From Ectothiorhodospira sp. BSL-9 (GTDB taxonomy: Bacteria > Pseudomonadota > Gammaproteobacteria > Ectothiorhodospirales > Ectothiorhodospiraceae), in NCBI RefSeq assembly GCF_001632845.1, contig NZ_CP011994.1, positions 1,364,001-1,428,000 of the forward strand: a DNA stretch of 64,000 bases, read 5' to 3'. This document shows, piece after piece, positions 1-64,000 of this stretch. A program made the position numbers and the translations under genes. Below the pieces are notes generated by a model. That model worked only from the letters and a program-made list of their open reading frames with translations, was not told the DNA's origin and made no database searches. Position 1 is the first letter of the stretch. Each line of letters starts with the position of its first letter.

Positions 1-427
1 GGGCGGTGGCCAGATAGAGCTGTTGCAGGATGGCCCCTTCCTCCGCCGTGGCCTCGGTATCCACCACCTCGAAGCCGGAGGTGCGTTCCTGGTTGAGCAG
101 GTCGGAGAACGCCTGCTTGTTCACCTTGAGCAGGGTGGAGGGCGTCTCGGCCAGGGCAAACTCCCCCTGCACGCGGTCGCTGAACAGGGGCAGACGTGCG
201 CGATCCGCCCCCCCTTCCACCCGGGTGGGGTTGCCCCGGCAGACCAGGGAGATCAGGCCATCCAGCAGGTAGATGGCATTCTCCCGCTCATCGCTGGCAT
301 GCAGCTTGCGGCCCGCCGGTAGCCTGGCGGTCTCCACCTGCCCCAGCAGGCGCCTGAGCCCCTCTTCGGATAACTCCTTGATGGGCGTCAGTGCGCTCAG
401 GTCCTTGACGTCAACGGCGGCGGGCAT
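1..427 (-). CDS. Cyclic nucleotide-binding domain protein, 3' part outside window
   Basis: The minus strand reads open from ATG at 427 to the window edge (about 142 residues seen). The protein begins MPAAVDVKDLSALTPIKELS and has the look of a cNMP-binding (Crp-like) jelly-roll domain: a short helical start (EEGLRRLLGQVETARLPAGR), then strand-rich sequence with ENAIYLLDGLISLVCRG and FALAETPSTLLKVNKQAF. Such domains bind cAMP or similar ligands, or serve as degenerate sensors. The C-terminal part, which would show whether a rhodanese, kinase or DNA-binding domain follows, lies outside the window. Codon use matches the neighbours. The family assignment is by motif impression only. Confidence 0.65.
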   Translation of the reverse strand, partial: MPAAVDVKDLSALTPIKELSEEGLRRLLGQVETARLPAGRKLHASDERENAIYLLDGLISLVCRGNPTRVEGGADRARLPLFSDRVQGEFALAETPSTLLKVNKQAFSDLLNQERTSGFEVVDTEATAEEGAILQQLYLATA

Positions 428-499
428 GGTGGGAGATCCTGGTCTTCTTCATGGGCATGGGTCTGTCATGCGAGGCGCCCCAAGGGGCGGGCAGAGCAT

Positions 500-1774
500 T
501 CAGCCAGCCGCCGCCAGGGCCTGATCCAGATCCTCAAGGATATCATCCACGTGCTCCAGTCCAATGGACAGGCGCACCATGTCCTCGGCCACACCGGCCC
601 GTTCCAGCTCCTCCGGGGACAACTGCCGATGCGTGGTGCTGGCCGGGTGGCAGGCGAGGGTCTTGGCATCGCCGATGTTCACCAGACGCACCGCCAGTTG
701 CAGGGCATCGATGAACCGGGCACCGGCCTCGATGCCCCCCTTGATGCCGAACGACAGGATGCTGGCGGCGCGACCCTTCATGTATTTCTGGGCCAGGTGG
801 TGATCCGGGTGATCCTCCAGGCCGGCGAAGCGCACCCAGTTCACCTTGGGGTGATCCTTGAGGAACTGGGCCACCTTCAGGGCGTTGTCGCAGTGACGGT
901 CCATGCGCACCGGCAGGGTCTCGATGCCCTGCATGATCAGGAAGCTATTGAAGGGCGACAGGGCGGCGCCCATGTTGCGCAGCGGCACCACACGGGCACG
1001 ACCGATATAGGCGGCGGCGCCCAGGGCCTCGGTGTACACCACCCCATGATAGGACGGGTCGGGCTCGCACAGCCCCGGGAACTTCTCCTTGTGCTCTGCC
1101 CAGGGGAATTCACCCGAGTCGACGATGGCGCCGGCAATGGTGGTGCCATGGCCGCCCATGTATTTGGTCAGTGCATGCACCACGATATCGGCACCGAACT
1201 CGAAGGGACGGCACAGATAAGGGGTGGGCACGGTGTTGTCGGCGATCAGCGGCACACCATGCTCGTGGGCCAGGTTGGCCAGGGCCTCGATGTCCGCCAC
1301 ATTACCGGCGGGGTTGCCGATGGTCTCGCAGAATACCGCCCGGGTGTTGTCATCCATCAGGGCGCGCATGCCGTCGATGTCGCCAGGGGCAGCAAAGCGC
1401 ACCTCTATGCCATAACGGGGCAGGGTGTGGGCGAACAGGTTGTAGGTGCCGCCGTAGAGGGTGCTGGTGGTGACGATGTTGTGGCCCGCCTGGGCCAGGG
1501 TCATGATGGAATACGTCACCGCCGCCATGCCCGAGGCCAGACCCAGGGCACCCACGCCGCCTTCCAGCGCCGTGACGCGCTTTTCCAGCACATCCGTGGT
1601 GGGGTTCATGATGCGCGTGTAGATGTTGCCCTGCACCTTCAGGTCGAACAGGTCGGCGCCGTGCTGGGTGTCGTCAAAGGCGTAGGACGTGGTCTGGTAA
1701 ATCGGGGTTGCCACGGCCTTGGTGGTGGGGTCGGGGCTGAAGCCGGCGTGAACGGCGAGGGTCTCGAATTTCAT
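500..1774 (-). CDS. metY: O-acetylhomoserine aminocarboxypropyltransferase (sulfhydrylase)
   Basis: This 424-residue PLP enzyme of the Cys/Met metabolism family makes homocysteine (or methionine) from O-acetylhomoserine and sulfide (or methanethiol) in the cytoplasm. Visible marks: the N-terminal ETLAVHAGFSPDPTTKAVATP, the substrate/PLP region PIYQTTSYAFDD, RIMNPTTDVLEKRV, the PLP-binding segment VPLIADNTVPTPYLCRPFE, and the lysine motif VVHALTKYMGGHGT, followed by the conserved end VRLSIGLEHVDDILEDLDQAL. Length and motifs fit the MetY subfamily (about 425-430 residues), longer than MetB/MetC. It stands alone, with an IbaG-like gene upstream in the same direction. Confidence 0.93.
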   Translation of the reverse strand: MKFETLAVHAGFSPDPTTKAVATPIYQTTSYAFDDTQHGADLFDLKVQGNIYTRIMNPTTDVLEKRVTALEGGVGALGLASGMAAVTYSIMTLAQAGHNIVTTSTLYGGTYNLFAHTLPRYGIEVRFAAPGDIDGMRALMDDNTRAVFCETIGNPAGNVADIEALANLAHEHGVPLIADNTVPTPYLCRPFEFGADIVVHALTKYMGGHGTTIAGAIVDSGEFPWAEHKEKFPGLCEPDPSYHGVVYTEALGAAAYIGRARVVPLRNMGAALSPFNSFLIMQGIETLPVRMDRHCDNALKVAQFLKDHPKVNWVRFAGLEDHPDHHLAQKYMKGRAASILSFGIKGGIEAGARFIDALQLAVRLVNIGDAKTLACHPASTTHRQLSPEELERAGVAEDMVRLSIGLEHVDDILEDLDQALAAAG

Positions 1775-1815
1775 CGTGTGATTCCGTGAAGGCTAGGAAG
1801 GCGGCACCGGCATGA

Positions 1816-2058
1816 TCAGGAGGCGTTCTTGTCGGCTTCTTCCGGCGTGAAGGTGCGTATGGACAGGGCGTGCAGCGTGCCACTGGTGATCTCGTTCATC
1901 ACGGTGGCGTTGACCATCTGGTGGCGCTTGATGCGCGACTGGCCCGCAAAGGCCTCGCTGATCACCCGGGCCTCGAAATGGCCTTCGCCGCCGGTGACGG
2001 AGACCTGAGCATCGGGTAGCCCCGTTTCAATGAGTGTCTTGACCTGGTCGGGCGTCAT
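1816..2058 (-). CDS. ibaG: BolA family protein, IbaG-like
   Basis: An 80-residue protein with the BolA fold: MTPDQVKTLIETGLPDAQV at the start, then GGEGHFEARVISEAFAGQSRIKRHQMVNATV, where the conserved RIKRHQMV segment and its histidine match the monothiol-glutaredoxin/[2Fe-2S] ligand region of BolA proteins. The short N-terminus and acidic tail (TPEEADKNAS) fit the IbaG (YrbA) branch better than BolA proper. BolA proteins work with glutaredoxins in iron-sulfur cluster handling. The gene sits 41 nt upstream of metY on the same strand and may be co-transcribed with it. The split between IbaG and other BolA branches is less certain than the family. Confidence 0.85.
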   Translation of the reverse strand: MTPDQVKTLIETGLPDAQVSVTGGEGHFEARVISEAFAGQSRIKRHQMVNATVMNEITSGTLHALSIRTFTPEEADKNAS

Positions 2059-2117
2059 GGGCTGTTTTCATGGTGTGAATTCAATGGGGTGATCATAGCG
2101 GATACCGGTGCCGCGCG

Positions 2118-3017
2118 TCATGGCGTGGCGCCCTCGTCATGGTCCGCAGGCCAGGCAGAGGTGGGATGGGATGTGCCCGAGACATAGGCCTCGATGACCG
2201 GCATGTGCCGCTCCAGGGTGCGGCGCATGAGGGCAGACATCAGGTGTTTGCGGTCCACGTGTTCCACCCAGCCGAAGATGGACAGGCGCAAGTCCTCCAG
2301 GGTGTTCACGTTCACATGGATGTCGTGGATCAGGCGCTGATACTCCAGCGGGGTAGGGGCCGTGCCCAGGTCAGAAAAGATCGCCTGCAGGGCCTTCAGC
2401 ATGGGGCCGGACTGAGGAGGGAGGCCCAGGGCCGCCGGGGTGATCTCGGGGGGCTCGTCCATGTCCGGGTCCACCCAGATGCGAAAGCTCATCTGCTGCA
2501 GGGTGTGATACAGCGGCTCATCGGAGATGAGAAACACCAGCAGATTGCGGCGGTGGGCCTTGAGGGTCACGTCACCATAATGCCAAAGCCCATGATGGAT
2601 GAACTCCGCCAGGCGCAGGTGCTCGGCAAAGGGCGCCCGGTGCAGACGATCCAGGATGAGCACTGCGGGTTCGCCCTCGCTCAGGGCGCAGGCCTCACCC
2701 AGCACCCGGTCCACCGGGTCGATGGGTGGCTCGCCGGTGGCCTCCTCGTTCCAGTCCGGGGTGATGCGCACAGGCTCGGGCGAGGGGGGTGGCATGTATT
2801 CGTGATACAGGATGTGCTCATGCCCCAGGGTGTGCCCCAGGGCATACCCAAAGGCGGTCCGCCGCCGGCCCTGGGTGCCCTCGATGTTCAGGCAGCGCAG
2901 GTGATCCACCCGGGCCGAGAGGAAACACTGAACCGGGTATTCGTAATTCTCGTTGGCGACGAAGCCATGCTCCGCCAGTCGCTGCCTGAAGGATTCCATC
3001 ACCGAACGGCCTGTCAT
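2118..3017 (-). CDS. Conserved hypothetical protein coupled to the patatin gene
   Basis: A 299-residue protein I do not recognise. It starts with ATG overlapping the patatin stop (ATGA, 3014-3017), so the two are translationally coupled. No signal peptide or membrane segment is visible. A central hydrophobic strand followed by an acidic residue (EGEPAVLILDRLHRAPFAEHLRLAEFI) and a second strand (RNLLVFLISDEPLYHTL) recall the Walker-B and sensor strands of P-loop ATPases, but I see no Walker A in the N-terminal part. The C-terminal 90 residues are helical (HDIHVNVNTLEDLRLSIFGWVEHVD). It could be a degenerate AAA-like protein; that is a guess. Coupling to a patatin suggests a shared role. Confidence 0.7.
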   Translation of the reverse strand: MTGRSVMESFRQRLAEHGFVANENYEYPVQCFLSARVDHLRCLNIEGTQGRRRTAFGYALGHTLGHEHILYHEYMPPPSPEPVRITPDWNEEATGEPPIDPVDRVLGEACALSEGEPAVLILDRLHRAPFAEHLRLAEFIHHGLWHYGDVTLKAHRRNLLVFLISDEPLYHTLQQMSFRIWVDPDMDEPPEITPAALGLPPQSGPMLKALQAIFSDLGTAPTPLEYQRLIHDIHVNVNTLEDLRLSIFGWVEHVDRKHLMSALMRRTLERHMPVIEAYVSGTSHPTSAWPADHDEGATP

Positions 3018-3976
3018 CCCTCGGCCAGCCGCGCCTTCAGATCCTCGCGCAAGGACTCGATGGCCGGGCGGGACTGCTCCAGGATGTCCTGGTAGCGGTT
3101 GAACTCCATCACCCGCACATCATGGATCTTGGGTGTGACCAGAAAATCCGGCGGCTGGTGGCGCATCTTTTCCTGCAGGATGGAGAACTGCATGATCTGG
3201 AAGGTGTTGAAGCTGTTGTCGAAGTACGAGGGCGTGTCCATTTTTCCATCCTCGTCGGGCTGGCGCGTGCCCAGCACGTTCACGGCAATCACCAGGTCGC
3301 AGTCATCCAGTAGCAGGTCGTAGGGCACGGGGTTGGTCAGGCCGCCATCCACCAGCACACGCCCGTTGTGCGCCACCGGATGGAACAGCCCCGGCATGGC
3401 CATGCTGGCCTGAATGGCCGGCCACAAAGGTCCTTCTTCGAACACTGCCTGGGAGCGGTCCCAGTAATCGGTGGCCACCACCTTGAGGGGGATCTTCAAT
3501 TCCTCGAAGGAATTCACCCCGGTGGCCTTGGCCAGATGCTCCACAAAGGCCTTGGAGCGCAGCAGGCCACCCTTGCCGCCGAACGGTTCGATGAATTCGA
3601 TCCACCGGGTCCAGCTGCCGTTGAACAGGTCCTCGAACCAGTTGTTGTCTTCGTCGTCGAGGATGAGTGCTTCCATCACCCCCCGCACCTCCTTGGCGCT
3701 CATGCCCGAGGCGTACAGCGAGCCCATGATGGCGCCGATGCTGGTCCCGGCGATGCGATGGGGTCGCAGGCCCATTTCTTCCAGCAGTTCAAACACCAGC
3801 ACATGGGCAACGCCCCGGGCGCCGCCACTGCCCAGTGCCAGGCCGATGCGTGGGGCATCGCCCGTGCCGTTATCACTGGCGGCCAGCGCTCCCACCGGCC
3901 CCAGCGCCGGCAGCAGCGAGCCCGCCAGCAGGGCTTTCAGGGCGCGACGTCTGACAGGGTTGATCTCATTCATCAA
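3014..3976 (-). CDS. Patatin-like phospholipase with N-terminal export signal
   Basis: A 320-residue patatin-type serine hydrolase that would deacylate phospholipids. The oxyanion motif GLALGSGGARGVAH, nucleophile elbow GTSIGAIMG and the catalytic-dyad aspartate VDGGLTNPVP are all present, so the Ser-Asp dyad is complete. The N-terminus has RRRALKALLAGSLLPALGPVGALAAS, a twin-arginine-like or lipobox-free signal, suggesting export to the periplasm; ATG 3973 or 3976 could be the start. The length fits small bacterial patatins lacking a C-terminal barrel. The downstream unknown gene overlaps its stop. Confidence 0.88.
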   Translation of the reverse strand: MMNEINPVRRRALKALLAGSLLPALGPVGALAASDNGTGDAPRIGLALGSGGARGVAHVLVFELLEEMGLRPHRIAGTSIGAIMGSLYASGMSAKEVRGVMEALILDDEDNNWFEDLFNGSWTRWIEFIEPFGGKGGLLRSKAFVEHLAKATGVNSFEELKIPLKVVATDYWDRSQAVFEEGPLWPAIQASMAMPGLFHPVAHNGRVLVDGGLTNPVPYDLLLDDCDLVIAVNVLGTRQPDEDGKMDTPSYFDNSFNTFQIMQFSILQEKMRHQPPDFLVTPKIHDVRVMEFNRYQDILEQSRPAIESLREDLKARLAEG

Positions 3977-4097
3977 TTTTGCTCGCGTGTGTTGCAGTGC
4001 AGGGACATGACAACGCAGATGGCGCGCCGGTGCAATCCCATGGGGTGAAGGTCTGGCAGTGCCGCGTTGATGTTCCGGATGTTGTAATGTTCAGACC

Positions 4098-4856
4098 ATG
4101 ACGACACTGGAACTGTTCATCATGCCGCCCGCCGGCGGGCTCGTCCTGATCCTGCTGGGCCTGCTGCTCTGGCGCCGCCGGTTGGGGCGGCTGGCGATCT
4201 GGCTCGGGCTGGGGGTGCTTTACGTGGCCTCACTGCCGACCGTTTCCTACGCATTGATCCATGGGCTTGAAGCCCGGTCGGGGGCCGTGCCGTTATCCGA
4301 GGCCGCTGCCGGCGATGCCCAGGCCATCGTCATCCTGGCCGGTGGCCGCCGTCCCAATGCCCTGGAGTACGGCGGCGAGGATACCGTGAACCGCTATTCC
4401 CTCAAGCGGGCCCGCTACGGTGCCTGGGTGCATCGGGAGACCGGATTGCCCATCCTGGTAAGCGGTGGGCGCGTGGGCGGCGATGAGCCCCTGAGCGAAG
4501 CGGAGCTGATCGTCAGCCTGCTGGAGAACGAATTCGGCGTGCCCGTGCGCTGGGTGGAGGATGAAAGCCGCAACACCTGCGAGAATGCCCTCTACAGCGC
4601 CGAGCGCCTGGCCGAGGGTGGAGTGACTCACGCCCTGCTGGTCACCCAGGCGCTGCACATCCCCCGCGCCCGCTGGTGCTTTGAAAAAACAGACCTTCGG
4701 ATCACCGCCGTGCCCACCTTCGAACGTCAACCCGACCCTGACGAGGCCTTTGACCTGCGCGGACTGATCCCCCAGGCCAACGCCATGGCCCGCACCCGGT
4801 TCGCCTTGCATGAATACCTGGGGTTGGTGTGGTACCAGTACTTCCGGTACCGCTGA
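4098..4856 (+). CDS. YdcF/ElyC family protein (DUF218)
   Basis: A 252-residue protein with two N-terminal hydrophobic segments (about residues 10-25 and 30-50: GGLVLILLGLLLW, LAIWLGLGVLYVASL), followed by a DUF218 domain: AIVILAGGRRPNALEYGG, RYSLKRARYGAWVHRETGLPILVSGG, ENEFGVPVRWVEDESRNTCENALYSAERL and ALLVTQALHIPRARWCFEK. The ETGLPILVSGG and ESRNTCENA blocks are the family hallmarks. ElyC of E. coli, in this family, affects cell envelope/peptidoglycan precursor metabolism; the exact role here is not known. It is transcribed away from the patatin gene, so the two may share a divergent promoter region. Confidence 0.87.
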   Translation: MTTLELFIMPPAGGLVLILLGLLLWRRRLGRLAIWLGLGVLYVASLPTVSYALIHGLEARSGAVPLSEAAAGDAQAIVILAGGRRPNALEYGGEDTVNRYSLKRARYGAWVHRETGLPILVSGGRVGGDEPLSEAELIVSLLENEFGVPVRWVEDESRNTCENALYSAERLAEGGVTHALLVTQALHIPRARWCFEKTDLRITAVPTFERQPDPDEAFDLRGLIPQANAMARTRFALHEYLGLVWYQYFRYR

Positions 4857-4860
4857 AGTC

Positions 4861-4939
4861 TGCATGGGGACAGATTAAAATCTGTCCCCATTCCTCCCGG
4901 CACAACGGGGACAGATTTTAATCTGTCCCCATCCATGCA
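4861..4939. repeat. Paired palindromic repeats (GGGGACAGATT...AATCTGTCCCC)
   Basis: Two nearly identical palindromes at 4865-4890 and 4907-4930, each reading the GGGGACAGAT half-site forward and back, separated by 16 nt and framed by TGCATGGG / CCATGCA, so the whole block is also an imperfect inverted repeat. It lies between the convergent YdcF and AmrS genes. Similar GGGGACAGAT palindromes are scattered in gammaproteobacterial genomes, often with REP-associated tyrosine transposases; none is present here. It could also serve as a bidirectional terminator, though it lacks T tracts outside the stems. Confidence 0.8.
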
Positions 4940-4941
4940 CC

Positions 4942-5979
4942 TCAAGAAAAGTCACCAGAGCACCGCGCACCACACCCCGGACATTCCCCGCTGGCTCCCA
5001 AGCGATCGACGCTGATGCGGTAGCCATCCCGACGAATCAGCGCCGCCCCACACCCGCAACACCAGGTCGTACTACCCTCCACATCATGCACATTCCCGAT
5101 ATACGCATGCTGCACCCCATTGTCCCGGGCAATGCGTCGCGCCCGTTGCAGGGTGGCCAGGGGCGTGCGGGGCAGGTCGGTCATGCGCCAGTCCGGGTGA
5201 AAGGCGCTGAAATGCATGGGCACATCCGGCCCCAGTTCATTCACCACCCAGCGCGTCATCGCCTGTAGTTGTTCATCGTCGTCATTGCGACCGGGGATGA
5301 GCAGGGTGGTCAGCTCCAGCCAGATATCGGTCTCATGGCGCAGGTAGCGCAGGGTGTCCAGTACCGGCTCCAGATGGCCACCGCACAGGTCCCAGTAAAA
5401 GCCCTCGTCAAAGGCCTTCAGGTCCACATTCACCGCATCCATGGGGGCGAAAAAATCCTCCCGCGCCCCGGGGCTGATATAGCCCGCGGTCACCGCCACG
5501 CTGCGCACCCCCACCTCGCGGCAGGCCCGGGCGGTGTCGATGGCGTATTCCATGAAAATCACCGGATCGTTGTAGGTAAAGGCCACACTGGCACAACCCT
5601 GGTCCCGGGCTGCCTGGGCCAGTTCCTCCGGCGTGGCCCGGGCCTGCATGATGTCCATCTCCCTTGACTTGCTCATGTCCCAGTTCTGGCAGAACTTGCA
5701 GGCCAGGTTGCACCCGGCGGTCCCGAAGGAGAGGGTGCGACTGCCCGGCAAAAAGTGATAAAGGGGCTTTTTCTCGATGGGGTCGGCCCGAAAGCCGATG
5801 GCGCGGCCATAGGTGGTGAGCACCACCTGATCGTCACTGCGCCCACGCACGAAACACAGCCCCCGCTGCCCCTCGCGCAGTTTGCAGGCCCGGGGGCACA
5901 CATCGCACTGCAGGCGACCGTCGTCCAGGGCATGCCAGTGGCGGGTGGGGAAGGTGGGTGTTTCCGGCGTGATCCGCAT
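4942..5979 (-). CDS. amrS: AmmeMemoRadiSam system radical SAM enzyme
   Basis: A 345-residue radical SAM protein of the PflA-like COG1180 type. The 4Fe-4S motif CNLACKFCQNWD (CX3CX2C) lies near residue 85, preceded by an N-terminal cysteine set (LQCDVCPRACKLREGQRG) typical of this subfamily, and a C-terminal cysteine cluster WCCGCGAALIR plus GECPGCGARC may bind metal. The Memo- and AMMECR1-like partners lie just to the right on the opposite strand, giving the full three-gene AmmeMemoRadiSam set arranged divergently. The physiological reaction of the set is not established. It starts at ATG 5979. Confidence 0.93.
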   Translation of the reverse strand: MRITPETPTFPTRHWHALDDGRLQCDVCPRACKLREGQRGLCFVRGRSDDQVVLTTYGRAIGFRADPIEKKPLYHFLPGSRTLSFGTAGCNLACKFCQNWDMSKSREMDIMQARATPEELAQAARDQGCASVAFTYNDPVIFMEYAIDTARACREVGVRSVAVTAGYISPGAREDFFAPMDAVNVDLKAFDEGFYWDLCGGHLEPVLDTLRYLRHETDIWLELTTLLIPGRNDDDEQLQAMTRWVVNELGPDVPMHFSAFHPDWRMTDLPRTPLATLQRARRIARDNGVQHAYIGNVHDVEGSTTWCCGCGAALIRRDGYRISVDRLGASGECPGCGARCSGDFS

Positions 5980-6417
5980 GTGATTTTTACTTTACAAAAA
6001 GATATGAAACAAAGTGAAAGTGATGTCTCCCATGTCCCTTGATCGGACGGCTGTTTTATTTTTCCTTATCGCCAATTCGATGCTTGCATTGGGAACAAGT
6101 TCACAGGTCAAGAATGTGGTGGAGCATCTATACTACAGATCAAGTGGATTTCGTTCAGAGCGCCTGCGGGCGCTTGAATGCTGCGGAATCTTTTCCGTCA
6201 AGAACCTGTCACACAGCTGTGATATGACATGCTCAACACAATCTTGATATCCACCCTCCGTCGCTGCCCGTATTGCCGGCAGTGATCGCACCCCCAGAGG
6301 GGCATGGCTGCATCGGCTTTTGAAATGTGCGGTCCAGCCATCATGAGAGATACACAAAGTATCCGGCGGTGAAGCCATTGAGGGCGGATATCCAGCCACC
6401 CTATTGGAGGAATCGCC
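5980..6417. other. Intergenic region between amrS and amrB, no gene seen
   Basis: This 438-nt stretch separates the divergent AmmeMemoRadiSam genes. It is more AT-rich than the flanking genes near 6040-6130 and must hold both promoters, but I cannot single out convincing -35/-10 pairs. A ribosome-binding site GGAGG at 6406-6410 precedes the GTG start of the Memo gene by 7 nt. Short ORFs here show no family resemblance. Confidence 0.5.
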
Positions 6418-7217
6418 GTGGATACCATCAGACACCCCGCAGTGGCGGGGCAGTTCTACCCCGCCGAAGCCGATGTCCTGAGGGCCTCGGTGCAGGCCTA
6501 TCTCGACGAAGGGGGGAGGAGACCCCAGCTTCCCACCCCGCGCCCAAGGCCCTGATCGCCCCCCATGCGGGATACATCTATTCCGGGGGTGTGGCTGGTC
6601 GCGCCTACGCCACCCTCACACCCGAACGGGCCGCTCAGATCAAGCGTGTGGTGCTGATCGGCCCGGCCCACCGGGTGGGTTTTTACGGAATCGCAGCCCC
6701 CAGTGTGGATGGCTTCCAGACCTCCCTGGGCACGGTGCCCGTGGATCAGGACAGCATCGAGAAGGCGGTGAAATCCCCCACCGTGTTCCGCTTCGACGAC
6801 CCGCACCGCAACGAGCACAGCCTGGAGGTGCAACTGCCCTTCCTGCAGATGCTGCTGGACGACTTCACCCTGGTCCCCTTGGTGGTGGGGAGTGCCACGG
6901 GAGAAGAAGTGGCCAGTGCCCTGGAAGATGTCTGGGGCGGTGACGACACCCTGGTGGTGATCAGCTCCGACCTCAGCCACTACCTGGACTACGACACCGC
7001 CCGGGAGGTGGACACCCGCACATCGAATGCCATACGCCAGCTGAAGGCCGAGGAGATCCAGCCCGGCCATGCCTGCGGCTACGTGCCGGTGCAGGGGTTG
7101 CTGATCAATGCACGACGGCACGGGCTCAGGGGCGAGACGCTGGATCTGCGCAGCTCGGGGGATACGGCCGGGCCCCGCGAGCAGGTGGTGGGCTACGGTG
7201 CCTATGCCTTCAGTTGA
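6418..7217 (+). pseudogene. amrB: AmmeMemoRadiSam protein B (Memo-like) with -1 frameshift at a G run
   Basis: The true start is GTG 6418 (GGAGG 7 nt upstream), giving VDTIRHPAVAGQFYPAEADV, the classic Memo N-terminus. That frame ends at TGA 6553. The rest ([57 protein letters not shown]) continues in another frame. Adding one G to the run GGGGGGAGG at 6511-6519 restores one protein of about 267 residues (YLDEGGEETPASHPAPKALI). Metal-site histidines of the extradiol-dioxygenase-like Memo fold are intact. Three readings are possible: sequencing indel, real mutation, or slippage at the G run. Everything downstream, including the coupled amrA gene, is intact, which favours an indel or recent change. 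Confidence 0.85.
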
Positions 7218-7776
7218 TCTGGACGCGATGGAGCACCGCCTGCTGTTCCAAGTGGCCCGCCGTGCCCTGGGGGGCGCGCAGCCGGAAGACTGCACGCCCC
7301 GCGAGACGCTTTCGGAACGCCTGGTAGCACCGGCGGCCACCTTCGTCACCCTGCATCATCAGGCCGCCCTGCGGGGTTGCATCGGCAGCCTGGAGGCGCA
7401 GCGCCCCCTGGTGGAAGATGTGGCCCACAACGCCTGGGCGGCGGCCTTTCGTGACCCCCGGTTTCCGCCCTTGCCCGCCTCCCAGGCCGATGAGATCCAT
7501 CTATCCATCTCCATCCTCGGGCCTGCCGAGCTGCTGCAGGTGGAAGGTGAGGCCGAACTGCTGCAGACCTTGCGCCCTGGCGTGGACGGCGTGATCCTCC
7601 ATGACGGCCCCCACCGGTCCACCTTCCTGCCCGCCGTATGGGAGCAACTGCCCGATCCCGTCACCTTCATGGCCGCCCTGCGCCAGAAGGCCGGCCTGCC
7701 GCAGCGCCACTGGTCGAATTCCCTGAGGCTGTGGCGCTACACGGTAGCGGTGCTGGAAGAGCCAGCAAACGCCTGA
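7204..7776 (+). CDS. amrA: AmmeMemoRadiSam protein A (AMMECR1-like)
   Basis: An AMMECR1-domain protein of about 190 residues from ATG 7204, which overlaps the Memo stop by 14 nt; ATG 7228 is an alternative. The invariant family motif [10 protein letters not shown] is present, followed by [18 protein letters not shown] and [13 protein letters not shown], then [23 protein letters not shown] near the C-terminus. The function of AMMECR1 domains is unresolved; the genetic link to Memo and a radical SAM enzyme implies one pathway. Translational coupling to amrB means the upstream frameshift could lower its expression. Confidence 0.92.
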
Positions 7777-7923
7777 TGGGCCGCGGCCACCGCACGCCCA
7801 TGGCCAGTGGGCGCTGCAGCCTGTGCTACGCCCCTTGGCGCGCCGCCCCATTTGGGCTATTCTCCGCCCTCCCATCGGCCCGCTACCAAGCCAGCCCGTG
7901 GGATATGCTAGTATCTCCGTTAT

Positions 7924-8000
7924 GCGCCCGTAGCTCAGCTGGATAGAGTACTGCCCTCCGAAGGCAGGGGTCGCAGGTTCGAATCCTGCCGGGCGCGCCA
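7924..8000 (+). tRNA. tRNA-Arg (anticodon CCG)
   Basis: A 77-nt cloverleaf with encoded CCA. The acceptor stem pairs GCGCCCG (7924-7930) with CGGGCGC (7990-7996), then G and CCA. The anticodon arm is CTGCC-CTCCGAA-GGCAG, giving anticodon CCG (codon CGG). The T arm reads GCAGG-TTCGAAT-CCTGC. Its 3' half is repeated at 39486-39532, marking it as the integration site of the island that follows. The gene was left intact by the insertion. Confidence 0.97.
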
Positions 8001-8002
8001 TA
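7956..8002. repeat. attL: 47-bp direct repeat of tRNA-Arg 3' end
   Basis: Bases 7956-8002 (anticodon loop to two bases beyond CCA) recur without a mismatch at 39486-39532. This is the usual product of site-specific integration into a tRNA gene. The left copy is within the functional tRNA. Confidence 0.93.
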
Positions 8003-8320
8003 TCCCCTTAAATCAAAGGCTTACAGCCTCTCCATCGGCGCCGAAATGGCCGATGAGTGCTACCCACGCCTGCCAGCACTCGTTTTTGGCCTGTTTGCGG
8101 CCATCACTCAGCGAGTCAAGGCCTCCTTTTTCCGAAATGACCCGTTTTGGGCGTGTGCCCGGAATGTGCCCTGGGTGTGCCCGTGGGCGAAAAGAAGGAT
8201 CCTCATGGGGGGCGGGCATTGAGTCTTAGCCGCATCTGGGCGCGCGCCCTAAATCCGATAACCCCTATCGGATATTCCCAAACCAGCAGGTATCCCCCAC
8301 CCCCCCCCCTGTCAGGATAA
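8003..8320. other. Island left end, no clear gene
   Basis: This 318-nt stretch joins the tRNA to the group II intron. A minus-strand reading frame (8013-8219, 68 codons, ending close to the tRNA) could be the truncated end of a gene, perhaps of the lost integrase, but I see no diagnostic residues. GTGCCC words recur at 8155-8190. A C-rich run (8297-8309) lies just before the intron. Confidence 0.35.
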
Positions 8321-10070
8321 GTGTGTGTGCCGCAGCAATGCGGTTTCGGTTGGTGAGAGCTGACCGGGCAGCATGAGAAGCTGCCGAAGTGATGGCGGAA
8401 CCGACCCGCCGGAGTCTGTCTGCAGGGACCGGCTCCAAACCACCCTCGAGCGGCATTGGTTGAAGACCGTTGTCGTGAGCGTCGGGGGAGAAGGCACATC
8501 CACGTGGTGTGTCAGGTATGGATCGAGAAGACGAGTGCAAACGAATCACTGTTGACGTGTCGAAAATGATTAGGCGACATCAAAACCGGGGGCGACATTT
8601 ACCCTCGGGACAAATCCACCGGAAGCCTGCTGACTGGGTGGGTGGTGTCCGGCATAGAAGTGGCGTGATCTCGATCTGGGCGCTTCGGCGGAACTGCGGG
8701 AACTCAAGTCGTGATGCCAAGGGAGACTGCCAAGTGACACAAAACAAGGCACTGAGTACCGATGTACGACTTGAGGACGGACCGGCCCGTATGAGCGATG
8801 AGGCGGCTGTAATGGCTGCGGAGCAAAGGGGCCGGGTTGTTCTGGTCGACCCGATGGTCAACTCCGATTCTGGAGGATGAGCCCTTGATGTCGGCAAAAC
8901 CGTTTGTGATTCCAAAGCGGCTGATATGGGAAGCCTATCGCCGCGTGAAGGCCAACCGCGGCGCAGCGGGGGTCGATGCGGTTTCCATCGAGCAGTTTGA
9001 TGAAAACCGAAATGGCAATCTCTACCGGATCTGGAACCGGTTGTCCTCAGGCAGTTATTTCCCGCCTGCGGTCAAAGCGGTCCCCATCCCCAAGAAGTCC
9101 GGTGGGGAGCGGATGCTGGGTGTGCCGACCGTCAGCGATCGGATCGCCCAGACCGCCGTCGTCTTGGCCCTGGAACCCGATCTGGAGCGGGTGTTTCACC
9201 CGGACTCCTATGGGTACCGGCCGAGTCGCTCGGCCCATGATGCACTCGCAGTGACTCGCCAGCGCTGCTGGCGCCGTGACTGGGTGCTGGAGTACGACAT
9301 CCGCGGATTGTTTGACAACATCGATCATGCACTGCTACTGCGGGCCCTTCGTCATCATTGTCAGGAGCGATGGATTCTCCTCCATGTGGAGCGTTGGCTG
9401 ACCGCGCCGATGCAGCGTGCCGATGGAACAGTGATCGAGAGAACGGTCGGCACACCGCAGGGTGGGCCGCTATCACCGTTGCTCGCCAACCTGTTCCTGC
9501 ACTATGCGCTGGATCACTGGTTGGCCGCGCATCATCCGGAGATCGAGTTTTGTCGCTACGCCGATGATGGCATCTTGCACTGTCACAGCGAGGCCGAGGC
9601 ACTTCAGATGCGCGAGCATCTGTCGTCTCGGCTGCAAAGCTGCGGGCTTGAACTTCACCCGGACAAGACCCGGGTGGTCTACTGCAAGGACAGCAAGCGA
9701 CCGGGAACGTATCCGGTTATTCAGTTTGACTTCCTTGGCTACACGTTCAGGCCGCGGCGGATCAGGTTACGCGATGGCACGTTGAAGACGGGCTTTACTC
9801 CGGCGGTGAGCCGGACGGCCCTAAAAGCGATGCGCCAACGATTGCGTGACAGTGGGGTGTTCCGGTACAGCCACCATGATCTTCAAGCACTGGCTGACTG
9901 GACGGCACCTCGCCTGCGTGGATGGATGCGGTACTACTGCCGCTATCGGGGTTCGGAGTTCCAGACCCTGGCCGACTACGTTGACTTCCTGATCGTTCGC
10001 TGGGCAATGCGGAAATACAAGCGCCTGCGAGGGCATAAAACTCGCGCTTACGCATGGCTGGATCGACAGA

Positions 10071-11453
10071 GAGTTAAGCTCAGATCTGGTGTATGGGGGA
10101 AGGAAGTGAAGGTGGCGTATCCTGTTGATTGATCACGACCAAGATCTCAATCAACAAAAGCGGATACGCCATGACCAAGTCTACCCTTCAAGCTGTTTCA
10201 CAACCAGAACCGCAGGCCACGGATCCGCTGCACGAGCTGCTGCGCCAGGGTGCCCGCGACCTGATTGCCCAGGCGGTCGAGGCCGAACTGGCCACTTTCC
10301 TGGCGCAGCATGCCGAGCAGCGCCTCGACGATGGGCGCCAGGCGGTGGTTCGCAATGGCTACCTGCCCGAGCGCACGGTGCAGACCGGGATCGGTGATGT
10401 CAGCGTCCAGGTGCCCAAGGTGCGTGACCGCAGTGGCGGTGGCGCCTGCTTCAACAGCAGTCTGCTGCCGCCCTACCTGAAGCGGGCTCGCAGCGTTGAG
10501 GAGTTGATCCCCTGGCTCTACCTGAAGGGGGTCTCCACCGGGGACTACCAGGAGGCCCTGAGGGCATTGCTGGGTGAGAAGGCCAAGGGGCTCTCGGCCA
10601 ACACGGTTTCACGGCTCAAGAAGCAGTGGGAGGATGAGCACACAGCGTGGCGGCAGCAGGACCTGTCAGACCGCCGCTACGTCTACTGGTGGGCTGACGG
10701 CATCTACAGCAAGGTGCGCATGGATGACCGCTTGTGCCTGCTGGTGATCATCGGGGTCACGGAGCATGGCCGCAAGGAGCTGGTGGCTGTCGAGGATGGC
10801 TTCCGTGAGTCGGCGGATAGCTGGGAGGCGCTGCTGACCCACTTGCGGGAGCGCGGCCTCACCACCGGCCCCAAGTTGGCTGTGGGCGACGGTGCCATGG
10901 GGTTCTGGGCAGCGCTGAGCAAGATCTATCCACAGACGGACCATCAGCGCTGCTGGGTCCACAAGACAGCGAATGTGCTCAACAAGCTGCCCAAGTCGGT
11001 GCAGCCCAAGGTCAAGTCCGATCTCCAGGAAATCTGGATGGCGCAGACCCGAGAAATGGCTCACCAGGCCTTTGATCGCACCCTGAAACGCTTCGAGGCC
11101 AAGTACCCCAAGGCGATGGCCTGCCTGGCAAAGGATCGGGATGAGCTGCTGGCATTTTACGATTACCCTGCGGAGCATTGGGTGCACATCCGAACCACCA
11201 ACCCGGTGGAATCGACGTTCTCCACGGTTCGCCTGCGGACCAAGCGCAGCCGGAGCTGCGGATCCCGGGCGACGACATTGGCGATGGTATTCAAGCTGCT
11301 CCAGAGTGCCCAGAAGCGCTGGAGACGCATCAAGCATTTCCAGAAACTGGAACTGGTCGTCAACAACGTCAAGTTCCAGGACGGAGAGCAAGTAATCGAT
11401 CAGTCAGACAGGAAGGCCGCCTGACCGCCGTACACCAGATTTGACAATAACTC
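10071..11453 (+). mobile_element. IS256-family insertion sequence, copy 1
   Basis: A 1383-bp element with terminal inverted repeats starting GAGTTA and sharing the inner word ATCTGGTGTA/ AATCTGGTGTA. It is flanked by the perfect 9-bp duplication ATCGACAGA (10062-10070 and 11454-11462), inside the intron RT gene. A copy with an identical transposase lies inverted at 43011-44393. Confidence 0.95.
10171..11424 (+). CDS. IS256-family (mutator type) transposase
   Basis: A 417-residue DDE transposase from ATG 10171 ([18 protein letters not shown] 10129 is an alternative). The family signature is present: [35 protein letters not shown], the DDE core [67 protein letters not shown] and [16 protein letters not shown]. 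All catalytic blocks look intact. The copy at 43040-44293 has the same protein, pointing to recent movement within this genome. Confidence 0.95.
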
Positions 11454-11528
11454 ATCGACAGAAGCGTCGCTCCCCATCGCTGTTTGCTCACTGGAGCGGC
11501 CGCGGCGAGTTTGTGGTTGGAGCAACAA

Positions 11529-11562
11529 GAGCCCGGTGAGTCGAGAGGCTCACGCCGGGTTC
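11529..11562 (+). ncRNA. Group II intron domain V hairpin
   Basis: A 34-nt hairpin starting GAGCCCGG and ending CCGGGTTC, with a GAGA-type loop, matches the catalytic domain V (catalytic triad in the 5' strand, 34 nt, 3' TTC). The RT stop codon at 11537 lies within its 5' strand. Confidence 0.85.
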
Positions 11563-11658
11563 TGTGAGCGGCCGAGGGGGCAGTTCCCTCGGCCGACTCG
11601 ACCGTCCGGTTTGATAGAGTATTTAAAACACCCTGGGGGCGAGAGAGGAGCGCCCAAG

Positions 11659-12156
11659 ATGCCGCGATATCCTGACGAACGCAGAGAAGCCGCAGTAGCC
11701 AAGCTATTGCCCCCGTACAACCTCTCGCCCCGGGAGGTGGCGGAGCAGGAAGGGGTTTCCATTGCCACGGTGTACAAGTGGCGCAAGGAGGCCCGAGAAC
11801 AAGGCCGCTGTCTTCCCCAGGCCACCGGGGCCGGTACTGAAGCTTGGTCATCCAAGGACAAGTTCTCCGCAGTGGTGGAGACAGCCGGGATGAACGCCCA
11901 GGAGGTGGCGGAGTATTGCCGTTCCCGGGGTTTGTATCCGGAGCAGTTACAGGTGTGGCGCCACGACTGTGAACAGGCAGCCGGCTTGGCGAGCCAGGAC
12001 CGCCGCCGTGAAGCCCAGGAACTCAAGGACCACAAGGCCCGCGTTCGTGAGCTGGAACGGGAGCTCAGACGCAAGGAGGCCGCGTTGGCGGAGACAGCGG
12101 CACTGCTGACACTGTCAAAAAAGGCCGCCGCGATCTGGGGGGACGAGGAAAAATGA
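11659..12156 (+). CDS. IS3-type OrfA, helix-turn-helix protein
   Basis: A 165-residue protein from ATG 11659 (MPRYPDERREAAVAKLLPPY). It contains two helix-turn-helix units (SPREVAEQEGVSIATVYKWRKEA and MNAQEVAEYCRSRGLYPEQLQVWRHD) and a C-terminal coiled coil (VRELERELRRKEAALAETAALL), the usual layout of IS3-group OrfA proteins. Its stop overlaps the OrfB start (12153). With orfB truncated it cannot support transposition alone. Confidence 0.8.
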   Translation: MPRYPDERREAAVAKLLPPYNLSPREVAEQEGVSIATVYKWRKEAREQGRCLPQATGAGTEAWSSKDKFSAVVETAGMNAQEVAEYCRSRGLYPEQLQVWRHDCEQAAGLASQDRRREAQELKDHKARVRELERELRRKEAALAETAALLTLSKKAAAIWGDEEK

Positions 12157-12683
12157 TCAGCACCGCAGATCGCCGCAAAACCGTTGAGTTGATCGATCAG
12201 GCCCGGGCCAAGGGGGCAAGGCTGACACCCGCCTGCGAGGTGGCCGGTATCTGTGCCCGCACCTACCAACGCTGGACCGCGCAGGACAACCTGGGGGAGG
12301 ATCGCCGCCCTTTCGCGGATCGGCCAAGGCCGGCCAATGCCCTGAGTCCTGAGGAAGAGCAAGCGATCCTGGACGTATGCAATCGGCCCGAGTACGCGTC
12401 CCTGCCACCGGATCAGATCCTGGTGCGCTTGCTGGACGAGGAAGATCGCTATCTGGCCTCGGTGTCCACGTTCTACCGGGTGCTGCGCCGTCACGGCCAG
12501 GTGGCTCACCGGGGGCGTGCCAAGGCCCCCCGCCGCAGCAAGCCACCGACCACGCATCAGGCCCATGCACCTAATCGGCTTTGGGTCTGGGACTGCACCT
12601 GGCTGCCAGGCCCAGCCCGGGGGACGTTCTACTACCTGATCATGATCCTGGACGTCTTCAGCCGCAAGGTCATCCGGATTAAT
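12153..12683 (+). pseudogene. IS3-type OrfB transposase, 3' truncated
   Basis: The frame from ATG 12153 gives VAGICARTYQRWTAQ, YASLPPDQILVRLLDEE, FYRVLRRHGQVAHRG and the first catalytic aspartate block LWVWDCTWLPGP ... LIMILDVFSRKVI. The second Asp and the Glu of the DDE triad are missing, because sequence beyond about 12680 is unrelated. The open frame runs on as a chimera to 12875 into the SIR2 gene region. It is not functional. Confidence 0.82.
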
Positions 12684-12782
12684 GCATGGGGCCATATCGA
12701 GGGGCGCGGAGTTCACCGGTCCCAGGATGAGGATACCCCAACGGTACGCCGAGATCCTCGAGCTGAAACCTACCGCGTACAT
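12684..12782. repeat. Degenerate repeat shared with 37762-37835
   Basis: This strip shares the words ATGGGGCCAT and GATGAGGATACCCCA, then CGAGATCCTCGA, with 37762-37835, where the first two are closer together. It lies between the broken IS3 element and the 3' end of the SIR2 gene, so the operon is joined to repeat debris on its downstream side. Its nature is unknown. Confidence 0.5.
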
Positions 12783-14078
12783 TCACCCCTGAGCGCTCAG
12801 TGGCTCGGCCGTATTCAAGGCCCGCTCCAGGTCGAAAAGAGCAGGGTTGCCGAAGTACCCATCGATCGCGAATAATCTGCCCTCACGGGCAAGGGGGGCG
12901 AAAAGGTCGAGGTAGCTATCGCGCACCTCAGGATTCGTTCTTATCCCGGGGTTCCACACGTAGATCTTGGGACTATAGTCATTCTTCGCAAGTGCAAGGG
13001 CCAGGAAGTGACGAAAGTAGAGATCGGATTGAGGTAAGGAGTACCCGATGAACACAATCCGTCGAACATTGCGCAACCCCCGAAGAATGAAACTCCATTG
13101 GTCCTGATACGCAGCTTTCGTGGACTGTTTGCGCCATGTCGGTGGGACGATGGCCATCATTTTTCCGTCGGACCACGTCGTAGTTGATCGCTCTGCCGTA
13201 AGTATCTGCGCCGAATCAATCCATACATCCGTGTTCCATTTATGTTTGCCCTTTTCGTACCGCAATCGCTCACAATTTTCTTCGTTTAATTCCGCCTCCA
13301 CACGTTCCAAATCCTGACAATTGTGTTTATTTTCCGACCGTTCGGTATCGACCCAACATAGCCCACCATGCGGTCGTGCGACACGAGGTGTGGACACATA
13401 AAAATCATCACTTGAATCCCGATACCAAGGAGGAATCTTTTGACCATCATCCCATAAATTTAGATAACAGAGCGCACGATCCAGGGCCAGATCCCAATTG
13501 AACTGAATGAAAAGAGGACGACTTTCGTCGGAGTCCTTATGAGACGCTAGGCAAAGGTAAGCAAGCAGGTTGGTATATGAAGAACCCTGATCCCAGGCTC
13601 GAATGGTCTCCGTCGAGCTTTCGCGCTTCACCATATCCAAACAATTCACACCGGGAAAACGTTTGGGATGCGATTGGAAATCTGAACCGGCGTTTATTGC
13701 TATGCGGAAAATCGCTCTATTCAGCGCCTCGCGCGCATCTCGCGCCAAACTTTCCATGGGGTCCGGTGCGAGCCCGAACTCATCGTCCCGAGAAGAGGGC
13801 TGTTCGTTTTTCCGGGGAGCCGTTCCAGCTGCCTCAAGATCAACCGCGAGGTCGACCATGCCGTAGAGTTCCTCAATGTTGAGCATCTGGGTGCGCACAT
13901 AGGCTCCCGATGGCTTAATTGTTTGTAAGAACTGCCTGATGTTCAGTAGGTGTTTCTCTCCCTCTTTGTTTGCTAGGGTTTCGTATACCTTGTCCATGAA
14001 AGCCGGCATGGGCGGCACACCCAAGCCGACGGAGCAACCGGCACCCACCACTATCGCGGTATATGGTTCCTTAGTCAT
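12783..14078 (-). CDS. SIR2-like protein, last gene of the eight-gene operon
   Basis: A 431-residue protein with a SIR2-like NAD-binding fold: GAGCSVGLGVPPMPAF at residues 12-27 (GAGxS glycine loop), FIQFNWDLALD at 190-200 (matching the T-N-WD strand of SIR2-type defence proteins), PHGGL at 236-240 with the candidate catalytic histidine, and FIGYSLPQSDLYFRHF at 343-358, the typical GYSLP-xD block. Several SIR2-like proteins of this sort are NAD-consuming effectors in anti-phage systems; a deacetylase role is less likely. The gene starts 8 nt inside the KaiC-like ATPase gene, so the two are coupled. It is visibly less GC-rich than the ligase genes, a sign of separate origin. Confidence 0.85.
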   Translation of the reverse strand: MTKEPYTAIVVGAGCSVGLGVPPMPAFMDKVYETLANKEGEKHLLNIRQFLQTIKPSGAYVRTQMLNIEELYGMVDLAVDLEAAGTAPRKNEQPSSRDDEFGLAPDPMESLARDAREALNRAIFRIAINAGSDFQSHPKRFPGVNCLDMVKRESSTETIRAWDQGSSYTNLLAYLCLASHKDSDESRPLFIQFNWDLALDRALCYLNLWDDGQKIPPWYRDSSDDFYVSTPRVARPHGGLCWVDTERSENKHNCQDLERVEAELNEENCERLRYEKGKHKWNTDVWIDSAQILTAERSTTTWSDGKMMAIVPPTWRKQSTKAAYQDQWSFILRGLRNVRRIVFIGYSLPQSDLYFRHFLALALAKNDYSPKIYVWNPGIRTNPEVRDSYLDLFAPLAREGRLFAIDGYFGNPALFDLERALNTAEPLSAQG

Positions 14079-15357
14079 GTAAGCCTCCGTGTTGAGCCTC
14101 TCCGAACAAAACCTCTAGCCAGGCGAGTCCATTTTTGGATAAATCATACGCATGACCACGCATATCATGCGCCGCACCGCGCATCTTCAGCACTCGCATG
14201 TAGCGCATGAGGTCACCACTTGGGTAACGATGGTAGTCGAGCTGAATTACCCCCGAGGCGAGGTAGCGCTCCTCGGTCCCAAGAAACAGGGGATGCCCGC
14301 GCAGAGTGTTATGCTCCGTCCTACGCGCTTCACACGCCATCATTGTAGTTACCTGCTGTTCCTCCAACCAGCGCACCAGATTCAGCATATGCAAACGCCG
14401 TGGCGACGCTTCCCCAAGGATACCTCCAGCGGCGGGCGAAGGGACCGAATTACCGGAAACTGCCTGTAGTTGTGCACAAGGATGCAACAATGCACTGAGG
14501 GAATCCAAGGCCAAAACACGCTGGGGCCATTCCCGGAAAGTAGCCAAAAGCATTGCCAAGAGATCCTTAAGCAGACGGACCCGCTCCGATGGGTCCGCCA
14601 CAGGCGGTGTGATAAGGGTAATCAGGCGCGGCCGACCCACTTCTCGAGATGACTCGGAATCCCTCGGTTTAACAAAGAAATCATCGGGGTTCTGCAACAG
14701 ATCTTCGAGGGAGAGGGCGGCTCCGTTTTCTTCATGGGCATACCAGCAGCGGCTCGGGTCTTGGTTTTGTGCACCGCAAGACGCGAGGTGTAGTTCCCGC
14801 TGTCGAGGGTTAGGCCGCGCGTCCGTACCTTCTTCGTTATCTTTGTCAAGCCTCGGATATCTCAGCATATCCTCCAGTCGCCCACTGAGCAGTGAGGTGG
14901 CATCAATGAACACATAAACATCGTCATCGGAACCAACAGCGCCTTTTCCTCTGCCGTTGTGAGGTCCATCCGTCGGATCAACGGTGGATTCGAGCATCGC
15001 CCCATGATGTTCCAACATCCGCGAAAACGGGTTTTCCAGCGACACAAAGATGCGCAAGTATCTAGAGTGTCCGTTCTCGTCGTTTTGCTCGGTTCGTATT
15101 CCGTACATATCCTTGCCATACTCACTTCCCGCTCCACGCATTTGTCCCTGAGGCTGAAAGAGGCGATCAAAAGCTTCCCATTGCCAGTCCTCAGGCGAGC
15201 CACCTTGGCCCTGGGAAGCCAGCCTGAGTGCATTGTTTACCAGCCGGGCGCGTTGAAAGAACGAAAGGAGCAGCATGGTTTTACCGGTACCCGGATCACC
15301 AACAATGGCCACCGTGTTCCCTTTTGGAATGCCGCAGGACTGCCTACCATCTACCAT
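14071..15357 (-). CDS. KaiC/RecA-like P-loop ATPase
   Basis: A 428-residue ATPase. Walker A is GDPGTGKT (residues 20-27) right at the N-terminus; IFVSLENPFSRM (about 103) matches the strand-loop after Walker A in KaiC proteins; Walker B is VLALDSLSALL (281-291); and the C-terminal YHRYPSGDLMRYMRVLKMRG ... GHAYDLSKNGLAW resembles the KaiC end. An insert of about 100 residues (150-250), with DDDVYVFIDATSLLSGR and two Cys, is unusual. The N-terminus is shorter than in most KaiC domains, which carry about 20 residues before the P loop; a stop codon in frame just upstream excludes an earlier start. It overlaps the SIR2 gene, suggesting a sensor/effector pair. Its partners and ligand are unknown. 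Confidence 0.82.
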   Translation of the reverse strand: MVDGRQSCGIPKGNTVAIVGDPGTGKTMLLLSFFQRARLVNNALRLASQGQGGSPEDWQWEAFDRLFQPQGQMRGAGSEYGKDMYGIRTEQNDENGHSRYLRIFVSLENPFSRMLEHHGAMLESTVDPTDGPHNGRGKGAVGSDDDVYVFIDATSLLSGRLEDMLRYPRLDKDNEEGTDARPNPRQRELHLASCGAQNQDPSRCWYAHEENGAALSLEDLLQNPDDFFVKPRDSESSREVGRPRLITLITPPVADPSERVRLLKDLLAMLLATFREWPQRVLALDSLSALLHPCAQLQAVSGNSVPSPAAGGILGEASPRRLHMLNLVRWLEEQQVTTMMACEARRTEHNTLRGHPLFLGTEERYLASGVIQLDYHRYPSGDLMRYMRVLKMRGAAHDMRGHAYDLSKNGLAWLEVLFGEAQHGGLHD

Positions 15358-15392
15358 AGTCTACTTCCATTCGTTCAGTTTCGCATTTTGAC

Positions 15393-17162
15393 TTATGAAA
15401 CGGATGTAGCGACTGCAACGCCTGCCGTCGATGTGGCCTGCGTATGGCAATCACCGGATTCGAACCCAGCCCGGGGGCTGACGAGCCGGAACCCCTTCAC
15501 CGAATCCGTGTTCAGTCCCAGTCGAAGGATGGTTCGATCCACCCCGGCTTGGGTGGCTGACATTGGCTCTCCCCGCAGATTAAGCGATGTGTTCACGACT
15601 AGAGGCCAGCCAGTGGCCATGTCCAATCGTCTCAGTAATTCGTGAAACTCCGGCTGTAGGTGGGCATGCACTACTTGCAGGCGGACACTGCCATCTTTGT
15701 GCAACAGGTGCGCTAACCGTTGTTGCCAGATGGCGCGCGGACTCACAGTCACCAACATGGTCCGTACCAGAGAGCGCGCGGAATCGGGAATATCGAACAT
15801 CTCATCTGCACGTTCGGCCAATACGGATAACGCAACCGGCTCGTAAGCATACCGCCCCTTAAGGCGGTTGATCCGCTGTACGATATCCCTATCCCACGAG
15901 GGACCAAGGAGCGAACGTGCCCCTAGGGCGCGGGGGCCGAACTCGCAGCGCCCGATAGCCCAGGGCGCGCAATCACCAGCGAGCAGACGTTGTACCACTG
16001 ACTTAGCGCTGCTCAGCCCATTTTGCCGATATGCATCCGTGTGCGGTGCTTCCGCATGCAGTCTGGGACCACTGAACACAACAAGGGCAGCGTCTTGCTG
16101 TGGTACGGGCCGTTGGCAAAGTTGTGTATGAACCTGCCATGCTGCACCCAGTGCGGTGCCCGCGTCGTGTGACGCGGGTCCGGCATGGATGCTCCGAAAC
16201 AGCCCAGATCGCGCGAGCTTTTCGTTTGCTCGACAATTCAGCGCCACCCCGCCACCGTAGGCAAGATTAACCGAACCATATCGTTGTCGGATTTCCTGTC
16301 CAAGCTCTAAAAGCACGGTCTCCGTGGCGTGCTGAATGGCGTGGGCAATGGAGGGGCCCTGCGAACGCGTCTGGCGTCCGAACCGCCGCCGAAGCCCCGC
16401 GAAGTCGTCGGGATATTCGAGGCGAAAGATGTCCTGATCCACGATCAGTCGGCCATCGCGTACCTGCAGGGCATCGGCAAGATGGCTATGTACCGCGTGG
16501 TCCGCATCCGTACCAGCCCCTTGCGCCAATCCAGCGAGCGCCATCACTTTGGATGCATCGTATTCGGTGAGGTCAAGGAACCGTGCCACTTTTTCCCACG
16601 CCAGGCCCAGGGAGTCCGGGAAAAAGGACTGTGCGTCAAGATGCAGCGACCGCCGATCACCCCAGCCGATGGACACCGTGGCACCCTCGCCAATGCCGTC
16701 CATCACCAAGATCGCCGCTTCGTCGAATGTCGACGTTCCCATCGCATACCACCCGTGAGCTTCGTGGTGGGGCACAAACACGAAGTCCGTACGCTCGCCC
16801 AATGGTAGCTCATCAGGAACTCTGGCCAAACTCTGTTGAAAAAGTGCCTCGCCCTCCGGGTGTCCGAAGCAGTCGGGGATTCCATCCGTGCCCAGACAGG
16901 CATGACTTTGGCGCAAATGAGGATCCAGGGAATAGGCAACGGCAGTGATCGAGGCCCAGTCAATTCGGGCGGCATCCAAACATGCATTGATCGCTCGCCA
17001 GGGTAGTTCATCCGCGTTATCTACGCGCACCACCTTGCCATGCTTGGGGCCGCCGAGGCGTTCCTCTTCCACCGACATCACAAGCTCGCCATCCGCGATC
17101 AGCGCTGCAGCGGACTCATGGTAGGCACAATTGATTCCCAGGATGTACTGAGGCTGACTCAT
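15393..17162 (-). CDS. NodU/CmcH-family carbamoyltransferase
   Basis: A 589-residue protein from ATG 17162 (MSQPQYILGINCAYHESAAAL), overlapping the upstream stop as ATGA. It has the two-part make-up of O-carbamoyltransferases: an N-terminal Kae1-like domain (GINCAYHESAAALIADG, VPHHEAHGWYAM, AILVMDGIGEG, YGGGVALNCRANEKL) and a C-terminal YrdC-like domain with GRCEFGPRALGARSLLG and VVNTSLNLRGEP. Relatives move a carbamoyl group from carbamoyl phosphate, via a carbamoyl adenylate, onto hydroxyls of small molecules (Nod factors, cephamycin, tobramycin). The substrate here is unknown, but the enzyme implies that the operon builds or decorates a small molecule or a nucleoside. Confidence 0.9.
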   Translation of the reverse strand: MSQPQYILGINCAYHESAAALIADGELVMSVEEERLGGPKHGKVVRVDNADELPWRAINACLDAARIDWASITAVAYSLDPHLRQSHACLGTDGIPDCFGHPEGEALFQQSLARVPDELPLGERTDFVFVPHHEAHGWYAMGTSTFDEAAILVMDGIGEGATVSIGWGDRRSLHLDAQSFFPDSLGLAWEKVARFLDLTEYDASKVMALAGLAQGAGTDADHAVHSHLADALQVRDGRLIVDQDIFRLEYPDDFAGLRRRFGRQTRSQGPSIAHAIQHATETVLLELGQEIRQRYGSVNLAYGGGVALNCRANEKLARSGLFRSIHAGPASHDAGTALGAAWQVHTQLCQRPVPQQDAALVVFSGPRLHAEAPHTDAYRQNGLSSAKSVVQRLLAGDCAPWAIGRCEFGPRALGARSLLGPSWDRDIVQRINRLKGRYAYEPVALSVLAERADEMFDIPDSARSLVRTMLVTVSPRAIWQQRLAHLLHKDGSVRLQVVHAHLQPEFHELLRRLDMATGWPLVVNTSLNLRGEPMSATQAGVDRTILRLGLNTDSVKGFRLVSPRAGFESGDCHTQATSTAGVAVATSVS

Positions 17163-18280
17163 GGGGCAGCACACGAACTTGTACTATCCGTTTTCTGCAT
17201 CGACATCCTTGGCAACGGAAAGGTCGTGACGAAACAACCTTGTGCCGATTCCTTTGCTAATTCGCCCCTAGTCTCCCTTTCCAGACTTTGTATATCCTGA
17301 TTACCCTTATCGCGCAGATAATTGAACTGCCAGATCGGCAGATACAGTCGAGCCCCCGGCAATTCCGCCTCACGGGGCAAGGCTTCGACATGCAACCGGG
17401 GAATCCGCAAACCGCCGTAATGATACGGTGTCAGCACGATGATCCCATCGAAGAATGATTCCAGATAGCTGGCTTGGGCGGGCTCCATGACCCCTTCCTG
17501 CAAAACTGCGAAGAATAGGCCATCTTGATCGGCAACACGCATATCGCTGTTCCCACTCTGTCTCTCGTCCTGTGTCCAGATATCCTGCAACATCGTCTTC
17601 AATAGCGCAGCAGTCTCCGCTAGCCCGAGATTGCGATATAGATTGCTTAGCGAATGCAGCAGGAAGACGTTTAAGTCGTCGTTGGTTTTCGCCTGCCCGG
17701 CTTGGCGGAAGAACCGGTAGGTCCGCATCGGGTTCCCTGCTCCGATGATGGATTGGGACCACCACTTGGGAGAGGTATTATAATTCCGACCTTCACTTTG
17801 ATTTTCGTCAGAAAACAAGATGCATGGCTGCTCGTTTTCTGGGAACTCACCATATGTATCGAGCCAGTAAGCAAGTTCCGGGAGGTAGGCGCCTGGTAAC
17901 GACTGACGTCGTACCTTTCCTACAAAATCACCCGCCATCTGGATTGAATTGCTTCCTTCTGCGCCAAGCGCTTGGAGCAGGTTACTGCGTTCGTCATCAA
18001 TGAACATTGCAATCAGGTTGGTCCCACTTTTCCGGTCAGTCTCACTCGATAACAAATCCTCTGATTTGTTTATTGCCCGGGTGCCGAAGAGAATCTCGCC
18101 GAGCAAGGGGTAAAGCTCGGTGATGCGGAGACTTGAACGGATGATATAGGCGTGGCCGCTCGGGAGGCAGCGTCCATCGGCCACCAAACCCGGCATGGTC
18201 GGACGAATCCCGGGTGGTGGCTCCTTTGCATTAGCTGATCCGGTTTTGGATTCAGTTACGTTGCCGTTTTCCATTGCCAT
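17159..18280 (-). CDS. Unknown protein of the operon, possibly a degenerate RecA/KaiC relative
   Basis: A 373-residue protein I do not recognise. It has no signal peptide or membrane helix. No Walker A is present. The C-terminal third (MRVADQDGLFFAVLQEGVME, then YLESFFDGIIVLTPYHYGG) has the strand order and FDGIIxL phrase seen near the C-terminus of KaiC-like domains, so an inactive paralogue of the neighbouring ATPase is conceivable; this is weak. Its stop overlaps the carbamoyltransferase start (ATGA) and it follows the second ligase by 72 nt, the largest gap in the operon. GC content looks lower than in the ligase genes. Confidence 0.7.
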   Translation of the reverse strand: MAMENGNVTESKTGSANAKEPPPGIRPTMPGLVADGRCLPSGHAYIIRSSLRITELYPLLGEILFGTRAINKSEDLLSSETDRKSGTNLIAMFIDDERSNLLQALGAEGSNSIQMAGDFVGKVRRQSLPGAYLPELAYWLDTYGEFPENEQPCILFSDENQSEGRNYNTSPKWWSQSIIGAGNPMRTYRFFRQAGQAKTNDDLNVFLLHSLSNLYRNLGLAETAALLKTMLQDIWTQDERQSGNSDMRVADQDGLFFAVLQEGVMEPAQASYLESFFDGIIVLTPYHYGGLRIPRLHVEALPREAELPGARLYLPIWQFNYLRDKGNQDIQSLERETRGELAKESAQGCFVTTFPLPRMSMQKTDSTSSCAAP

Positions 18281-18352
18281 CTTACCCCATCGCTCTTGGT
18301 GCTGGATAAAACCAGACCACCGTCGAAATTTCCGCCCTGAACCTACGCTCTT

Positions 18353-19519
18353 TTAGAGATTCGCACTCGCAGCGTGCTGCCGTGTGCTCCGTTCGATCCA
18401 GTGTAGATCCACCACCCCCTCATGAACCAGTTCAGCCAATTCCGGCAACGCACTCCAAAGCCTATGTTCGATTCTCTTGCGCGATCTCACCAATCGCCCC
18501 ACGATTTCGATCGTCGGGCGAAAAGCACCGGCAAGATGCGGGGCCGAAGGACGCCCGGGCATATCCTTGTAGCGAAACCGGAGTCCGGGTTCGAGTTCCT
18601 GTAGAAGCTGGGTAAGCTGATTTACATCAAGTTTCACCGCACGCGGCAGATTCAGACTCGTAGCGATGCGGCCCGAGAGATGCACGCGGGACTGTGCGCT
18701 GCCACATGCACACTGTGCCCGCTCCACGCGCCCGATGTCGCCGCTGCGGTAGCGCAGCATCGGCATACGCGTCTGCATGAAACTCGTCAGCACGAGTTCG
18801 CCTTCCTCTCCCTCGGGAACCGGCTGGTCACAATCGGGGTGGAGCACCTCGACGCCCGTGGCATCCGGCCAGTAGTGATAACCGTCTCGAACCGCGCATT
18901 CAGAACCCACGACGCACTCGGAGAGACCGTAGGCGTCGTAGACGAAGGCACCGAAAGCCGCCTCGATGCGATGGCGTTCTTCGTGCAGGAGCGTTTCGCC
19001 CGTGGTTTCGATCAGTTCAAGGCGCGGGCCGCGATAATGGAGCGCCCAGGCCGAGAGCACACTGGGCGTACTGGAGATCACAGTGGGACGAATCTGTTCC
19101 GCCATGTGCTGCCAGGCAGCCACGCCTCCGTGCAGGTCGACCGGAAACACTTGCGCGCCCGCACGACGATGGCCATCCACCGTAATGCGTCCCACGGTCC
19201 ACAAGCCCATGGGTAGTAGCACCATAACCCGGGAATCCCTACCCACCCCTTCAAGTCGGGCAAAGCGGGCACAGAGTTCGGCTACCCGCCCCAGATCCTC
19301 CACACTGTAGCGCACCAGCTTCGGCCCACCCGTGGTACCGGACGTATGGAAAAGCATGTCAGGACCAGCGCTGGCGTCATCCGACCTCAGTTTTGGGGAA
19401 GTGAGTGTCGGAAGAGACTGCCACGCCCTGTCCCCGAAACATTCTATTCCTTTAAAATTCCACCCCCGGTAGATCGGGCTAACCGCTGCCTGCTTCAGCA
19501 ACTGACGAAGGGTTAGCAT
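18353..19519 (-). CDS. AMP-forming acyl-adenylate ligase, PaaK-like (second of pair)
   Basis: About 388 residues from ATG 19519 (MLTLRQLLKQAAVSPIYRGW), which sits 4 nt after the stop of the first ligase. Adenylate-forming marks: FHTSGTTGGPKLVRYS (P-loop A3), YDAYGLSECVVGSE (A5-like) and LRYRSGDIGRVER. A CX1C...C pattern (QCACGS) follows, as in phenylacetate-CoA ligase relatives. It is shorter than PaaK (about 430), with a reduced C-terminal subdomain, which raises doubt about whether CoA or another acceptor is used. It would activate a carboxylic acid as an acyl-AMP; substrate unknown. Longer ORF starts up to 19699 lie inside the upstream gene and are unlikely. Confidence 0.83.
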   Translation of the reverse strand: MLTLRQLLKQAAVSPIYRGWNFKGIECFGDRAWQSLPTLTSPKLRSDDASAGPDMLFHTSGTTGGPKLVRYSVEDLGRVAELCARFARLEGVGRDSRVMVLLPMGLWTVGRITVDGHRRAGAQVFPVDLHGGVAAWQHMAEQIRPTVISSTPSVLSAWALHYRGPRLELIETTGETLLHEERHRIEAAFGAFVYDAYGLSECVVGSECAVRDGYHYWPDATGVEVLHPDCDQPVPEGEEGELVLTSFMQTRMPMLRYRSGDIGRVERAQCACGSAQSRVHLSGRIATSLNLPRAVKLDVNQLTQLLQELEPGLRFRYKDMPGRPSAPHLAGAFRPTIEIVGRLVRSRKRIEHRLWSALPELAELVHEGVVDLHWIERSTRQHAASANL

Positions 19520-19523
19520 AGGC

Positions 19524-20714
19524 TTACAGCCCCCAAGGGGCTTCCGTGATCTCGAGCCGGCGCTTCGCGCGTGACGGTGCCTCGCGCACACGGACGTGCA
19601 GCTCCAGCAGACCACCGTGAGCGACATCCCCGATCTCGATTGAGGAGAGAACAAACCGATCGCGGATTTTTTCAGGATGCGGCAGCGGCCGACTGGCACC
19701 CAATTCGATCAGCAGCTGGTCCCGGGGTGCGCAATGTCGCAAGTTAAACATGGCCTCGTGGATCGGCATCCCCAGTGTATCCAGAAAGTGATCAATCTGG
19801 GCACGCGTTATCTTGACGCCGCCAGCGAGAGTGAAAGCGTGTCCATGGCGACCAAGGTACCGGAAACACCGAGTACCGGACGCGTCTTCCAAGAGTTCTG
19901 CCCGATCCCCCAGCGGATAACGCAACACGGGCTGAGCAAGGCCGTAGCGACGCGTAAGCAGAAGTTCACCGACTCCCGAGTCTCGTACCGTACCGTCTGC
20001 ATCCCGCACCTCCAGATGGATGCGATCCGGATTCCAGCGGAACACCCCTGCCATCCCCGTTTCGAAACCGAGCACGGCTTCGCTGGCCGCGAACAAAGCT
20101 CGCGGCGATGCGCCAAAGCGCTTGGCAAGAGCCGAACGCAGCATCGGCGGCACCGCCTCACCTACAAGTAAGATACGCTCGACTTGCCGCTGCCCAGGAA
20201 GTTCGCTCAGAAGCCACGCTACCGAGGGGGTCGTAACCAGCACGTTGACGCGTGTCTCCTCCATCAGGCGCGTGGCCGCAGGAAGATAGGGCGCATAGAG
20301 GCCAACTGGCAGCACGCTCGCGCCGAGGCTCAGCAGGGCATCGGTGAGATTGTCTCCGGAAAACCAGGGACCGAAAGGCAGTAGCACCGCAGCATGATCT
20401 CCTGCGGCGACACCCAGCGCAGCGAGACACTCCGCACGATGTGCGGTTGTTTCCTGCCAATCGTCAGCGGAAAACAATACAGGTTTTGGGTTGCCAGTAG
20501 TTCCGCTGGTAAAGAAGCCGAGGCTGGGGCGAGCCTCCTTTACACGCGCCGGCTCGGTGTTCAGGCTAGCAGTAGGGATATCCCGCCAAGCGTGCACCGC
20601 ACGAAGCCGATTTTCGAACCGTGGATCCGAGCGCAACCGCCCCAGCAATTCGGAAGCCCACGCAGGACCCCGAACCGTTACTCTGGATTGCACTGGGCCT
20701 TGGCGCTGCGTCAC
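19524..20714 (-). CDS. AMP-forming acyl-adenylate ligase, PaaK-like (first of pair)
   Basis: About 396 residues. I place the start at GTG 20714, with AGGAG 9 nt upstream, just after the preceding radical SAM gene; the longer frame to 20822 would overlap that gene. The protein has FFTSGTTGNPKPVLFS (A3), VLLPFGPWFSGDNLTDAL, RALFAASEAVLGFETG (in place of A5) and LRYPLGDRAELLED. It parallels its downstream neighbour domain for domain, so the pair likely arose by duplication and may act as a heterodimer or on two substrates. No carrier-protein gene is nearby. Confidence 0.82.
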   Translation of the reverse strand: MTQRQGPVQSRVTVRGPAWASELLGRLRSDPRFENRLRAVHAWRDIPTASLNTEPARVKEARPSLGFFTSGTTGNPKPVLFSADDWQETTAHRAECLAALGVAAGDHAAVLLPFGPWFSGDNLTDALLSLGASVLPVGLYAPYLPAATRLMEETRVNVLVTTPSVAWLLSELPGQRQVERILLVGEAVPPMLRSALAKRFGASPRALFAASEAVLGFETGMAGVFRWNPDRIHLEVRDADGTVRDSGVGELLLTRRYGLAQPVLRYPLGDRAELLEDASGTRCFRYLGRHGHAFTLAGGVKITRAQIDHFLDTLGMPIHEAMFNLRHCAPRDQLLIELGASRPLPHPEKIRDRFVLSSIEIGDVAHGGLLELHVRVREAPSRAKRRLEITEAPWGL

Positions 20715-20737
20715 TGGGTAGAACTCCTGTCGGTGGA

Positions 20738-22078
20738 CTATTGGCCTGCGGCCCGAAGGCGGCCATAGTAATTCTCGACGAAACCGGCGGCAACATCGAG
20801 TTGCTCCTGTAGCCGCCGGCACCAGGGCCGCGCATCCCTGCGACGCAGGTCGTGCTCGTGGAACGCATGATCTGGAGCCGCGCGCAGGCGCGCCGCCCGT
20901 GCGCGGTAGGCAACGTCGTCTTGGTTGCGCACTAGGTCGATAATACAGGCGTGGATCGCCTCGGTGACTGCATCCGTCGTTTGGCGGTGCGGGTTGGTCA
21001 GCAGATTGCAGCGCGGCCGAGGATCGGACTCCAGCCCGCCGAGGAACCAGTCGAAAGGGGTCACCGGTCGGCTTCGCACTGGCCGAAAGGCAAGCAGTCG
21101 ATCTGCAAGGTCGAGGAGGAAATAGGGCTCGGGAAGCCGATAAAGTCCAACCTCATGCAGCAAATCCGGCAACGTATAGGCCTGAAGATTCGGGACCATC
21201 ACGTTGGCAAACAGGCCCAGCTTTTCCAGGAACATCAAGCTGTTCGTTGTCTGTTCTAGGATCTCTGCGACTGTCAGGAAGGTCGCACCCGCGAAGACGA
21301 ATACTCCGGGGTCCAGTCCATAGACCTGAGCCACCTTCATTGCTTTGATGAAGCTGGTGCGCGGCAGATCTTTGGCGAATCCCACGTTGCGCAGAAAATC
21401 GTTCTCCGCCTCGAACCCAACATTGATCACCGCGTCCAAGGAGCGAAGCAGAGGCGCGAGATCCCGCAGTTCGCCGCTACGTTCCACATTCAATATATGT
21501 TCTGCCCGACACTCCAGCATGAGATGAAGGTTGACACCCCTTTCCTCCTGGAACGTCAACAGTCGTTCGAGAATCATCTTGCGCTGGATTGGCGGTACCT
21601 CAGCGTCGCGGAAAAAGCTGCTCTCTCCCGCGAGTTGAAGCATGTACCACGGACGTCGCGGGGCGCTGCGCAGCCGATATCCCGGCAGTCGCCCACTGGC
21701 CTCGGCGACGAAAAGATCGTCGAACCGTTCCAGAAGCCATTCCAGTTGCCGGGGAAGGCTTGCATACTGGGCTTCGCGGGTTAGCCCTGCAGGGTGAGCT
21801 CGTGCCGAATAGCTGCAGGGCCCACAGAAACCGAGCACATACTTGTCGCAAGGAACACTGCGGAAAGCAATGATGGGGTAACGCCCACTCGGGGCATGGT
21901 CCCAATAGATGTCGGGACGTTGCGGCGCACCGGCCAGTGGTGCCGTAGCACGTTCGTGGCGCAGGCGCCGTTTCCGCAACTCCCGCGTCAAGGCGAGGGC
22001 GCGGTCGAGAAGTTGCTCGCCGTCGGCCGTACCGTCATCCACGGCTGACAGGAAAACGCCGTTCCCCGCCAGCGCCAT
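20738..22078 (-). CDS. Radical SAM protein, Elp3/RaSEA-like (second of pair)
   Basis: A 446-residue protein. The cluster motif is CDKYVLGFCGPCSY (CX7CX2C) near residue 77. The barrel then shows VNLHLMLECRAEHIL, AVINVGFEAENDFLRNVGF and DPGVFVFAGATFLT, phrases typical of the Elp3/TIGR01210-like branch, in which the cleft recognises tRNA bases or other nucleic acid parts. Its start codon shares a base with the stop of the upstream radical SAM gene (TGATG), giving tight coupling. The C-terminal 100 residues are rich in Arg and helical (AYRARAARLRAAPDHAFHEH). The substrate is unknown. Confidence 0.84.
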   Translation of the reverse strand: MALAGNGVFLSAVDDGTADGEQLLDRALALTRELRKRRLRHERATAPLAGAPQRPDIYWDHAPSGRYPIIAFRSVPCDKYVLGFCGPCSYSARAHPAGLTREAQYASLPRQLEWLLERFDDLFVAEASGRLPGYRLRSAPRRPWYMLQLAGESSFFRDAEVPPIQRKMILERLLTFQEERGVNLHLMLECRAEHILNVERSGELRDLAPLLRSLDAVINVGFEAENDFLRNVGFAKDLPRTSFIKAMKVAQVYGLDPGVFVFAGATFLTVAEILEQTTNSLMFLEKLGLFANVMVPNLQAYTLPDLLHEVGLYRLPEPYFLLDLADRLLAFRPVRSRPVTPFDWFLGGLESDPRPRCNLLTNPHRQTTDAVTEAIHACIIDLVRNQDDVAYRARAARLRAAPDHAFHEHDLRRRDARPWCRRLQEQLDVAAGFVENYYGRLRAAGQ

Positions 22079-23358
22079 CAGGCCCAGCCCTCGGAATCTG
22101 CCATCCTGCTCAGTTCGTCGGCGGGGATCAGGGTCGGGTCGATGCCGAGTTCCGCAGCCAAGAATTGGTACTCCGCCAGTACCCGCTCTGCAAGCGGCGC
22201 CGGCGCACTAATGCAGCTCTCACTGGCGCGGTAGTCATCACGGCAGCCACAGGGGGATATGGCTCGGATATGTTCGAACTCCCCCGTCTGATTCCAGAAA
22301 TTCAGTGCCCCTTTCACGTGATCGGTACATACTTCGCATGTACGTGCGTAAAGTCGGGGCGGCACCGGTGCGTGGCTGATACCCTTGATTTGCACTGCGC
22401 GCCGATAGCGCTCGGGAAGCCGCTCAAGCAATTCGACGGCACGCCAGAGACTAGACAGTCGGTAGCGTCCCCGTTCCGCCAAATAGCCGGTCAGGCAAAA
22501 ATCGACCATGTTCGTGACCATCAAAAAAACGTAATCGGCGCCGTGATCGACGGCGAATCGGATGGTGCGTATCGCGTCGTCGATGTCCTCGCACGCGGTC
22601 ATAAACGGCTTGCCGAGCAGCACGTAGCAGTCGAACGAGAAGCCCTGCGCCTGCAGCAGCGTGAAGGCTTCCAGATAGTCCTCGCGCCGCCGGCCCTTGT
22701 TGATGCAGAATTGCTGCACAAAATCGTCGCTGCTCTCAAGGCCAAAGGAGATGGAAACCGGATGCGGCCCCTGCCCCGACGCGGATTCCGGCGAGAACGC
22801 ATCTACCATTGTGCGGAGCCGCGGAACAGTAATGTACTCGGGACGGGTCTCGATCACGAGAAACTGGAAGCCCGCTTCGCGCAGCATTCTCAGCAGGACC
22901 GGGCGCACTTCGTCCGACACCTCTGCTCGGTCGAGAAAACTCCCATTGGAAGTGAACACCAACGTCGGATACACCACCGGATTGAGACGGTTGATCGCGT
23001 CACGTGTCTGCGCGACCAACTGCTCATCGGTAACCAGAGCACGGTTTGCGCCCAGATGGTAACCGCACATCACGCAACCTGCGGATACCGACCATCTGCA
23101 GGGATTCGTCCGTAGCGTTACCAGCGGCATAACGTAAGGCCCTTGGCGTGGGTCGTTTGCTCCGTGCAGACGGACCTCCTCGTAATAAATATCAGTGTGC
23201 CAGGGATCAGGCTCCGCAGCCGTAATCTCCCGCCGCAGCACAGCCTGCATGACGTGGTTAAGAAAGCGGTTACCGCGTCGGGCAGTAAGCCCACAAGGCA
23301 CTGGGGTTTCGGTCGAAACCGCTACCCGAACGATCCCCACGGCTCTGTCGTTCATCAC
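22078..23358 (-). CDS. Radical SAM protein, Elp3/RaSEA-like (first gene of operon)
   Basis: A 426-residue protein, first in the operon. The cluster motif CRWSVSAGCVMCGYHLG (CX7CX2C) follows VMPLVTLRTN and closely recalls the RaSEA/TIGR01210 pattern of archaeosine synthase radical SAM subunits. Further marks: LVFTSNGSFLD, LVIETRPEYI, VSISFGLESSDDFVQQFCINKG and GFSFDCYVLLGKPF, as in Elp3-type barrels. A C-terminal cysteine group (ARTCEVC, SPCGCRDDYRASESC) may hold another metal site. In archaea the related enzyme converts a lysine-bearing deazaguanine in tRNA; here no tRNA-guanine transglycosylase is near, so the target may be DNA, RNA or a free small molecule. It starts at ATG 23358; ATG 23355 is also possible. 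Confidence 0.85.
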   Translation of the reverse strand: MMNDRAVGIVRVAVSTETPVPCGLTARRGNRFLNHVMQAVLRREITAAEPDPWHTDIYYEEVRLHGANDPRQGPYVMPLVTLRTNPCRWSVSAGCVMCGYHLGANRALVTDEQLVAQTRDAINRLNPVVYPTLVFTSNGSFLDRAEVSDEVRPVLLRMLREAGFQFLVIETRPEYITVPRLRTMVDAFSPESASGQGPHPVSISFGLESSDDFVQQFCINKGRRREDYLEAFTLLQAQGFSFDCYVLLGKPFMTACEDIDDAIRTIRFAVDHGADYVFLMVTNMVDFCLTGYLAERGRYRLSSLWRAVELLERLPERYRRAVQIKGISHAPVPPRLYARTCEVCTDHVKGALNFWNQTGEFEHIRAISPCGCRDDYRASESCISAPAPLAERVLAEYQFLAAELGIDPTLIPADELSRMADSEGWA

Positions 23359-23599
23359 CCCCCCTCAACGTTCGAGGAACGTATCCTGACGCAAACGGCG
23401 CCCATGATAGCATGCATCGCCGCAACCCCATGATGCACTAAAACCTGTCAATTGCGGCATATGTAGACGTTGGAGTTGAGCGGATCGCTGCGCTCGACCT
23501 GATGGAACTGTGCTGAATCCGTGGCAAACCTCGCCTGCCGGCGTGAAATCCGCCCCGGCAGGCACGCGATCCCGCGGGGGATGCTGTGACCGGTGGCCG
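23359..23599. promoter_or_regulatory. Upstream region of the eight-gene operon
   Basis: This 240-nt stretch must hold the operon promoter reading leftward. A GA-rich segment that reads GAGGGGGG on the minus strand lies within 10 nt of the first start codon and could act as a ribosome-binding site. I see no firm -35/-10 pair, operator palindrome or riboswitch. Further upstream the sequence runs into the IS1380-type debris. Confidence 0.4.
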
Positions 23600-24110
23600 G
23601 CCGGCGTTTAGAGTACCTGATGGCGGTCATCCATGAAATTTCAGCCTTTCCAAGCAGAAGATGGGGGGTGATTTCCGGGCCCAGAGCCACAGGGGTCCGC
23701 ACCGCCTGAGGTCCAGGCCGCGCAAGAGGGGTCGAGTTGTGAGCCGCCGTGTCCCGCTATCCGGAAGCGCGGCCTGGAGCTCTGCGTGAGCCCCTCCGCT
23801 CGAAGGCAGAAAAGCCGGGACAGTGCGCGCCAAAGCGCAGCCAGACCTGACGGCGTGGTGAACCATTGCTGCTGGCAGGCTGATCTACTCCTTAAACGCC
23901 GTACCGATGCGATGGGGCTTGGTGGGATGGCGCACGGGCGAGTCATCGCCGATCAACCCTGCGGGCCGATCCAGCGCAGGACGTTGTACCCGTAAGTGCC
24001 CGCCGCCATGTCCAGGGTGTTGGTATCGAACTTACCGGAGGGGAGGCGCTCCAGGTCCCGTTCGGCGGTCCCAGGGCCGAGTGCTGCCAAACCGTGGAAC
24101 ATTTTCGGTT
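23600..24110 (-). pseudogene. IS1380-type transposase remnant
   Basis: Minus-strand frames broken by shifts and stops still show the family's C-terminal blocks: RDLERLPSGKFDTNTLDMAA followed by GYNVLRWIGPQG (cf. LERLPSGKF...AYNLLRLIG), then a broken HPTKPHRIGTAFKE and SLPAAMVHHAVRSG, matching the family's RRRIRTVxQELMYLAAxxVR end. It is a decayed fragment of about 500 nt and has no terminal repeats I can place. Confidence 0.6.
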
Positions 24111-24382
24111 CCTCGTCCGACCCGGCAGCCACGCCTGCCTGGCTAAAAGGGACATGGAGATACTCCGAGCTTATTCTGAGTCTGTTCCCCGGTCAGAGTG
24201 GAGACCCGAGCCGGGTGCGGTGTTGTTTCCCAGATTATTCCCCGCCCCTTTTCCCACGCAGATCCTGGCTGCAGGCCGAGGCTTTTCCCGGATTATGGCC
24301 TCGAGTGAAGGATTCCTGGAAGGTGAACGGATGCGGGAGAGCGTAGGCGCGAGCCTTTGGTGACTCGCGCCCGGGAGAGGGT

Positions 24383-24589
24383 TCAGAAGGGATCCTGCTC
24401 GTCGTCGAACAGGGAGGTCTGGCGCAGGTTGACGGATTGACGCTCGGCGGCCATGGCCTCGTGCAGGGCGATGGCGTAGCGGTGGCCGATGTGCTCGGTG
24501 AGGATTTCCAGCAGTTCCCACACAGCCAGGACCTGTTCCGGGGTCCAGTGAGCCGGCAGGGGGATGATGAGGGTGTGATGGTGGGTCAT
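24383..24589 (-). CDS. Small accessory protein of the four-gene transposon
   Basis: A 68-residue protein from ATG 24589, overlapping the ATPase stop as ATGA. The sequence (MTHHHTLIIPLPAHWTPEQV, then LEILTEHIGHRYAIALHEAM and an acidic end FDDEQDPF) is mainly one long helix. The intact copy has a protein of similar size, position and acidic/aromatic tail at 54866-55075. The function is unknown; it may act with the ATPase in target choice. Confidence 0.65.
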   Translation of the reverse strand: MTHHHTLIIPLPAHWTPEQVLAVWELLEILTEHIGHRYAIALHEAMAAERQSVNLRQTSLFDDEQDPF

Positions 24590-24698
24590 GGTCGCAACTC
24601 CTCCAGGGCGGTCTGCAGGTGGTCGGCGCTGACTGAGGTGGACCCCAAGATTCGGACCAGGGGTTAAGCTCTGATCATTCCGACAGGAGAATCTGATC

Positions 24699-24986
24699 AT
24701 GAGCAGGAAACGCAAGCAATACAGCGCCGACTTCAAGGCCAAGGTGGCCCTTGAAGCCCTCAAAGGGGAACAGACCACCTCGGAGCTGGCAGCCCGCTTC
24801 GAGATCCATCCGACCATGGTGAGTCAGTGGCGGCGTGAGTTGCTGGACAAGGCGACGGGGATCTTCGAGGGCAAGGGTGGGGGCAAGGCGGCCCAGAAGA
24901 CTCAGGAGGAGATCGACACCCTGTACCGTGAGATCGGCAAGCTGACGGTGGAACGCGATTTTTTATCACGCAGGCTCGGTCGTTGA
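24699..24986 (+). CDS. IS3-family OrfA
   Basis: A 95-residue helix-turn-helix protein (MSRKRKQYSADFKAKVALEA, LAARFEIHPTMVSQWRREL), ending in a leucine-zipper-like helix (LYREIGKLTVERDFLSRRL). A T-rich slippery run (GATTTTTTATC, 24958-24968) near its end fits the -1 frameshift that fuses OrfA to OrfB in this family. It overlaps orfB by 4 nt. Confidence 0.92.
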   Translation: MSRKRKQYSADFKAKVALEALKGEQTTSELAARFEIHPTMVSQWRRELLDKATGIFEGKGGGKAAQKTQEEIDTLYREIGKLTVERDFLSRRLGR

Positions 24987-25834
24987 GCCGGGCCCAGCGA
25001 CAGGCCCTGGTGGAGCCGCAGGCGGTTGATGTCAGCGTCCGGCGACAGTGTCAGTTGCTCGACATCAGCCGTTCTTCGGTGTACTACCGGCCCAAGCCGA
25101 CCCAGGATAGCGACCTGGAGCTGATGCGCCTGATTGACGAGGAATACCTGCGAAGGCCGTTCTATGGTTCGCGGCGGATGAGGGCCTACCTCAACCGCTT
25201 GAGCCACCCGGTAAACCGCAAGCGAGTCCAGCGGCTGATGCGCCAGATGGGCCTGCACGCCGTGTATCCGAGGCCGCGCACCAGTCGACCGGGCGAGGGC
25301 CACCAGATCTATCCCTACCTGCTGCGGGATCTGGTGATCGATCGTCCCAACCAGGTCTGGGCGACCGATGTGACGTTCATCCCGATGGCCCGGGGGTTCA
25401 TGTACCTGGTGGCCATCATGGACTGGCACAGTCGTCGTGTGCTCTCCTGGCGTGTGTCGAACACCCTGGACACCGACTTCTGCATTGATGCCCTTGAGGA
25501 GGCTCTGGCACGCCATGGGCGACCCGAGATATTCAACACGGACCAAGGCTGCCAGTTCACCAGCAAGGCGTTCACCCAGGTGCTGAAAGACCACAAAATC
25601 CAGATCAGCATGGACGGTAAGGGCTGTTACCAGGACAACATCTTTGTGGAGCGGCTCTGGCGCAGCGTGAAGTACGAGTGCGTCTACCTGAAGGCCTTTG
25701 ATAATGGCGTCCACTTACGCCAGGATCTGAAGCAGTACTTCACCTGGTACAACGCCGAGCGGCCCCATCAGGGGCTGGACGACGCAACACCGGATGAGGT
25801 TTACTTCAACCAACCTCTGACTCGGGCGGCCTGA
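24983..25834 (+). CDS. IS3-family OrfB transposase
   Basis: A 283-residue rve-type DDE transposase: LDISRSSVYYRPK at the start, YGSRRMRAYLNRL, RPGEGHQIYPYLLRDLVIDR, first Asp in VWATDVTFIPMARGF, second in IFNTDQGCQFTSKAF, Glu in NIFVERLWRSVKYE, and AERPHQGLDDATPDEVYF at the end. All three catalytic residues are present, so with the frameshift product the element is probably active. Confidence 0.94.
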   Translation: MSRAQRQALVEPQAVDVSVRRQCQLLDISRSSVYYRPKPTQDSDLELMRLIDEEYLRRPFYGSRRMRAYLNRLSHPVNRKRVQRLMRQMGLHAVYPRPRTSRPGEGHQIYPYLLRDLVIDRPNQVWATDVTFIPMARGFMYLVAIMDWHSRRVLSWRVSNTLDTDFCIDALEEALARHGRPEIFNTDQGCQFTSKAFTQVLKDHKIQISMDGKGCYQDNIFVERLWRSVKYECVYLKAFDNGVHLRQDLKQYFTWYNAERPHQGLDDATPDEVYFNQPLTRAA

Positions 25835-27315
25835 CGCCTGAGAGCTACAACCCCGGTTAGAGCTTAACCCCCCTGTCAGGTGGTCCAGTGGATGGGGTCC
25901 ACTTCAGACCCGGTGGACCTGATCCTGGGCGGCGCAGGTCAGGGCGTAATGGGCCAGGCGGCCGACGGGGCGTGGCATGCCGTGGGTGGCCTGGTAGAGG
26001 CCTTCGATGGCCTCGGGTTCGAACAGGGGCAGTTCGCAGCCGACCCGGCGCAGGCGGTGGGCCAGGTAGTCGGGCAGTTCCTCGCGGCTGAGTCCTCCCA
26101 GGTGATGGCGCACGACAAGGCGCTGGGCCAGGGACTCATGCACCGCCATGCCCAGGCGCCGGCGCAGTTCGGTGAGGCCGACGAACAGCAGGCACAGGCG
26201 GGGATCGGAGTCCATGGCGTAGTTGGTGAGCAGGCGCAGATCCTCCAGGACATCGTTGCGCAGGTGATGCGCCTCGTCGATGATCAGCACCGGTAGCTGC
26301 TTGCTCTCCAGGGTGAGCCGGGAGATCTCGGCGCGCACCTGGCGGAAGGCGCTGGCGCGGTTGCGTTCGGTGGGCAGGCCCAGTTCCCAGGCGATGGACT
26401 TGTACATGTCCATGACGTTGCCGGTGGTCAGGGGGATGTAGAAGGTGCGGTAGAGCCCCGAGTGCAGGGTGCTGGTGATGCGCCGGCAGGCGGTGGTCTT
26501 GCCGCTGCCAGCCTCGCCGGTGAGCAGGCCGATGCCGCGCAGACGCAGCAGGTGTTTGAGCCGGGCCTGAGCCTCGCGCAGTGTCTGGGACTCGAACAGA
26601 TCTTCACTGTTCACGTTGGGTTCGAAGGGGTAGTCGGTCAGGCCGAAGTGCTTGCGGTACATGGCCTCAGTCCTCCGCCGACTCGGCGTCGAAGTGCCGC
26701 CAGTGCATCCCTGAGGGGTTGGGTTGCGGGGCCTGATCTTCGCTGCGGGCCTCGCGCGAGGGCGTGTTGCGCTTGACGAAGCAGTTGGCATACAGATCCA
26801 CGGGCCTGGCGGTTTCCACATACCGGCCCTGATGGACGATCTGCACGGTGCGTCGGGTCGCGCCAGGGTCGTAGCGCAGCGTGACGCGCTCACCGATCAG
26901 GGCGGCATCCACTTCGTAGATCACGCCATCAAGGCTGACGGTACGGTCCTTGTGGACCTTGCGCACCGCCTCGAACAGGCACAGGTCCTCCAGGTCCATC
27001 CCCGGGTCCAGATAGCGCACCTGGTCACCGTCCTGGGCCCAGCGCTCCAGGGGCGTCATCCCGTCCAGGCCGCGATGGGGGTTGTGGTGATACTCCCCTT
27101 CAACCCAGGCCCACAGGCGCCGGTTGAGGGCCTCCAGGCTGGCGGTATCCTCGGGTGTGAGGGTGTTCAGCAGCTGGGCCCGTAGGGTCCTGAAAAACCT
27201 TTCAATTTTACCCTTCCCCTGAGGGCGATAGGGGCGCGCGTGGATCAGGGCAATGCCCAGCTTGGCGCAGACCAGGGCTAGGTGGTGGGAGCGGTAGTTC
27301 GCGCCGTTATCGACG

Positions 27316-27342
27316 TTATGTGCCGAGTCCGGTTATGTGGCC
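27316..27342 (+). repeat. RIT left terminal inverted repeat (27 bp)
   Basis: It begins TTATGTGCCGAGTCC and ends GGTTATGTGGCC; the exact complement lies at 35044-35070. It contains two copies of the TTATGTGSC motif. Confidence 0.9.
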
Positions 27343-27595
27343 GGGGTGGCTGACCGTCAAGGGTGTCGAAAACTCGTTTTCTGACTCGCCACATAACGCC
27401 AGGCCGGGAAAGGGTGATGATGACAGTTCCATTCCTTGTTGGAGCGGTTGTCATGTTAGAACGGTATTTTTCGAAGCCTGAGTCGGTCGACCGTATCCGA
27501 GCCTGCTGGCTCGGCGCGGCCATTGAGGACTATGAAGTGGTCCAATTGTAGCGGACACCCCGTTAAGCCTCGTAGGCTATGCATCGGAGGTGTTC

Positions 27596-27886
27596 ATGAG
27601 CAAGAAGGCACGACGTCGATACACGGCGGAATTCAAGGCTGAGGCAGTGGCGTTGGTTGAGCGCCAGGGATATGGCGTGGCCGAGGCTGCCCGGTCCCTG
27701 GGCATCAATCGCAGCCTGTTGGATCGCTGGTTGCGCAAGGAGCGCGAGAGGCAAAATCCCCAGCATGACCAGCCGGAGGGTCAGGCCGAGGAGTTGGAGC
27801 GCCTCAGGGAAGAGGTTCGTAAGTTACGGATTGAAAAGGAAATATTAAAAAAGGCAGCGGCCTTCTTCGCCAAAGAGTCGAACTGA
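27596..27886 (+). CDS. IS3-family OrfA (element B)
   Basis: A 96-residue OrfA from ATG 27596 with CGGAGG just upstream (27585-27590). It has the helix-turn-helix AEAARSLGINRSLLDRWL and a zipper (LERLREEVRKLRIEKEILKK). The A6G run at 27847-27853 is the classic slippery site for the -1 shift into orfB. Confidence 0.92.
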   Translation: MSKKARRRYTAEFKAEAVALVERQGYGVAEAARSLGINRSLLDRWLRKERERQNPQHDQPEGQAEELERLREEVRKLRIEKEILKKAAAFFAKESN

Positions 27887-28610
27887 GATATGAGTTCATC
27901 CAGGAGGAGAAGGCCAACTTTTCAGTGGTGGATTTATGTCGGGTCATGCAGGTCAGTCGCAGCGGTTACTACGCATGGCGTCAGCGAGGACCCGATCCAG
28001 ACCGGATCCGGCGGCTGAACATGGTTAAGAGCATCCACAAACGTAAGCGCGGCAGTTATGGGAGCCGACGGATGGCAAAGGAACTGCAGCGGCGTGGAGA
28101 GCCTGTAGGACGCGCTCAGGCCCGCAGCCTGATGCGCGAGGCCGGGGTGGAAGCGCGGCAGCGACGACGCTGGCGGGCCACCACGGATAGTAACCATGGG
28201 TACCCGGTGGCGCCGAATCGATTGGAGCGGCGCTTCCAGGTGTCGGAACCCAATTGTGCTTGGGTGGCGGATATCACCGCCGTATGGACGTTTCAGGGCT
28301 GGCTTTATCTTGCCGCGATCCTGGATCTTTACGACCGGCAAGTGGTGGGCTGGGCCATGGCCGATCACATGCGGGCTGATCTGGCACTGTCGGCCCTGGA
28401 GATGGCTGTGGGGCGCCGTCAGCCATCCTCGGGACTGATCCACCATAGCGACAGGGGTAGCCAGTACGCATCGCGTGTGTACCGCCAGCGCCTGGAGAAG
28501 TACGAGATGGTGGCCTCCATGAGCAGGAAAGGTGACTGCTGGGACAACCCCCCGTGCCAATATGACCTGCGACACCTACCCCCGAGAGATCAGTGAGCAA
28601 AGAGGTAGGT

Positions 28611-29129
28611 ATGATGAAGATCAACCCGCAGTCGAAGGTACCCATGCACGCACAGAACGTTCCTTCCGATCCGGGCGCATTGCAAGGAGCCCGTAGGGCG
28701 ACTGAAGATGCGCCCGGATCGACACCGGCGCCGATCCCGCCCGGCAGCGATTCCGAGGTGGTGCCGCGTGCGCGCCGCCGCACCTTCACCAACGCCGACA
28801 AGCGCCGCATTCTACAGGCTGCTGACCGATGCACCCGGCCCGGAGAAATCGGCGCGCTGATGCGCCGCGAGGGCGTGTACTCATCGTCCCTGAGCACTTG
28901 GCGGCGCCAGCGTGAGGCCGCAGACCTGGCGGCACTGGCGCCCCAAAAACGCGGCCCCAAGGTGGACGCTGGCGCGCGCATTGATGCACAGCAGATTGCC
29001 CGGCTGACCCGTGAGCGCGACACGCTGCGCGTCGAACTCGACAAAGCGCGCCTGGTGATCGAGGTCCAAAAAAAAGTTACTGCGCTGCTGGATCTGCTGG
29101 CCACCACCGACAAGCACGGGAACACCTGA
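28611..29129 (+). CDS. IS3-type OrfA (element C)
   Basis: About 172 residues from ATG 28611 (AGAGGTAGG just upstream). A Pro/Ala-rich N-terminus precedes the helix-turn-helix region (RRTFTNADKRRILQAADRCT, GALMRREGVYSSSLSTWRRQ) and a coiled coil ending (LTRERDTLRVELDKARLVIE). An A8 run at about 29068-29075 may allow frameshifting. Its TGA shares a base with the OrfB ATG (29129). Confidence 0.85.
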   Translation: MMKINPQSKVPMHAQNVPSDPGALQGARRATEDAPGSTPAPIPPGSDSEVVPRARRRTFTNADKRRILQAADRCTRPGEIGALMRREGVYSSSLSTWRRQREAADLAALAPQKRGPKVDAGARIDAQQIARLTRERDTLRVELDKARLVIEVQKKVTALLDLLATTDKHGNT

Positions 29130-30175
29130 TGGCCGCTGCGTTGGAACTCACCCCCTCGCTCGGCGTCGGCGCGGCATGTCGCGCCATGGGCCTTGGGCGT
29201 GGCGAGCCTGAACGCCACAAAGCCCGCGTGCACCGGCGCACGGTCATGGGGCCGGCCCGGCCGCGGGCACCTCGGCCTCCGCCGCCTATGGCCCTGGATG
29301 CCAACGAACGGCGGACGGTCCTGGACACCCTGAACAGCGAACGCTTCGCTGATACCGCGCCGGCGGCCGTGCACGCCACGCTGCTCGACGAGGGCGTCTA
29401 CGTTGGCTCAGTGCGCACCATGTACCGGCTACTGGCGGCCAACGGCGCCAGCGGCGAGCGGCGCAACCAACTCACGCACCCGGTCTATACCAAGCCCGAA
29501 CTGCTGGCCACGGCGCCCAACCGCGTTTGGTCGTGGGACATCACGAAACTCAAGGGGCCCGCGAAGTGGACCTGCTTCCATCTCTACGTGATCCTGGACA
29601 TCTACAGCCGCTTCGTCGTGGGCTGGCTCATCGCCCCCCGGGAGTCCTCTGAGCTCGCCCAGCAGCTCATCGCCGACACGGTGGCGCGGCACAACGTTGA
29701 GCCCGGCATGCTGACCCTGCACGCCGACCGGGGTGCGGCCATGCGCTCCAAGCCGGTCGCCAGCCTGCTGGTCGACCTCGATGTCGTCAAGAGCCACAGC
29801 CGACCTCACGTCTCGGACGACAACCCGTTCTCCGAGTCGCAGTTCAAAACCATGAAGTATCGGCCCGGATTCCCTCAGCGCTTCGGCTGCATCGAGGACG
29901 CACGAGCCCACTGCCAAACCTTCTTTGCCTGGTACAATGCCGAGCACCGCCATAGCGGCATCGGCTACATGACCCCGCACAGCGTCCACTACGGCTTGGC
30001 CGCCGACCTTCGAGTCATCCGCCAGGTCACGCTTGACGCCGCATTCCTGGCCAACCCCAACCGGTTCAAGAGCATGCGGCCCCGACTGCCGCCGATGCCG
30101 ACCGCCGTCTGGATCAACCCGCCACCTGAGGAGAAAACACCCCCCAGTGAACCCGTAGCCTGCACACTAAATTAA
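29129..30175 (+). CDS. IS3-type OrfB transposase (element C)
   Basis: A 348-residue rve transposase: first Asp in RVWSWDITKLKGPAKW, second in MLTLHADRGAAMRSKPV, Glu in NPFSESQFKTMKYRPGF, and FFAWYNAEHRHSGIGYMTPH at the end. All catalytic residues are present. The N-terminal 90 residues carry a Pro-rich spacer. Element C is intact and sits innermost in the nested stack, so it arrived last there. Confidence 0.9.
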   Translation: MAAALELTPSLGVGAACRAMGLGRGEPERHKARVHRRTVMGPARPRAPRPPPPMALDANERRTVLDTLNSERFADTAPAAVHATLLDEGVYVGSVRTMYRLLAANGASGERRNQLTHPVYTKPELLATAPNRVWSWDITKLKGPAKWTCFHLYVILDIYSRFVVGWLIAPRESSELAQQLIADTVARHNVEPGMLTLHADRGAAMRSKPVASLLVDLDVVKSHSRPHVSDDNPFSESQFKTMKYRPGFPQRFGCIEDARAHCQTFFAWYNAEHRHSGIGYMTPHSVHYGLAADLRVIRQVTLDAAFLANPNRFKSMRPRLPPMPTAVWINPPPEEKTPPSEPVACTLN

Positions 30176-31880
30176 CGTCCCCGGGTGTCGCAAAACCATT
30201 GACACGTTCCGCAATGCGGTCATGGAGCGCTTCTTTGGTTCACTGAAAAGCGAGTGGCTGGCCGACCAGCGTTACCTCAACCGTGAGCAGGCCCGGCAGG
30301 ACATCGTTCAGTACATCGAGATGGAGTACAACAGCGACCGACTCCACTCGTCCCTGGGGTACATCACCCCACAGCAACACTTTTTAGCGGTTGCTGCTTA
30401 ATCTGTGTCCGCTACGACTTGACCAGAACACTACGTCGACGATTTGAGCGAGCGTGGCTATGCACCGGGTAGTATTACGCGTCGCGTACCGGTGCTGATG
30501 AACTTCGCTGCCTTTGCCGCCCAGAACGGGGCCGCCTGCCCGGACGACCTACCGGCGCATGTCGATCCTTTTGTGCAGATGTGGCTCCACACCCGCGGCC
30601 ACCAAGCAGAGGGCAGAAGCCGTCGCGGCGGATTGTCCAGCTTCGCCGACGAACTACGCCGTCCCATTCTCCAGTTATTGCGTCGTCTGCTACCGGAGAG
30701 GGGGTTCTCACGGACGGTTCGGCCGCTGCCATTTGCCGAGACCGTGCCGGATTTCTTTGATGCATTACACGAGGAGCGAGGGCTGCGCCCGTCGACGCTC
30801 CAGCTTTACGCGAGCCATCTGCGCCTCCTCGAGCGCTTTCTGCAGCGCCAGGACGGGATTGACCTCCAGACGCTCTCGCCAAGCGAACTGGAGGCCTTCA
30901 TGCGCGAGTGCAGTGCAACGCAGACCCCCGCATCGCTGGCCCCCCTGTTCTCTCATCTACGCATCTTCCTGCGCTACCTGCACCGGGAAGGGTTGCTAAA
31001 CGTTGACCTGAGTGTGCATGTCGACGGCCCGCGTCATTATCGACTCGCCACGCTGCCGCGGGCTATCAACTGGGATGACATCACTCAGTTGCTGGCAGCC
31101 GTGGATCGGCGCAGCGCCGTTGGCAAGCGCGACTATGCCTTGCTGGTTTTGCTGACCACCTACGGACTGCGTGCCCGTGAGGTGGCCGCCCTGACCTTGG
31201 AGGATATTGATTGGGTGCACGAGCGGCTGGCGGTTCCAGCGCGCAAGGGTGGGCATGCCAGCGCCTATCCGCTCTCGCCAGGGGTCGGCGAGGCGCTGGT
31301 GGAGTACCTCCAACATGGCCGGGCGACGAGTAACCAGCGTGCTGTTTTTCTTCGCATGCCGGCGCCGCACGACCCGATGACTCATTCGGCCATCAGTGAA
31401 TGCGTAGGCAAAAGAATCAAGCGTGCCGGGATCGCTGTTGCACGCCCAGGCTCGCATACCCTGCGCCACAGCTGCGTGACACGGCTGGTGGAGAGGGGAT
31501 TTTCCTTGAAGGCCATTGGCGACTATGTGGGACACCGCCATCCGAAGTCGACGCAGATCTACACCAAGCTTGATCTTGAGGCGCTGCGTGAGTTGGCCCT
31601 TGGTGACGGGGAGGTATTGCTATGACAACGTTGCGCAGTCCGCTCACCGGGCCCACGCATGAGTTCCTCGCCCACCACCGCGCTTTGGGAAAACGCTACG
31701 ACAACGAGGCGGCCGCCCTGCAACTGCTTGATCATTATGTACTCGATCAGCAGGTCGAAACCCTGGAGGCGATCACGCCGGCGCTGCTCGACGCCTTCCT
31801 GGATTCGCGCCCCCGCGCATCGGCGCGCAGCTACAACCATCTGCTCAGTGTGCTCCGGCGTTTCTTCCGCTGGCTGGACC

Positions 31881-33232
31881 CTGAGGTATCCCCACGTTTT
31901 CGCAGGCAGAATTCCTTGTGAAACAGTGGGATAAGAGGAGGTAGGGGTGGACATGCACCGGCAAGATCGTGATTCTTTAAGGTTACGAAGCCGAAAAAGA
32001 AGCACGAAACAAGCCGATGCACGCCACGGACCTGATTCACGCAAACTTGGGGGTTGCTTGTCAATCCATTCACCGCACCCGCTTCAACGCGCTGTTGACC
32101 GCGACGGCGGCGGCCCTGGACGGGCAGACCACCTCGGTTACCGGTCTTGGCCGGGCATCGCAGCGGCAGATCACAGAAAAGGCGAGCATCAAGCAGATGG
32201 ATCGGCTGGTGGGTAACCCCAGGATGCATCAAGAGGCGGCGACGGTTTATCAGGCCATGGCTCACTGGCTGGTTGGCCAGGAAGAGCGCCCGGTGATTCT
32301 GGTGGATTGGTCGCCGGTGGCAGTGGATGAGAGCATTCACGTGTTGCGCGCCTCGGTGCCCGTGGGTGGCCAGGGAAGAACCCTGTACCAGGAGTGCCAC
32401 CCTCAGGCCAAGTACGCGAACCGCCAGATTCAGGAGGATTTTTTGAAGCACCTCTCGGAGGTTTTGCCCGCCGGAGTCTGCCCGGTGATCGTCACGGACG
32501 CCGGCTTCAAGAAACCCTGGTTTCGCGCCGTGGAGGCCTTGGGCTGGGACTGGGTGGGCCGAGCGCGAGGCCTGGTCCAGATGACGCGGCCAGGCGAGGA
32601 CACCTGGCTCAATACCCGCGAGTTGGGGTGCTTGCTGGATGAGAATCAGCCGACCCACATGGGTGCCTTTGCCATGACTCGTAACGATTCGTTGGTGTGC
32701 CAGGTGTATGGCCTGCGCAAGACTCTCCAAGGGCGTATTCATGCGACCCGGTCTGGTCAGCGTGCCCAGAGCGGCAAGAGTCGCGCGCATGCAGCGGGCG
32801 AACGGGAACCCTGGGTGATTGCTACCTCCCTGCCAGGAGGGTCGAAGATCACCGACCGGGTGATAGCCCTCTATTCGCTGAGGATGCAGATTGAAGAGGA
32901 TTTTCGAGCCAGCAAGAACGAGCATTATGGACTTGGCGTGAATCGCTCCAGGTCCCGCTCCGCGCAACGATTTGATGTGCTGTTGCTGATTGCTGCCCTG
33001 GCCAGCTTCGCAGCCTGGTTGGTGGGCTTGGCAGCAGAGCACGAGGGACGCCACCGTCATTACCAGCCGAACACGGCCAAGCGACGGGTGTTATCCCACT
33101 TTTTCCTGGGATTGAGGATATTGCGGCGGGAATCCGCCAACATCCTCGACGACACCTTACACCGCATCAGATCGGCCATACGAACTGTGTTTGCCGCTGG
33201 GATCCCTGCATGATTTCGTGGGGATATCCCAG
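31881..33232 (+). mobile_element. IS4-family insertion sequence, copy 1 (1352 bp)
   Basis: The 16-bp terminal inverted repeats are CTGAGGTATCCCCACG and (inverted) CTGGGATATCCCCACG. It is flanked by the perfect 9-bp duplication GGCTGGACC (31872-31880 and 33233-33241). A copy of equal length with the same transposase lies at 38133-39484. Confidence 0.96.
32017..33213 (+). CDS. IS4-family transposase (copy 1)
   Basis: A 398-residue DDE transposase. Catalytic blocks: VILVDWSPVAVDES (first Asp), CPVIVTDAGFKKPWFRAVEA (second Asp) and YSLRMQIEEDFRASKN, the Y-x2-R-x3-E-x6-K signature of IS4. It begins MHATDLIHANLGVACQ at ATG 32017. The protein is identical to that at 38269-39465. Confidence 0.96.
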   Translation: MHATDLIHANLGVACQSIHRTRFNALLTATAAALDGQTTSVTGLGRASQRQITEKASIKQMDRLVGNPRMHQEAATVYQAMAHWLVGQEERPVILVDWSPVAVDESIHVLRASVPVGGQGRTLYQECHPQAKYANRQIQEDFLKHLSEVLPAGVCPVIVTDAGFKKPWFRAVEALGWDWVGRARGLVQMTRPGEDTWLNTRELGCLLDENQPTHMGAFAMTRNDSLVCQVYGLRKTLQGRIHATRSGQRAQSGKSRAHAAGEREPWVIATSLPGGSKITDRVIALYSLRMQIEEDFRASKNEHYGLGVNRSRSRSAQRFDVLLLIAALASFAAWLVGLAAEHEGRHRHYQPNTAKRRVLSHFFLGLRILRRESANILDDTLHRIRSAIRTVFAAGIPA

Positions 33233-33962
33233 GGCTGGACCGCCAGGGGATATTGCGTCCCAATCCCCTACGCAATCGCCCCAGGCGCACAACCGCGCAA
33301 CTTCGGCCCTTTCTGTTCGAGCCGGCGCAGGTCGAGCGGTTGCTGAGCCTCGCCGCCAGTTTGCCCGAGGCGCATCGAACCCACCGCCGCGGAGCGGCTT
33401 ATCGAATCAGCTTTGTATTGATGTACACGCTGGGATTGCGGGTCGGCGAGGTCGCGCGACTCTGTCATGGCGATATCGACTGGGAACGCCGCTGCCTGAT
33501 CATTCGTCAAACCAAATTCGCCAAGACACGCTTGGTGCCCTTCGGCCCCCACCTTGAGGCACAACTGCGTCGGTATCTGGATGCTGGCCAGGATAATGGC
33601 TCGGCGGTGACGACGGACCCGGTCATCTCGTTGTCCCGTGATCATCGCCAGCCGCTCAGCAGCCATTCAATCAGTCGCGTGTTCCAACAGTTGCTTGCGC
33701 ATCTTGACCTGACGATTCCTCCGGGGGTGGCCGCCCCACGACTGCATTGCCTGCGCCACTCCTTCGCGGTGGGTACCCTGCTGCGGTGGTATCGCAGCGG
33801 TGTCGATCCCAATGCGCGCCTGAGCTGGTTGTCGACTTTTCTGGGACATATCGATCCCAACTCGACCGCCGTCTATCTGACCATCACCGATGCGCTGCTT
33901 GATGAGGCCAATACGCGTTTCGAGCGCTTTGCCGCACCGACCTCGCGGGAGGTACACCAGCC

Positions 33963-34985
33963 ATGAGCACCACCACACTCGGGGCGCTGCTGTACGGCTT
34001 TTTCGAACACGACCTGAAAACACAAAAAGGCGTAAGGGCAGCGACCATCAAGAGCTATCGGGATGCCCTGCGCCTGTTCTTGCTGTTCGTCGCCCGTGAG
34101 CGGAAAGTACAGCTCAGCACCTTACATCCAGAAGACCTCACCGCTGTGCGGGTGCGACAGTTTCTGACCTTCCTCGAGCAGGAGCGCCACAACCAGGTGC
34201 ACTCGCGCAATCAACGCCTGGCCGCACTCAAGACCTTCTTCAATTTTCTCGCAACTCAAGCACCTGAGCACTTCGTCGAGGCCGAGGCGGTCATGGGCAT
34301 TCCCGTCAAACGCAGCCCACCGCCTGCAACGGTTTTCCTGGTGCGCGAAGAGATGCAGGGGCTGTTCACCGTCTTGCCCACGACGGGACCGCTGGCGTTA
34401 CGCGACCGCGCCCTGTTGTTGTTTCTCTACAATACCGGCGCCCGTGCGCAGGAGGTGGCAGATCTGCGTCAAGGCCACTTGGAACTGGATCGTCGGCGCG
34501 TGCGCCTGCACGGCAAAGGCGACAAATGGCGCCTTTGCCCACTGTGGGAGGAGACCGTCCGGTTGCTGGAGCTACTCATGCAACCGCGTACCGATGCTGC
34601 CGCCGACAGTGCGGTCTTTATTTCCCAGCGCGGCCAGGCACTGACGCGGTTCGGGATTTACAAGATCGTTCGCCGACATACCCGAGGGCTCGACAAGCGC
34701 GGCCAGGATGGACGGCCGGTGAGCATCTCGCCACATGTCCTGCGTCACAGTGCGGCCGTCGGGTTGTTGGAAGCCGGGGTCGATGTCAATGTCATTCGAG
34801 CCTGGCTGGGGCATGTGAGTCTGGAAACGACGAACCGCTATGCGGAGATCACCATCGCCATGAAGGCGGCGGCGATGCAGGCGTGCGAACCATCAACCGG
34901 AACGCCAGCCGTTGAGGCCGGCTTTCCAACCAGGCGCCGCTGGCGGGACGATGCCGCTTTGCTTGAATGGTTGCAATCACTCTGA
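33963..34985 (+). CDS. ritC: ritC tyrosine recombinase
   Basis: The only intact member of the trio, 340 residues, starting within the ritB stop (ATGA). It has an N-terminal SAM-like domain (ATIKSYRDALRLFLLFVARE) and catalytic blocks NTGARAQEVADLRQGHLEL (Arg), SPHVLRHSAAVGLLEAG (HxxR) and WLGHVSLETTNRYAEIT (His and nucleophile Tyr). RIT recombinases are thought to act together; one alone probably cannot move the element. A large cytosolic DNA strand-exchange enzyme with no membrane or signal features. Confidence 0.94.
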   Translation: MSTTTLGALLYGFFEHDLKTQKGVRAATIKSYRDALRLFLLFVARERKVQLSTLHPEDLTAVRVRQFLTFLEQERHNQVHSRNQRLAALKTFFNFLATQAPEHFVEAEAVMGIPVKRSPPPATVFLVREEMQGLFTVLPTTGPLALRDRALLLFLYNTGARAQEVADLRQGHLELDRRRVRLHGKGDKWRLCPLWEETVRLLELLMQPRTDAAADSAVFISQRGQALTRFGIYKIVRRHTRGLDKRGQDGRPVSISPHVLRHSAAVGLLEAGVDVNVIRAWLGHVSLETTNRYAEITIAMKAAAMQACEPSTGTPAVEAGFPTRRRWRDDAALLEWLQSL

Positions 34986-35043
34986 GCGTTATGTGCCCAG
35001 TGTCCCGGTCGCCGCTTGGCGATTCGGGACTTGCGCGGCCACT

Positions 35044-35097
35044 GGCCACATAACCGGACTCGGCACATAACACTGATTATGTGGCATGCCACATAAT
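35044..35097 (-). repeat. RIT right terminal repeat plus 22-bp palindrome
   Basis: Bases 35044-35070 are the exact complement of the left 27-bp repeat. Beyond them, 35076-35097 is a perfect 22-bp palindrome centred on GGCATGCC with a TATGTGGC motif in each arm. It abuts the 8-bp target repeat. The left end has no counterpart to this palindrome. Confidence 0.88.
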
Positions 35098-35739
35098 CGA
35101 CGTATAAGCGTTCAGGGAGGCCACGCTTGCTCAGGGCCTGGCGGAGCACGGGCAGGAAGGCGCGGGTGTTCTCCGACAGGGCGAAGGCGGCATGGGGGAT
35201 CACCCGGGTGGCATCATCCATGAAGGCGATCAGATAGGTCTTGCGGCGCACGCGCCCCTCGACAGTGACACTGGGGCCGTGCATGACATCACTGGACCAC
35301 AGTTGACCGGCCTGGGCGAAGGCGAAGCGGCGGCGATCCTGGTCATGAACGGCCTCGGCCTGGCGCTGCATCAGCCCATGACGGGTGAACAGGCGGTGGA
35401 TGGTGGAAGGCGGCAGCGGCAGATCCGCGTCCACCGCGCCATTGTCGCGCAGGTGTCGGATCACCTGGCGCACGGACCAGGAGGCATGTTCCTCCTTCAA
35501 GGCGATCAGGGCCTCGGTGACGGCCGCTGACAGGCGCCGGGGCTGGCCACGATCCTGGCGTGATCTGGGCAGCAGGGCGTCAAAGCCCCCCTGGCGGTAC
35601 TTCTTCATCCAGTCCCGCAAGGTCTCGGCGGCCACATGGGTGCGATCACTGCCGGGGATCTGATGGGAGCGGGCGGCAATGGCATTGAGCTGGGTGTAGA
35701 GGCCGGGCGCGCCGGGCGGTCGACGCACCAGGTCGGCGA

Positions 35740-36465
35740 TCAGCCCGAAACGGAACAGGGCGATCTCGTGGCGCAGGTCATGGGAGGGATCGGGCATGGC
35801 AGCGTCTCCAGGGCGAACGACCCAAACGGTCGCTCCACGACGCTAAGCCCCGCTGCCAGGGGCGGGTCAGGGCCCATTGTGTGTTGGTCCAGTGATGGAC
35901 TGGACCCACCGCCAACGCGCTGGTGGGCAAAACCGAGTGGCGGCGGCAACTGATCAAGCCAGGGCGCGGTCATCTCACGCAGAGCGGGAAGCAAGGGGGT
36001 CTGACCCAATGCGATCTGGCAGGCAGTCACGGTGGGAGCGCAGTCAGTGAGCAGGTCGGGCAGCAGGCCCCTGAGGCGGTGCAAGCAATCGCCCACCGCA
36101 TCCTTGCGGCGGCGTACCCAACGCAGGGCACCCGCCTCCTCGATGTCGGGGCGCAGGATCCTGGCGGCCGCCACCAGACTGGGGGTCGTCTCCGCAGTCA
36201 TCACCGCCCCCTCTACCGTCTGCAGCGTTCCCGACCAGCGGGCCGCCAGACAATCGGGTATCAGGGAAAACGTGCGATGCCCCAACGGGCAGTACCAGCG
36301 GGCGATCCGCGCTCCCCAGGGCCGTTTGCGCGCATAGCTGCCGTGGCGGGCAAAGCCACAGCCACCGGCGGGATGCAGCGGACAACACGTCAGGCTTGCC
36401 TTCAACCAGCCTTGCTCGGTAACGTATTGTTCGCCGGTTAAGGGCGTTCTCAACCGCAATAGCAC
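35740..36465 (-). CDS. Zinc-finger protein of the four-gene transposon (DUF6431-like), copy 1
   Basis: A 241-residue protein with two cysteine pairs framing a Cys/His-rich head: TCCPLHPAGGCGFARHGSYA and RWYCPLGHRTFSLIPDCLAA, followed by a helical body (LHRLRGLLPDLL). The family appears as the first gene of this transposon type; the intact copy has a counterpart at 52046-52579 with CPHCGRAGLWCHGC and FRCPGC. It overlaps the transposase start by 58 nt. It likely binds transposon ends or targets, by analogy only. Confidence 0.75.
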   Translation of the reverse strand: MLLRLRTPLTGEQYVTEQGWLKASLTCCPLHPAGGCGFARHGSYARKRPWGARIARWYCPLGHRTFSLIPDCLAARWSGTLQTVEGAVMTAETTPSLVAAARILRPDIEEAGALRWVRRRKDAVGDCLHRLRGLLPDLLTDCAPTVTACQIALGQTPLLPALREMTAPWLDQLPPPLGFAHQRVGGGSSPSLDQHTMGPDPPLAAGLSVVERPFGSFALETLPCPIPPMTCATRSPCSVSG

Positions 36466-36485
36466 ACCGGCTACCGGCCCGCACG

Positions 36486-36744
36486 GGGGCTACCGTGGCG
36501 GGCCACTTTTATGGGTTGGCCTCAAATCATGCCCCCGTCCGCCCCGGTTCCGCCAGCCCGGTGAGCCAATCCGGGCAGCTGACCTCACACCCGATTCACA
36601 CTCTGCCACCACTCTGGCCCTATCAACGGGGAAATAATCCGCTTCAGATCAGGCGGTGATCAGCGATTGGGGGTGGGAAACAACAATTATTCAGGGTGTT
36701 GCGCCCCGCTCGCGATCCCATCCCATACACGGGCGCGATGTGAC
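36486..36744. other. Transposon right end and spacer, no gene
   Basis: Holds the right terminal region of the four-gene transposon, with the terminal TGGGAAACAACA at 36674-36685 and an inner CGGGGAAATAATCC repeat at 36628-36641. No coding signal is visible. The strip 36655-36685 is nearly repeated at 62431-62463. Confidence 0.6.
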
Positions 36745-37734
36745 TCAGTGTCTGGGCGCCTCGCTCAGCAAGGCCTCAAGCGTCTCTGCCTCCAGGATGG
36801 CATCAGCCCAGGTTTCCAGTTGCTCGGAGCCAGCCTGGTCGAGCCGGGTCTGCGCCCATGTGGGGATCGCGCCGTACTTCTTGGCGATCAGACGGGCCAG
36901 CATGCGACGAGTGCCTTGTTCCAGCCCTTGTTCCAGCCCTTGCTCAAGCCCCTCCTGGCGCCAGCGTTCCGGCCACTTCTTGATGCGTTCAGCCAACATG
37001 GTGTGTACCTCATGCAGTTCCTGTAGATCGTTCAGCTCGGGCAACTCCATGCCGGGTGCCCGATGGGGGAGCAGGACACGCCGTATCCAGACCACGAAGG
37101 CTCGGCGCAGGCCCGTCTGCTCGGGTGCCTTGAGCCAGTCCACCAGCTTGCCCAGGACATTGAGCATCTCCTGCTCGTCACGGTTGTTCTCCAGCCGGAA
37201 GAGGGCGGCGACCACATTGCGTGCCGGCTCCGACCAGGCCGGGTCATTGACGATGGCCCCTTCATCCAGCAGGAGGTAGCCAAGGGCAGGGCGGTAGCGC
37301 TCCAGTCCCCCTGGTACCTGTTCGACCAGATCGGCGATGTCAGGTGCCGCACGCCAGCGTTCCTCTCCATTGTAGAGCACCACCGGCAGGACAGGCGGCA
37401 GCTTGCCGCTGGGCGTGAGTTTGTTCTGGCGGATCAGATCCTGGTAGAGCAGTCCCACATAGCTCATGATGCGCACCGCCATGAAACGGTCCACGCTGCT
37501 TTGAAATTCCAGCAGCAGGTAGACATACAGCCAGTCCTTTCCCCAGCGGACGCGCCAGATGATGTCATCCTCGCGATCGCGCAGTTCGTCGGTCACGTAG
37601 GAGCCGCTGACCTTCTCCAGGCTGGTGAAATCGAGCTGTTCCACCCAGGCTTCCCTGACGAAACCGGTCAGCAGGTCGCGAACCATGCGTGGGTGAGAAA
37701 AGAGCAGCTTGTAGCTGTTGTCGTGATGGGTCAT
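36745..37734 (-). CDS. rpn: Rpn family PD-(D/E)XK nuclease/putative transposase
   Basis: About 329 residues from ATG 37734 (MTHHDNSYKLLFSHPRMVRD; ATG 37755 adds seven). Rpn marks: the N-terminal HDNSYKLLFSHP, the nuclease core DDIIWRVRWGKDWLYVYLLLEFQSS (D...ExQ), and the GLEQGLEQGLEQG repeat region followed by a helical C-terminal tail. Rpn proteins promote recA-independent recombination and cut DNA; some act as conflict nucleases. This is the only complete copy in the window; partial copies lie at 42020, 42796-44496, 57850 and 59897. It is the last island gene before attR. Confidence 0.88.
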   Translation of the reverse strand: MTHHDNSYKLLFSHPRMVRDLLTGFVREAWVEQLDFTSLEKVSGSYVTDELRDREDDIIWRVRWGKDWLYVYLLLEFQSSVDRFMAVRIMSYVGLLYQDLIRQNKLTPSGKLPPVLPVVLYNGEERWRAAPDIADLVEQVPGGLERYRPALGYLLLDEGAIVNDPAWSEPARNVVAALFRLENNRDEQEMLNVLGKLVDWLKAPEQTGLRRAFVVWIRRVLLPHRAPGMELPELNDLQELHEVHTMLAERIKKWPERWRQEGLEQGLEQGLEQGTRRMLARLIAKKYGAIPTWAQTRLDQAGSEQLETWADAILEAETLEALLSEAPRH

Positions 37735-37761
37735 GGGGGCAGGCGGTCTGGTCATCCGGTG

Positions 37762-37835
37762 TAATGAATGGGGCCATGATGAGGATACCCCAAAGGTGCG
37801 TCGAGATCCTCGAATGGAAACGTATCCAGGGCCGG
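37762..37835. repeat. Short repeat shared with 12684-12782
   Basis: Contains ATGGGGCCAT, GATGAGGATACCCCA and CGAGATCCTCGA in the same order as at 12684-12782, but with about 30 fewer bases between the first two. It lies just upstream of the Rpn gene. Confidence 0.5.
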
Positions 37836-38132
37836 TAATTTCACAATATTCACAGACTGTTCTGATGGATTTTGGTGGTGCAGTGAAGGGCCGGAAGCTG
37901 GGGTGGGCGCAGAGGGCAGAACTCGTTTTTGGGGGCTGCATAGCGTGCCCAGGATTGTGCCGTATGCCGGCAGGTGTCTGGTGTGGCAGGTCTAAATCGA
38001 CGTTGATTGGCACATTTTGGAAGACCTTCTGTTTCTTTAAAATCAAGGGCTTGTGAGTTATTAGCCGATTTAGAGTCGATTAACGCCGATATGTGCCCAT
38101 CCATGTGCGCCCATATTTTCTGCACTCCGAAG
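37836..38132. other. Island right end before attR, no gene recognised
   Basis: An AT-richer stretch of about 300 nt. A minus-strand open frame (to 37850) shows no family resemblance. The last bases (TCTGCACTCCGAAG, 38119-38132) continue the tRNA-like att sequence with one mismatch, interrupted here by the IS4-family copy. Confidence 0.45.
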
Positions 38133-39484
38133 CTGAGGTATCCCCACGTTTTCGCAGGCAGAATTCCTTGTGAAACAGTGGGATAAGAGGAGGTAGGGGT
38201 GGACATGCACCGGCAAGATCGTGATTCTTTAAGGTTACGAAGCCGAAAAAGAAGCACGAAACAAGCCGATGCACGCCACGGACCTGATTCACGCAAACTT
38301 GGGGGTTGCTTGTCAATCCATTCACCGCACCCGCTTCAACGCGCTGTTGACCGCGACGGCGGCGGCCCTGGACGGGCAGACCACCTCGGTTACCGGTCTT
38401 GGCCGGGCATCGCAGCGGCAGATCACAGAAAAGGCGAGCATCAAGCAGATGGATCGGCTGGTGGGTAACCCCAGGATGCATCAAGAGGCGGCGACGGTTT
38501 ATCAGGCCATGGCTCACTGGCTGGTTGGCCAGGAAGAGCGCCCGGTGATTCTGGTGGATTGGTCGCCGGTGGCAGTGGATGAGAGCATTCACGTGTTGCG
38601 CGCCTCGGTGCCCGTGGGTGGCCAGGGAAGAACCCTGTACCAGGAGTGCCACCCTCAGGCCAAGTACGCGAACCGCCAGATTCAGGAGGATTTTTTGAAG
38701 CACCTCTCGGAGGTTTTGCCCGCCGGAGTCTGCCCGGTGATCGTCACGGACGCCGGCTTCAAGAAACCCTGGTTTCGCGCCGTGGAGGCCTTGGGCTGGG
38801 ACTGGGTGGGCCGAGCGCGAGGCCTGGTCCAGATGACGCGGCCAGGCGAGGACACCTGGCTCAATACCCGCGAGTTGGGGTGCTTGCTGGATGAGAATCA
38901 GCCGACCCACATGGGTGCCTTTGCCATGACTCGTAACGATTCGTTGGTGTGCCAGGTGTATGGCCTGCGCAAGACTCTCCAAGGGCGTATTCATGCGACC
39001 CGGTCTGGTCAGCGTGCCCAGAGCGGCAAGAGTCGCGCGCATGCAGCGGGCGAACGGGAACCCTGGGTGATTGCTACCTCCCTGCCAGGAGGGTCGAAGA
39101 TCACCGACCGGGTGATAGCCCTCTATTCGCTGAGGATGCAGATTGAAGAGGATTTTCGAGCCAGCAAGAACGAGCATTATGGACTTGGCGTGAATCGCTC
39201 CAGGTCCCGCTCCGCGCAACGATTTGATGTGCTGTTGCTGATTGCTGCCCTGGCCAGCTTCGCAGCCTGGTTGGTGGGCTTGGCAGCAGAGCACGAGGGA
39301 CGCCACCGTCATTACCAGCCGAACACGGCCAAGCGACGGGTGTTATCCCACTTTTTCCTGGGATTGAGGATATTGCGGCGGGAATCCGCCAACATCCTCG
39401 ACGACACCTTACACCGCATCAGATCGGCCATACGAACTGTGTTTGCCGCTGGGATCCCTGCATGATTTCGTGGGGATATCCCAG
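38133..39484 (+). mobile_element. IS4-family insertion sequence, copy 2, inside attR
   Basis: A 1352-bp element with the same ends as copy 1. The perfect 9-bp duplication ACTCCGAAG (38124-38132 and 39485-39493) is part of the tRNA-derived att sequence, so this IS inserted into attR after the island integrated. Confidence 0.96.
38269..39465 (+). CDS. IS4-family transposase (copy 2)
   Basis: The 398-residue protein is identical to the copy at 32017-33213, with VILVDWSP, VIVTDAGFKKPW and the YREK block YSLRMQIEEDFRASK. Identity of both copies along the whole element points to very recent transposition. Confidence 0.96.
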   Translation: MHATDLIHANLGVACQSIHRTRFNALLTATAAALDGQTTSVTGLGRASQRQITEKASIKQMDRLVGNPRMHQEAATVYQAMAHWLVGQEERPVILVDWSPVAVDESIHVLRASVPVGGQGRTLYQECHPQAKYANRQIQEDFLKHLSEVLPAGVCPVIVTDAGFKKPWFRAVEALGWDWVGRARGLVQMTRPGEDTWLNTRELGCLLDENQPTHMGAFAMTRNDSLVCQVYGLRKTLQGRIHATRSGQRAQSGKSRAHAAGEREPWVIATSLPGGSKITDRVIALYSLRMQIEEDFRASKNEHYGLGVNRSRSRSAQRFDVLLLIAALASFAAWLVGLAAEHEGRHRHYQPNTAKRRVLSHFFLGLRILRRESANILDDTLHRIRSAIRTVFAAGIPA

Positions 39485-39485
39485 A

Positions 39486-39532
39486 CTCCGAAGGCAGGGG
39501 TCGCAGGTTCGAATCCTGCCGGGCGCGCCATA
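39486..39532. repeat. attR: tRNA-Arg 3' end duplicate
   Basis: A perfect 47-bp match to 7956-8002, covering anticodon loop to CCA. It is followed by chromosome-side sequence and the terminator that once served the intact tRNA gene. Confidence 0.93.
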
Positions 39533-39550
39533 AAATAGATAACAAAAACA

Positions 39551-39583
39551 GCCGCTTACAGGTTATCCTGGGCGGCTTTTTTT
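39551..39583 (+). terminator. Rho-independent terminator, original tRNA-Arg terminator
   Basis: A hairpin of GCCGC-TTA-CAGG-TTAT-CCTG-G-GCGGC followed by seven T. It lies 19 nt after the attR repeat, where the tRNA terminator would have been before the island inserted. Confidence 0.88.
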
Positions 39584-39629
39584 GGTTCTGAATCGGGCGG
39601 ATGAGGTGCCGTGTTACTGATATGTTCCT

Positions 39630-39787
39630 GTCATCAAGGGCGGCCTGGGGCGTGCCGGTACTGTGGCCGCTCGGGTGCTGATCGAGCGCGGGTATGCCCC
39701 GGATGGCGCATGGTCATGGTGCGAACGGGTGCGATCGAAAATACCCTTCAGGAGCAGCATCTATTGACCGTTTTCCGCCCTGGGTAG
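39630..39787 (+). pseudogene. Dual-specificity protein phosphatase fragment
   Basis: Frames read KGGLGRAGTVAARVLIERGY then, after a one-base shift near 39709, VRTGAIENTLQEQHLL. This matches the P-loop and following helix of cyclin-dependent-kinase-inhibitor-3-type phosphatases (HCKGGLGRTGT). The catalytic His-Cys pair is lost (PVI in its place) and the N-terminal half is missing. Confidence 0.6.
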
Positions 39788-39924
39788 CGCTGAACCCACG
39801 GGGCTCCCCGATGCTGCCCGACAGGAAGACGCCCGACGCAACAAAAGGCCAGGGCGAGGCTGACAGTCAGCAGCCCGGCCCCCCGAGGCTGTGCAGGTTT
39901 TGACGGATTCATGGACAATGCCGC

Positions 39925-40251
39925 GACCTGACCTCTCACGGCAACGACCCTGAGCCAATCGCCCGCCGGATCAAGGAGGCGGTGCGTACGGCGACGGGGT
40001 TGTCCTGCTCGATCGGCATCGCGCCCAACAAGCGGCTGGCGAAGATGGCTTCGGAGTTCGACAAGCCGGATGGTCTTACGCAGGTAGGTTCGGCGGGTCT
40101 GCTGGCCGCCAGCCGGGAGTGTCTGCGCCGGGCGCCGATGGATCGGCCGTTGCGGCTGCTGGGCGTGCGCGTGAGCACCCTGGTGCCGGTTGTCAATGTC
40201 GCTGAAGACCCGGTGCTCTGGGAGCAGGGCGAGTTGGCCTTCGATGAGTGA
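39925..40251 (+). pseudogene. dinB: DNA polymerase IV (DinB) fragment with internal deletion
   Basis: The frame gives DLTSHGNDPEPIARRIKEAV, GLSCSIGIAPNKRLAKMASE and FDKPDGLTQV, the pol IV palm region, then jumps to APMDRPLRLLGVRVSTLVPV, the little-finger end. About half of the protein, including the first catalytic Asp pair and the fingers/thumb, is missing. It is not functional. Confidence 0.75.
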
Positions 40252-40271
40252 AGCCGTGGGCGTTCGGCCTG

Positions 40272-40751
40272 CTACCCAACGCCCCGCGAAGGCGACAACC
40301 GTGGTAGCAGTAGCCCGCTTCGAGCGCGCCATTGGCCGTGCTCTATTGGAAAGCGTCTCGCCAGGAACTTGTCTTCAAGACGCGCCTGAATCACCAATGC
40401 AGCGATGGCCACCACCAGTATCAGACCAGCGGCAACACTGGGGGCAAGCATGGCCAGGCCGACACAGGTGACGGCGTCCCCGAGATACATGGGGTGGCGC
40501 GTGGAAGGGAACAGGCCACCGCTGCGAACCAGCTCCTGCGGCTCAGTGCAGGTAACACCTTTGCGGCGAAGTACGGTGTAGTGCGCCAGCGTGATGCAGC
40601 CACCGACGACCACCAGTAACTGGGCGAGGGGGATAGCTGGACTCGGCCAGCCTGGTAGCCCACCCGCTACGAAGCGCTCAATCACCAAGCCGATGAGTAC
40701 GCCACTGGCTGCCACCTTTGTCCACCACGCTGCCGAATCTTTCAGAGTCAT
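40272..40751 (-). CDS. Isoprenylcysteine carboxyl methyltransferase-like membrane protein
   Basis: A 159-residue membrane protein from ATG 40751 (MTLKDSAAWWTKVAASGVLI). It has four hydrophobic segments and the ICMT/PEMT-type SAM-binding end: GLFPSTRHPMYLGD, then AAGLILVVAIAALVIQARLEDKFL and FPIEHGQWRARSG. The RHPMYLG motif is the hallmark. The substrate in bacteria is usually unknown. It faces the DinB fragment. Confidence 0.82.
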   Translation of the reverse strand: MTLKDSAAWWTKVAASGVLIGLVIERFVAGGLPGWPSPAIPLAQLLVVVGGCITLAHYTVLRRKGVTCTEPQELVRSGGLFPSTRHPMYLGDAVTCVGLAMLAPSVAAGLILVVAIAALVIQARLEDKFLARRFPIEHGQWRARSGLLLPRLSPSRGVG

Positions 40752-40829
40752 TGTTTCTACTTTGCTGATATGGATGCCTGATTTCGACCCTGAGCGCTCG
40801 CTAAGCCTTGCAAAGCTCTGTGCGGTGTC

Positions 40830-41291
40830 TTGGAAGCTATTCTTGCCGGCTTCGTGGTGGATGCACGCTGGATGGAGGATCGGGGCTGGCTGGACCGGCT
40901 GGAGCGCGGTGTTTTCCGACGCCCCGGCCCGCAACCTGTACCCCCCGACTGGCAGAGTTGCGTCCTCTCTCCAGCACATCATGGATTATCAGGCCGCATG
41001 TGGGCGGCATATCCGCCCTCGGTCTACAGGGCTACCACCACTATCTTTCGCTTGGTGCGCACCCCCCCCGTCTGGCTCCACGGCGATGACACTCCAAGCT
41101 GGCTTTCACGCCTGACCCTCGACGCAGCGCTGGGAAGTCGGCCGCTGTCCCTGTTCAGTGATCCGGCGCTACCTTATTTCGAAGCGATCGGCTTGCCTCA
41201 GGCACAAACCCTTCCAGCCGTCCGCTGGAAACTCTTCAGCCTGAAAAAGCTTGAAGTGGCTGATCTGGAGCAGGCACTCGAAGGCAGTTAG
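40830..41291 (+). CDS. Hypothetical protein, possibly truncated
   Basis: A 153-residue frame (MEAILAGFVVDARWMEDRGW ... VRWKLFSLKKLEVADLEQAL). Codon use is plausible and the sequence contains Trp-rich segments (RMWAAYPPSVYRATTTIFRL, VRTPPVWLHGDDTPSWLSRL). I do not recognise the family. The neighbourhood is full of broken genes, so the N-terminus may be missing. Confidence 0.45.
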   Translation: MEAILAGFVVDARWMEDRGWLDRLERGVFRRPGPQPVPPDWQSCVLSPAHHGLSGRMWAAYPPSVYRATTTIFRLVRTPPVWLHGDDTPSWLSRLTLDAALGSRPLSLFSDPALPYFEAIGLPQAQTLPAVRWKLFSLKKLEVADLEQALEGS

Positions 41292-41587
41292 CTTGCAGGG
41301 ATCCTTCGTAGTCACTTCTTCAAGGTGGCCAGGAGACGTCCAAGCGTCCCACCAAGGCCGTCTCAGTATGGGGGGAGTGTCCGCAGCCTGGGTCTGTGCG
41401 GGCTTTGGTCCCGAAGAACCGGGCGGCAGCTCAGGGCCGACAGCCGACACCAACCTTTTGCACTCAGGTTAAACCTGCAGTGCAGGTGGCATGTTGGGGC
41501 CCAAAATTTCCAGCACCTGGGCGCTATCGAAGGATCTCCGCTGGACAACCCGGGCAAGTGGGTGGACATTATGACGCATGAACCCGC
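41292..41587. other. Non-coding spacer
   Basis: About 300 nt with no convincing gene or repeat. A short fragment reading CAACCCGGGCAAGTGG (41549-41564) recurs at 42740-42755. Confidence 0.4.
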
Positions 41588-41957
41588 ATGAACCCGCATG
41601 CGCTGCAGGAGTTGATTGCTGATCTCGCCGAGGCGTTCGCTCTGCCCGGCGTGGTCGCTGGTGTGTGGCGCGCCGGGAAGGAAAGCATTGCTTGCCACGG
41701 GGTGACGAGCATCGAGAACCCGTTACCGGTCGATAAACACACGCTGTTCCAGGCGGGTTCCATTGGCAAGACATTGACCGCCACGGCGGTGGTCAGGTTG
41801 GCAGAGGCCGGGCACGTGGACCTGGACGCGCCGGTGCACCGGTACGGGCCGGGATTTCGTCTGGCGGATTCCGCCGCAACCGCCCAGGTCACGCTGCTGC
41901 AACTGCCCAATCACACCGCGGGCTGGGAAGGTGACTTCTTTCCTGACAGGGGGGGAG
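41588..41957 (+). pseudogene. Serine beta-lactamase-family hydrolase, N-terminal fragment
   Basis: The frame starts MNPHALQELIADLAEAFALP and has the SxxK motif (QAGSIGKTLTATAVVRLAE), followed by LLQLPNHTAGWEGDFF, where class C-like enzymes carry the LLxHTSG block. After about residue 122 the sequence changes to acetyltransferase and Rpn fragments, and the frame runs on as a 229-codon chimera. Only the first third of the enzyme remains. Confidence 0.75.
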
Positions 41958-41980
41958 GAGACCTCCAAGGAGTGCCACCC

Positions 41981-42022
41981 ATGGAATTTTCTAAAGCGTT
42001 CAGAGGGCGGGAACAGGACTTC
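41981..42022 (+). pseudogene. GNAT acetyltransferase 5' fragment
   Basis: Reads MEFSKAFRGREQDF, matching the start of the acetyltransferase gene at 51717 (MEFSKEFKGREQDI), including part of its leader (GGAG...CCACCC). The rest is missing. Confidence 0.7.
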
Positions 42023-42132
42023 TTGACCATCTGCCGGCTCAGCATGCGACGGGTGCCTTGCTCACGCCCCTCCTGGCGCCAGCGTTCCGGCCACTTCTTG
42101 ATGCGTTCAGCCAACATGGCGTGTACCTCAGG
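42020..42132 (-). pseudogene. Rpn nuclease C-terminal fragment
   Basis: The minus strand reads VHAMLAERIKKWPERWRQEG then REQGTRRMLSRQM, the same as the tail of the Rpn gene at 36745-37734 with the EQG repeats shortened to one. Confidence 0.75.
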
Positions 42133-42207
42133 CGACAGGGTTGGTGCGGCCGGATCGACCAACTGCATGTATCCTACGTGTGACGTGGATCGACAGGAGA
42201 AATTGCC

Positions 42208-42648
42208 GTGTTCGAGTTGGATGAACGTCTGGAGGCGGACAGCGTGGCAGTGGGAACGCGGGATGGCTGTCTGGTGAGGCTGTTCCGGGACGCGCACTAT
42301 CCCTGGCTGCTGGTGATCCCGGCGATGGGCTGCTTCCGCGAGTGGTGGGAACTCACACCTGGTCAGCGCATGGCGGTGGATGGGGTGCTTGCCGAATGTG
42401 CTCGTGTGCTGTCAGTCCTGCCCGGCGTTGAAAAGACGAACCTCGCGACACTGGGCAATCTGGTGCCCCAGTTGCACTGGCACGTGGTGGGGCGCCGCGC
42501 CGGTGATCCCGCCTGGCCGGGGCCGGTCTGGGGGCACGGTGATCCGCAGCCCTACGCTCCCGAGGAGCAGGCCGACCTGGTAGCCCATCTGCGCCACGCG
42601 CTGGATCTTCATGCTGTTGACGAGGCTGAATCAGGCTATGTGCGATAG
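42208..42648 (+). CDS. HIT family protein
   Basis: A 146-residue HIT-type protein from GTG 42208, with AGGAG about 8 nt upstream (42195-42199). Marks: DAHYPWLLVIPAMG near the N-terminus, KTNLATLGNLVPQLHWHVVGR with the HxH of the HIT motif, and a C-terminal helix (EEQADLVAHLRHALDL). HIT proteins hydrolyse dinucleoside polyphosphates or nucleotide conjugates. It is one of few complete housekeeping-type genes in this mosaic region. Confidence 0.88.
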   Translation: MFELDERLEADSVAVGTRDGCLVRLFRDAHYPWLLVIPAMGCFREWWELTPGQRMAVDGVLAECARVLSVLPGVEKTNLATLGNLVPQLHWHVVGRRAGDPAWPGPVWGHGDPQPYAPEEQADLVAHLRHALDLHAVDEAESGYVR

Positions 42649-43010
42649 GTCGGCTCGCTCAACCCAGACCCTCCTTGCCATTGATGCCGCCTGGACACCC
42701 AACCAGCCCAGTGGCCTGGCCCTGAGCATGAGGCCTGGACAACCCGGGCAAGTGGATCGACATCATGACTTTATCCTGACCTATGGTGATCCAAACTACT
42801 CCGACCAGGCCGGGTCATTGACGATGGCCCCTTCATCCAGCAGGAGGTAGCCAAGGGCAGGGCGGTAGCGCTCCAGTCCCCCTGGTACCTGTTCGACCAG
42901 ATCGGCGATGTCAGGTGCCGCACGCCAGCGTTCCTCTCCATTGTAGAGCACCACCGGCAGGACAGGCGGCAGCTTGCCGCTGGGCGTAAGCTTGTTCTGG
43001 CGGATCAGAT

Positions 43011-44393
43011 GAGTTATTGTCAAATCTGGTGTACGGCGGTCAGGCGGCCTTCCTGTCTGACTGATCGATTACTTGCTCTCCGTCCTGGAACTTGACGTTG
43101 TTGACGACCAGTTCCAGTTTCTGGAAATGCTTGATGCGTCTCCAGCGCTTCTGGGCACTCTGGAGCAGCTTGAATACCATCGCCAATGTCGTCGCCCGGG
43201 ATCCGCAGCTCCGGCTGCGCTTGGTCCGCAGGCGAACCGTGGAGAACGTCGATTCCACCGGGTTGGTGGTTCGGATGTGCACCCAATGCTCCGCAGGGTA
43301 ATCGTAAAATGCCAGCAGCTCATCCCGATCCTTTGCCAGGCAGGCCATCGCCTTGGGGTACTTGGCCTCGAAGCGTTTCAGGGTGCGATCAAAGGCCTGG
43401 TGAGCCATTTCTCGGGTCTGCGCCATCCAGATTTCCTGGAGATCGGACTTGACCTTGGGCTGCACCGACTTGGGCAGCTTGTTGAGCACATTCGCTGTCT
43501 TGTGGACCCAGCAGCGCTGATGGTCCGTCTGTGGATAGATCTTGCTCAGCGCTGCCCAGAACCCCATGGCACCGTCGCCCACAGCCAACTTGGGGCCGGT
43601 GGTGAGGCCGCGCTCCCGCAAGTGGGTCAGCAGCGCCTCCCAGCTATCCGCCGACTCACGGAAGCCATCCTCGACAGCCACCAGCTCCTTGCGGCCATGC
43701 TCCGTGACCCCGATGATCACCAGCAGGCACAAGCGGTCATCCATGCGCACCTTGCTGTAGATGCCGTCAGCCCACCAGTAGACGTAGCGGCGGTCTGACA
43801 GGTCCTGCTGCCGCCACGCTGTGTGCTCATCCTCCCACTGCTTCTTGAGCCGTGAAACCGTGTTGGCCGAGAGCCCCTTGGCCTTCTCACCCAGCAATGC
43901 CCTCAGGGCCTCCTGGTAGTCCCCGGTGGAGACCCCCTTCAGGTAGAGCCAGGGGATCAACTCCTCAACGCTGCGAGCCCGCTTCAGGTAGGGCGGCAGC
44001 AGACTGCTGTTGAAGCAGGCGCCACCGCCACTGCGGTCACGCACCTTGGGCACCTGGACGCTGACATCACCGATCCCGGTCTGCACCGTGCGCTCGGGCA
44101 GGTAGCCATTGCGAACCACCGCCTGGCGCCCATCGTCGAGGCGCTGCTCGGCATGCTGCGCCAGGAAAGTGGCCAGTTCGGCCTCGACCGCCTGGGCAAT
44201 CAGGTCGCGGGCACCCTGGCGCAGCAGCTCGTGCAGCGGATCCGTGGCCTGCGGTTCTGGTTGTGAAACAGCTTGAAGGGTAGACTTGGTCATGGCGTAT
44301 CCGCTTTTGTTGATTGAGATCTTGGTCGTGATCAATCAACAGGATACGCCACCTTCACTTCCTTCCCCCATACACCAGATCTGAGCTTAACTC
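43011..44393 (-). mobile_element. IS256-family insertion sequence, copy 2
   Basis: The same 1383-bp element as at 10071-11453, inverted. It is flanked by a perfect 9-bp duplication GGATCAGAT (43002-43010 and 44394-44402) within an Rpn fragment. Confidence 0.96.
43040..44293 (-). CDS. IS256-family (mutator type) transposase, copy 2
   Basis: The 417-residue transposase is identical to that at 10171-11424 (start [15 protein letters not shown], blocks [36 protein letters not shown]). Complete and probably active. Confidence 0.95.
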
Positions 44394-44496
44394 GGATCAG
44401 ATCCTGGTAGAGCAGTCCCACATAGCTCATGATGCGCACCGCCATGAAACGGTCCACGCTGCTTTGAAATTCCAGCAGCAGGTAGACATACAGCGA

Positions 44497-44608
44497 CGCT
44501 GCGCGCCGATGACTTCGACGCCTTCTACCAGCAGCGTAAGCGCCGTCTGCTGGAGATTATCAAGAAGGCCATGGGCACTGGGTCAATGGTGGGGTCGGAA
44601 CCAGCTTG
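44497..44608 (+). pseudogene. Unidentified 3' gene fragment
   Basis: A short frame reads LRADDFDAFYQQRKRRLLEI then IKKAMGTGSMVGSEPA and a stop at 44608. The charged helical end looks like the C-terminus of a real protein, but I cannot name the family. Confidence 0.4.
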
Positions 44609-44644
44609 ATGTTTTGTCCATTTTGTCTAAAATGGACAAAACAT
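44609..44644. promoter_or_regulatory. Perfect 16-bp inverted repeat, likely operator of the toxin-antitoxin pair
   Basis: ATGTTTTGTCCATTTT and its exact complement, separated by 4 bases, end 27 nt before the antitoxin start. Phd/YefM antitoxins autoregulate by binding palindromes at this position, so an operator/promoter role is likely. A terminator role is also possible but there is no gene end close by apart from a fragment. Confidence 0.75.
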
Positions 44645-44670
44645 TGCTCCCTGCAAGAATGGAGGGTCTC

Positions 44671-44922
44671 ATGCGCACCATCACCGCCAGCGAGGCCAAA
44701 CAGGGCTTTGCCAAGTTAATCGATACCGCCAGCCGGGAGCCGGTAATTATCCAGCGCCAGAAGCGTGATGTTGCTGTGGTGCTCTCCATGGCAGAGTACG
44801 AACGCCTGACAAGACTCAACATCGCCGAGTTCCAGCGCTTTTGTGACCGCATCGGTAGTCAGGCCAAAGCCGCTGGCCTGGACGAAGCCAAACTGACTGA
44901 GTTGCTCGCCTCGGACGATTGA
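44671..44922 (+). CDS. Phd/YefM-family antitoxin
   Basis: An 83-residue antitoxin from ATG 44671, with GGAGG at 44661-44665. MRTITASEAKQGFAKLIDTA and EPVIIQRQKRDVAVVLSMAEY are the Phd/YefM DNA-binding half; the C-terminal tail (FCDRIGSQAKAAGLDEAKLT) would wrap the toxin. The toxin gene starts 9 nt after its stop. An upstream perfect palindrome fits autoregulation. The final 29 nt, with the toxin start, are duplicated at 61909-62060. Confidence 0.9.
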   Translation: MRTITASEAKQGFAKLIDTASREPVIIQRQKRDVAVVLSMAEYERLTRLNIAEFQRFCDRIGSQAKAAGLDEAKLTELLASDD

Positions 44923-44931
44923 AGACCTGCC

Positions 44932-45360
44932 ATGCGCACGGAAGAAACCCGCTTGGTCCTGGACACCAATACTCTGATCAGCCGCATGCTGGTGCCACAA
45001 GGTACAGCCGGGCGTGCCGTGGACAAGGCGCTGGCCCAGGGCGTTCTGCTGGCTTCCGAAGAAACATTGACCGAATTGGCCAATGTCCTTTCCCGCCCCA
45101 AGTTTGATCGCTATGTTTCTCTGGAAGCGCGGCAGCAATTCCTCAAGTTGCTTGGCGGAGTCGTACGCGTGGTCCCGATTCAGCATCGCATCCAGGCCTG
45201 TCGCGACCCTAAGGATGACATGCTGCTGCATGTGGCCCTTAATGGTGAGGCACAATGTTTGGTCACTGGCGATCAGGATTTATTGATACTCGGCAATGAC
45301 TTTTGGCAAAGCCACGGGCTGCGCATCCTCTCGCCAGCCGATTATCTCGCGTTGATATGA
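44932..45360 (+). CDS. PIN-domain toxin (VapC-like, COG1569 type)
   Basis: A 142-residue PIN ribonuclease. Acidic site: VLDTNTLISRML (first Asp), EETLTELANVL (Glu), CRDPKDDMLLHVAL (Asp pair) and CLVTGDQDLL (last Asp). It is complete and paired with the Phd-type antitoxin just upstream. PIN toxins cut RNA, often tRNA or rRNA. The first 37 codons are duplicated as a fragment at 61949. Confidence 0.9.
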   Translation: MRTEETRLVLDTNTLISRMLVPQGTAGRAVDKALAQGVLLASEETLTELANVLSRPKFDRYVSLEARQQFLKLLGGVVRVVPIQHRIQACRDPKDDMLLHVALNGEAQCLVTGDQDLLILGNDFWQSHGLRILSPADYLALI

Positions 45361-45442
45361 TCAATGCATCGAATGATGCCCTAATTTTGTAAACACCTCT
45401 TCAACAGGCTGCACAGCTGAATCAATTCCCGGCACCAGGGAC

Positions 45443-48400
45443 GTGAACGACACCACCCACTACTACAACCAGCACGCCGGCCAGTTCATCGCCGACACCC
45501 TGCACGTGGACATGGAACCCCTGTACCAGTGCTTTCTGCGCTACTTGCCGGCCGGCGCGCAGGTGCTGGATGCCGGTTGCGGTGCCGGACGCGATGCCCT
45601 GGCCTTCCAGCGGCGGGGCTATGGTGTCAGTGCCTTCGATGCCAGCGTGGCGCTGGCGGACCATGCCTCACAATTGCTCGGCCGGCCGGTGCCCGTTCGG
45701 CGGTTCGATGAGGTGGACGAGGTTGAACGGTATGACGGCATCTGGGCCTGCGCCAGCCTGCTGCATGTGCCTGCCGCCCACTTGCCCGCCAACTTCCATG
45801 CGCTCTGGCAGGCCCTGAAACCGGGCGGTGTCATCTATTGCAGCTTCAAGCTGGGAACGGGTGAACGTGATCGCAACGGCCGACATTTCACCGATGCCGA
45901 TGAAGACCAGATCCGCGTCTGGACTCGGGAACTCACCGGACTGGCCAAGCTGGAATGCTGGCTCACCGAGGATCGGCGCCCCGATCGGGAAGAGCACTGG
46001 CTGAACTGCCTGCTCCACAAGGCTACCCGCCAACTCATTACGGGCGGCGATGACCATCCCTTCCTGCCCCACCTGTGCAGCAGCATTCACCGCGCCGATG
46101 CCATCGACATGGCGGTGGCCTTCATCAAGCACACCGGCCTGCGCCTGCTGTTGCCTGATCTGCAGACGGCGCTGGATCGCGAAGCCACTGGCCGCACACA
46201 CGCCCGCATCCGCATCCTCACCAGCGACTATCTGGACATCACCGATCCCCAGGCCCTGCGCGCCCTCATGCTGCTGCAGGAGCAGGGCGCTCAGGTGCGG
46301 GTCTACCAGAGCAGGGGAGGGAGCTTTCATCTCAAGGCCTACCTGTTTGCTGGTTCGCAGGAGACCGATACCCATTGGGGCTGCGCCTTCATCGGCTCCA
46401 GCAATATCAGCCGCCAGGCCCTGCAGCAGGGCCTGGAATGGAACTACCGGATCAACTATCCGGGGGACAAGGGATTTCTGGAGGCCCGTGAGCAGTTCCA
46501 GGCCCTGTTCAACGATCCGGCCACGGTGGCCCTGTCCGATGAATGGATCGATGCCTACGAGGCACGCCGCATTCCGCCGGAGCGTTCATGGGAGCCGGGC
46601 AGCACCGAGTCGGAGCCGCCACCCACGCCGACCCACATCCAGGCGCAGGCCCTGGAGGCGCTGGAGCAGACGCGCCTGGACGGCTACCGACGCGGGCTGG
46701 TGGTCATGGCCACCGGTCTGGGCAAGACCTGGCTTGCTGCCTTCGACACGCAACAGGCGAACGCTCGCCGGATCCTGTTCGTGGCCCACCGGGAAGAGAT
46801 TCTCAACCAGGCTGCTGGCACCTTCGCCCGTATCCGGCCCAGTGCCCGGATCGGCTTCTATCATGGGCGCCAGCGGGATGCTCAGGTGGACATCCTCTGT
46901 GCCTCGATCCAGACCCTGGGTCGTGTCGATCATCTGGAGCGCTTCGGGCCGGGGCATTTCGATTACATCGTTGTGGACGAATTCCATCACGCCGCCGCGC
47001 CCACCTATCACCGCCTGCTGAACCACTTTGCCCCCACCTTCCTGCTGGGCCTCACCGCCACCCCCGACCGCACCGACAATGCCAGCATCCTCTCTTTGTG
47101 CGATGACAACCTGGTGTTCGAGAGCGACCTGTTCACCGGGGTGAACGCGGATCTGCTGGTGCCGTTCCACTATTTCGGGGTTTTCGACGAGGACGTGGAC
47201 TACCAGAGCATCCCCTGGCGCAATGGCCGTTTCGATCCGGATCTGCTGGGCAACCGGCTGGCGACCCTGGCCCGCGCCCGTCATGCCCTGAGCACCTGGC
47301 GGGAACGGGCTCAGCGGCGCACCCTGGCTTTTTGCATCTCCACCCGCCACGCCGATTACATGGCCGACCAGTTTGCTCGGCAGGGCGTCAGGGCAGCGGC
47401 GGTCTATGCCGATTCCAGGCTGTCCCGGGGCGAGGCGCTGGAACAATTGGCCAATGGCCGGTTGCAGGTGCTGTTCTGCGTGGACCTGTTTAACGAGGGG
47501 GTGGACCTGCCGGCCATCGACACCGTGATGATGCTGCGCCCAACCGAATCCCGCATCCTGTTCCTGCAGCAACTGGGTCGGGGCCTGCGCAAGGCCGAGG
47601 CGAAGGAGAGACTGGTAGTGCTGGATTTCGTGGCCAATCACCAGAGCTTTCTGCACAAGCCCATGGCGCTGATGAACCGGACCATGACCCATCAGGATCT
47701 GGCCCGGTTTGCCCGCGATCTGGAAGCTCAGACTCTGGATCTGCCCACGGGCTGTTACGTCAATTACGACCTGCGGTTCATCGATTTTCTCAAATCCCTG
47801 GGGGGCAGCGATCTTCAGGATCAGTACCACACCCTGCGCGACACCCTCGGCCGTCGGCCAACCCTGACCGAGTTCTACCGTGCCGGTGCCAGCCTGCAGG
47901 CCGTGCGTCGTCAGTATGGTCACTGGTTCGGGCTGATCGCTGCTCTGGAAACGGGTCTTGAGGCCGATGAGCGGGCGGTCATCCAGCATCAGGCGGACCT
48001 GCTCCGGGAACTGGAGACCACCGCCATGACCAAGAGCTACAAGATGGTTCTCCTGGAGGCCTTTTTGGAACGGGATGGCTGGCGGGAGGCGCCGACGCTG
48101 ACGGATCTTGCTGCTCGTTCCTGGCAGGTGCTGCAGCGCCGCCGCCCGCTGCTGGCCGACCTGCCGGACGCCTATCAGGGTCTCACCGAACCACCGGATG
48201 GCTGGCTGGGTTACTGGCGGAAGAACCCAGTGGCGGCCTGGGTCGGTGGGTCTTTTTTCACCCTTGAGGGTGATCGTTTCATCGGCGCCAAGGCGGTGGC
48301 TCCAGACCACGTTTCCACCCTGACGGCCCTGGTGCAGGAACTGGTGGATTACCGGTTGGCCACCTATGAGGTCAGGCAGGGTCTGGGTGGCGCCACGGTC

Positions 48401-49312
48401 ACGGCCTTGTCCAGCCGCAGGCCGGAACAGGTCTCGCTGCCGTACTTTCCCAACCTTAAGATTGCCTGCGGCCACTTCAAGACGGGCACCGCCGATTGCG
48501 AGGAATACCGCAGTCTCCCGCCGGAAGGTTATGGTCGTCTGGATCCCGGTCGGCACTTCATTGCCCGCGCCTCCGGCAACTCCATGAACGGTGGTAAGCA
48601 GCCCGTGGAGGATGGCGACTATCTGCTGCTGGAACTGGCCAGTGCCGAGAGTGCGGGTCGCATCACCGGCGAGATCCTGGCCATCGAGCGTCAGGACGGC
48701 GCGGGCGACAATCAGTACCTGCTGCGCAAGGTGCTCAAGGATCCGAGCGGCCAGTACCGCCTCCGGGCCAGCAACCCGGATTACGAGGACATCGTGGTCA
48801 CGCCGGAGCTACAGGAGCAGTTCCGCACCTTTGCCCGATTCAAGGGGGTGCTGGATCCGTTATGGATGGTAGTGGGGGAACGGTTTGCCCGGGAAGAGAT
48901 ACCCGGCCTTTTCAACGCCCAGTTCAATCCGGGCAGTTGGAACAGTGGCCATGTGGTGCTCGGGGAACAAAAGGTCCATGTGCTGTTGGTGACCCTGAAC
49001 AAGCAGGGCAAGACGGCTGATCATCGCTATCTGGATCATTGGGTGGACGACACCCGGTTCCACTGGCAGACCCAGAATCAGACAACGCCTCAGAGCAAAC
49101 GGGGACGGGAGATCATTCATCATGAGGAGATGGGTATCGGTATCCACCTCTTTGTCCGGGAAAACAAGCTGGAGCAGGGTAAGGCGGCGCCATTCACCTA
49201 TTACGGGCCGGTGCAGTATCTCAAGCACCAGGGCAGTGGGCCGATGAGTGTGGACTTTGAGGTGATCCAGCACCCCGGAGCATTTCAATCTGCAACGCAA
49301 CTTGATGGGTGA
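45443..49312 (+). CDS. Methyltransferase-PLD nuclease-SF2 helicase-S24-DUF3427 fusion
   Basis: A single 1289-residue protein from GTG 45443. Domains in order: class I SAM methyltransferase (1-195; VLDAGCGAGRD at 41-51, DGIWACASLLHVP); PLD-type phosphodiesterase (about 210-370; FHLKAYLF at 295, GSSNISRQAL at 316); SF2 helicase (about 400-720; Walker A ATGLGKT at 423, DEFHH at 512, LTATPDRTD, motif VI QQLGRGLRKAE); a middle helical region; an S24/LexA-like fold (ASGNSMNGGKQPVEDGDYLLL near 1043); and a DUF3427-like end (GSWNSGHVVLGEQKVHVLLV, RGREIIHHEEMGIGIHLFVR). PLD-helicase-DUF3427 proteins are known, but a methyltransferase is usually separate. A role in restriction or DNA conflict is likely by domain content, not shown. 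It lies beside toxin-antitoxin genes, outside the island. Confidence 0.92.
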   Translation: MNDTTHYYNQHAGQFIADTLHVDMEPLYQCFLRYLPAGAQVLDAGCGAGRDALAFQRRGYGVSAFDASVALADHASQLLGRPVPVRRFDEVDEVERYDGIWACASLLHVPAAHLPANFHALWQALKPGGVIYCSFKLGTGERDRNGRHFTDADEDQIRVWTRELTGLAKLECWLTEDRRPDREEHWLNCLLHKATRQLITGGDDHPFLPHLCSSIHRADAIDMAVAFIKHTGLRLLLPDLQTALDREATGRTHARIRILTSDYLDITDPQALRALMLLQEQGAQVRVYQSRGGSFHLKAYLFAGSQETDTHWGCAFIGSSNISRQALQQGLEWNYRINYPGDKGFLEAREQFQALFNDPATVALSDEWIDAYEARRIPPERSWEPGSTESEPPPTPTHIQAQALEALEQTRLDGYRRGLVVMATGLGKTWLAAFDTQQANARRILFVAHREEILNQAAGTFARIRPSARIGFYHGRQRDAQVDILCASIQTLGRVDHLERFGPGHFDYIVVDEFHHAAAPTYHRLLNHFAPTFLLGLTATPDRTDNASILSLCDDNLVFESDLFTGVNADLLVPFHYFGVFDEDVDYQSIPWRNGRFDPDLLGNRLATLARARHALSTWRERAQRRTLAFCISTRHADYMADQFARQGVRAAAVYADSRLSRGEALEQLANGRLQVLFCVDLFNEGVDLPAIDTVMMLRPTESRILFLQQLGRGLRKAEAKERLVVLDFVANHQSFLHKPMALMNRTMTHQDLARFARDLEAQTLDLPTGCYVNYDLRFIDFLKSLGGSDLQDQYHTLRDTLGRRPTLTEFYRAGASLQAVRRQYGHWFGLIAALETGLEADERAVIQHQADLLRELETTAMTKSYKMVLLEAFLERDGWREAPTLTDLAARSWQVLQRRRPLLADLPDAYQGLTEPPDGWLGYWRKNPVAAWVGGSFFTLEGDRFIGAKAVAPDHVSTLTALVQELVDYRLATYEVRQGLGGATVTALSSRRPEQVSLPYFPNLKIACGHFKTGTADCEEYRSLPPEGYGRLDPGRHFIARASGNSMNGGKQPVEDGDYLLLELASAESAGRITGEILAIERQDGAGDNQYLLRKVLKDPSGQYRLRASNPDYEDIVVTPELQEQFRTFARFKGVLDPLWMVVGERFAREEIPGLFNAQFNPGSWNSGHVVLGEQKVHVLLVTLNKQGKTADHRYLDHWVDDTRFHWQTQNQTTPQSKRGREIIHHEEMGIGIHLFVRENKLEQGKAAPFTYYGPVQYLKHQGSGPMSVDFEVIQHPGAFQSATQLDG

Positions 49313-49392
49313 AGAGCACTGGTCGGCTGTCGTCACATACAAGCAGGCGCTGTCATCACCGCTGGCCCGGCAGTATCGCGGGGCTGGGGATT

Positions 49393-50709
49393 TCAGTAGC
49401 CCATATCCAGATCCTGGGCCTGGTCAACCAGGGCCTGCATGGCAGCCTCGCTGGAGATGGTCTGGCCCGGCTCCTCTCCCCACAGCATGCCGATAGGCAC
49501 CGCGAAGCAGCCCGGCACCGGCAACTTGAGACAGTGGCGGCCGGTGTAGATCAGCATACCCCCGCGGAAGCCCTGGCCGGCCTGGTCGGCGAGCCTGGCG
49601 AGTCCGGCGGCGTCCTTGCCCTGGAGGCTGGCGGCACGTTTGACCTCCACCCCCCAGAGTTCTTGGCCACGCTCGATAACAAGATCGACCTCCACCTGGT
49701 CCTTGTCCCGGTAGTGGGAAAATCGTAGTTCCGGATCGACCCAGGAAGACTGAGCGACCAACTGCTCGACCACGTGACTTTCCAGCAGGGCACCAAAGCG
49801 TTCTGCATGGGTCAGCCACTGTTCCGGTCCCAGACGCCCCAGGGCGGCGGCAAGTCCGGTATCCACCAGATGCAGCTTGGGGCTCTTGATCAGCCGCTTG
49901 GCCTGATTACGGTGCCAGGCGGGGAGCTGTTTAACCAGAAAGAGGCGCTCCAGGATGCCAAGGTACTTGGCGACGGTGGCACGCTCTATCCCCAGCTCCT
50001 TGCTCAGATTGCTGACGTTGAGCAGGCTGGCAGTGCGGTAGGCCAATAACTCCATCAGGCGCAGCATCCCATCTTCGTCCTGGATGGCAGCGATATCCCG
50101 CACATCGCGCTGCACGATGGCGTTGAGGTACTGGCGATACCACTGACGTGCCCGGTGGGGCGGACGGCGGCTGGGTTCGGGATAGCCGCCCTGACATAGT
50201 ACCTCTGCCGTTGGGGCCAGTGGCGCGGTGTCCGGCACCATTCTGGGCGTTAGCTGACCCTCCACCAGCGTGCCGAGCAGGGTCGAGGTGCTGACACGTT
50301 TCTCCTGTTCGGTCAGCGGATGCAGGTAGATGACTTCCATGCGGCCAGCCAGGGAATCCTGCGCCTTGGGTAACAACAGCAGGTTGGCAGAGCCTGTGAG
50401 CAGGAAGCGGCCTGGCTGGCGATCACGGTCCACCACCGACTTGATTGCCAGCAGCAGCTCCGGCACCCGCTGTACCTCGTCCAGAATGACGCGTTCAGGC
50501 AGGCCCTCCACGAAGCCGAGTGGATCCTGCCGAGCGACTTCCAGCAGCGTCGGGTCATCCAGATTCAGGTAGGTGCGCTCGGGGTCGATGCGCTGGGCGA
50601 GTGTCGTCTTGCCTACCTGCCGTGGCCCCAACAGGCAGACCACCGGCGTATCGGCAAGGGATTCAAGCAATCGAGCGCGAATCAAGCGTGGGAGATAGGG
50701 GGATGCCAT
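49393..50709 (-). CDS. AAA ATPase with DUF4143 domain
   Basis: A 438-residue protein: AAA_14 P-loop LLGPRQVGKTTLAQRID, RVILDEVQRVPELLLAIKS (Walker B), RFLLTGSANLLLLPKAQDSL (sensor) and a DUF4143 C-terminal part (LFLVKQLPAWHRNQAKRLIK, KLHLVDTGLAAALG, YRDKDQVEVDLVIERGQELW with a PD-(D/E)XK-like D...E.D.V pattern). Complete. The family is widespread and its role unclear. It converges with the large fusion gene. Confidence 0.9.
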   Translation of the reverse strand: MASPYLPRLIRARLLESLADTPVVCLLGPRQVGKTTLAQRIDPERTYLNLDDPTLLEVARQDPLGFVEGLPERVILDEVQRVPELLLAIKSVVDRDRQPGRFLLTGSANLLLLPKAQDSLAGRMEVIYLHPLTEQEKRVSTSTLLGTLVEGQLTPRMVPDTAPLAPTAEVLCQGGYPEPSRRPPHRARQWYRQYLNAIVQRDVRDIAAIQDEDGMLRLMELLAYRTASLLNVSNLSKELGIERATVAKYLGILERLFLVKQLPAWHRNQAKRLIKSPKLHLVDTGLAAALGRLGPEQWLTHAERFGALLESHVVEQLVAQSSWVDPELRFSHYRDKDQVEVDLVIERGQELWGVEVKRAASLQGKDAAGLARLADQAGQGFRGGMLIYTGRHCLKLPVPGCFAVPIGMLWGEEPGQTISSEAAMQALVDQAQDLDMGY

Positions 50710-51114
50710 GTTGCGCCTCTGCTAGCGTCCAGTTGCTGGCAAGGTTAGCGTCCAATTGATTTCTGGTCGACCGTCCAATTGATTTTTTATCGCTCGGCTA
50801 ATTGGTCTCAGGCGCTTCGCTTAGTCCAGCTGTTGCATCGCCCTCCGACCAACTGCGCTGCCTGCTGGGGAGGCCGCCGGTCAAGCCCGGGAAATTTCCC
50901 GCCTGACCCGATGCGCGCAGGAACGGTTTGCGTGGCGTCGACCGCGTGCGTGGTGGTGTCGGTGACGGCGGTGCGGGGGGCCGTTGATCTTATTCGTCTG
51001 TGTGGGCAAGCTGGCCGGACTGCCTTCCTGACCAAGAAACACCTGCAAACCCTGGTACGTTGAGGAGAGGCCATGACGACCCTGACCATTGAATCCGCCT
51101 TTGGAGGCTGAGCG
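50710..51114. other. Spacer with short repeats, no clear gene
   Basis: Near 50727-50780 the words CGTCCAATTGAT / CGTCCAGTTG recur three times upstream of the divergent ATPase gene, perhaps regulatory. From 50800 to 51110 no convincing gene is seen; a short frame at 51073 (MTTLTIESAFGG) has no support. Confidence 0.4.
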
Positions 51115-51405
51115 ATGGACAGACAGCGTGCCCTTGACCTGCTAAGCCGCAGCAAGCCTGAGTTGCAGGCCCGTTTCGGCGTGACCCGGCTGGCCCTGTT
51201 CGGTTCCACCGCCCGCAATACGGCAAGCAGTGGCAGCGATGTCGATGTGCTGGTGGCCTTTGACGGCCCGGCCACCTCCAAACGTTATTTCGGCGTGCAG
51301 TTCTATCTGGAGGACATGCTCGGCTGCCCGGTCGACCTGGTCACAGAAAAGGCCCTGCGGCCGGAGCTGCGCCCCTACATTGAACAGGAGCGGGTCAATG
51401 TCTGA
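51115..51405 (+). CDS. mntA: MNT-type minimal nucleotidyltransferase (antitoxin)
   Basis: A 96-residue nucleotidyltransferase: RLALFGSTARNTASSGSDVD then VLVAFDG gives the GS-x-AR...D-x-D active site. The C-terminal VDLVTEKALRPELRPYIEQE is typical of COG1669. In HEPN/MNT pairs this enzyme AMPylates and silences a HEPN ribonuclease. The partner HEPN gene directly downstream is broken, so this is an orphan antitoxin now. GGAGG lies about 9 nt before the ATG. Confidence 0.88.
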   Translation: MDRQRALDLLSRSKPELQARFGVTRLALFGSTARNTASSGSDVDVLVAFDGPATSKRYFGVQFYLEDMLGCPVDLVTEKALRPELRPYIEQERVNV

Positions 51406-51495
51406 TGCGAGGCAGCGCGAATGGCGTTTCTAACTCGACGACATGATCGCCGGAAAGGTGCTCGCCTACACCGACGGCCTTGACTGGCAATCGCC
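51398..51495 (+). pseudogene. HEPN toxin, 5' fragment with stop codon
   Basis: After the MNT gene, starting within its last codons (ATG 51398), the frame reads MSDARQREWRF, TAA, then LDDMIAGKVLAYTDGLDWQS. This is the start of the HEPN (DUF86) partner, cut after about 30 codons by an IS200-type fragment and carrying an in-frame stop. Confidence 0.75.
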
Positions 51496-51612
51496 TTGAG
51501 TCGGATTTCCACCTCATCCACCAATACCTTCCGCCGATATTTCGGGCAAAAGATGACATGGTACTGGCAGGCAAACACCACATTATTGTTGGATCGGTAT
51601 TCCAGTGACGAC
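51486..51612 (-). pseudogene. IS200/IS605 TnpA (Y1 transposase) N-terminal fragment
   Basis: The minus strand reads NNVVFACQYHVIFCPKYRRK then VLVDEVEIRLKAI, the first 35-40 residues of TnpA with the YHxIFCPKYRRKVL motif. The HUH and tyrosine motifs are absent. A TnpB gene lies 4 kb to the right (55656) beyond an inserted transposon and an acetyltransferase; whether they came from one element is unknown. Confidence 0.8.
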
Positions 51613-52045
51613 CATGACCGCTGACAGGCGCTGCATCTTTTCGGACGCCGATTGCCGCTTCGGGAGGGGGGTGATTGCCGTGTTGATGGGAAGGGGACTT
51701 TGAAGGAGGGCCATCCATGGAATTTTCCAAAGAGTTCAAAGGGCGTGAACAGGACATCATTGATCTGTTCCGTGCGACCTTCGCCCACGCCGAGGGCATG
51801 GAGGAGGGCGCATTGATTGGCAGTCTGGTTCGCCATCAGATGGCCGACACCACCGAGCCGGATCTCCATGCTGTTACGTCCCGCACTGATCCCGCTTACC
51901 ACCCCCTCGCCATCCCAGGTTCCTTGAGGGCCTGTTAAAGCACATCCCCGCCTTCAATCCGGGACATCCGGGTCAAAGAAAAGGCCGGTGCACCTCTGGT
52001 AGTGTGAAATCTTCGACCAAATCACAACACCAAAAGGCACCGGCC

Positions 52046-52579
52046 ATGGCTTTGATCCTGCCAGGGATTGCGTCCCTTGAGCAACACTTATCGGCCCTGT
52101 TGACTCATCCCGAGGGGTATCGACCCAAGCGGTGCCCGCATTGTGGTCGCGCCGGGCTGTGGTGCCACGGGTGCTATGGCCGCAAGGCCGACCGGGATCG
52201 TGGTGGCACCCTGAATCCGATTCCCATTGCGCGATTTCGATGCCCGGGGTGTTGCCGCACCTGTTCGAGGTTGCCCGAGTGCATTCCCCCACATCGTTGG
52301 TATCTGTGGGCGGTACAGCAGTGGGCATTGCTGGCACTCCTGGCGGGGCGTTCCTGCCGCGCCCTGAGCCGGGAGGGGATGCCGGGCAGGCACACCCTGG
52401 GGCGGTGGATGCACCGTTGGCGGGAGCGGTTTCACCTGCACGCCTTTGCCTTGTGTCAGCACGACCCTGGGTGGGGGCGTTATCCCGGCATGGCCACCTT
52501 GTGGCCGGCGGTGCTGGCCTGCATGCCGCTGTCAGCGGCGATGATCCTGGTACAGCATGTCGGGATCGCCATCCCATGA
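52046..52579 (+). CDS. Zinc-finger protein of the four-gene transposon, copy 2
   Basis: About 177 residues from ATG 52046 (MALILPGIASLEQHLSALLT). Two zinc-knuckle-like units, CPHCGRAGLWCHGC and FRCPGCCRTCSRLPE, are followed by a helical part (WYLWAVQQWALLALLAGRSC) and a helix-turn-helix-like segment (LSREGMPGRHTLGRWMHRW). The order resembles small transposon proteins of the DUF6431 type. It may bind the ends or help target choice. Confidence 0.8.
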   Translation: MALILPGIASLEQHLSALLTHPEGYRPKRCPHCGRAGLWCHGCYGRKADRDRGGTLNPIPIARFRCPGCCRTCSRLPECIPPHRWYLWAVQQWALLALLAGRSCRALSREGMPGRHTLGRWMHRWRERFHLHAFALCQHDPGWGRYPGMATLWPAVLACMPLSAAMILVQHVGIAIP

Positions 52580-52710
52580 AGGCACGGGGATGCCCGTGGC
52601 GGGACAGGGGGTCAGTCGTGTTTCCATGACTCCACACAGTCTGCCCCTTGGACGGGGTGGGGCGCTGGGTTTTGCTGGGCGTTCCCTATCCGGCCCCAGG
52701 AGGCCTGCCC

Positions 52711-54069
52711 ATGAAAATCAGCAAACCCATCCATCCCATGGCCCTGTTCCGTCTGAGCGTGCTCGGCACGCTGGCAGCCTGTCCGCCACTGCACCGGGGT
52801 GAGCTCAAACAGCACCTGCAAGCCCTGGCCGCCCGGGATTACCTGGATCCCACCACCGGGCGGCCGGTGCGTCTGGCGGAGAAGACTATCGAGCGCTGGT
52901 ATTACGCCTACAAGCGCGGTGATATCGAGGCCCTGGCGCCGTGCTCCCGCTCGGATCAGGGCGCCTCAAAGATCGACCCGGCGCTGCAACAGGCCCTGCT
53001 GCAGGCCAAGCAGGACAACCCACAACGTTCCCTCAACGCCCTGATCCGGTTGCTGGAAAAGGAGGGTCGGGTGGCCCGGGGAGTGCTGTCCCGTTCCAGC
53101 GTTCACCGTCTGCTGCGGCGCCATGGGCTCTCCCACACTGCGGGATCCCCCAGTCAACCCCGGGAACGGCGACGCTTCGAGGCCCATCATGCCGGGGATC
53201 TGTGGCAGGGCGACGTCATGCATGGCCCCAAGATCCCGGTGAAGGGGCGGCTGCGCAAGGTCTATCTGGTCTCGCTCATGGATGATGCCTCGCGACTGAT
53301 CACCCACAGCGCCTTCTGTACCGACGAGGGGGCCCTGGCCATCCAGGGGGTGCTCAAGCAGGCCCTGCTCAAGCGCGGCCTGCCGTCACGGCTGATGCTG
53401 GACCAGGGGGCGGCATACCGTAGCACCCAGTTGCAGGCCATCTGCGCGCGGCTGAAGATCCATATGGTCTACTGTGCGCCTTACCAGCCTGAAGGGAAGG
53501 GTAAGATCGAACGCTGGCATCGCCGAGTGCGGGATCACTTCCTCGGCGAGCTGGATCTGCAGCGGATCCAGGGGCTGGAGGATCTCAACGCGCGTCTGTG
53601 GGCCTGGCTGGACCAGGACTACCATGTGACGCCCCATGCCGGCCTCAATGGCCTCACCCCGCTGGCCCGCTATCAGCAGGACCTGGTCAACATCCGCCCC
53701 CTGGGGCCCCTGGCCACCGAACTCGACGCCCTGTTCCATCACTATCACACCCGCAAGGTGCGCAAGGATGGCACGGTCTCGCTGCACGGGCAGTACCTTG
53801 AGGTACCCTTCGAACTCGTCGGTCAGAGCGTCATCCTGGTCGAGGATCCCCATCAACGCCAGGTGGTGGCCGTGCTCGATGCCCAGGAGCAGCCCGTGGG
53901 CAAGGCCACGCCCCTGGATGCCCGCGCCAACCTCAAACGTCGACGTCAGCAGCCAGTCATCCCCGATCCGTCCCCCACCGCCCAAACCGGACCCAATGCC
54001 ATCGAGCTGGCCCTGCAGCAACAGCAGGTCGACTGGGTGCTCGACACCGACGCGAACGAGGAGGCATGA
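52711..54069 (+). CDS. DDE transposase (TnsB/TniA/IS481-like) of the four-gene transposon
   Basis: A 452-residue transposase from ATG 52711 (CCAGGAGG upstream). An N-terminal helix-turn-helix (ETKIERWYYAYKRGD-like segment, LAEKTIERWYYAYKRGDIEA) and linker precede the rve core: first Asp DLWQGDVMHGPKIPV, second Asp SRLMLDQGAAYRSTQ, Glu PYQPEGKGKIERWHRRV. A C-terminal beta-barrel part (VRKDGTVSLHGQYLEVPFEL) follows, as in Mu-type C-terminal domains. The stop overlaps the ATPase start (ATGA). Complete and probably active. Confidence 0.92.
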   Translation: MKISKPIHPMALFRLSVLGTLAACPPLHRGELKQHLQALAARDYLDPTTGRPVRLAEKTIERWYYAYKRGDIEALAPCSRSDQGASKIDPALQQALLQAKQDNPQRSLNALIRLLEKEGRVARGVLSRSSVHRLLRRHGLSHTAGSPSQPRERRRFEAHHAGDLWQGDVMHGPKIPVKGRLRKVYLVSLMDDASRLITHSAFCTDEGALAIQGVLKQALLKRGLPSRLMLDQGAAYRSTQLQAICARLKIHMVYCAPYQPEGKGKIERWHRRVRDHFLGELDLQRIQGLEDLNARLWAWLDQDYHVTPHAGLNGLTPLARYQQDLVNIRPLGPLATELDALFHHYHTRKVRKDGTVSLHGQYLEVPFELVGQSVILVEDPHQRQVVAVLDAQEQPVGKATPLDARANLKRRRQQPVIPDPSPTAQTGPNAIELALQQQQVDWVLDTDANEEA

Positions 54070-54869
54070 ACCCCATGTACCGTGAACACTTCGGTCTCAC
54101 CCAGGACCCCCTGGGCAAGCAAAGCCGCGCGCTGTTCGATACCGAGCCGCTGCGCTTACTCAAACAACGCTTCGACTGGTTGCTCGAACACCCCGGCGTG
54201 GGACTGCTCACTGGCCCCCCGGGAGTCGGCAAGACCGCCGCCCTGCGCCAACTGACGCAACCCCTCAACCCGCATCGCTTCGAGGTCATCTATCTGGCCG
54301 AAACCGACTTCGGGCGCCTGGACCTGTATCGCTCACTGGCCCTTGCCCTTGGCCTGGAACCCCCGCATCGACGCGCCGCCCTGTGGCGGGAAATCAAGGC
54401 CCGACTGCGCGAGATGGCCGAGCAAAAACACCTGCTGCCCCTGTGGATCATCGACGAAGCCCAGAACCTGCCCAACGAGTTCTTCCGCGATCTGCCGGCC
54501 TTCATCAACTTCGCCTTCGACTCCCAGGACCTAATGACCCTGTGGCTGGTGGGACACCCCAGCCTCGCCCAGACCCTGCAGCGTGCCCCCTACGAGGCCC
54601 TGGCCAGCCGTCTGCAGTGCCATATCCAACTGCCCCCCATCGACGACCCCGAGCAGTTCACCGCCCTGGTCAGGCATGGACTGAAGCAGGCCGGCGTGCA
54701 GCAGCAACTGATGTCCGACTCCGGCCTACACCTGCTGCTCATGGCCAGCCGTGGCCGACCCCGCACCGCCAGCCAGATCCTGTGTACCGCCATGAAACTG
54801 GCCGTGCCCAAGGGACTGAATCACCTCCCCGACGAACTGCTCCAGGAAGCCATCGAGGCCCTGCGATGA
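54066..54869 (+). CDS. AAA ATPase (ExeA/TnsC-like) of the four-gene transposon
   Basis: A 267-residue AAA+ ATPase: MYREHFGLTQDPLGKQSRAL, Walker A GPPGVGKTAALRQL, LALGLEPPHRRAALWREI, Walker B LWIIDEAQNLPNEFF, sensor LMTLWLVGHPSLAQTL, and an arginine-rich GRPRTASQILCTAMKL end. It is coupled by overlapping codons to the transposase before it and the small gene after it. Partners of this type assemble on target DNA and activate the transposase. Confidence 0.92.
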   Translation: MNPMYREHFGLTQDPLGKQSRALFDTEPLRLLKQRFDWLLEHPGVGLLTGPPGVGKTAALRQLTQPLNPHRFEVIYLAETDFGRLDLYRSLALALGLEPPHRRAALWREIKARLREMAEQKHLLPLWIIDEAQNLPNEFFRDLPAFINFAFDSQDLMTLWLVGHPSLAQTLQRAPYEALASRLQCHIQLPPIDDPEQFTALVRHGLKQAGVQQQLMSDSGLHLLLMASRGRPRTASQILCTAMKLAVPKGLNHLPDELLQEAIEALR

Positions 54870-55075
54870 ATACCCAGAACATCGAAAAGCCGGTCCTGCC
54901 CCCGGACCTGGACCCCGACACGGTGCGCGCCCTGCACACCGTCCTGCTCAACCTGGTGGATCACCTGGAGTCGGTGTACTTCGCGCAACTGCGCCAGGAA
55001 GAGGAAAGACCGGACAACGACGTCACCACCCCCCGCCGGGCTTGCCGGCTGCCGGGCGATGAGCCACCCTTCTGA
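54866..55075 (+). CDS. Small accessory protein of the four-gene transposon, copy 2
   Basis: A 69-residue protein starting in the ATPase stop (ATGA). One amphipathic helix (DTVRALHTVLLNLVDHLESV, YFAQLRQEEER) and an end in DEPPF. The counterpart in copy 1 (24383-24589) has the same size, position and DEQDPF end but little other likeness. The conserved place in the operon argues that it is a real gene. Confidence 0.7.
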   Translation: MNTQNIEKPVLPPDLDPDTVRALHTVLLNLVDHLESVYFAQLRQEEERPDNDVTTPRRACRLPGDEPPF

Positions 55076-55655
55076 GTCACATCCGTCCCAGGCTGCGCGC
55101 GGAGGTGTTACCTTCCGCGCTCAGCTCGGGATGGGCCCTTTATCCCACCTCACAGAGGCCGGGATGGAAAGCCTTGGATAGGGTGGGACGTAACACATGC
55201 CTTCCTCGCCGAAATGGACCGGGCGATTGTCGGCGGGGCGATCTTCTCCCGGCTGACCTACGATCAGGATGACCGGTCCGTGTTCATCCTTGCACCGGTG
55301 GCCGTTGCGAGCGGGTGGCAGGGGCAAGGCATCGGCCAGAAACTCCTGGCCCATGGTCTGGAAGCGCTGAGGAACTCAGGGGTTGATGTGGTCCTGACCT
55401 ATGGTGATCCGAACTACTACTCGTGTGTCGGCTTCAAGCCCATCACCGAGGCGCTGGCTCCGGCGCCCTTCAAATTGAAGCAACCCGAAGGCTGGTTGGG
55501 ACAATCCCTGGCGGGTGGAGAGATGGTGCCTTTCAAGGGGGCGCCGCGCTGTATCCCGGCGCTCAATGATCCTGTCTTCTGGTAGGGGAGGGACCCTTCG
55601 GCCTCACCGATGCGTTTGCGCAAATGGCAGATGTTATATTGCCGAGTGGTTTTGA

Positions 55656-56813
55656 ATGGCCCTCGTCCGCCCAGTGATTTCGTGCCGATTCGTCTTCAAC
55701 AAGGGGCTGGCGTTGCAGAAGGAGCGCCACGAGCGCGGCGAGAAGAAACTCGGCTATGCGGGCCTGTGCAAGCTACTCACAGAGTGGCGCAATGGCCCGG
55801 AGACGCCGTGGCTGGCCGATGCGCCAACGCATCCGCTGCAACAGACGCTTAAGGATCTGGAGCGTGCCTACACCAACTTCTTCGCCCAGCGGGCGGACTT
55901 TCCGCGCTTCAAGAAGAAGGGCCAGTCGGACAGCTTCCGCTATCCCGATCCCAAACAGGTCAAGCTCGATCAGGCGAACAGCCGCCTGTTCTTGCCCAAG
56001 CTCGGCTGGCTGCGTTACCGCAACAGCCGCGACGTGCTGGGGACGGTGAAGAACGTCACCGTGTCGCAGAACGGCGGTAAGTGGTTCGTGTCGATCCAGA
56101 CCGAGCGGGAGGTCGAGCAGCCCATCCCGCAGGGCGGCGCAGTCGGCATCGACATGGGCATCGCTCGCTTTGCCACCCTCTCGGATGGCTCGTATGTCTC
56201 ACCGCTTAACAGTTTCAAGCGCCATGAAGCCGCGCTGCGAAAAGCGCAGCAAGCGATGAGCCGCAAGGTGAAATTCAGCAGCAACTGGAGTCGAGCGAAA
56301 GCTCGTGTCCACCGTATTCATTCCCGAATCGGCAATGCCCGCCGCGACTACCTGCACAAGACCACGACCGCGATCAGCCAAAACCACGCGATGGTGTGCA
56401 TCGAGGATTTGCAGGTACGGAACATGTCCAGGTCGGCGGCAGGCAGCACCGAGCAACCGGGCAAGAACGTTCGGGTCAAGTCCGGCCTGAACAAATCCAT
56501 CCTCGATCAAGGCTGGTTTGAGTTCCGCCGCCAACTGGACTACAAGCTGGCCTGGAAGGGCGGGTATCTCATCGCTGTGTCATCGCAGAACACAAGCCGG
56601 ACGTGTCCAGCGTGCGGCCATGTGTCAGCGGACAACCGTCGTACACAGGAGCGGTTCGCCTGCATCGAGTGCGGTTTCGAGGAAAACGCCGATATGGTCG
56701 GCGCGATCAATGTTTTAAGGGCGGGACACGCCCGGTTAGCCTGTGAAGTGAACGGTGCGGTAATGCCGTCAGCAGCAGGAACCCACCGAGGTGAGTCAGC
56801 CTTGGCGGGCTGA
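55656..56813 (+). CDS. tnpB: IS200/IS605-family TnpB RNA-guided nuclease, 5' truncated
   Basis: About 385 codons. It starts late in the family: SCRFVFNKGLALQKERHERG appears near residue 10, so about 20-25 N-terminal residues (the YRLYP-type start) are missing. The RuvC site is intact: GIDMGIARFATL (Asp), AMVCIEDLQVRNMS (Glu), ENADMVGAINVLRAG (Asp), and the zinc finger CPACGH...FACIECG. TnpB is an RNA-guided DNA nuclease using an omegaRNA from its own 3' end. The right end of the element abuts a PIN toxin fragment. No tnpA adjoins it. Whether the shortened protein works is uncertain. Confidence 0.87.
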   Translation: MALVRPVISCRFVFNKGLALQKERHERGEKKLGYAGLCKLLTEWRNGPETPWLADAPTHPLQQTLKDLERAYTNFFAQRADFPRFKKKGQSDSFRYPDPKQVKLDQANSRLFLPKLGWLRYRNSRDVLGTVKNVTVSQNGGKWFVSIQTEREVEQPIPQGGAVGIDMGIARFATLSDGSYVSPLNSFKRHEAALRKAQQAMSRKVKFSSNWSRAKARVHRIHSRIGNARRDYLHKTTTAISQNHAMVCIEDLQVRNMSRSAAGSTEQPGKNVRVKSGLNKSILDQGWFEFRRQLDYKLAWKGGYLIAVSSQNTSRTCPACGHVSADNRRTQERFACIECGFEENADMVGAINVLRAGHARLACEVNGAVMPSAAGTHRGESALAG

Positions 56814-56886
56814 ACACGGTAGGAATCCCCTTCCTTTCCGCCTTTGGGCGGCGAGCGTCAGCGAGAGGGAGGGGAGGATGTCAAGT
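56700..56886 (+). ncRNA. Putative omegaRNA at the tnpB 3' end
   Basis: TnpB omegaRNAs cover the 3' end of tnpB and the right end of the element. The hairpin-rich stretch with CCGCCTTTGGGCGG (56839-56852) and the following GAGAGGGAGGGGAGGATGTCAA end fits such a scaffold. The guide would begin at about 56885 and read into the toxin gene. Boundaries are estimated. Confidence 0.45.
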
Positions 56887-56905
56887 TCGTGTCGATCAGG
56901 ATCAT
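56884..56905 (-). pseudogene. PIN (FitB/VapC-like) toxin, first seven codons
   Basis: The minus strand, 12 nt after the FitA-like antitoxin stop, starts ATG and reads MILIDTN, the start of a PIN toxin, then meets the right end of the tnpB element. The toxin is destroyed. Confidence 0.7.
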
Positions 56906-56917
56906 CGCCGGCACGCT

Positions 56918-57160
56918 TCAATCGAAACGCGGCGGTTCGGGCATCGGTTCCCGCTGTGGCAGGTCGAGATCCACCCCACCGAGCGCCGCGAACCGGCGGT
57001 GGATAGTCTCGCCGAGGTTCTTGGATGCCACCGGCTTACCGATGGCCTGGCGCAGGATTTCCCGCGCTTCCTCCTCCATCGACCGGTCATGCTCGGCCGC
57101 GCGAATGCGCAGGCGATGCTTCAGACCCTCGTCGAGATTACGAATCGTGATGCTGGCCAT
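56918..57160 (-). CDS. FitA-like ribbon-helix-helix antitoxin
   Basis: An 80-residue Arc-type antitoxin from ATG 57160, GGAGAG about 6 nt upstream. MASITIRNLDEGLKHRLRIR and RSMEEEAREILRQAI are the RHH part; the tail (GVDLDLPQREPMPEPPRFD) would bind a PIN toxin. Its toxin is cut to seven codons by the tnpB element, so it is an orphan. A truncated near-duplicate lies at 63834-63957. Confidence 0.88.
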   Translation of the reverse strand: MASITIRNLDEGLKHRLRIRAAEHDRSMEEEAREILRQAIGKPVASKNLGETIHRRFAALGGVDLDLPQREPMPEPPRFD

Positions 57161-57209
57161 AATGCTCTCCATCAACCTCTCTCAAGATTAAGCTTTGATT
57201 GCATTGATA

Positions 57210-57545
57210 TTAACTCCCCAATCCCGCCGAGGCCAAGAAGGCCATCAGCCGCCTGGCCCAGGACAGCATGAAGCGCAGCGCTGAGGGAGGCCTGCGCATG
57301 GATGCGGTGATGTACATGGCAGGGGCGCTGGAAACCCTCGAGAACGTGGACAAACAGCAGCTGACCACCACCGTGTTCGCGAGGCTCGGCAAAGCGGTCT
57401 TTCCGTCAACGCCCCCGCCAAACGCTACACGCTGGAGTCGCTCCCGGGCGATTTCTCTGGCCTGCAGTTGCTGTCGATGACGCATGTCGGCCTGAAGCAG
57501 ATCGATCCCTCGCTCGACTCCCAGTCAGGCCTGGATGCCGAGTAC
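57210..57545 (+). pseudogene. Unidentified gene fragment with frameshift
   Basis: A frame reads AEAKKAISRLAQDSMKRSAE, LRMDAVMYMAGALETLENVD, then after a shift near 57395 YTLESLPGDFSGLQLLSMTH and VGLKQIDPSLDSQSGLDAEY. The sequence looks like real coding DNA, the C-terminal end of a larger protein, but I cannot name the family. Confidence 0.5.
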
Positions 57546-57649
57546 GAAGCCGCAAAAAAATGGCGGGCAAGTAGGCGGTCCGTCGGACCGGGATATTGCC
57601 CCCCTATCGACGCAAGCAAACCGCAGAAAACATCGCGCTCTGGCAGGTA

Positions 57650-57821
57650 GCACAGGGGTGAGGGGCTCACCAATGACGTGCACATCCATCGGCAGATCCA
57701 GGCCATCCTCGATCCCTGCATGCAACGCCCAGAGCTGCTCATCGTCGCCATACGCATCAATGAGGATCTCTTCCAACAGGGTTTCCGGATCCAAAGAAGG
57801 CTTTCTTCGAGTGGCCATGTC
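57650..57821 (-). pseudogene. Conserved hypothetical protein, N-terminal fragment
   Basis: From ATG 57819-57821 the minus strand reads MATRRKPSLDPETLLEEILI and DAYGDDEQLWALHAGIEDGL, then DLPMDVHVIGEPLTPV, and becomes unrelated sequence near 57650. It resembles small conserved proteins next to mobile DNA; function unknown. Confidence 0.5.
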
Positions 57822-57849
57822 CTCGTTGCGCTGTCGTCGCACGATATAT

Positions 57850-57935
57850 AGCCTCGGAGCCGGCGACCACGTTGCGTGCCGGCTCCGACCAGCTCGGATC
57901 GTTGACGATGGCTCCTTCATGCAGCATATGTTGTC
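57850..57935 (-). pseudogene. Rpn nuclease fragment
   Basis: Reads LHEGAIVNDPSWSEPARNVV on the minus strand, the same as the middle of the Rpn gene at 36745-37734. Both ends are cut. Confidence 0.75.
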
Positions 57936-57951
57936 ATGCTCTTGTGGAACA

Positions 57952-59895
57952 TCAGGCGTCCCACGTTTCATCTGCGTGCTCGGCAGCGGGGATCAAGGTC
58001 GTTTTCAATTCGTACCCCATGGCCCGATATCCTCGCTGGCGCCTGGCCCACATGCGGGCAAGCTGGGGCTGATCGATCTCGGCGTAGTCGTGGATCCGCA
58101 CGTCCCTTTTTTCGACATGCTCCCGGTGCAAGCGCCCGGCATATTGCTGCAGGGTCCCTTTCCAGGAGATGGGCATGGCCAGTACCAGGGTATCGAGCGG
58201 TGGATGATCGAAGCCCTCACCGATCAGGCGGCCGGTGGCCAGCAATACCCTGGGCGTGGATTCGTCCAGTGATTCCAGTTCGGCAAACACCGCCATGCGT
58301 TGTTTCCTCGACAGGCGGCCATGCAGCACGAAAACATGTTCGATTTCATTCCCCAAAGCTCCCTGCAATAACGGCAGGTGGTCTGTTCGCTCGGTGAGCA
58401 CCAGCACTTTGCGCCCTTCCCGGTAGGCGGCCAGCACATCCTCGGCGATGCACCGGTTGCGTGAATCATCGGTGGCCAGAGCGCGGAATACGTCCTGTAT
58501 GGGTGAGTCTGGCGCCAGTTCCGGCGCGGGTAGCATTTTCGGCCAGACTTCGAGCTTTGTCGGAACCGTTTCGGGTCTGCTGGCGGTGTGCCTGATGGGT
58601 CCGCACTGCATGAAAATGATGGGGTGATGGCCATCCCGCCGAACGGGGGTTGCCGTCAGACCCACCACGTATTTCGCCTTGGCCTGCTTGAGTATCGACT
58701 CAAAGGAGAAGGCCGACAGGTGGTGGCATTCATCAATGATGATCTGGGTGTACTGATCCAGGAACTCGCCCAGGTCTTCACGACGTGTCAGTGATTGCAT
58801 GACGGCGATGTCGATCTGGCCAGATGGCCTTTTCTTGCCCCCGCCAATGACACCCAGTACCCCTTTGGGAAGATCCAGGAATCCACCCAGACGCGCTTGC
58901 CACTGACGGAGTAATTCCGTGCGATGCACCAGTACCAGGGTGCTGACCTTGCGCCGGGCGATCAGGGCGGCGGCGGTCACGGTCTTGCCAAAGGCCGTCG
59001 GCGCACAGAGTACGCCGAATTCGTGTTGGATCATCTCCCGCATGGCTGCTTTCTGATCCGTGCGCAAGGTGCCGGTGAATCTGGCCTTCACTTTCTGCCC
59101 GGCAAGGCGTTCATCCTGCAACTCTGGACGGATGTGGTTCTGCCGCAATAGATCCAGCACGGCTTCAAGGCAGCCGCGCGGGAGGGCAACATGCCGAGGG
59201 AGATTCTCGGCGCAACCTATGATGCGCGGTTTGTTCCACACCGGCAGGCGCATGGACTGTGCCTTGTAGAATTCCGGATTCTGGAAGGCGGCGAGGCGGA
59301 TCAGTCGATTGGCCAATGCTTGCGGCAGGTCCGCCTTGGCGATGAAGATCTGGTTGGCCAGTACCAGCGGGAGCGAGTCCGGTAATGGACCGCTCATCCT
59401 GGAGGGTGTCGAAGAGGGGGGGTTCCAGGGTGCGTTATCTACTTCTTCTGACGTGAAGGCCACATCCAGCGGGTGGCGACCGTCGCTGGCCCGCAGGAGC
59501 GCATTCTCCAGGTCATGATGGGACATGGGTTGCACGGATGCCAGAAAGGCCCACTGATCCGGATAGGGTTGCAGGTGTTCATCCACGAACACAGTGCGAC
59601 CCAGGCCCCTGGGTTGTTTCTGCAGGGGCAGTGCGATCAGGTTACCGAAGCCACCTTAATGGATGTGTGGGGGTGTCTTCTCCGGCGCTGGAATGGGGTT
59701 AGCGGCGCCCCTTGTTTCCCATGGGATGCCATGGCGGGTCAGCAAATCCTTGAGGCGAGCGTTTTCTTCACGTAACCGCCGTAACTCCTCTTGTTCGCCC
59801 TCAGCGATCATTAACTCCTCTTCACCGGCGTACTGGTGGTGATTATTCCGGATGGATGCGGCCCGGTCACGATCTCGCGCAAGGGTGCGATGGAG
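57952..59895 (-). pseudogene. TOTE-type primase-helicase with internal deletion
   Basis: The right part (59665-59895) keeps the N-terminal coiled coil (EEELMIAEGEQEELRRLREE, NARLKDLLTRHGIPWE). A TAA at about 59656 follows, then the frame resumes GFGNLIALPLQKQPRG, VFVDEHLQPYPDQWAF and the whole SF2 helicase: LCAPTAFGKTVTAAALIA, VLVHRTELLRQWQ, IIIDECHHLSAFSFE, VGLTATPVRRDGHHPI, LATGRLIGEGFDHP, QQYAGRLHREH. The archaeo-eukaryotic primase core of TOTE conflict proteins is deleted between the two. The helicase part from ATG 59592 (546 residues) is intact and might be made alone. Confidence 0.8.
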
Positions 59896-59896
59896 C

Positions 59897-60690
59897 TCAG
59901 TGCCTGGGCGTCTCGCTCAGCAAGGCTTCAAGCGTCTCTGCCTCCAGGATGGCATCAGCCCAGGTTTCCAGTTGCTCTGAGCCGGCCTGGTCGAGTCGGG
60001 TCTGCGCCCATGTGGGGATCGCGCCGTACTTCTTGGCGATCAGACGGGCCAGCATGCGACGAGTGCCTTGTTCTAGCCCTTGTTCCAGACCTTGCTCAAG
60101 GCCCTCCTGGCGCCAGCGTTCCGGCCACTTCTTGATGCGTTCAGCCAACATGGTGTGTACCTCATGCAGTTCCTGTAGATCGTTCAGCTCGGGTGCCTTG
60201 AGCCACTCCACCAGCTTGCCCAGGACATTGAGCATCTCCTGCTCGTCACGGTTGTTCTCCAGCCGGAAGAGGGCGGCGACCACGTTGCGTGCCGGCTCCG
60301 ACCAGGCCGGGTCATTGACGATGGCCCCTTCATCCAGCAGGAGGTAGCCAAGGGCAGGGCGGTAGCGTTCCAGTCCTCCCGGTACCTGTTCGACCAGATC
60401 GGCGATGTCAGGTGCCGCACGCCAGCGTTCCTCTCCATTGTAGAGCACCACCGGCAGGACAGGCGGCAGCTTGCCGCTGGGCGTGAGTTTGTTCTGGCGG
60501 ATCAGGTCCTGGTAGAGCAGTCCCACATAGCTCATGATGCGCACCGCCATGAAACGGTCCACGCTGCTTTGAAATTCCAGTAGCAGGTAGACATACAGCC
60601 AGTCCTTTCCCCAGCGGACGCGCCAGATGATGTCATCCTCGCGATCGCGCAGTTCGTCGGTCACGTAGGAGCCGCTGACCTTCTCCAGGG
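59897..60690 (-). pseudogene. Rpn nuclease, 5' truncated copy
   Basis: Almost identical to 36745-37734 from GSYVTDELRDREDDIIWRVR to the C-terminus, but lacking the first about 55 residues (HDNSYKLLFSHP region) and 27 residues after EWLKAPE. An ATG at 60664 gives a 255-residue frame with the D...ExQ nuclease core intact. Fused upstream to the RES-toxin downstream region. Confidence 0.85.
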
Positions 60691-60709
60691 CTGAATCATT
60701 GGCCCGAGG

Positions 60710-61411
60710 TCAATATCCCGTTGCCCTCAGTTCAATGATGTCGGTGATCCTTTCGCCATCCCATCGATATTGCAGGTGCCTGCCCTGACGGGTTGGCCCA
60801 AGGGCGGGTGGCCTCAGGACACCCGCACACAGACCGCCCTCGGCATCCCTTACACTGGGATAGATGAATCCGTAACGACCCGCCTGTCGGGCCTGAAGTC
60901 CCAGGTGTTGCGAAGGCCGCCAATCGTGGGGGTCGAGGTAGGGAGTGCCAGTGGGGGCGCAGAGGTCGAGCAGCGGCGCCCGCAACTCTGCCAGATAAAC
61001 CCGCATTTCCAGGTTGATCGAGGGTTCCGATGATTCACGGAGGAAACGCTCGCGGTGATGACGGGTTTCGGTCACCGCGGTGTGCTCGTCTCGGGCGCAG
61101 TAATACACGCCGTAGGCCCCATCGGAAAAACGACTCTGGGCCGGGTAGGTAAAGGCGGCCATGACCGGCGTGTAGCCGGGCCCGAATCGGCGATCCTGTT
61201 CGGGTACCAGATGGATCTCGCCGGCCGCCTCGCGCAGGCGATTCGAGGTCAGGCCCTCAAGCTCATGGAGGGCCGCCAGATCGCCGGCTTGTCCGGCAAC
61301 AGCCTCGAAGAGGTCTATGGGTGGGAAACGGGAAGGTACGATCCGGTAGCTCTTGGGCCAATGCACCTCCACCTCTGAAAACTGGGCGAGAAGATCAGCC
61401 TCGGGCGGCAT
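60710..61411 (-). CDS. RES-domain NAD-degrading toxin
   Basis: A 233-residue RES protein: SYRIVPSRFPPIDLFE (Arg), PAQSRFSDGAYGVYYCARDE then HTAVTET (Tyr/Glu of the ADP-ribosyltransferase-like site). RES toxins such as MbcT and ParT/Res break down NAD+ or ADP-ribosylate targets. The Xre/MbcA-type antitoxin gene precedes it and overlaps by 17 nt, the usual order. Complete. Confidence 0.9.
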   Translation of the reverse strand: MPPEADLLAQFSEVEVHWPKSYRIVPSRFPPIDLFEAVAGQAGDLAALHELEGLTSNRLREAAGEIHLVPEQDRRFGPGYTPVMAAFTYPAQSRFSDGAYGVYYCARDEHTAVTETRHHRERFLRESSEPSINLEMRVYLAELRAPLLDLCAPTGTPYLDPHDWRPSQHLGLQARQAGRYGFIYPSVRDAEGGLCAGVLRPPALGPTRQGRHLQYRWDGERITDIIELRATGY

Positions 61412-61779
61412 CCAGATGCTCCCGCACAGCCACCAGGTCTGCTACATGCCCCCCAAGCATGCGTTCAAGGGGGGGGTGTCCGCCAAAGCGGGGATTGGTG
61501 TTCGGTCGTCTCACCCAGCCATGCGCGGATTCGGGCCTTGGCAGCAGGATATGCAGCGCTTTGTAGATACCGAGAATCAGGGAGAGACGCTCCAGCAGGT
61601 TCACGTCCGCCTGCACCCGGTTCGGGTCACGCTTCCAGCGTCGATAGGTTTGGCCGGGGACCCCCAGCAGTCGCGCTGCCTCCTGCTCCTTGAGCCCCCA
61701 TGCCCGGGCAATGTCTGGATAAGCCCGCAAACCGGCGGCAGCCAGTGTCTGGCGTTGCTCCGTCGTCATCGTCTGCATG
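61395..61779 (-). CDS. Xre/MbcA/ParS-type antitoxin (DUF2384)
   Basis: About 127 residues from ATG 61779, with AGGAGG 6 nt upstream. A helix-turn-helix (LKEQEAARLLGVPGQTYRRW) and the DUF2384 toxin-binding end (LLPRPESAHGWVRRPNTNPR, GGHPPLERMLGG) are both present. It pairs with the RES toxin and likely represses the shared promoter. Confidence 0.9.
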
Positions 61780-61908
61780 GGGCACCTCCTGGGCAATGGC
61801 CTGTTTCGCTACGGAACACTTGATCGTTCTTTTAATTATAGCGCTCAAATGATCTATATGTCTTTCTGGTTCGCGAAGCGCACCATGTGGTGTAAACCAT
61901 GATCCATG

Positions 61909-62060
61909 GCCGACTGAGTTGCTCGCCTCGGACGATTGAAGACCTGCCATGCGCACGGAAGAAACCCGCTTGGTCCTGGACACCAATACTCTGATCAGCC
62001 GCATGCTGGTGCCACAAGGTACAGCCGGGCGTGCCGTGGACAAGGCGCTGGCCCAGGGCG
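61909..62060 (+). pseudogene. Duplicated fragment of the Phd/PIN toxin-antitoxin pair
   Basis: About 150 nt nearly identical to 44893-45041: the last antitoxin codons (TELLASDD), the spacer, and the first 37 toxin codons (MRTEETRLVLDTNTLISRML ... KALAQG). Sequence differs on both sides. No working toxin can come from it. Confidence 0.88.
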
Positions 62061-62088
62061 ACGCTGCACAGCCAACCATGACTCTGGT

Positions 62089-62350
62089 TCAATCAATACC
62101 CTCTTGCTGCAGCCTGTGCGGGTGGGTTTTTCGATATGGCTGGAGCGTTTCGAGAGCTTTTCTGTAGGAGCTGAAGATGTTTTCCTCGCCAATATCCTCC
62201 AGTAGGCCTGCCCGTTTCATGTATTTGAGAACGCCGGGCTTGAGCCCACTGAACATCAGGGTGCAGTTGGCCGCCTGAAGATCGCTTATCAAGGAGCGTA
62301 TCTTGTCGATGCCCGAGGCATCGATGCGGTTCAGGCTATTGCCAATCAGA
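62089..62350 (-). pseudogene. STAS-domain fragment (SulP transporter C-terminus)
   Basis: The minus strand reads SLNRIDASGIDKIRSLISDL, QAANCTLMFSGLKPGVLKYM and AGLLEDIGEENIFSSYRKAL, the typical STAS end of SulP-family anion transporters. The membrane part is missing; the frame begins abruptly near 62350. Confidence 0.75.
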
Positions 62351-62430
62351 CCCGGATGGGTCACCCCGTGCGGAGCCCATGCCCCTCAGTTCCGGTCATC
62401 GTTCTCGGGCTCGACCCCCAACTTCTGGCG

Positions 62431-62463
62431 GTGGTGATCAGCGATCAGGGGCGGGAAACAACA
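62431..62463. repeat. Solo end of a copy-1-type transposon
   Basis: Bases 62431-62463 nearly repeat 36655-36685, the right end of transposon copy 1 (GGTGATCAGCGAT ... GGGAAACAACA). No transposon genes are nearby, so it is a relic end, perhaps left by deletion. Confidence 0.65.
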
Positions 62464-62480
62464 GACGACGACTTTCCCGC

Positions 62481-62822
62481 TCACCCACTCATCTGATCGA
62501 AGGCTTCCAGCGCCTGGGCCCCATAGACATAGGACGGACCGCCGCCCATGTAGATGGACAGGCCGATGGTTTCCATGACTTCCTCCCGGGTGGCGCCGTG
62601 CTTGATGGCCGCCTTGGTATGAAAGGCAATGCAGCCGTCGCAACGCAAGGCGATGCCGATGGCCAAGGCCATCAATTCCTTATGCTTGGTGGACAGCGCT
62701 CCCTCCTGGGATGCGGCTTTGTCCATAGCCCCAAAGGCCTTGGCGACCTCCGGGATGCCGCTGCCCACTTCCTGCATGAGTCCGCCCAGCTGCTTTACGG
62801 TCTGATTCCAGTCTTTGTGCAT
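62481..62822 (-). CDS. AhpD-like carboxymuconolactone decarboxylase family protein
   Basis: A 113-residue protein from ATG 62822, GGAG about 6 nt upstream (ATG 62852 adds ten residues). The core LSTKHKELMALAIGIALRCDGCIAFHTKAAIKHG has the CxxC and trailing His of AhpD-type peroxidase/disulfide proteins. GATREEVMETIGLSIYMGGG completes the fold. It is divergent from the ArsR-rhodanese regulator gene with a palindrome between, so it is probably regulated by it. Confidence 0.9.
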   Translation of the reverse strand: MHKDWNQTVKQLGGLMQEVGSGIPEVAKAFGAMDKAASQEGALSTKHKELMALAIGIALRCDGCIAFHTKAAIKHGATREEVMETIGLSIYMGGGPSYVYGAQALEAFDQMSG

Positions 62823-62862
62823 GTCCACTCCGGGATTTTTGATGGATGTCAAGGCTTTTTAT

Positions 62863-62876
62863 CTAATGATCATTAG
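62863..62876. promoter_or_regulatory. Palindromic operator candidate CTAATGATCATTAG
   Basis: A perfect 14-bp palindrome in the 93-nt gap between two divergent genes, one of which encodes an ArsR-family repressor. Such palindromes (ATAAT/AATGAT-type) are usual ArsR operators, so it likely controls both genes. Confidence 0.7.
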
Positions 62877-62915
62877 AGTGTATTACAAGAAGTCCTCGTC
62901 TTAAAAGAAGGCCTC

Positions 62916-63632
62916 ATGACCCAGACCCATCGCACCCTTCAGGACTTGCTCTATGAGCAGGTGGCTCGCATCGGCAAGGCGCTCTCCAGCCCCAAGCGTC
63001 TGGAGATCCTGGATCTCCTGGCCCAAGGGGAGAAGTCGGTGGATCGCCTGGCGGAAGAGGCGGGCATCGACATCAAGCTGGCCAGCGCCCACTTGCGGGT
63101 GCTCAAGGAAGGCCGACTGGTCATGCCCCGCCGACAGGGGCGTTTCATCTTCTATCGCCTGTCCGGCCAGGATGTGGCCTCCCTGAATGTGATGGTGCGT
63201 TCCGTTGCCGAGCAGCACCTGCTGGAGCTGCGGGCCACCCTCGAACAGATGTCGGGTGCCATGGCAACACTGGACTCCCGCAACCGGACCGATCTGCTGG
63301 CCCAGGCGCGCCAGGGGGAGGTGGTGGTGATCGATGTGCGTCCGCCGGAGGAGTTCGAGGCGGCCCATCTGCCCTTTGCCCGTTCACTCCCCCTGGCGGA
63401 GATCGAGGCCAGGCTGGCCGAACTGCCGCTGGATCGGGAGATCGTGGCCTACTGCCGGGGGCCGTTCTGCGTGCTGTCCGACGAGGCCGTGGCCCTGCTG
63501 CGGCGCCTGGGGTATCGGGCCCACAAGCTCAGCGACGGCGTCTCGGAATGGCAGGCAGCAGGTCTGCCGCTGGAATCCCGGGACGCAATCTCACCCACCG
63601 AACACGAACCCAGGAGTCACCGCCATGCCTGA
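62916..63632 (+). CDS. ArsR-family regulator fused to a rhodanese domain
   Basis: A 238-residue fusion. Residues 1-100 are a winged helix (LSSPKRLEILDLLAQGEKSV, IKLASAHLRVLKEGRLVMPR). Residues 125-220 are a rhodanese (VVVIDVRPPEEFEAAHLPFA) with the active-site Cys loop CRGPFCVLSDEA. Such fusions sense sulfur or redox state. It overlaps a methyltransferase remnant (ATG 63625), the last of an old operon, and is divergent from the AhpD-like gene. Confidence 0.92.
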   Translation: MTQTHRTLQDLLYEQVARIGKALSSPKRLEILDLLAQGEKSVDRLAEEAGIDIKLASAHLRVLKEGRLVMPRRQGRFIFYRLSGQDVASLNVMVRSVAEQHLLELRATLEQMSGAMATLDSRNRTDLLAQARQGEVVVIDVRPPEEFEAAHLPFARSLPLAEIEARLAELPLDREIVAYCRGPFCVLSDEAVALLRRLGYRAHKLSDGVSEWQAAGLPLESRDAISPTEHEPRSHRHA

Positions 63633-63800
63633 CAGAGCCCATTGGGATGAAGTCTACGCCACCCGGCCCAGTGATTCGCTTGTGGAACGCCAGCAACAAG
63701 GTCTGCGACCCGGCGGACGGGTGATCATGGCCACGTTTGCAGAGACGGGCCCGGAGCGCTGCAGTGGTCTGCCGGTGATGCGCTACGGGTCCGAAAGCCT
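63625..63800 (+). pseudogene. Class I methyltransferase with internal deletion
   Basis: Reads MPDRAHWDEVYATRPSDSL, the usual start of a small SAM methyltransferase, then jumps to GLRPGGRVIMATFAETGPER and CSGLPVMRYGSESLHA, the late part of the same fold. About 100 residues, including the SAM-binding motif, are missing. Sequence then changes to a toxin-antitoxin fragment. Confidence 0.75.
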
Positions 63801-63805
63801 CCATG

Positions 63806-63957
63806 CGTCGATCAGGATCATCGCCGCCACGCTTCAATCGAAGCGCGGCGGTTCGGGCATCGGTTCCCGCTGTGGCAGGTCGCGATCCACCCCACCGAGC
63901 GCCGCGAACCGTCGGTGGATAGTCTCGCCGAGGCTCTTGGACGCCACCGGCTACCGA
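63806..63957 (-). pseudogene. FitA-like antitoxin 3' fragment and toxin start
   Basis: Near-duplicate of 56890-57045: the antitoxin end (LGETIHRRFAALGGVDRDLP ... PPRFD) at 63834-63957, then the toxin start MILID at 63807-63821, cut after five codons by the methyltransferase fragment. Confidence 0.8.
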
Positions 63958-63961
63958 TGGC

Positions 63962-64000
63962 CTGACTGATCCTGTCTTATGGTAGGGGACGGACCAACTG
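63962..64000 (+). pseudogene. GNAT acetyltransferase 3' tail fragment
   Basis: Bases 63966-63994 match the end of the acetyltransferase at 55569-55598 (GATCCTGTCTTMTGGTAGGG), with two mismatches. Only the last few codons remain before the window ends. Confidence 0.6.

What the first reader, a model, noticed from the sequence alone, without database searches (positions are those of the whole stretch)
20738..23358. Two consecutive CX7CX2C radical SAM proteins of the RaSEA/Elp3 type outside any queuosine/archaeosine context
Both have CX7CX2C (CRWSVSAGCVMC and CDKYVLGFCGPC), unlike the common CX3CX2C, and Elp3-like barrel phrases. In archaea, the RaSEA subunit works on a lysine-preQ0 base with ArcS. 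Neither ArcS, TGT nor preQ0 genes are here.
Basis: partly seen in the sequence, partly recalled or inferred. Interest (0 to 1): 0.6.

Follow-up and report, generated by a model that had tools for sequence, protein, structure and literature searches.

The report
Mobile radical-SAM and SIR2 operon
Two radical enzymes distantly related to the archaeal tRNA-modifying enzyme RaSEA open a compact operon, found in two bacterial classes, that also carries two activating ligases, a KaiC-type ATPase and a SIR2-like protein; it looks like a new, untested kind of bacterial conflict or defence system.

Summary
In detail: two overlapping genes (22078-23358 and 20738-22078, - strand) encode CX7CX2C radical SAM proteins, the cysteines invariant in 5 of 5 homologous pairs. 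Both match only TIGR01210 (RaSEA) among NCBIfam models, below its cut-off; the rSAM1 model is most like Elp3 in Foldseek. By that cut-off they are not RaSEA.

The main find is their gene set. The window adds a carbamoyltransferase, inside a 31.5-kb island bounded by a 47-bp tRNA-Arg repeat.

Best reading: a mobile conflict/defence system in which ligases activate a carboxylate, the rSAM pair does radical chemistry on the adduct, and KaiC gates a SIR2 NADase-type effector. The operon unit is shown; chemistry and defence role are inferred (0.45). The eight operon proteins match no PADLOC system, and no listed paper in my searches described the set. Rivals: natural-product synthesis; nucleic-acid modification without immunity.

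The parts
22078..23358 (-). rSAM1: RaSEA-like radical SAM protein, CX7CX2C, plus a C-terminal CX2C...CXC quartet
   Evidence: TIGR01210 147.1 bits, cut-off 212.15; AF2 model, Foldseek top hits Elp3; quartet at residues 341-372; homologues 69, 74, 47, 48% identical
20738..22078 (-). rSAM2: divergent RaSEA-like radical SAM protein, CX7CX2C, no Cys quartet
   Evidence: TIGR01210 52.9 bits; hhalign to rSAM1 99.3%; homologues 57, 63, 41, 43%
19524..20822 (-). LigA: PaaK-like AMP-forming ligase (listed ORF overlaps rSAM2 by 85 bases; true start may be internal)
   Evidence: PF00501 48.4 bits, cut-off 29.9; homologues 44, 34, 37%
18353..19519 (-). LigB: second PaaK-like AMP-forming ligase (ORF listed to 19699; homologues align from codon 61)
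   Evidence: PF00501 65.8 bits; profile matches phenylacetate-CoA ligase 4r1l, E 5.7e-35; homologues 51, 52%; ATG at 19519
17159..18280 (-). X: protein of unknown family, conserved in the operon
   Evidence: No hit in Pfam, NCBIfam, PADLOC, PHROGs or PDB profile search; homologues 29, 27%; not detectably KaiC-like
15393..17174 (-). NodU-type carbamoyltransferase; absent from the L016 and L017 operons
   Evidence: PF02543 114.4 bits and PF16861 130.2 bits, both over cut-off; PHROG 'Nol-like carbamoyltransferase' E 1.3e-64
14071..15357 (-). KaiC-type RecA-fold ATPase with Walker A (GDPGTGKT) and DSLSALL motif
   Evidence: PF06745 70 bits, cut-off 26.6; motifs in 3 of 3 rows; homologues 47, 48%
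12783..14078 (-). SIR2-like protein, candidate effector (GxGCSxGLGVP, FNWDLA, RPHG, IGYSxPxSD)
   Evidence: Motifs in 3 of 3 rows; weak SIR2 hits in PADLOC and, for its homologues, Pfam SIR2_2 under cut-off; homologues 41, 43%
7924..8000 (+). tRNA-Arg (CCG), probable integration site of the island
   Evidence: ARAGORN, Rfam
7956..8002 (+). left copy of a 47-bp perfect direct repeat (tRNA 3' end)
39486..39532 (+). right copy of the 47-bp repeat: probable other attachment site; island about 31.5 kb
30444..31625 (+). tyrosine recombinase / phage integrase family
   Evidence: PF00589 106.8 bits
33253..33966 (+). tyrosine recombinase / phage integrase family
   Evidence: PF00589 70.6 bits
33963..34985 (+). 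tyrosine recombinase / phage integrase family
   Evidence: PF00589 112.4 bits

Best explanation
The two radical SAM genes are the first two genes of a mobile, conserved seven-gene operon: rSAM1-rSAM2-LigA-LigB-X-KaiC-SIR2, with a carbamoyltransferase added in the window. Shown: the proteins, their invariant motifs, the conserved gene order in two classes, and the island in the window. Inferred: LigA and/or LigB activate a carboxylic acid as acyl-AMP and attach it to a target; the rSAM1-rSAM2 pair, probably a heterodimer with one RaSEA-like and one divergent subunit, then does 5'-deoxyadenosyl-radical chemistry on that adduct, following the 'ligate, then radicalise' logic of ArcS/RaSEA; the carbamoyltransferase, where present, decorates the product. 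KaiC and X sense or gate the state of this product or mark. The SIR2-like protein, with SIR2-type motifs kept, is the effector, probably an NADase triggered when a phage or plasmid disturbs the system. Overall role: defence or conflict between mobile elements.
For: Conserved unit: the same seven genes, order and strand in L016 and L017, from one genus in another class of the phylum, with identities to the window of rSAM1 47/48, rSAM2 41/43, LigA 34/37, LigB 51/52, X 29/27, KaiC 47/48, SIR2 41/43%; the genes outside differ from the window's. rSAM1-rSAM2-LigA also in L007 and, with a SIR2-like gene, in L008. rSAM1 and rSAM2 are each one clade (100/99 and 100/100), and both trees set L016 and L017 apart from window, L007 and L008. 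Mobility: 47-bp tRNA-Arg repeat, three integrases, transposases and a group II intron; patchy: 1 of 58 relatives and 1 of 47 genomes of the order, the own genome in both. Effector type: SIR2 motifs in 3 of 3; PADLOC SIR2 models at E 2.5e-5 (L016) and 1e-3 (window). Neighbours: a TIR protein with weak STAND/NACHT-type hits starts 8 bases after the SIR2-like frame in L008 (TIR_2 64.4 bits, ThsB model 83.8 bits); HmaB (1616 bits) 2.3 kb from the L016 operon; in the window a type IV restriction model (391 bits) and a PDC-S01 model (513 bits) 22-27 kb away and outside the island.
Against: No function is tested. The SIR2 assignment rests on short motifs and weak profile hits; its AF2 model failed (pLDDT 41.7). 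Defence neighbours are few, were looked for only in hand-picked ORFs (9 window ORFs and 1 of L016; L008) and were not held against a background rate; the PDC-S01 hit is to Pfam a plain AAA_14/DUF4143 protein. L017's neighbours were not scanned with PADLOC and none struck me by eye; L007's contig is too short. Related rSAMs occur in what looks like a Streptomyces antibiotic-type cluster (L003) and beside a carbamoyltransferase (L066), which favours a metabolite pathway. No DNA- or RNA-targeting gene is recognised. L008 lacks LigB, X and KaiC (lost or mis-assembled); LigB was not found elsewhere in the genomes of L007 and L008.
Confidence: 0.45

Rival explanations
1. The operon makes a small molecule (natural product, e.g. 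a nucleoside- or amino-acid-like metabolite): the ligases activate acids, the rSAM pair and carbamoyltransferase tailor the product, and KaiC/SIR2 regulate or give self-protection.
For: A RaSEA-like rSAM sits beside P450, SHMT, glycosyltransferase 9 and carbamoyltransferase genes on Streptomyces plasmid pFRL3, with an AroA-type gene in the same stretch; a RaSEA-like rSAM gene overlaps a carbamoyltransferase gene in L066; the best plasmid hits of the window carbamoyltransferase (36-37% identity, 254 records in all) are in Mycetohabitans and Streptomyces clavuligerus, known as antibiotic producers (recalled).
Against: No carrier protein, transporter or pathway regulator was recognised among the seven conserved genes (X is unknown); the carbamoyltransferase is missing from the L016 and L017 operons; a SIR2-like protein and a KaiC-type ATPase are conserved core genes.
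Confidence: 0.22
2. The enzymes hypermodify a nucleic acid (tRNA or DNA base) by RaSEA/Elp3-like chemistry without an immune role, KaiC being a helper ATPase.
For: Nearest family is the tRNA-modifying RaSEA, first Foldseek hits Elp3; a MiaA-like and an MnmE-like gene lie nearby in L016 and L007 (by eye).
Against: Those neighbours look like housekeeping genes and differ between loci; no transglycosylase or nucleic-acid-binding gene recognised in the operon; a rare, mobile operon is not typical of a housekeeping tRNA modification.
Confidence: 0.2
3. A modification-restriction pair: rSAMs and ligases mark host DNA, KaiC/SIR2 attack unmarked DNA, as in Dnd or Dpd systems (recalled).
For: Modification-type and ATPase/effector-type genes in one operon; mobile island.
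Against: No DNA-targeting subunit or nuclease domain found. It is a sub-case of the best explanation with a specific target.
Confidence: 0.1
4. Genuine archaeosine-type enzymes (RaSEA) acquired from archaea.
For: Only NCBIfam match is TIGR01210.
Against: All six proteins scanned lie under the 212.15-bit cut-off (46-161 bits); no ArcS or TGT in the operon.
Confidence: 0.03

Closest known systems
RaSEA (TIGR01210), archaeosine biosynthesis radical SAM protein
   Same: Only NCBIfam match of both proteins; homologues of rSAM1 aligned over most of the model; in archaea acts after a ligating partner, ArcS (PMC11298593, passages including the abstract)
   Different: Below equivalog cut-off; two unequal paralogues; no ArcS/TGT found; AMP ligases, KaiC and SIR2 instead
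Elp3 (Elongator catalytic subunit)
   Same: First 11 Foldseek PDB hits of the rSAM1 model
   Different: No acetyltransferase domain found; TM-scores only 0.36-0.46; VIA-align Z for Elp3 (13.3-14.2) ties with many other radical SAM folds
SIR2-effector defence systems (Thoeris ThsA, SIR2 NADases; KomC in PDB)
   Same: GxGxS, N-x-D, H and IGYS motifs (correspondence recalled); weak SIR2 profile hits
   Different: No full-length profile match; partners are rSAMs, ligases and KaiC; no TIR hit in the window operon
Prokaryotic viperins
   Same: Radical SAM enzyme in immunity (PMC12926258, one passage)
   Different: No PADLOC hit for either rSAM; nearest profile is RaSEA. Viperin structures do appear among fold matches, as do many radical SAM folds
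RaSEA-like rSAM of Streptomyces plasmid pFRL3 (L003)
   Same: Related rSAM (23.6% identity) with the Cys quartet; carbamoyltransferase nearby
   Different: CX4CX2C; antibiotic-type neighbours; no second rSAM, ligase, KaiC or SIR2 annotated in the 28.8-kb stretch
Phenylacetate-CoA ligase (PaaK) family
   Same: LigB profile hits 4r1l at E 5.7e-35; AMP-binding domain in both ligases
   Different: Every NCBIfam cut-off listed was missed; two ligases side by side with rSAMs
KaiC family ATPases
   Same: PF06745 over cut-off; Walker A
   Different: KaiC clock model cut-offs missed by far (44.4 bits against 408)

Membership tests
Radical SAM superfamily | three-cysteine 4Fe-4S motif in a radical SAM barrel | tested here: met
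   Invariant CX7CX2C in 5 of 5 rSAM1 and 5 of 5 rSAM2; rSAM1 model matches radical SAM folds. rSAM2 by profile similarity to rSAM1 only
RaSEA (TIGR01210) | score at or above the curated cut-off of 212.15 bits | tested here: not met
   rSAM1 147.1, 140.1, 161.1; rSAM2 52.9, 46.2, 54.4 bits
RaSEA (TIGR01210) | ArcS partner and preQ0-bearing tRNA | tested here: inconclusive
   No ArcS/TGT hit in the operon or in 29 other window ORFs; the rest of the genome was not searched and no tRNA was examined
RaSEA (TIGR01210) | same clade as archaeal RaSEA | not tested
   No archaeal RaSEA sequence was obtained; the tree lacks it
Elp3 | radical SAM domain of Elp3 type | tested here: inconclusive
   Elp3 leads Foldseek but ties with other radical SAM folds in VIA-align
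Elp3 | C-terminal GNAT/KAT domain | tested here: not met
   No acetyltransferase hit for either protein in Pfam or NCBIfam
Elp3 | tRNA-binding residues | not testable with these tools
   No Elp3 alignment with mapped residues was available
SIR2 NADase effectors | SIR2 Rossmann fold with NAD motif and catalytic Asn and His | tested here: inconclusive
   Motifs in 3 of 3; weak HMM hits; AF2 model too poor
Thoeris | ThsB (TIR) together with ThsA (SIR2) | tested here: not met
   No TIR/ThsB hit among the 8 operon proteins; L008 has a TIR neighbour
Known PADLOC defence system | full-length hits to a system's genes | tested here: not met
   Only short P-loop or SIR2-motif hits for the 8 operon proteins
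Prokaryotic viperin | viperin profile match | tested here: not met
   No PADLOC hit for either rSAM at E 0.1
KaiC-type ATPase domain | PF06745 over gathering score, Walker A | tested here: met
   70 bits against 26.6; GDPGTGKT in 3 of 3
PaaK-like AMP-forming ligases | AMP-binding domain over cut-off | tested here: met
   LigA 48.4 and LigB 65.8 bits against 29.9; activity and substrate untested

The most novel reading that the evidence does not exclude
A new class of bacterial immune system that couples RaSEA-like radical SAM chemistry on an acyl-adenylate-derived adduct (a mark or signal molecule) to a KaiC-gated SIR2 NADase.
Probability: 0.35. Interest if true: 0.9.

Novelty: categorically new. 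Interest (0 to 1): 0.7.

Why it matters
If the unit works as proposed, it would bring tRNA-modification-type radical chemistry into bacterial immunity, where viperins are the radical SAM enzymes I know of, and would show a way to drive a SIR2 effector through ligases and radical enzymes. Even if it proves a metabolite pathway, it defines a conserved radical SAM pair of unknown chemistry together with its likely substrate-activating ligases, which makes the chemistry of RaSEA-like enzymes outside archaea directly testable.

Tried and rejected
X as a degenerate KaiC paralogue: looked plausible by eye, but hhalign gave a probability of 0.2%, its score of 16.3 lay below the best of 100 column-shuffled controls (21.9), and hmmsearch scores of the three X proteins (-0.6 to -3.0 bits) lay below the best shuffled ones (2.9). 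Rejected.

SIR2-like fold by AlphaFold: model too poor (pLDDT 41.7), so no fold search was made with it. A PDB profile search gave only weak hits, to KomC SIR2 NADases (E 0.19-0.20, three sequences) and a ribosomal protein (E 0.65); I do not count them. Profiles of rSAM1, rSAM2 and X found nothing in PDB by sequence; single rSAM1 gave only unrelated hits at E 0.29-0.75, rSAM2 none.

Phages, plasmids and viral contigs as sources: rSAM1 no phage hit and two Streptomyces plasmids only; rSAM2 and X no plasmid hit; the SIR2-like protein one, in Cohnella herbarum (28.2%, E 3e-6, 43% covered), not followed up; the rSAMs of L003 and L066 again only the two Streptomyces plasmids. Scans of viral contigs with rSAM1, X, A2, A1 and A9 found no relative.

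Other genome searches: TIGR01210 rang in 60 of 398 genomes of the phylum and 15 of 385 of the class of G721, 0 over the cut-off in either; most of those I read by motif were YhcC-like or other radical SAM types. In 35 genomes of the order of G781, 2 matched: G781 itself and a distant fusion protein (L085).

Rows left out: of 25 ORFs cut from hits I put 14 into the tree (28 rows in all) and dropped 11 (five of about 480-516 aa with a CX3CX2C motif, three further YhcC-like copies, and L042, L074, L077). L040 is cut by a contig end. The tree joins long branches (L003 with L066; L004/L005 with L043/L045) and its deep forks are weak, so I use it only for the rSAM1, rSAM2 and YhcC-like clades.

LigB was sought in the genomes of L007 and L008; only the LigA-type hit on each known contig was found.

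Literature: searches; no listed title or abstract start described this gene set. I saw listings only (10 of 15, 25 of 50) and passages of four papers: PMC11298593, PMC8565338, PMC10250203, PMC12926258. Subscription journals and preprints outside the library were not searched.
Full report
CHECK OF THE OBSERVATION. Both ORFs exist as described on the - strand, 23358-22078 and 22078-20738, sharing one base. The motifs are C-X7-C-X2-C in both and invariant in the 5-row alignments of homologues. Against NCBIfam, both match only TIGR01210, 'archaeosine biosynthesis radical SAM protein RaSEA', at 147.1 and 52.9 bits, under its cut-off of 212.15; the two further pairs scanned behave the same (L016 140.1 and 46.2, L007 161.1 and 54.4 bits). 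Pfam's Radical_SAM gives 21.8 bits for rSAM1, under its cut-off of 29.5, and nothing for rSAM2.

WHAT THEY ARE. The rSAM1 model is good (pLDDT 76.7, pTM 0.83). Foldseek puts Elp3 chains in ranks 1 to 11, with TM-scores of 0.36-0.46; VIA-align gives Elp3 a Z of 13.3-14.2, tied with biotin synthase, queuine lyase, viperin, HydE and others near 14-15. So the barrel is certain and an Elp3-like placement likely but not exclusive. rSAM2 was not folded; its profile is related to that of rSAM1 (hhalign 99.3%). The two differ: rSAM1 has a second cysteine set, CX2C-X25-CXC in the window, in 5 of 5 full-length rows, and a set of this kind is also in the rSAMs of L003, L066 and L080; rSAM2 lacks it in 5 of 5. 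In the tree (28 rows) rSAM1 (6 rows) and rSAM2 (5 rows) are single clades with 100/99 and 100/100 support, apart from a YhcC-like group (9 rows; the name YhcC is recalled). A heterodimer of unequal subunits is a natural inference, not a result.

THE OPERON. The two genes are followed on the same strand by two PaaK-like ligases, an unknown protein X, a NodU-like carbamoyltransferase, a KaiC-type ATPase and a SIR2-like protein. A profile of rSAM2 searched in 398 genomes of the phylum found it in 3: the own genome and two of one genus in another class. Those two (L016, L017) carry rSAM1-rSAM2-LigA-LigB-X-KaiC-SIR2 in the same order and strand, without the carbamoyltransferase. Identities to the window run from 27% (X) to 52% (LigB). 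A scan of genome contigs gave two further loci: L007 (titled Gammaproteobacteria), with rSAM1-rSAM2-LigA near the contig end, and L008 (titled uncultured bacterium), with rSAM1, rSAM2, a LigA reading frame that runs into the SIR2-like one, and then a TIR protein. L008 has either lost genes or is mis-assembled. A contig-end fragment in G491 (L040) is a sixth rSAM1. Seven genes kept in order over this distance, with different genes outside, indicate one functional unit.

RARITY AND MOBILITY. 1 of 58 relatives (rSAM1) and 1 of 47 genomes of the order (A4) match, the own genome in both; 2 of 8 of the family of G451 (A2) and 2 of 48 of its class (A5), the same two genomes. In 369 genomes of the window's class, 4 matched rSAM1: the own genome and three distant proteins. 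The window's copy lies between two perfect 47-bp copies of the 3' end of tRNA-Arg, 31,530 bases apart, with three integrase genes, transposases and a group II intron. Operon GC is 57.8%, against 64.1% and 61.9% to the left and right of the island.

THE PARTNERS. The LigB profile matches phenylacetate-CoA ligase (4r1l, E 5.7e-35) and both ligases have AMP-binding domains over cut-off. The LigB motifs I looked for are in 3 of 3; for LigA two are in 4 of 4 and my P-loop pattern in 3 of 4, L007 having a serine variant. LigB ends before the region in which LigA has an invariant lysine (my reading). KaiC has an intact Walker A and PF06745 at 70 bits. The SIR2-like protein keeps GxGCSxGLGVP, FNWDLA, RPHG and IGYSxPxSD in 3 of 3. 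That these correspond to the NAD site and the catalytic Asn and His of SIR2 NADases is recalled knowledge. Profile support is weak: PADLOC SIR2 models at E 1e-3 (window) and 2.5e-5 (L016), Pfam SIR2_2 at E 0.018 and 0.035, under cut-off (L016, L017), nothing for the window protein at E 0.01, and its model failed. X has no match in the libraries tried and is not detectably KaiC-like.

FUNCTION. For defence: SIR2-type effector, mobility, patchiness, and defence-type neighbours: a TIR protein next to the SIR2-like frame in L008, HmaB at 1616 bits near the L016 operon (Hma was named as a candidate defence system in PMC8565338, passages), and a type IV restriction model and PDC-S01 22-27 kb away in the window, outside the island. 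Against it or neutral: the neighbours were hand-picked, no background rate was computed, PDC-S01 is to Pfam a plain AAA_14/DUF4143 protein, L017 was not scanned with PADLOC and showed me no such neighbour by eye, and related rSAMs keep company with carbamoyltransferases in L003 and L066, which suggests small-molecule or adduct chemistry. I give the conflict/defence reading 0.45, natural product 0.22, non-immune nucleic-acid modification 0.20, DNA mark and restriction 0.10 and RaSEA proper 0.03.

MECHANISM. ArcS attaches lysine to preQ0 in tRNA and RaSEA, in a complex with ArcS, converts the adduct to archaeosine (PMC11298593, passages including the abstract). The operon has two ligases in place of ArcS, which suggests the same logic: activate and attach a carboxylate, then rearrange or cleave it by radical chemistry. 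By eye, L079 has an ATP-grasp-like region in the same chain as a RaSEA-like domain and L066 an ATP-grasp-like neighbour (the only Pfam sign for L066 is E 0.028; L079 was not scanned), in line with a ligase-then-radical theme. Substrate, product and the link to KaiC and SIR2 are unknown.

NOVELTY. The eight operon proteins match no PADLOC system, and no paper listed was seen to combine these genes (listings only; 25 of 50). I rate the gene set categorically new and its function unproven.

Noticed in passing
L066 (G721), 7014-19565: A RaSEA-like CX7CX2C radical SAM gene (148.6 bits to TIGR01210) overlaps a NodU-like carbamoyltransferase gene and lies with a HATPase (histidine-kinase-type) gene and, by eye, ATP-grasp-like and ATPase-like genes, next to an LRR-Roc-COR protein; conjugation-type genes seen by eye.
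   Followed up: partly
L079 6863-11521: A 1552-aa protein that by eye joins an ATP-grasp region, a biotin-synthase-like radical SAM, a RaSEA-like radical SAM and a nitroreductase-like part.
   Followed up: no
L085 6863-8911: A 682-aa fusion of an N-terminal hydrophobic segment and an unknown domain with a RaSEA-like radical SAM (CX8CX2C); no Pfam hit at E 1e-4.
   Followed up: partly
L003 13791-20441: Streptomyces plasmid pFRL3: a RaSEA-like rSAM (172.6 bits, CX4CX2C) with P450, SHMT, GT9 and a carbamoyltransferase, an antibiotic-type cluster.
   Followed up: partly
L016 14016-14768 and L017 8476-9171: Similar methyltransferase-type genes converge on the 3' end of the operon in both other-class loci; not seen beside the window's operon.
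   Followed up: partly
L008 3379-4845: LigA reading frame runs in frame into the SIR2-like gene, as if the genes between had been deleted, or an assembly fault.
   Followed up: partly
L016 4401-5312 and L007 8-871: tRNA-modification housekeeping genes (MiaA-like, MnmE-like by eye) lie upstream of the operon in two loci; probably chance.
   Followed up: no
window 4942-7217: Another radical SAM gene next to a Memo-family gene, reminiscent of the AmmeMemoRadiSam set (name recalled).
   Followed up: no
window 45443-49312: A 1289-aa protein with methyltransferase, PLD, helicase, S24 and DUF3427 parts; PADLOC type IV restriction model 391 bits.
   Followed up: partly
window 8394-11602: Group II intron with its reverse transcriptase beside tRNA-Arg; a Mutator-type transposase lies inside the span.
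   Followed up: no
window 55656-56813: OrfB_IS605/TnpB-type protein that PADLOC's Cas12f/Cas12u models pick up; a transposon gene, not a CRISPR effector as far as seen.
   Followed up: no
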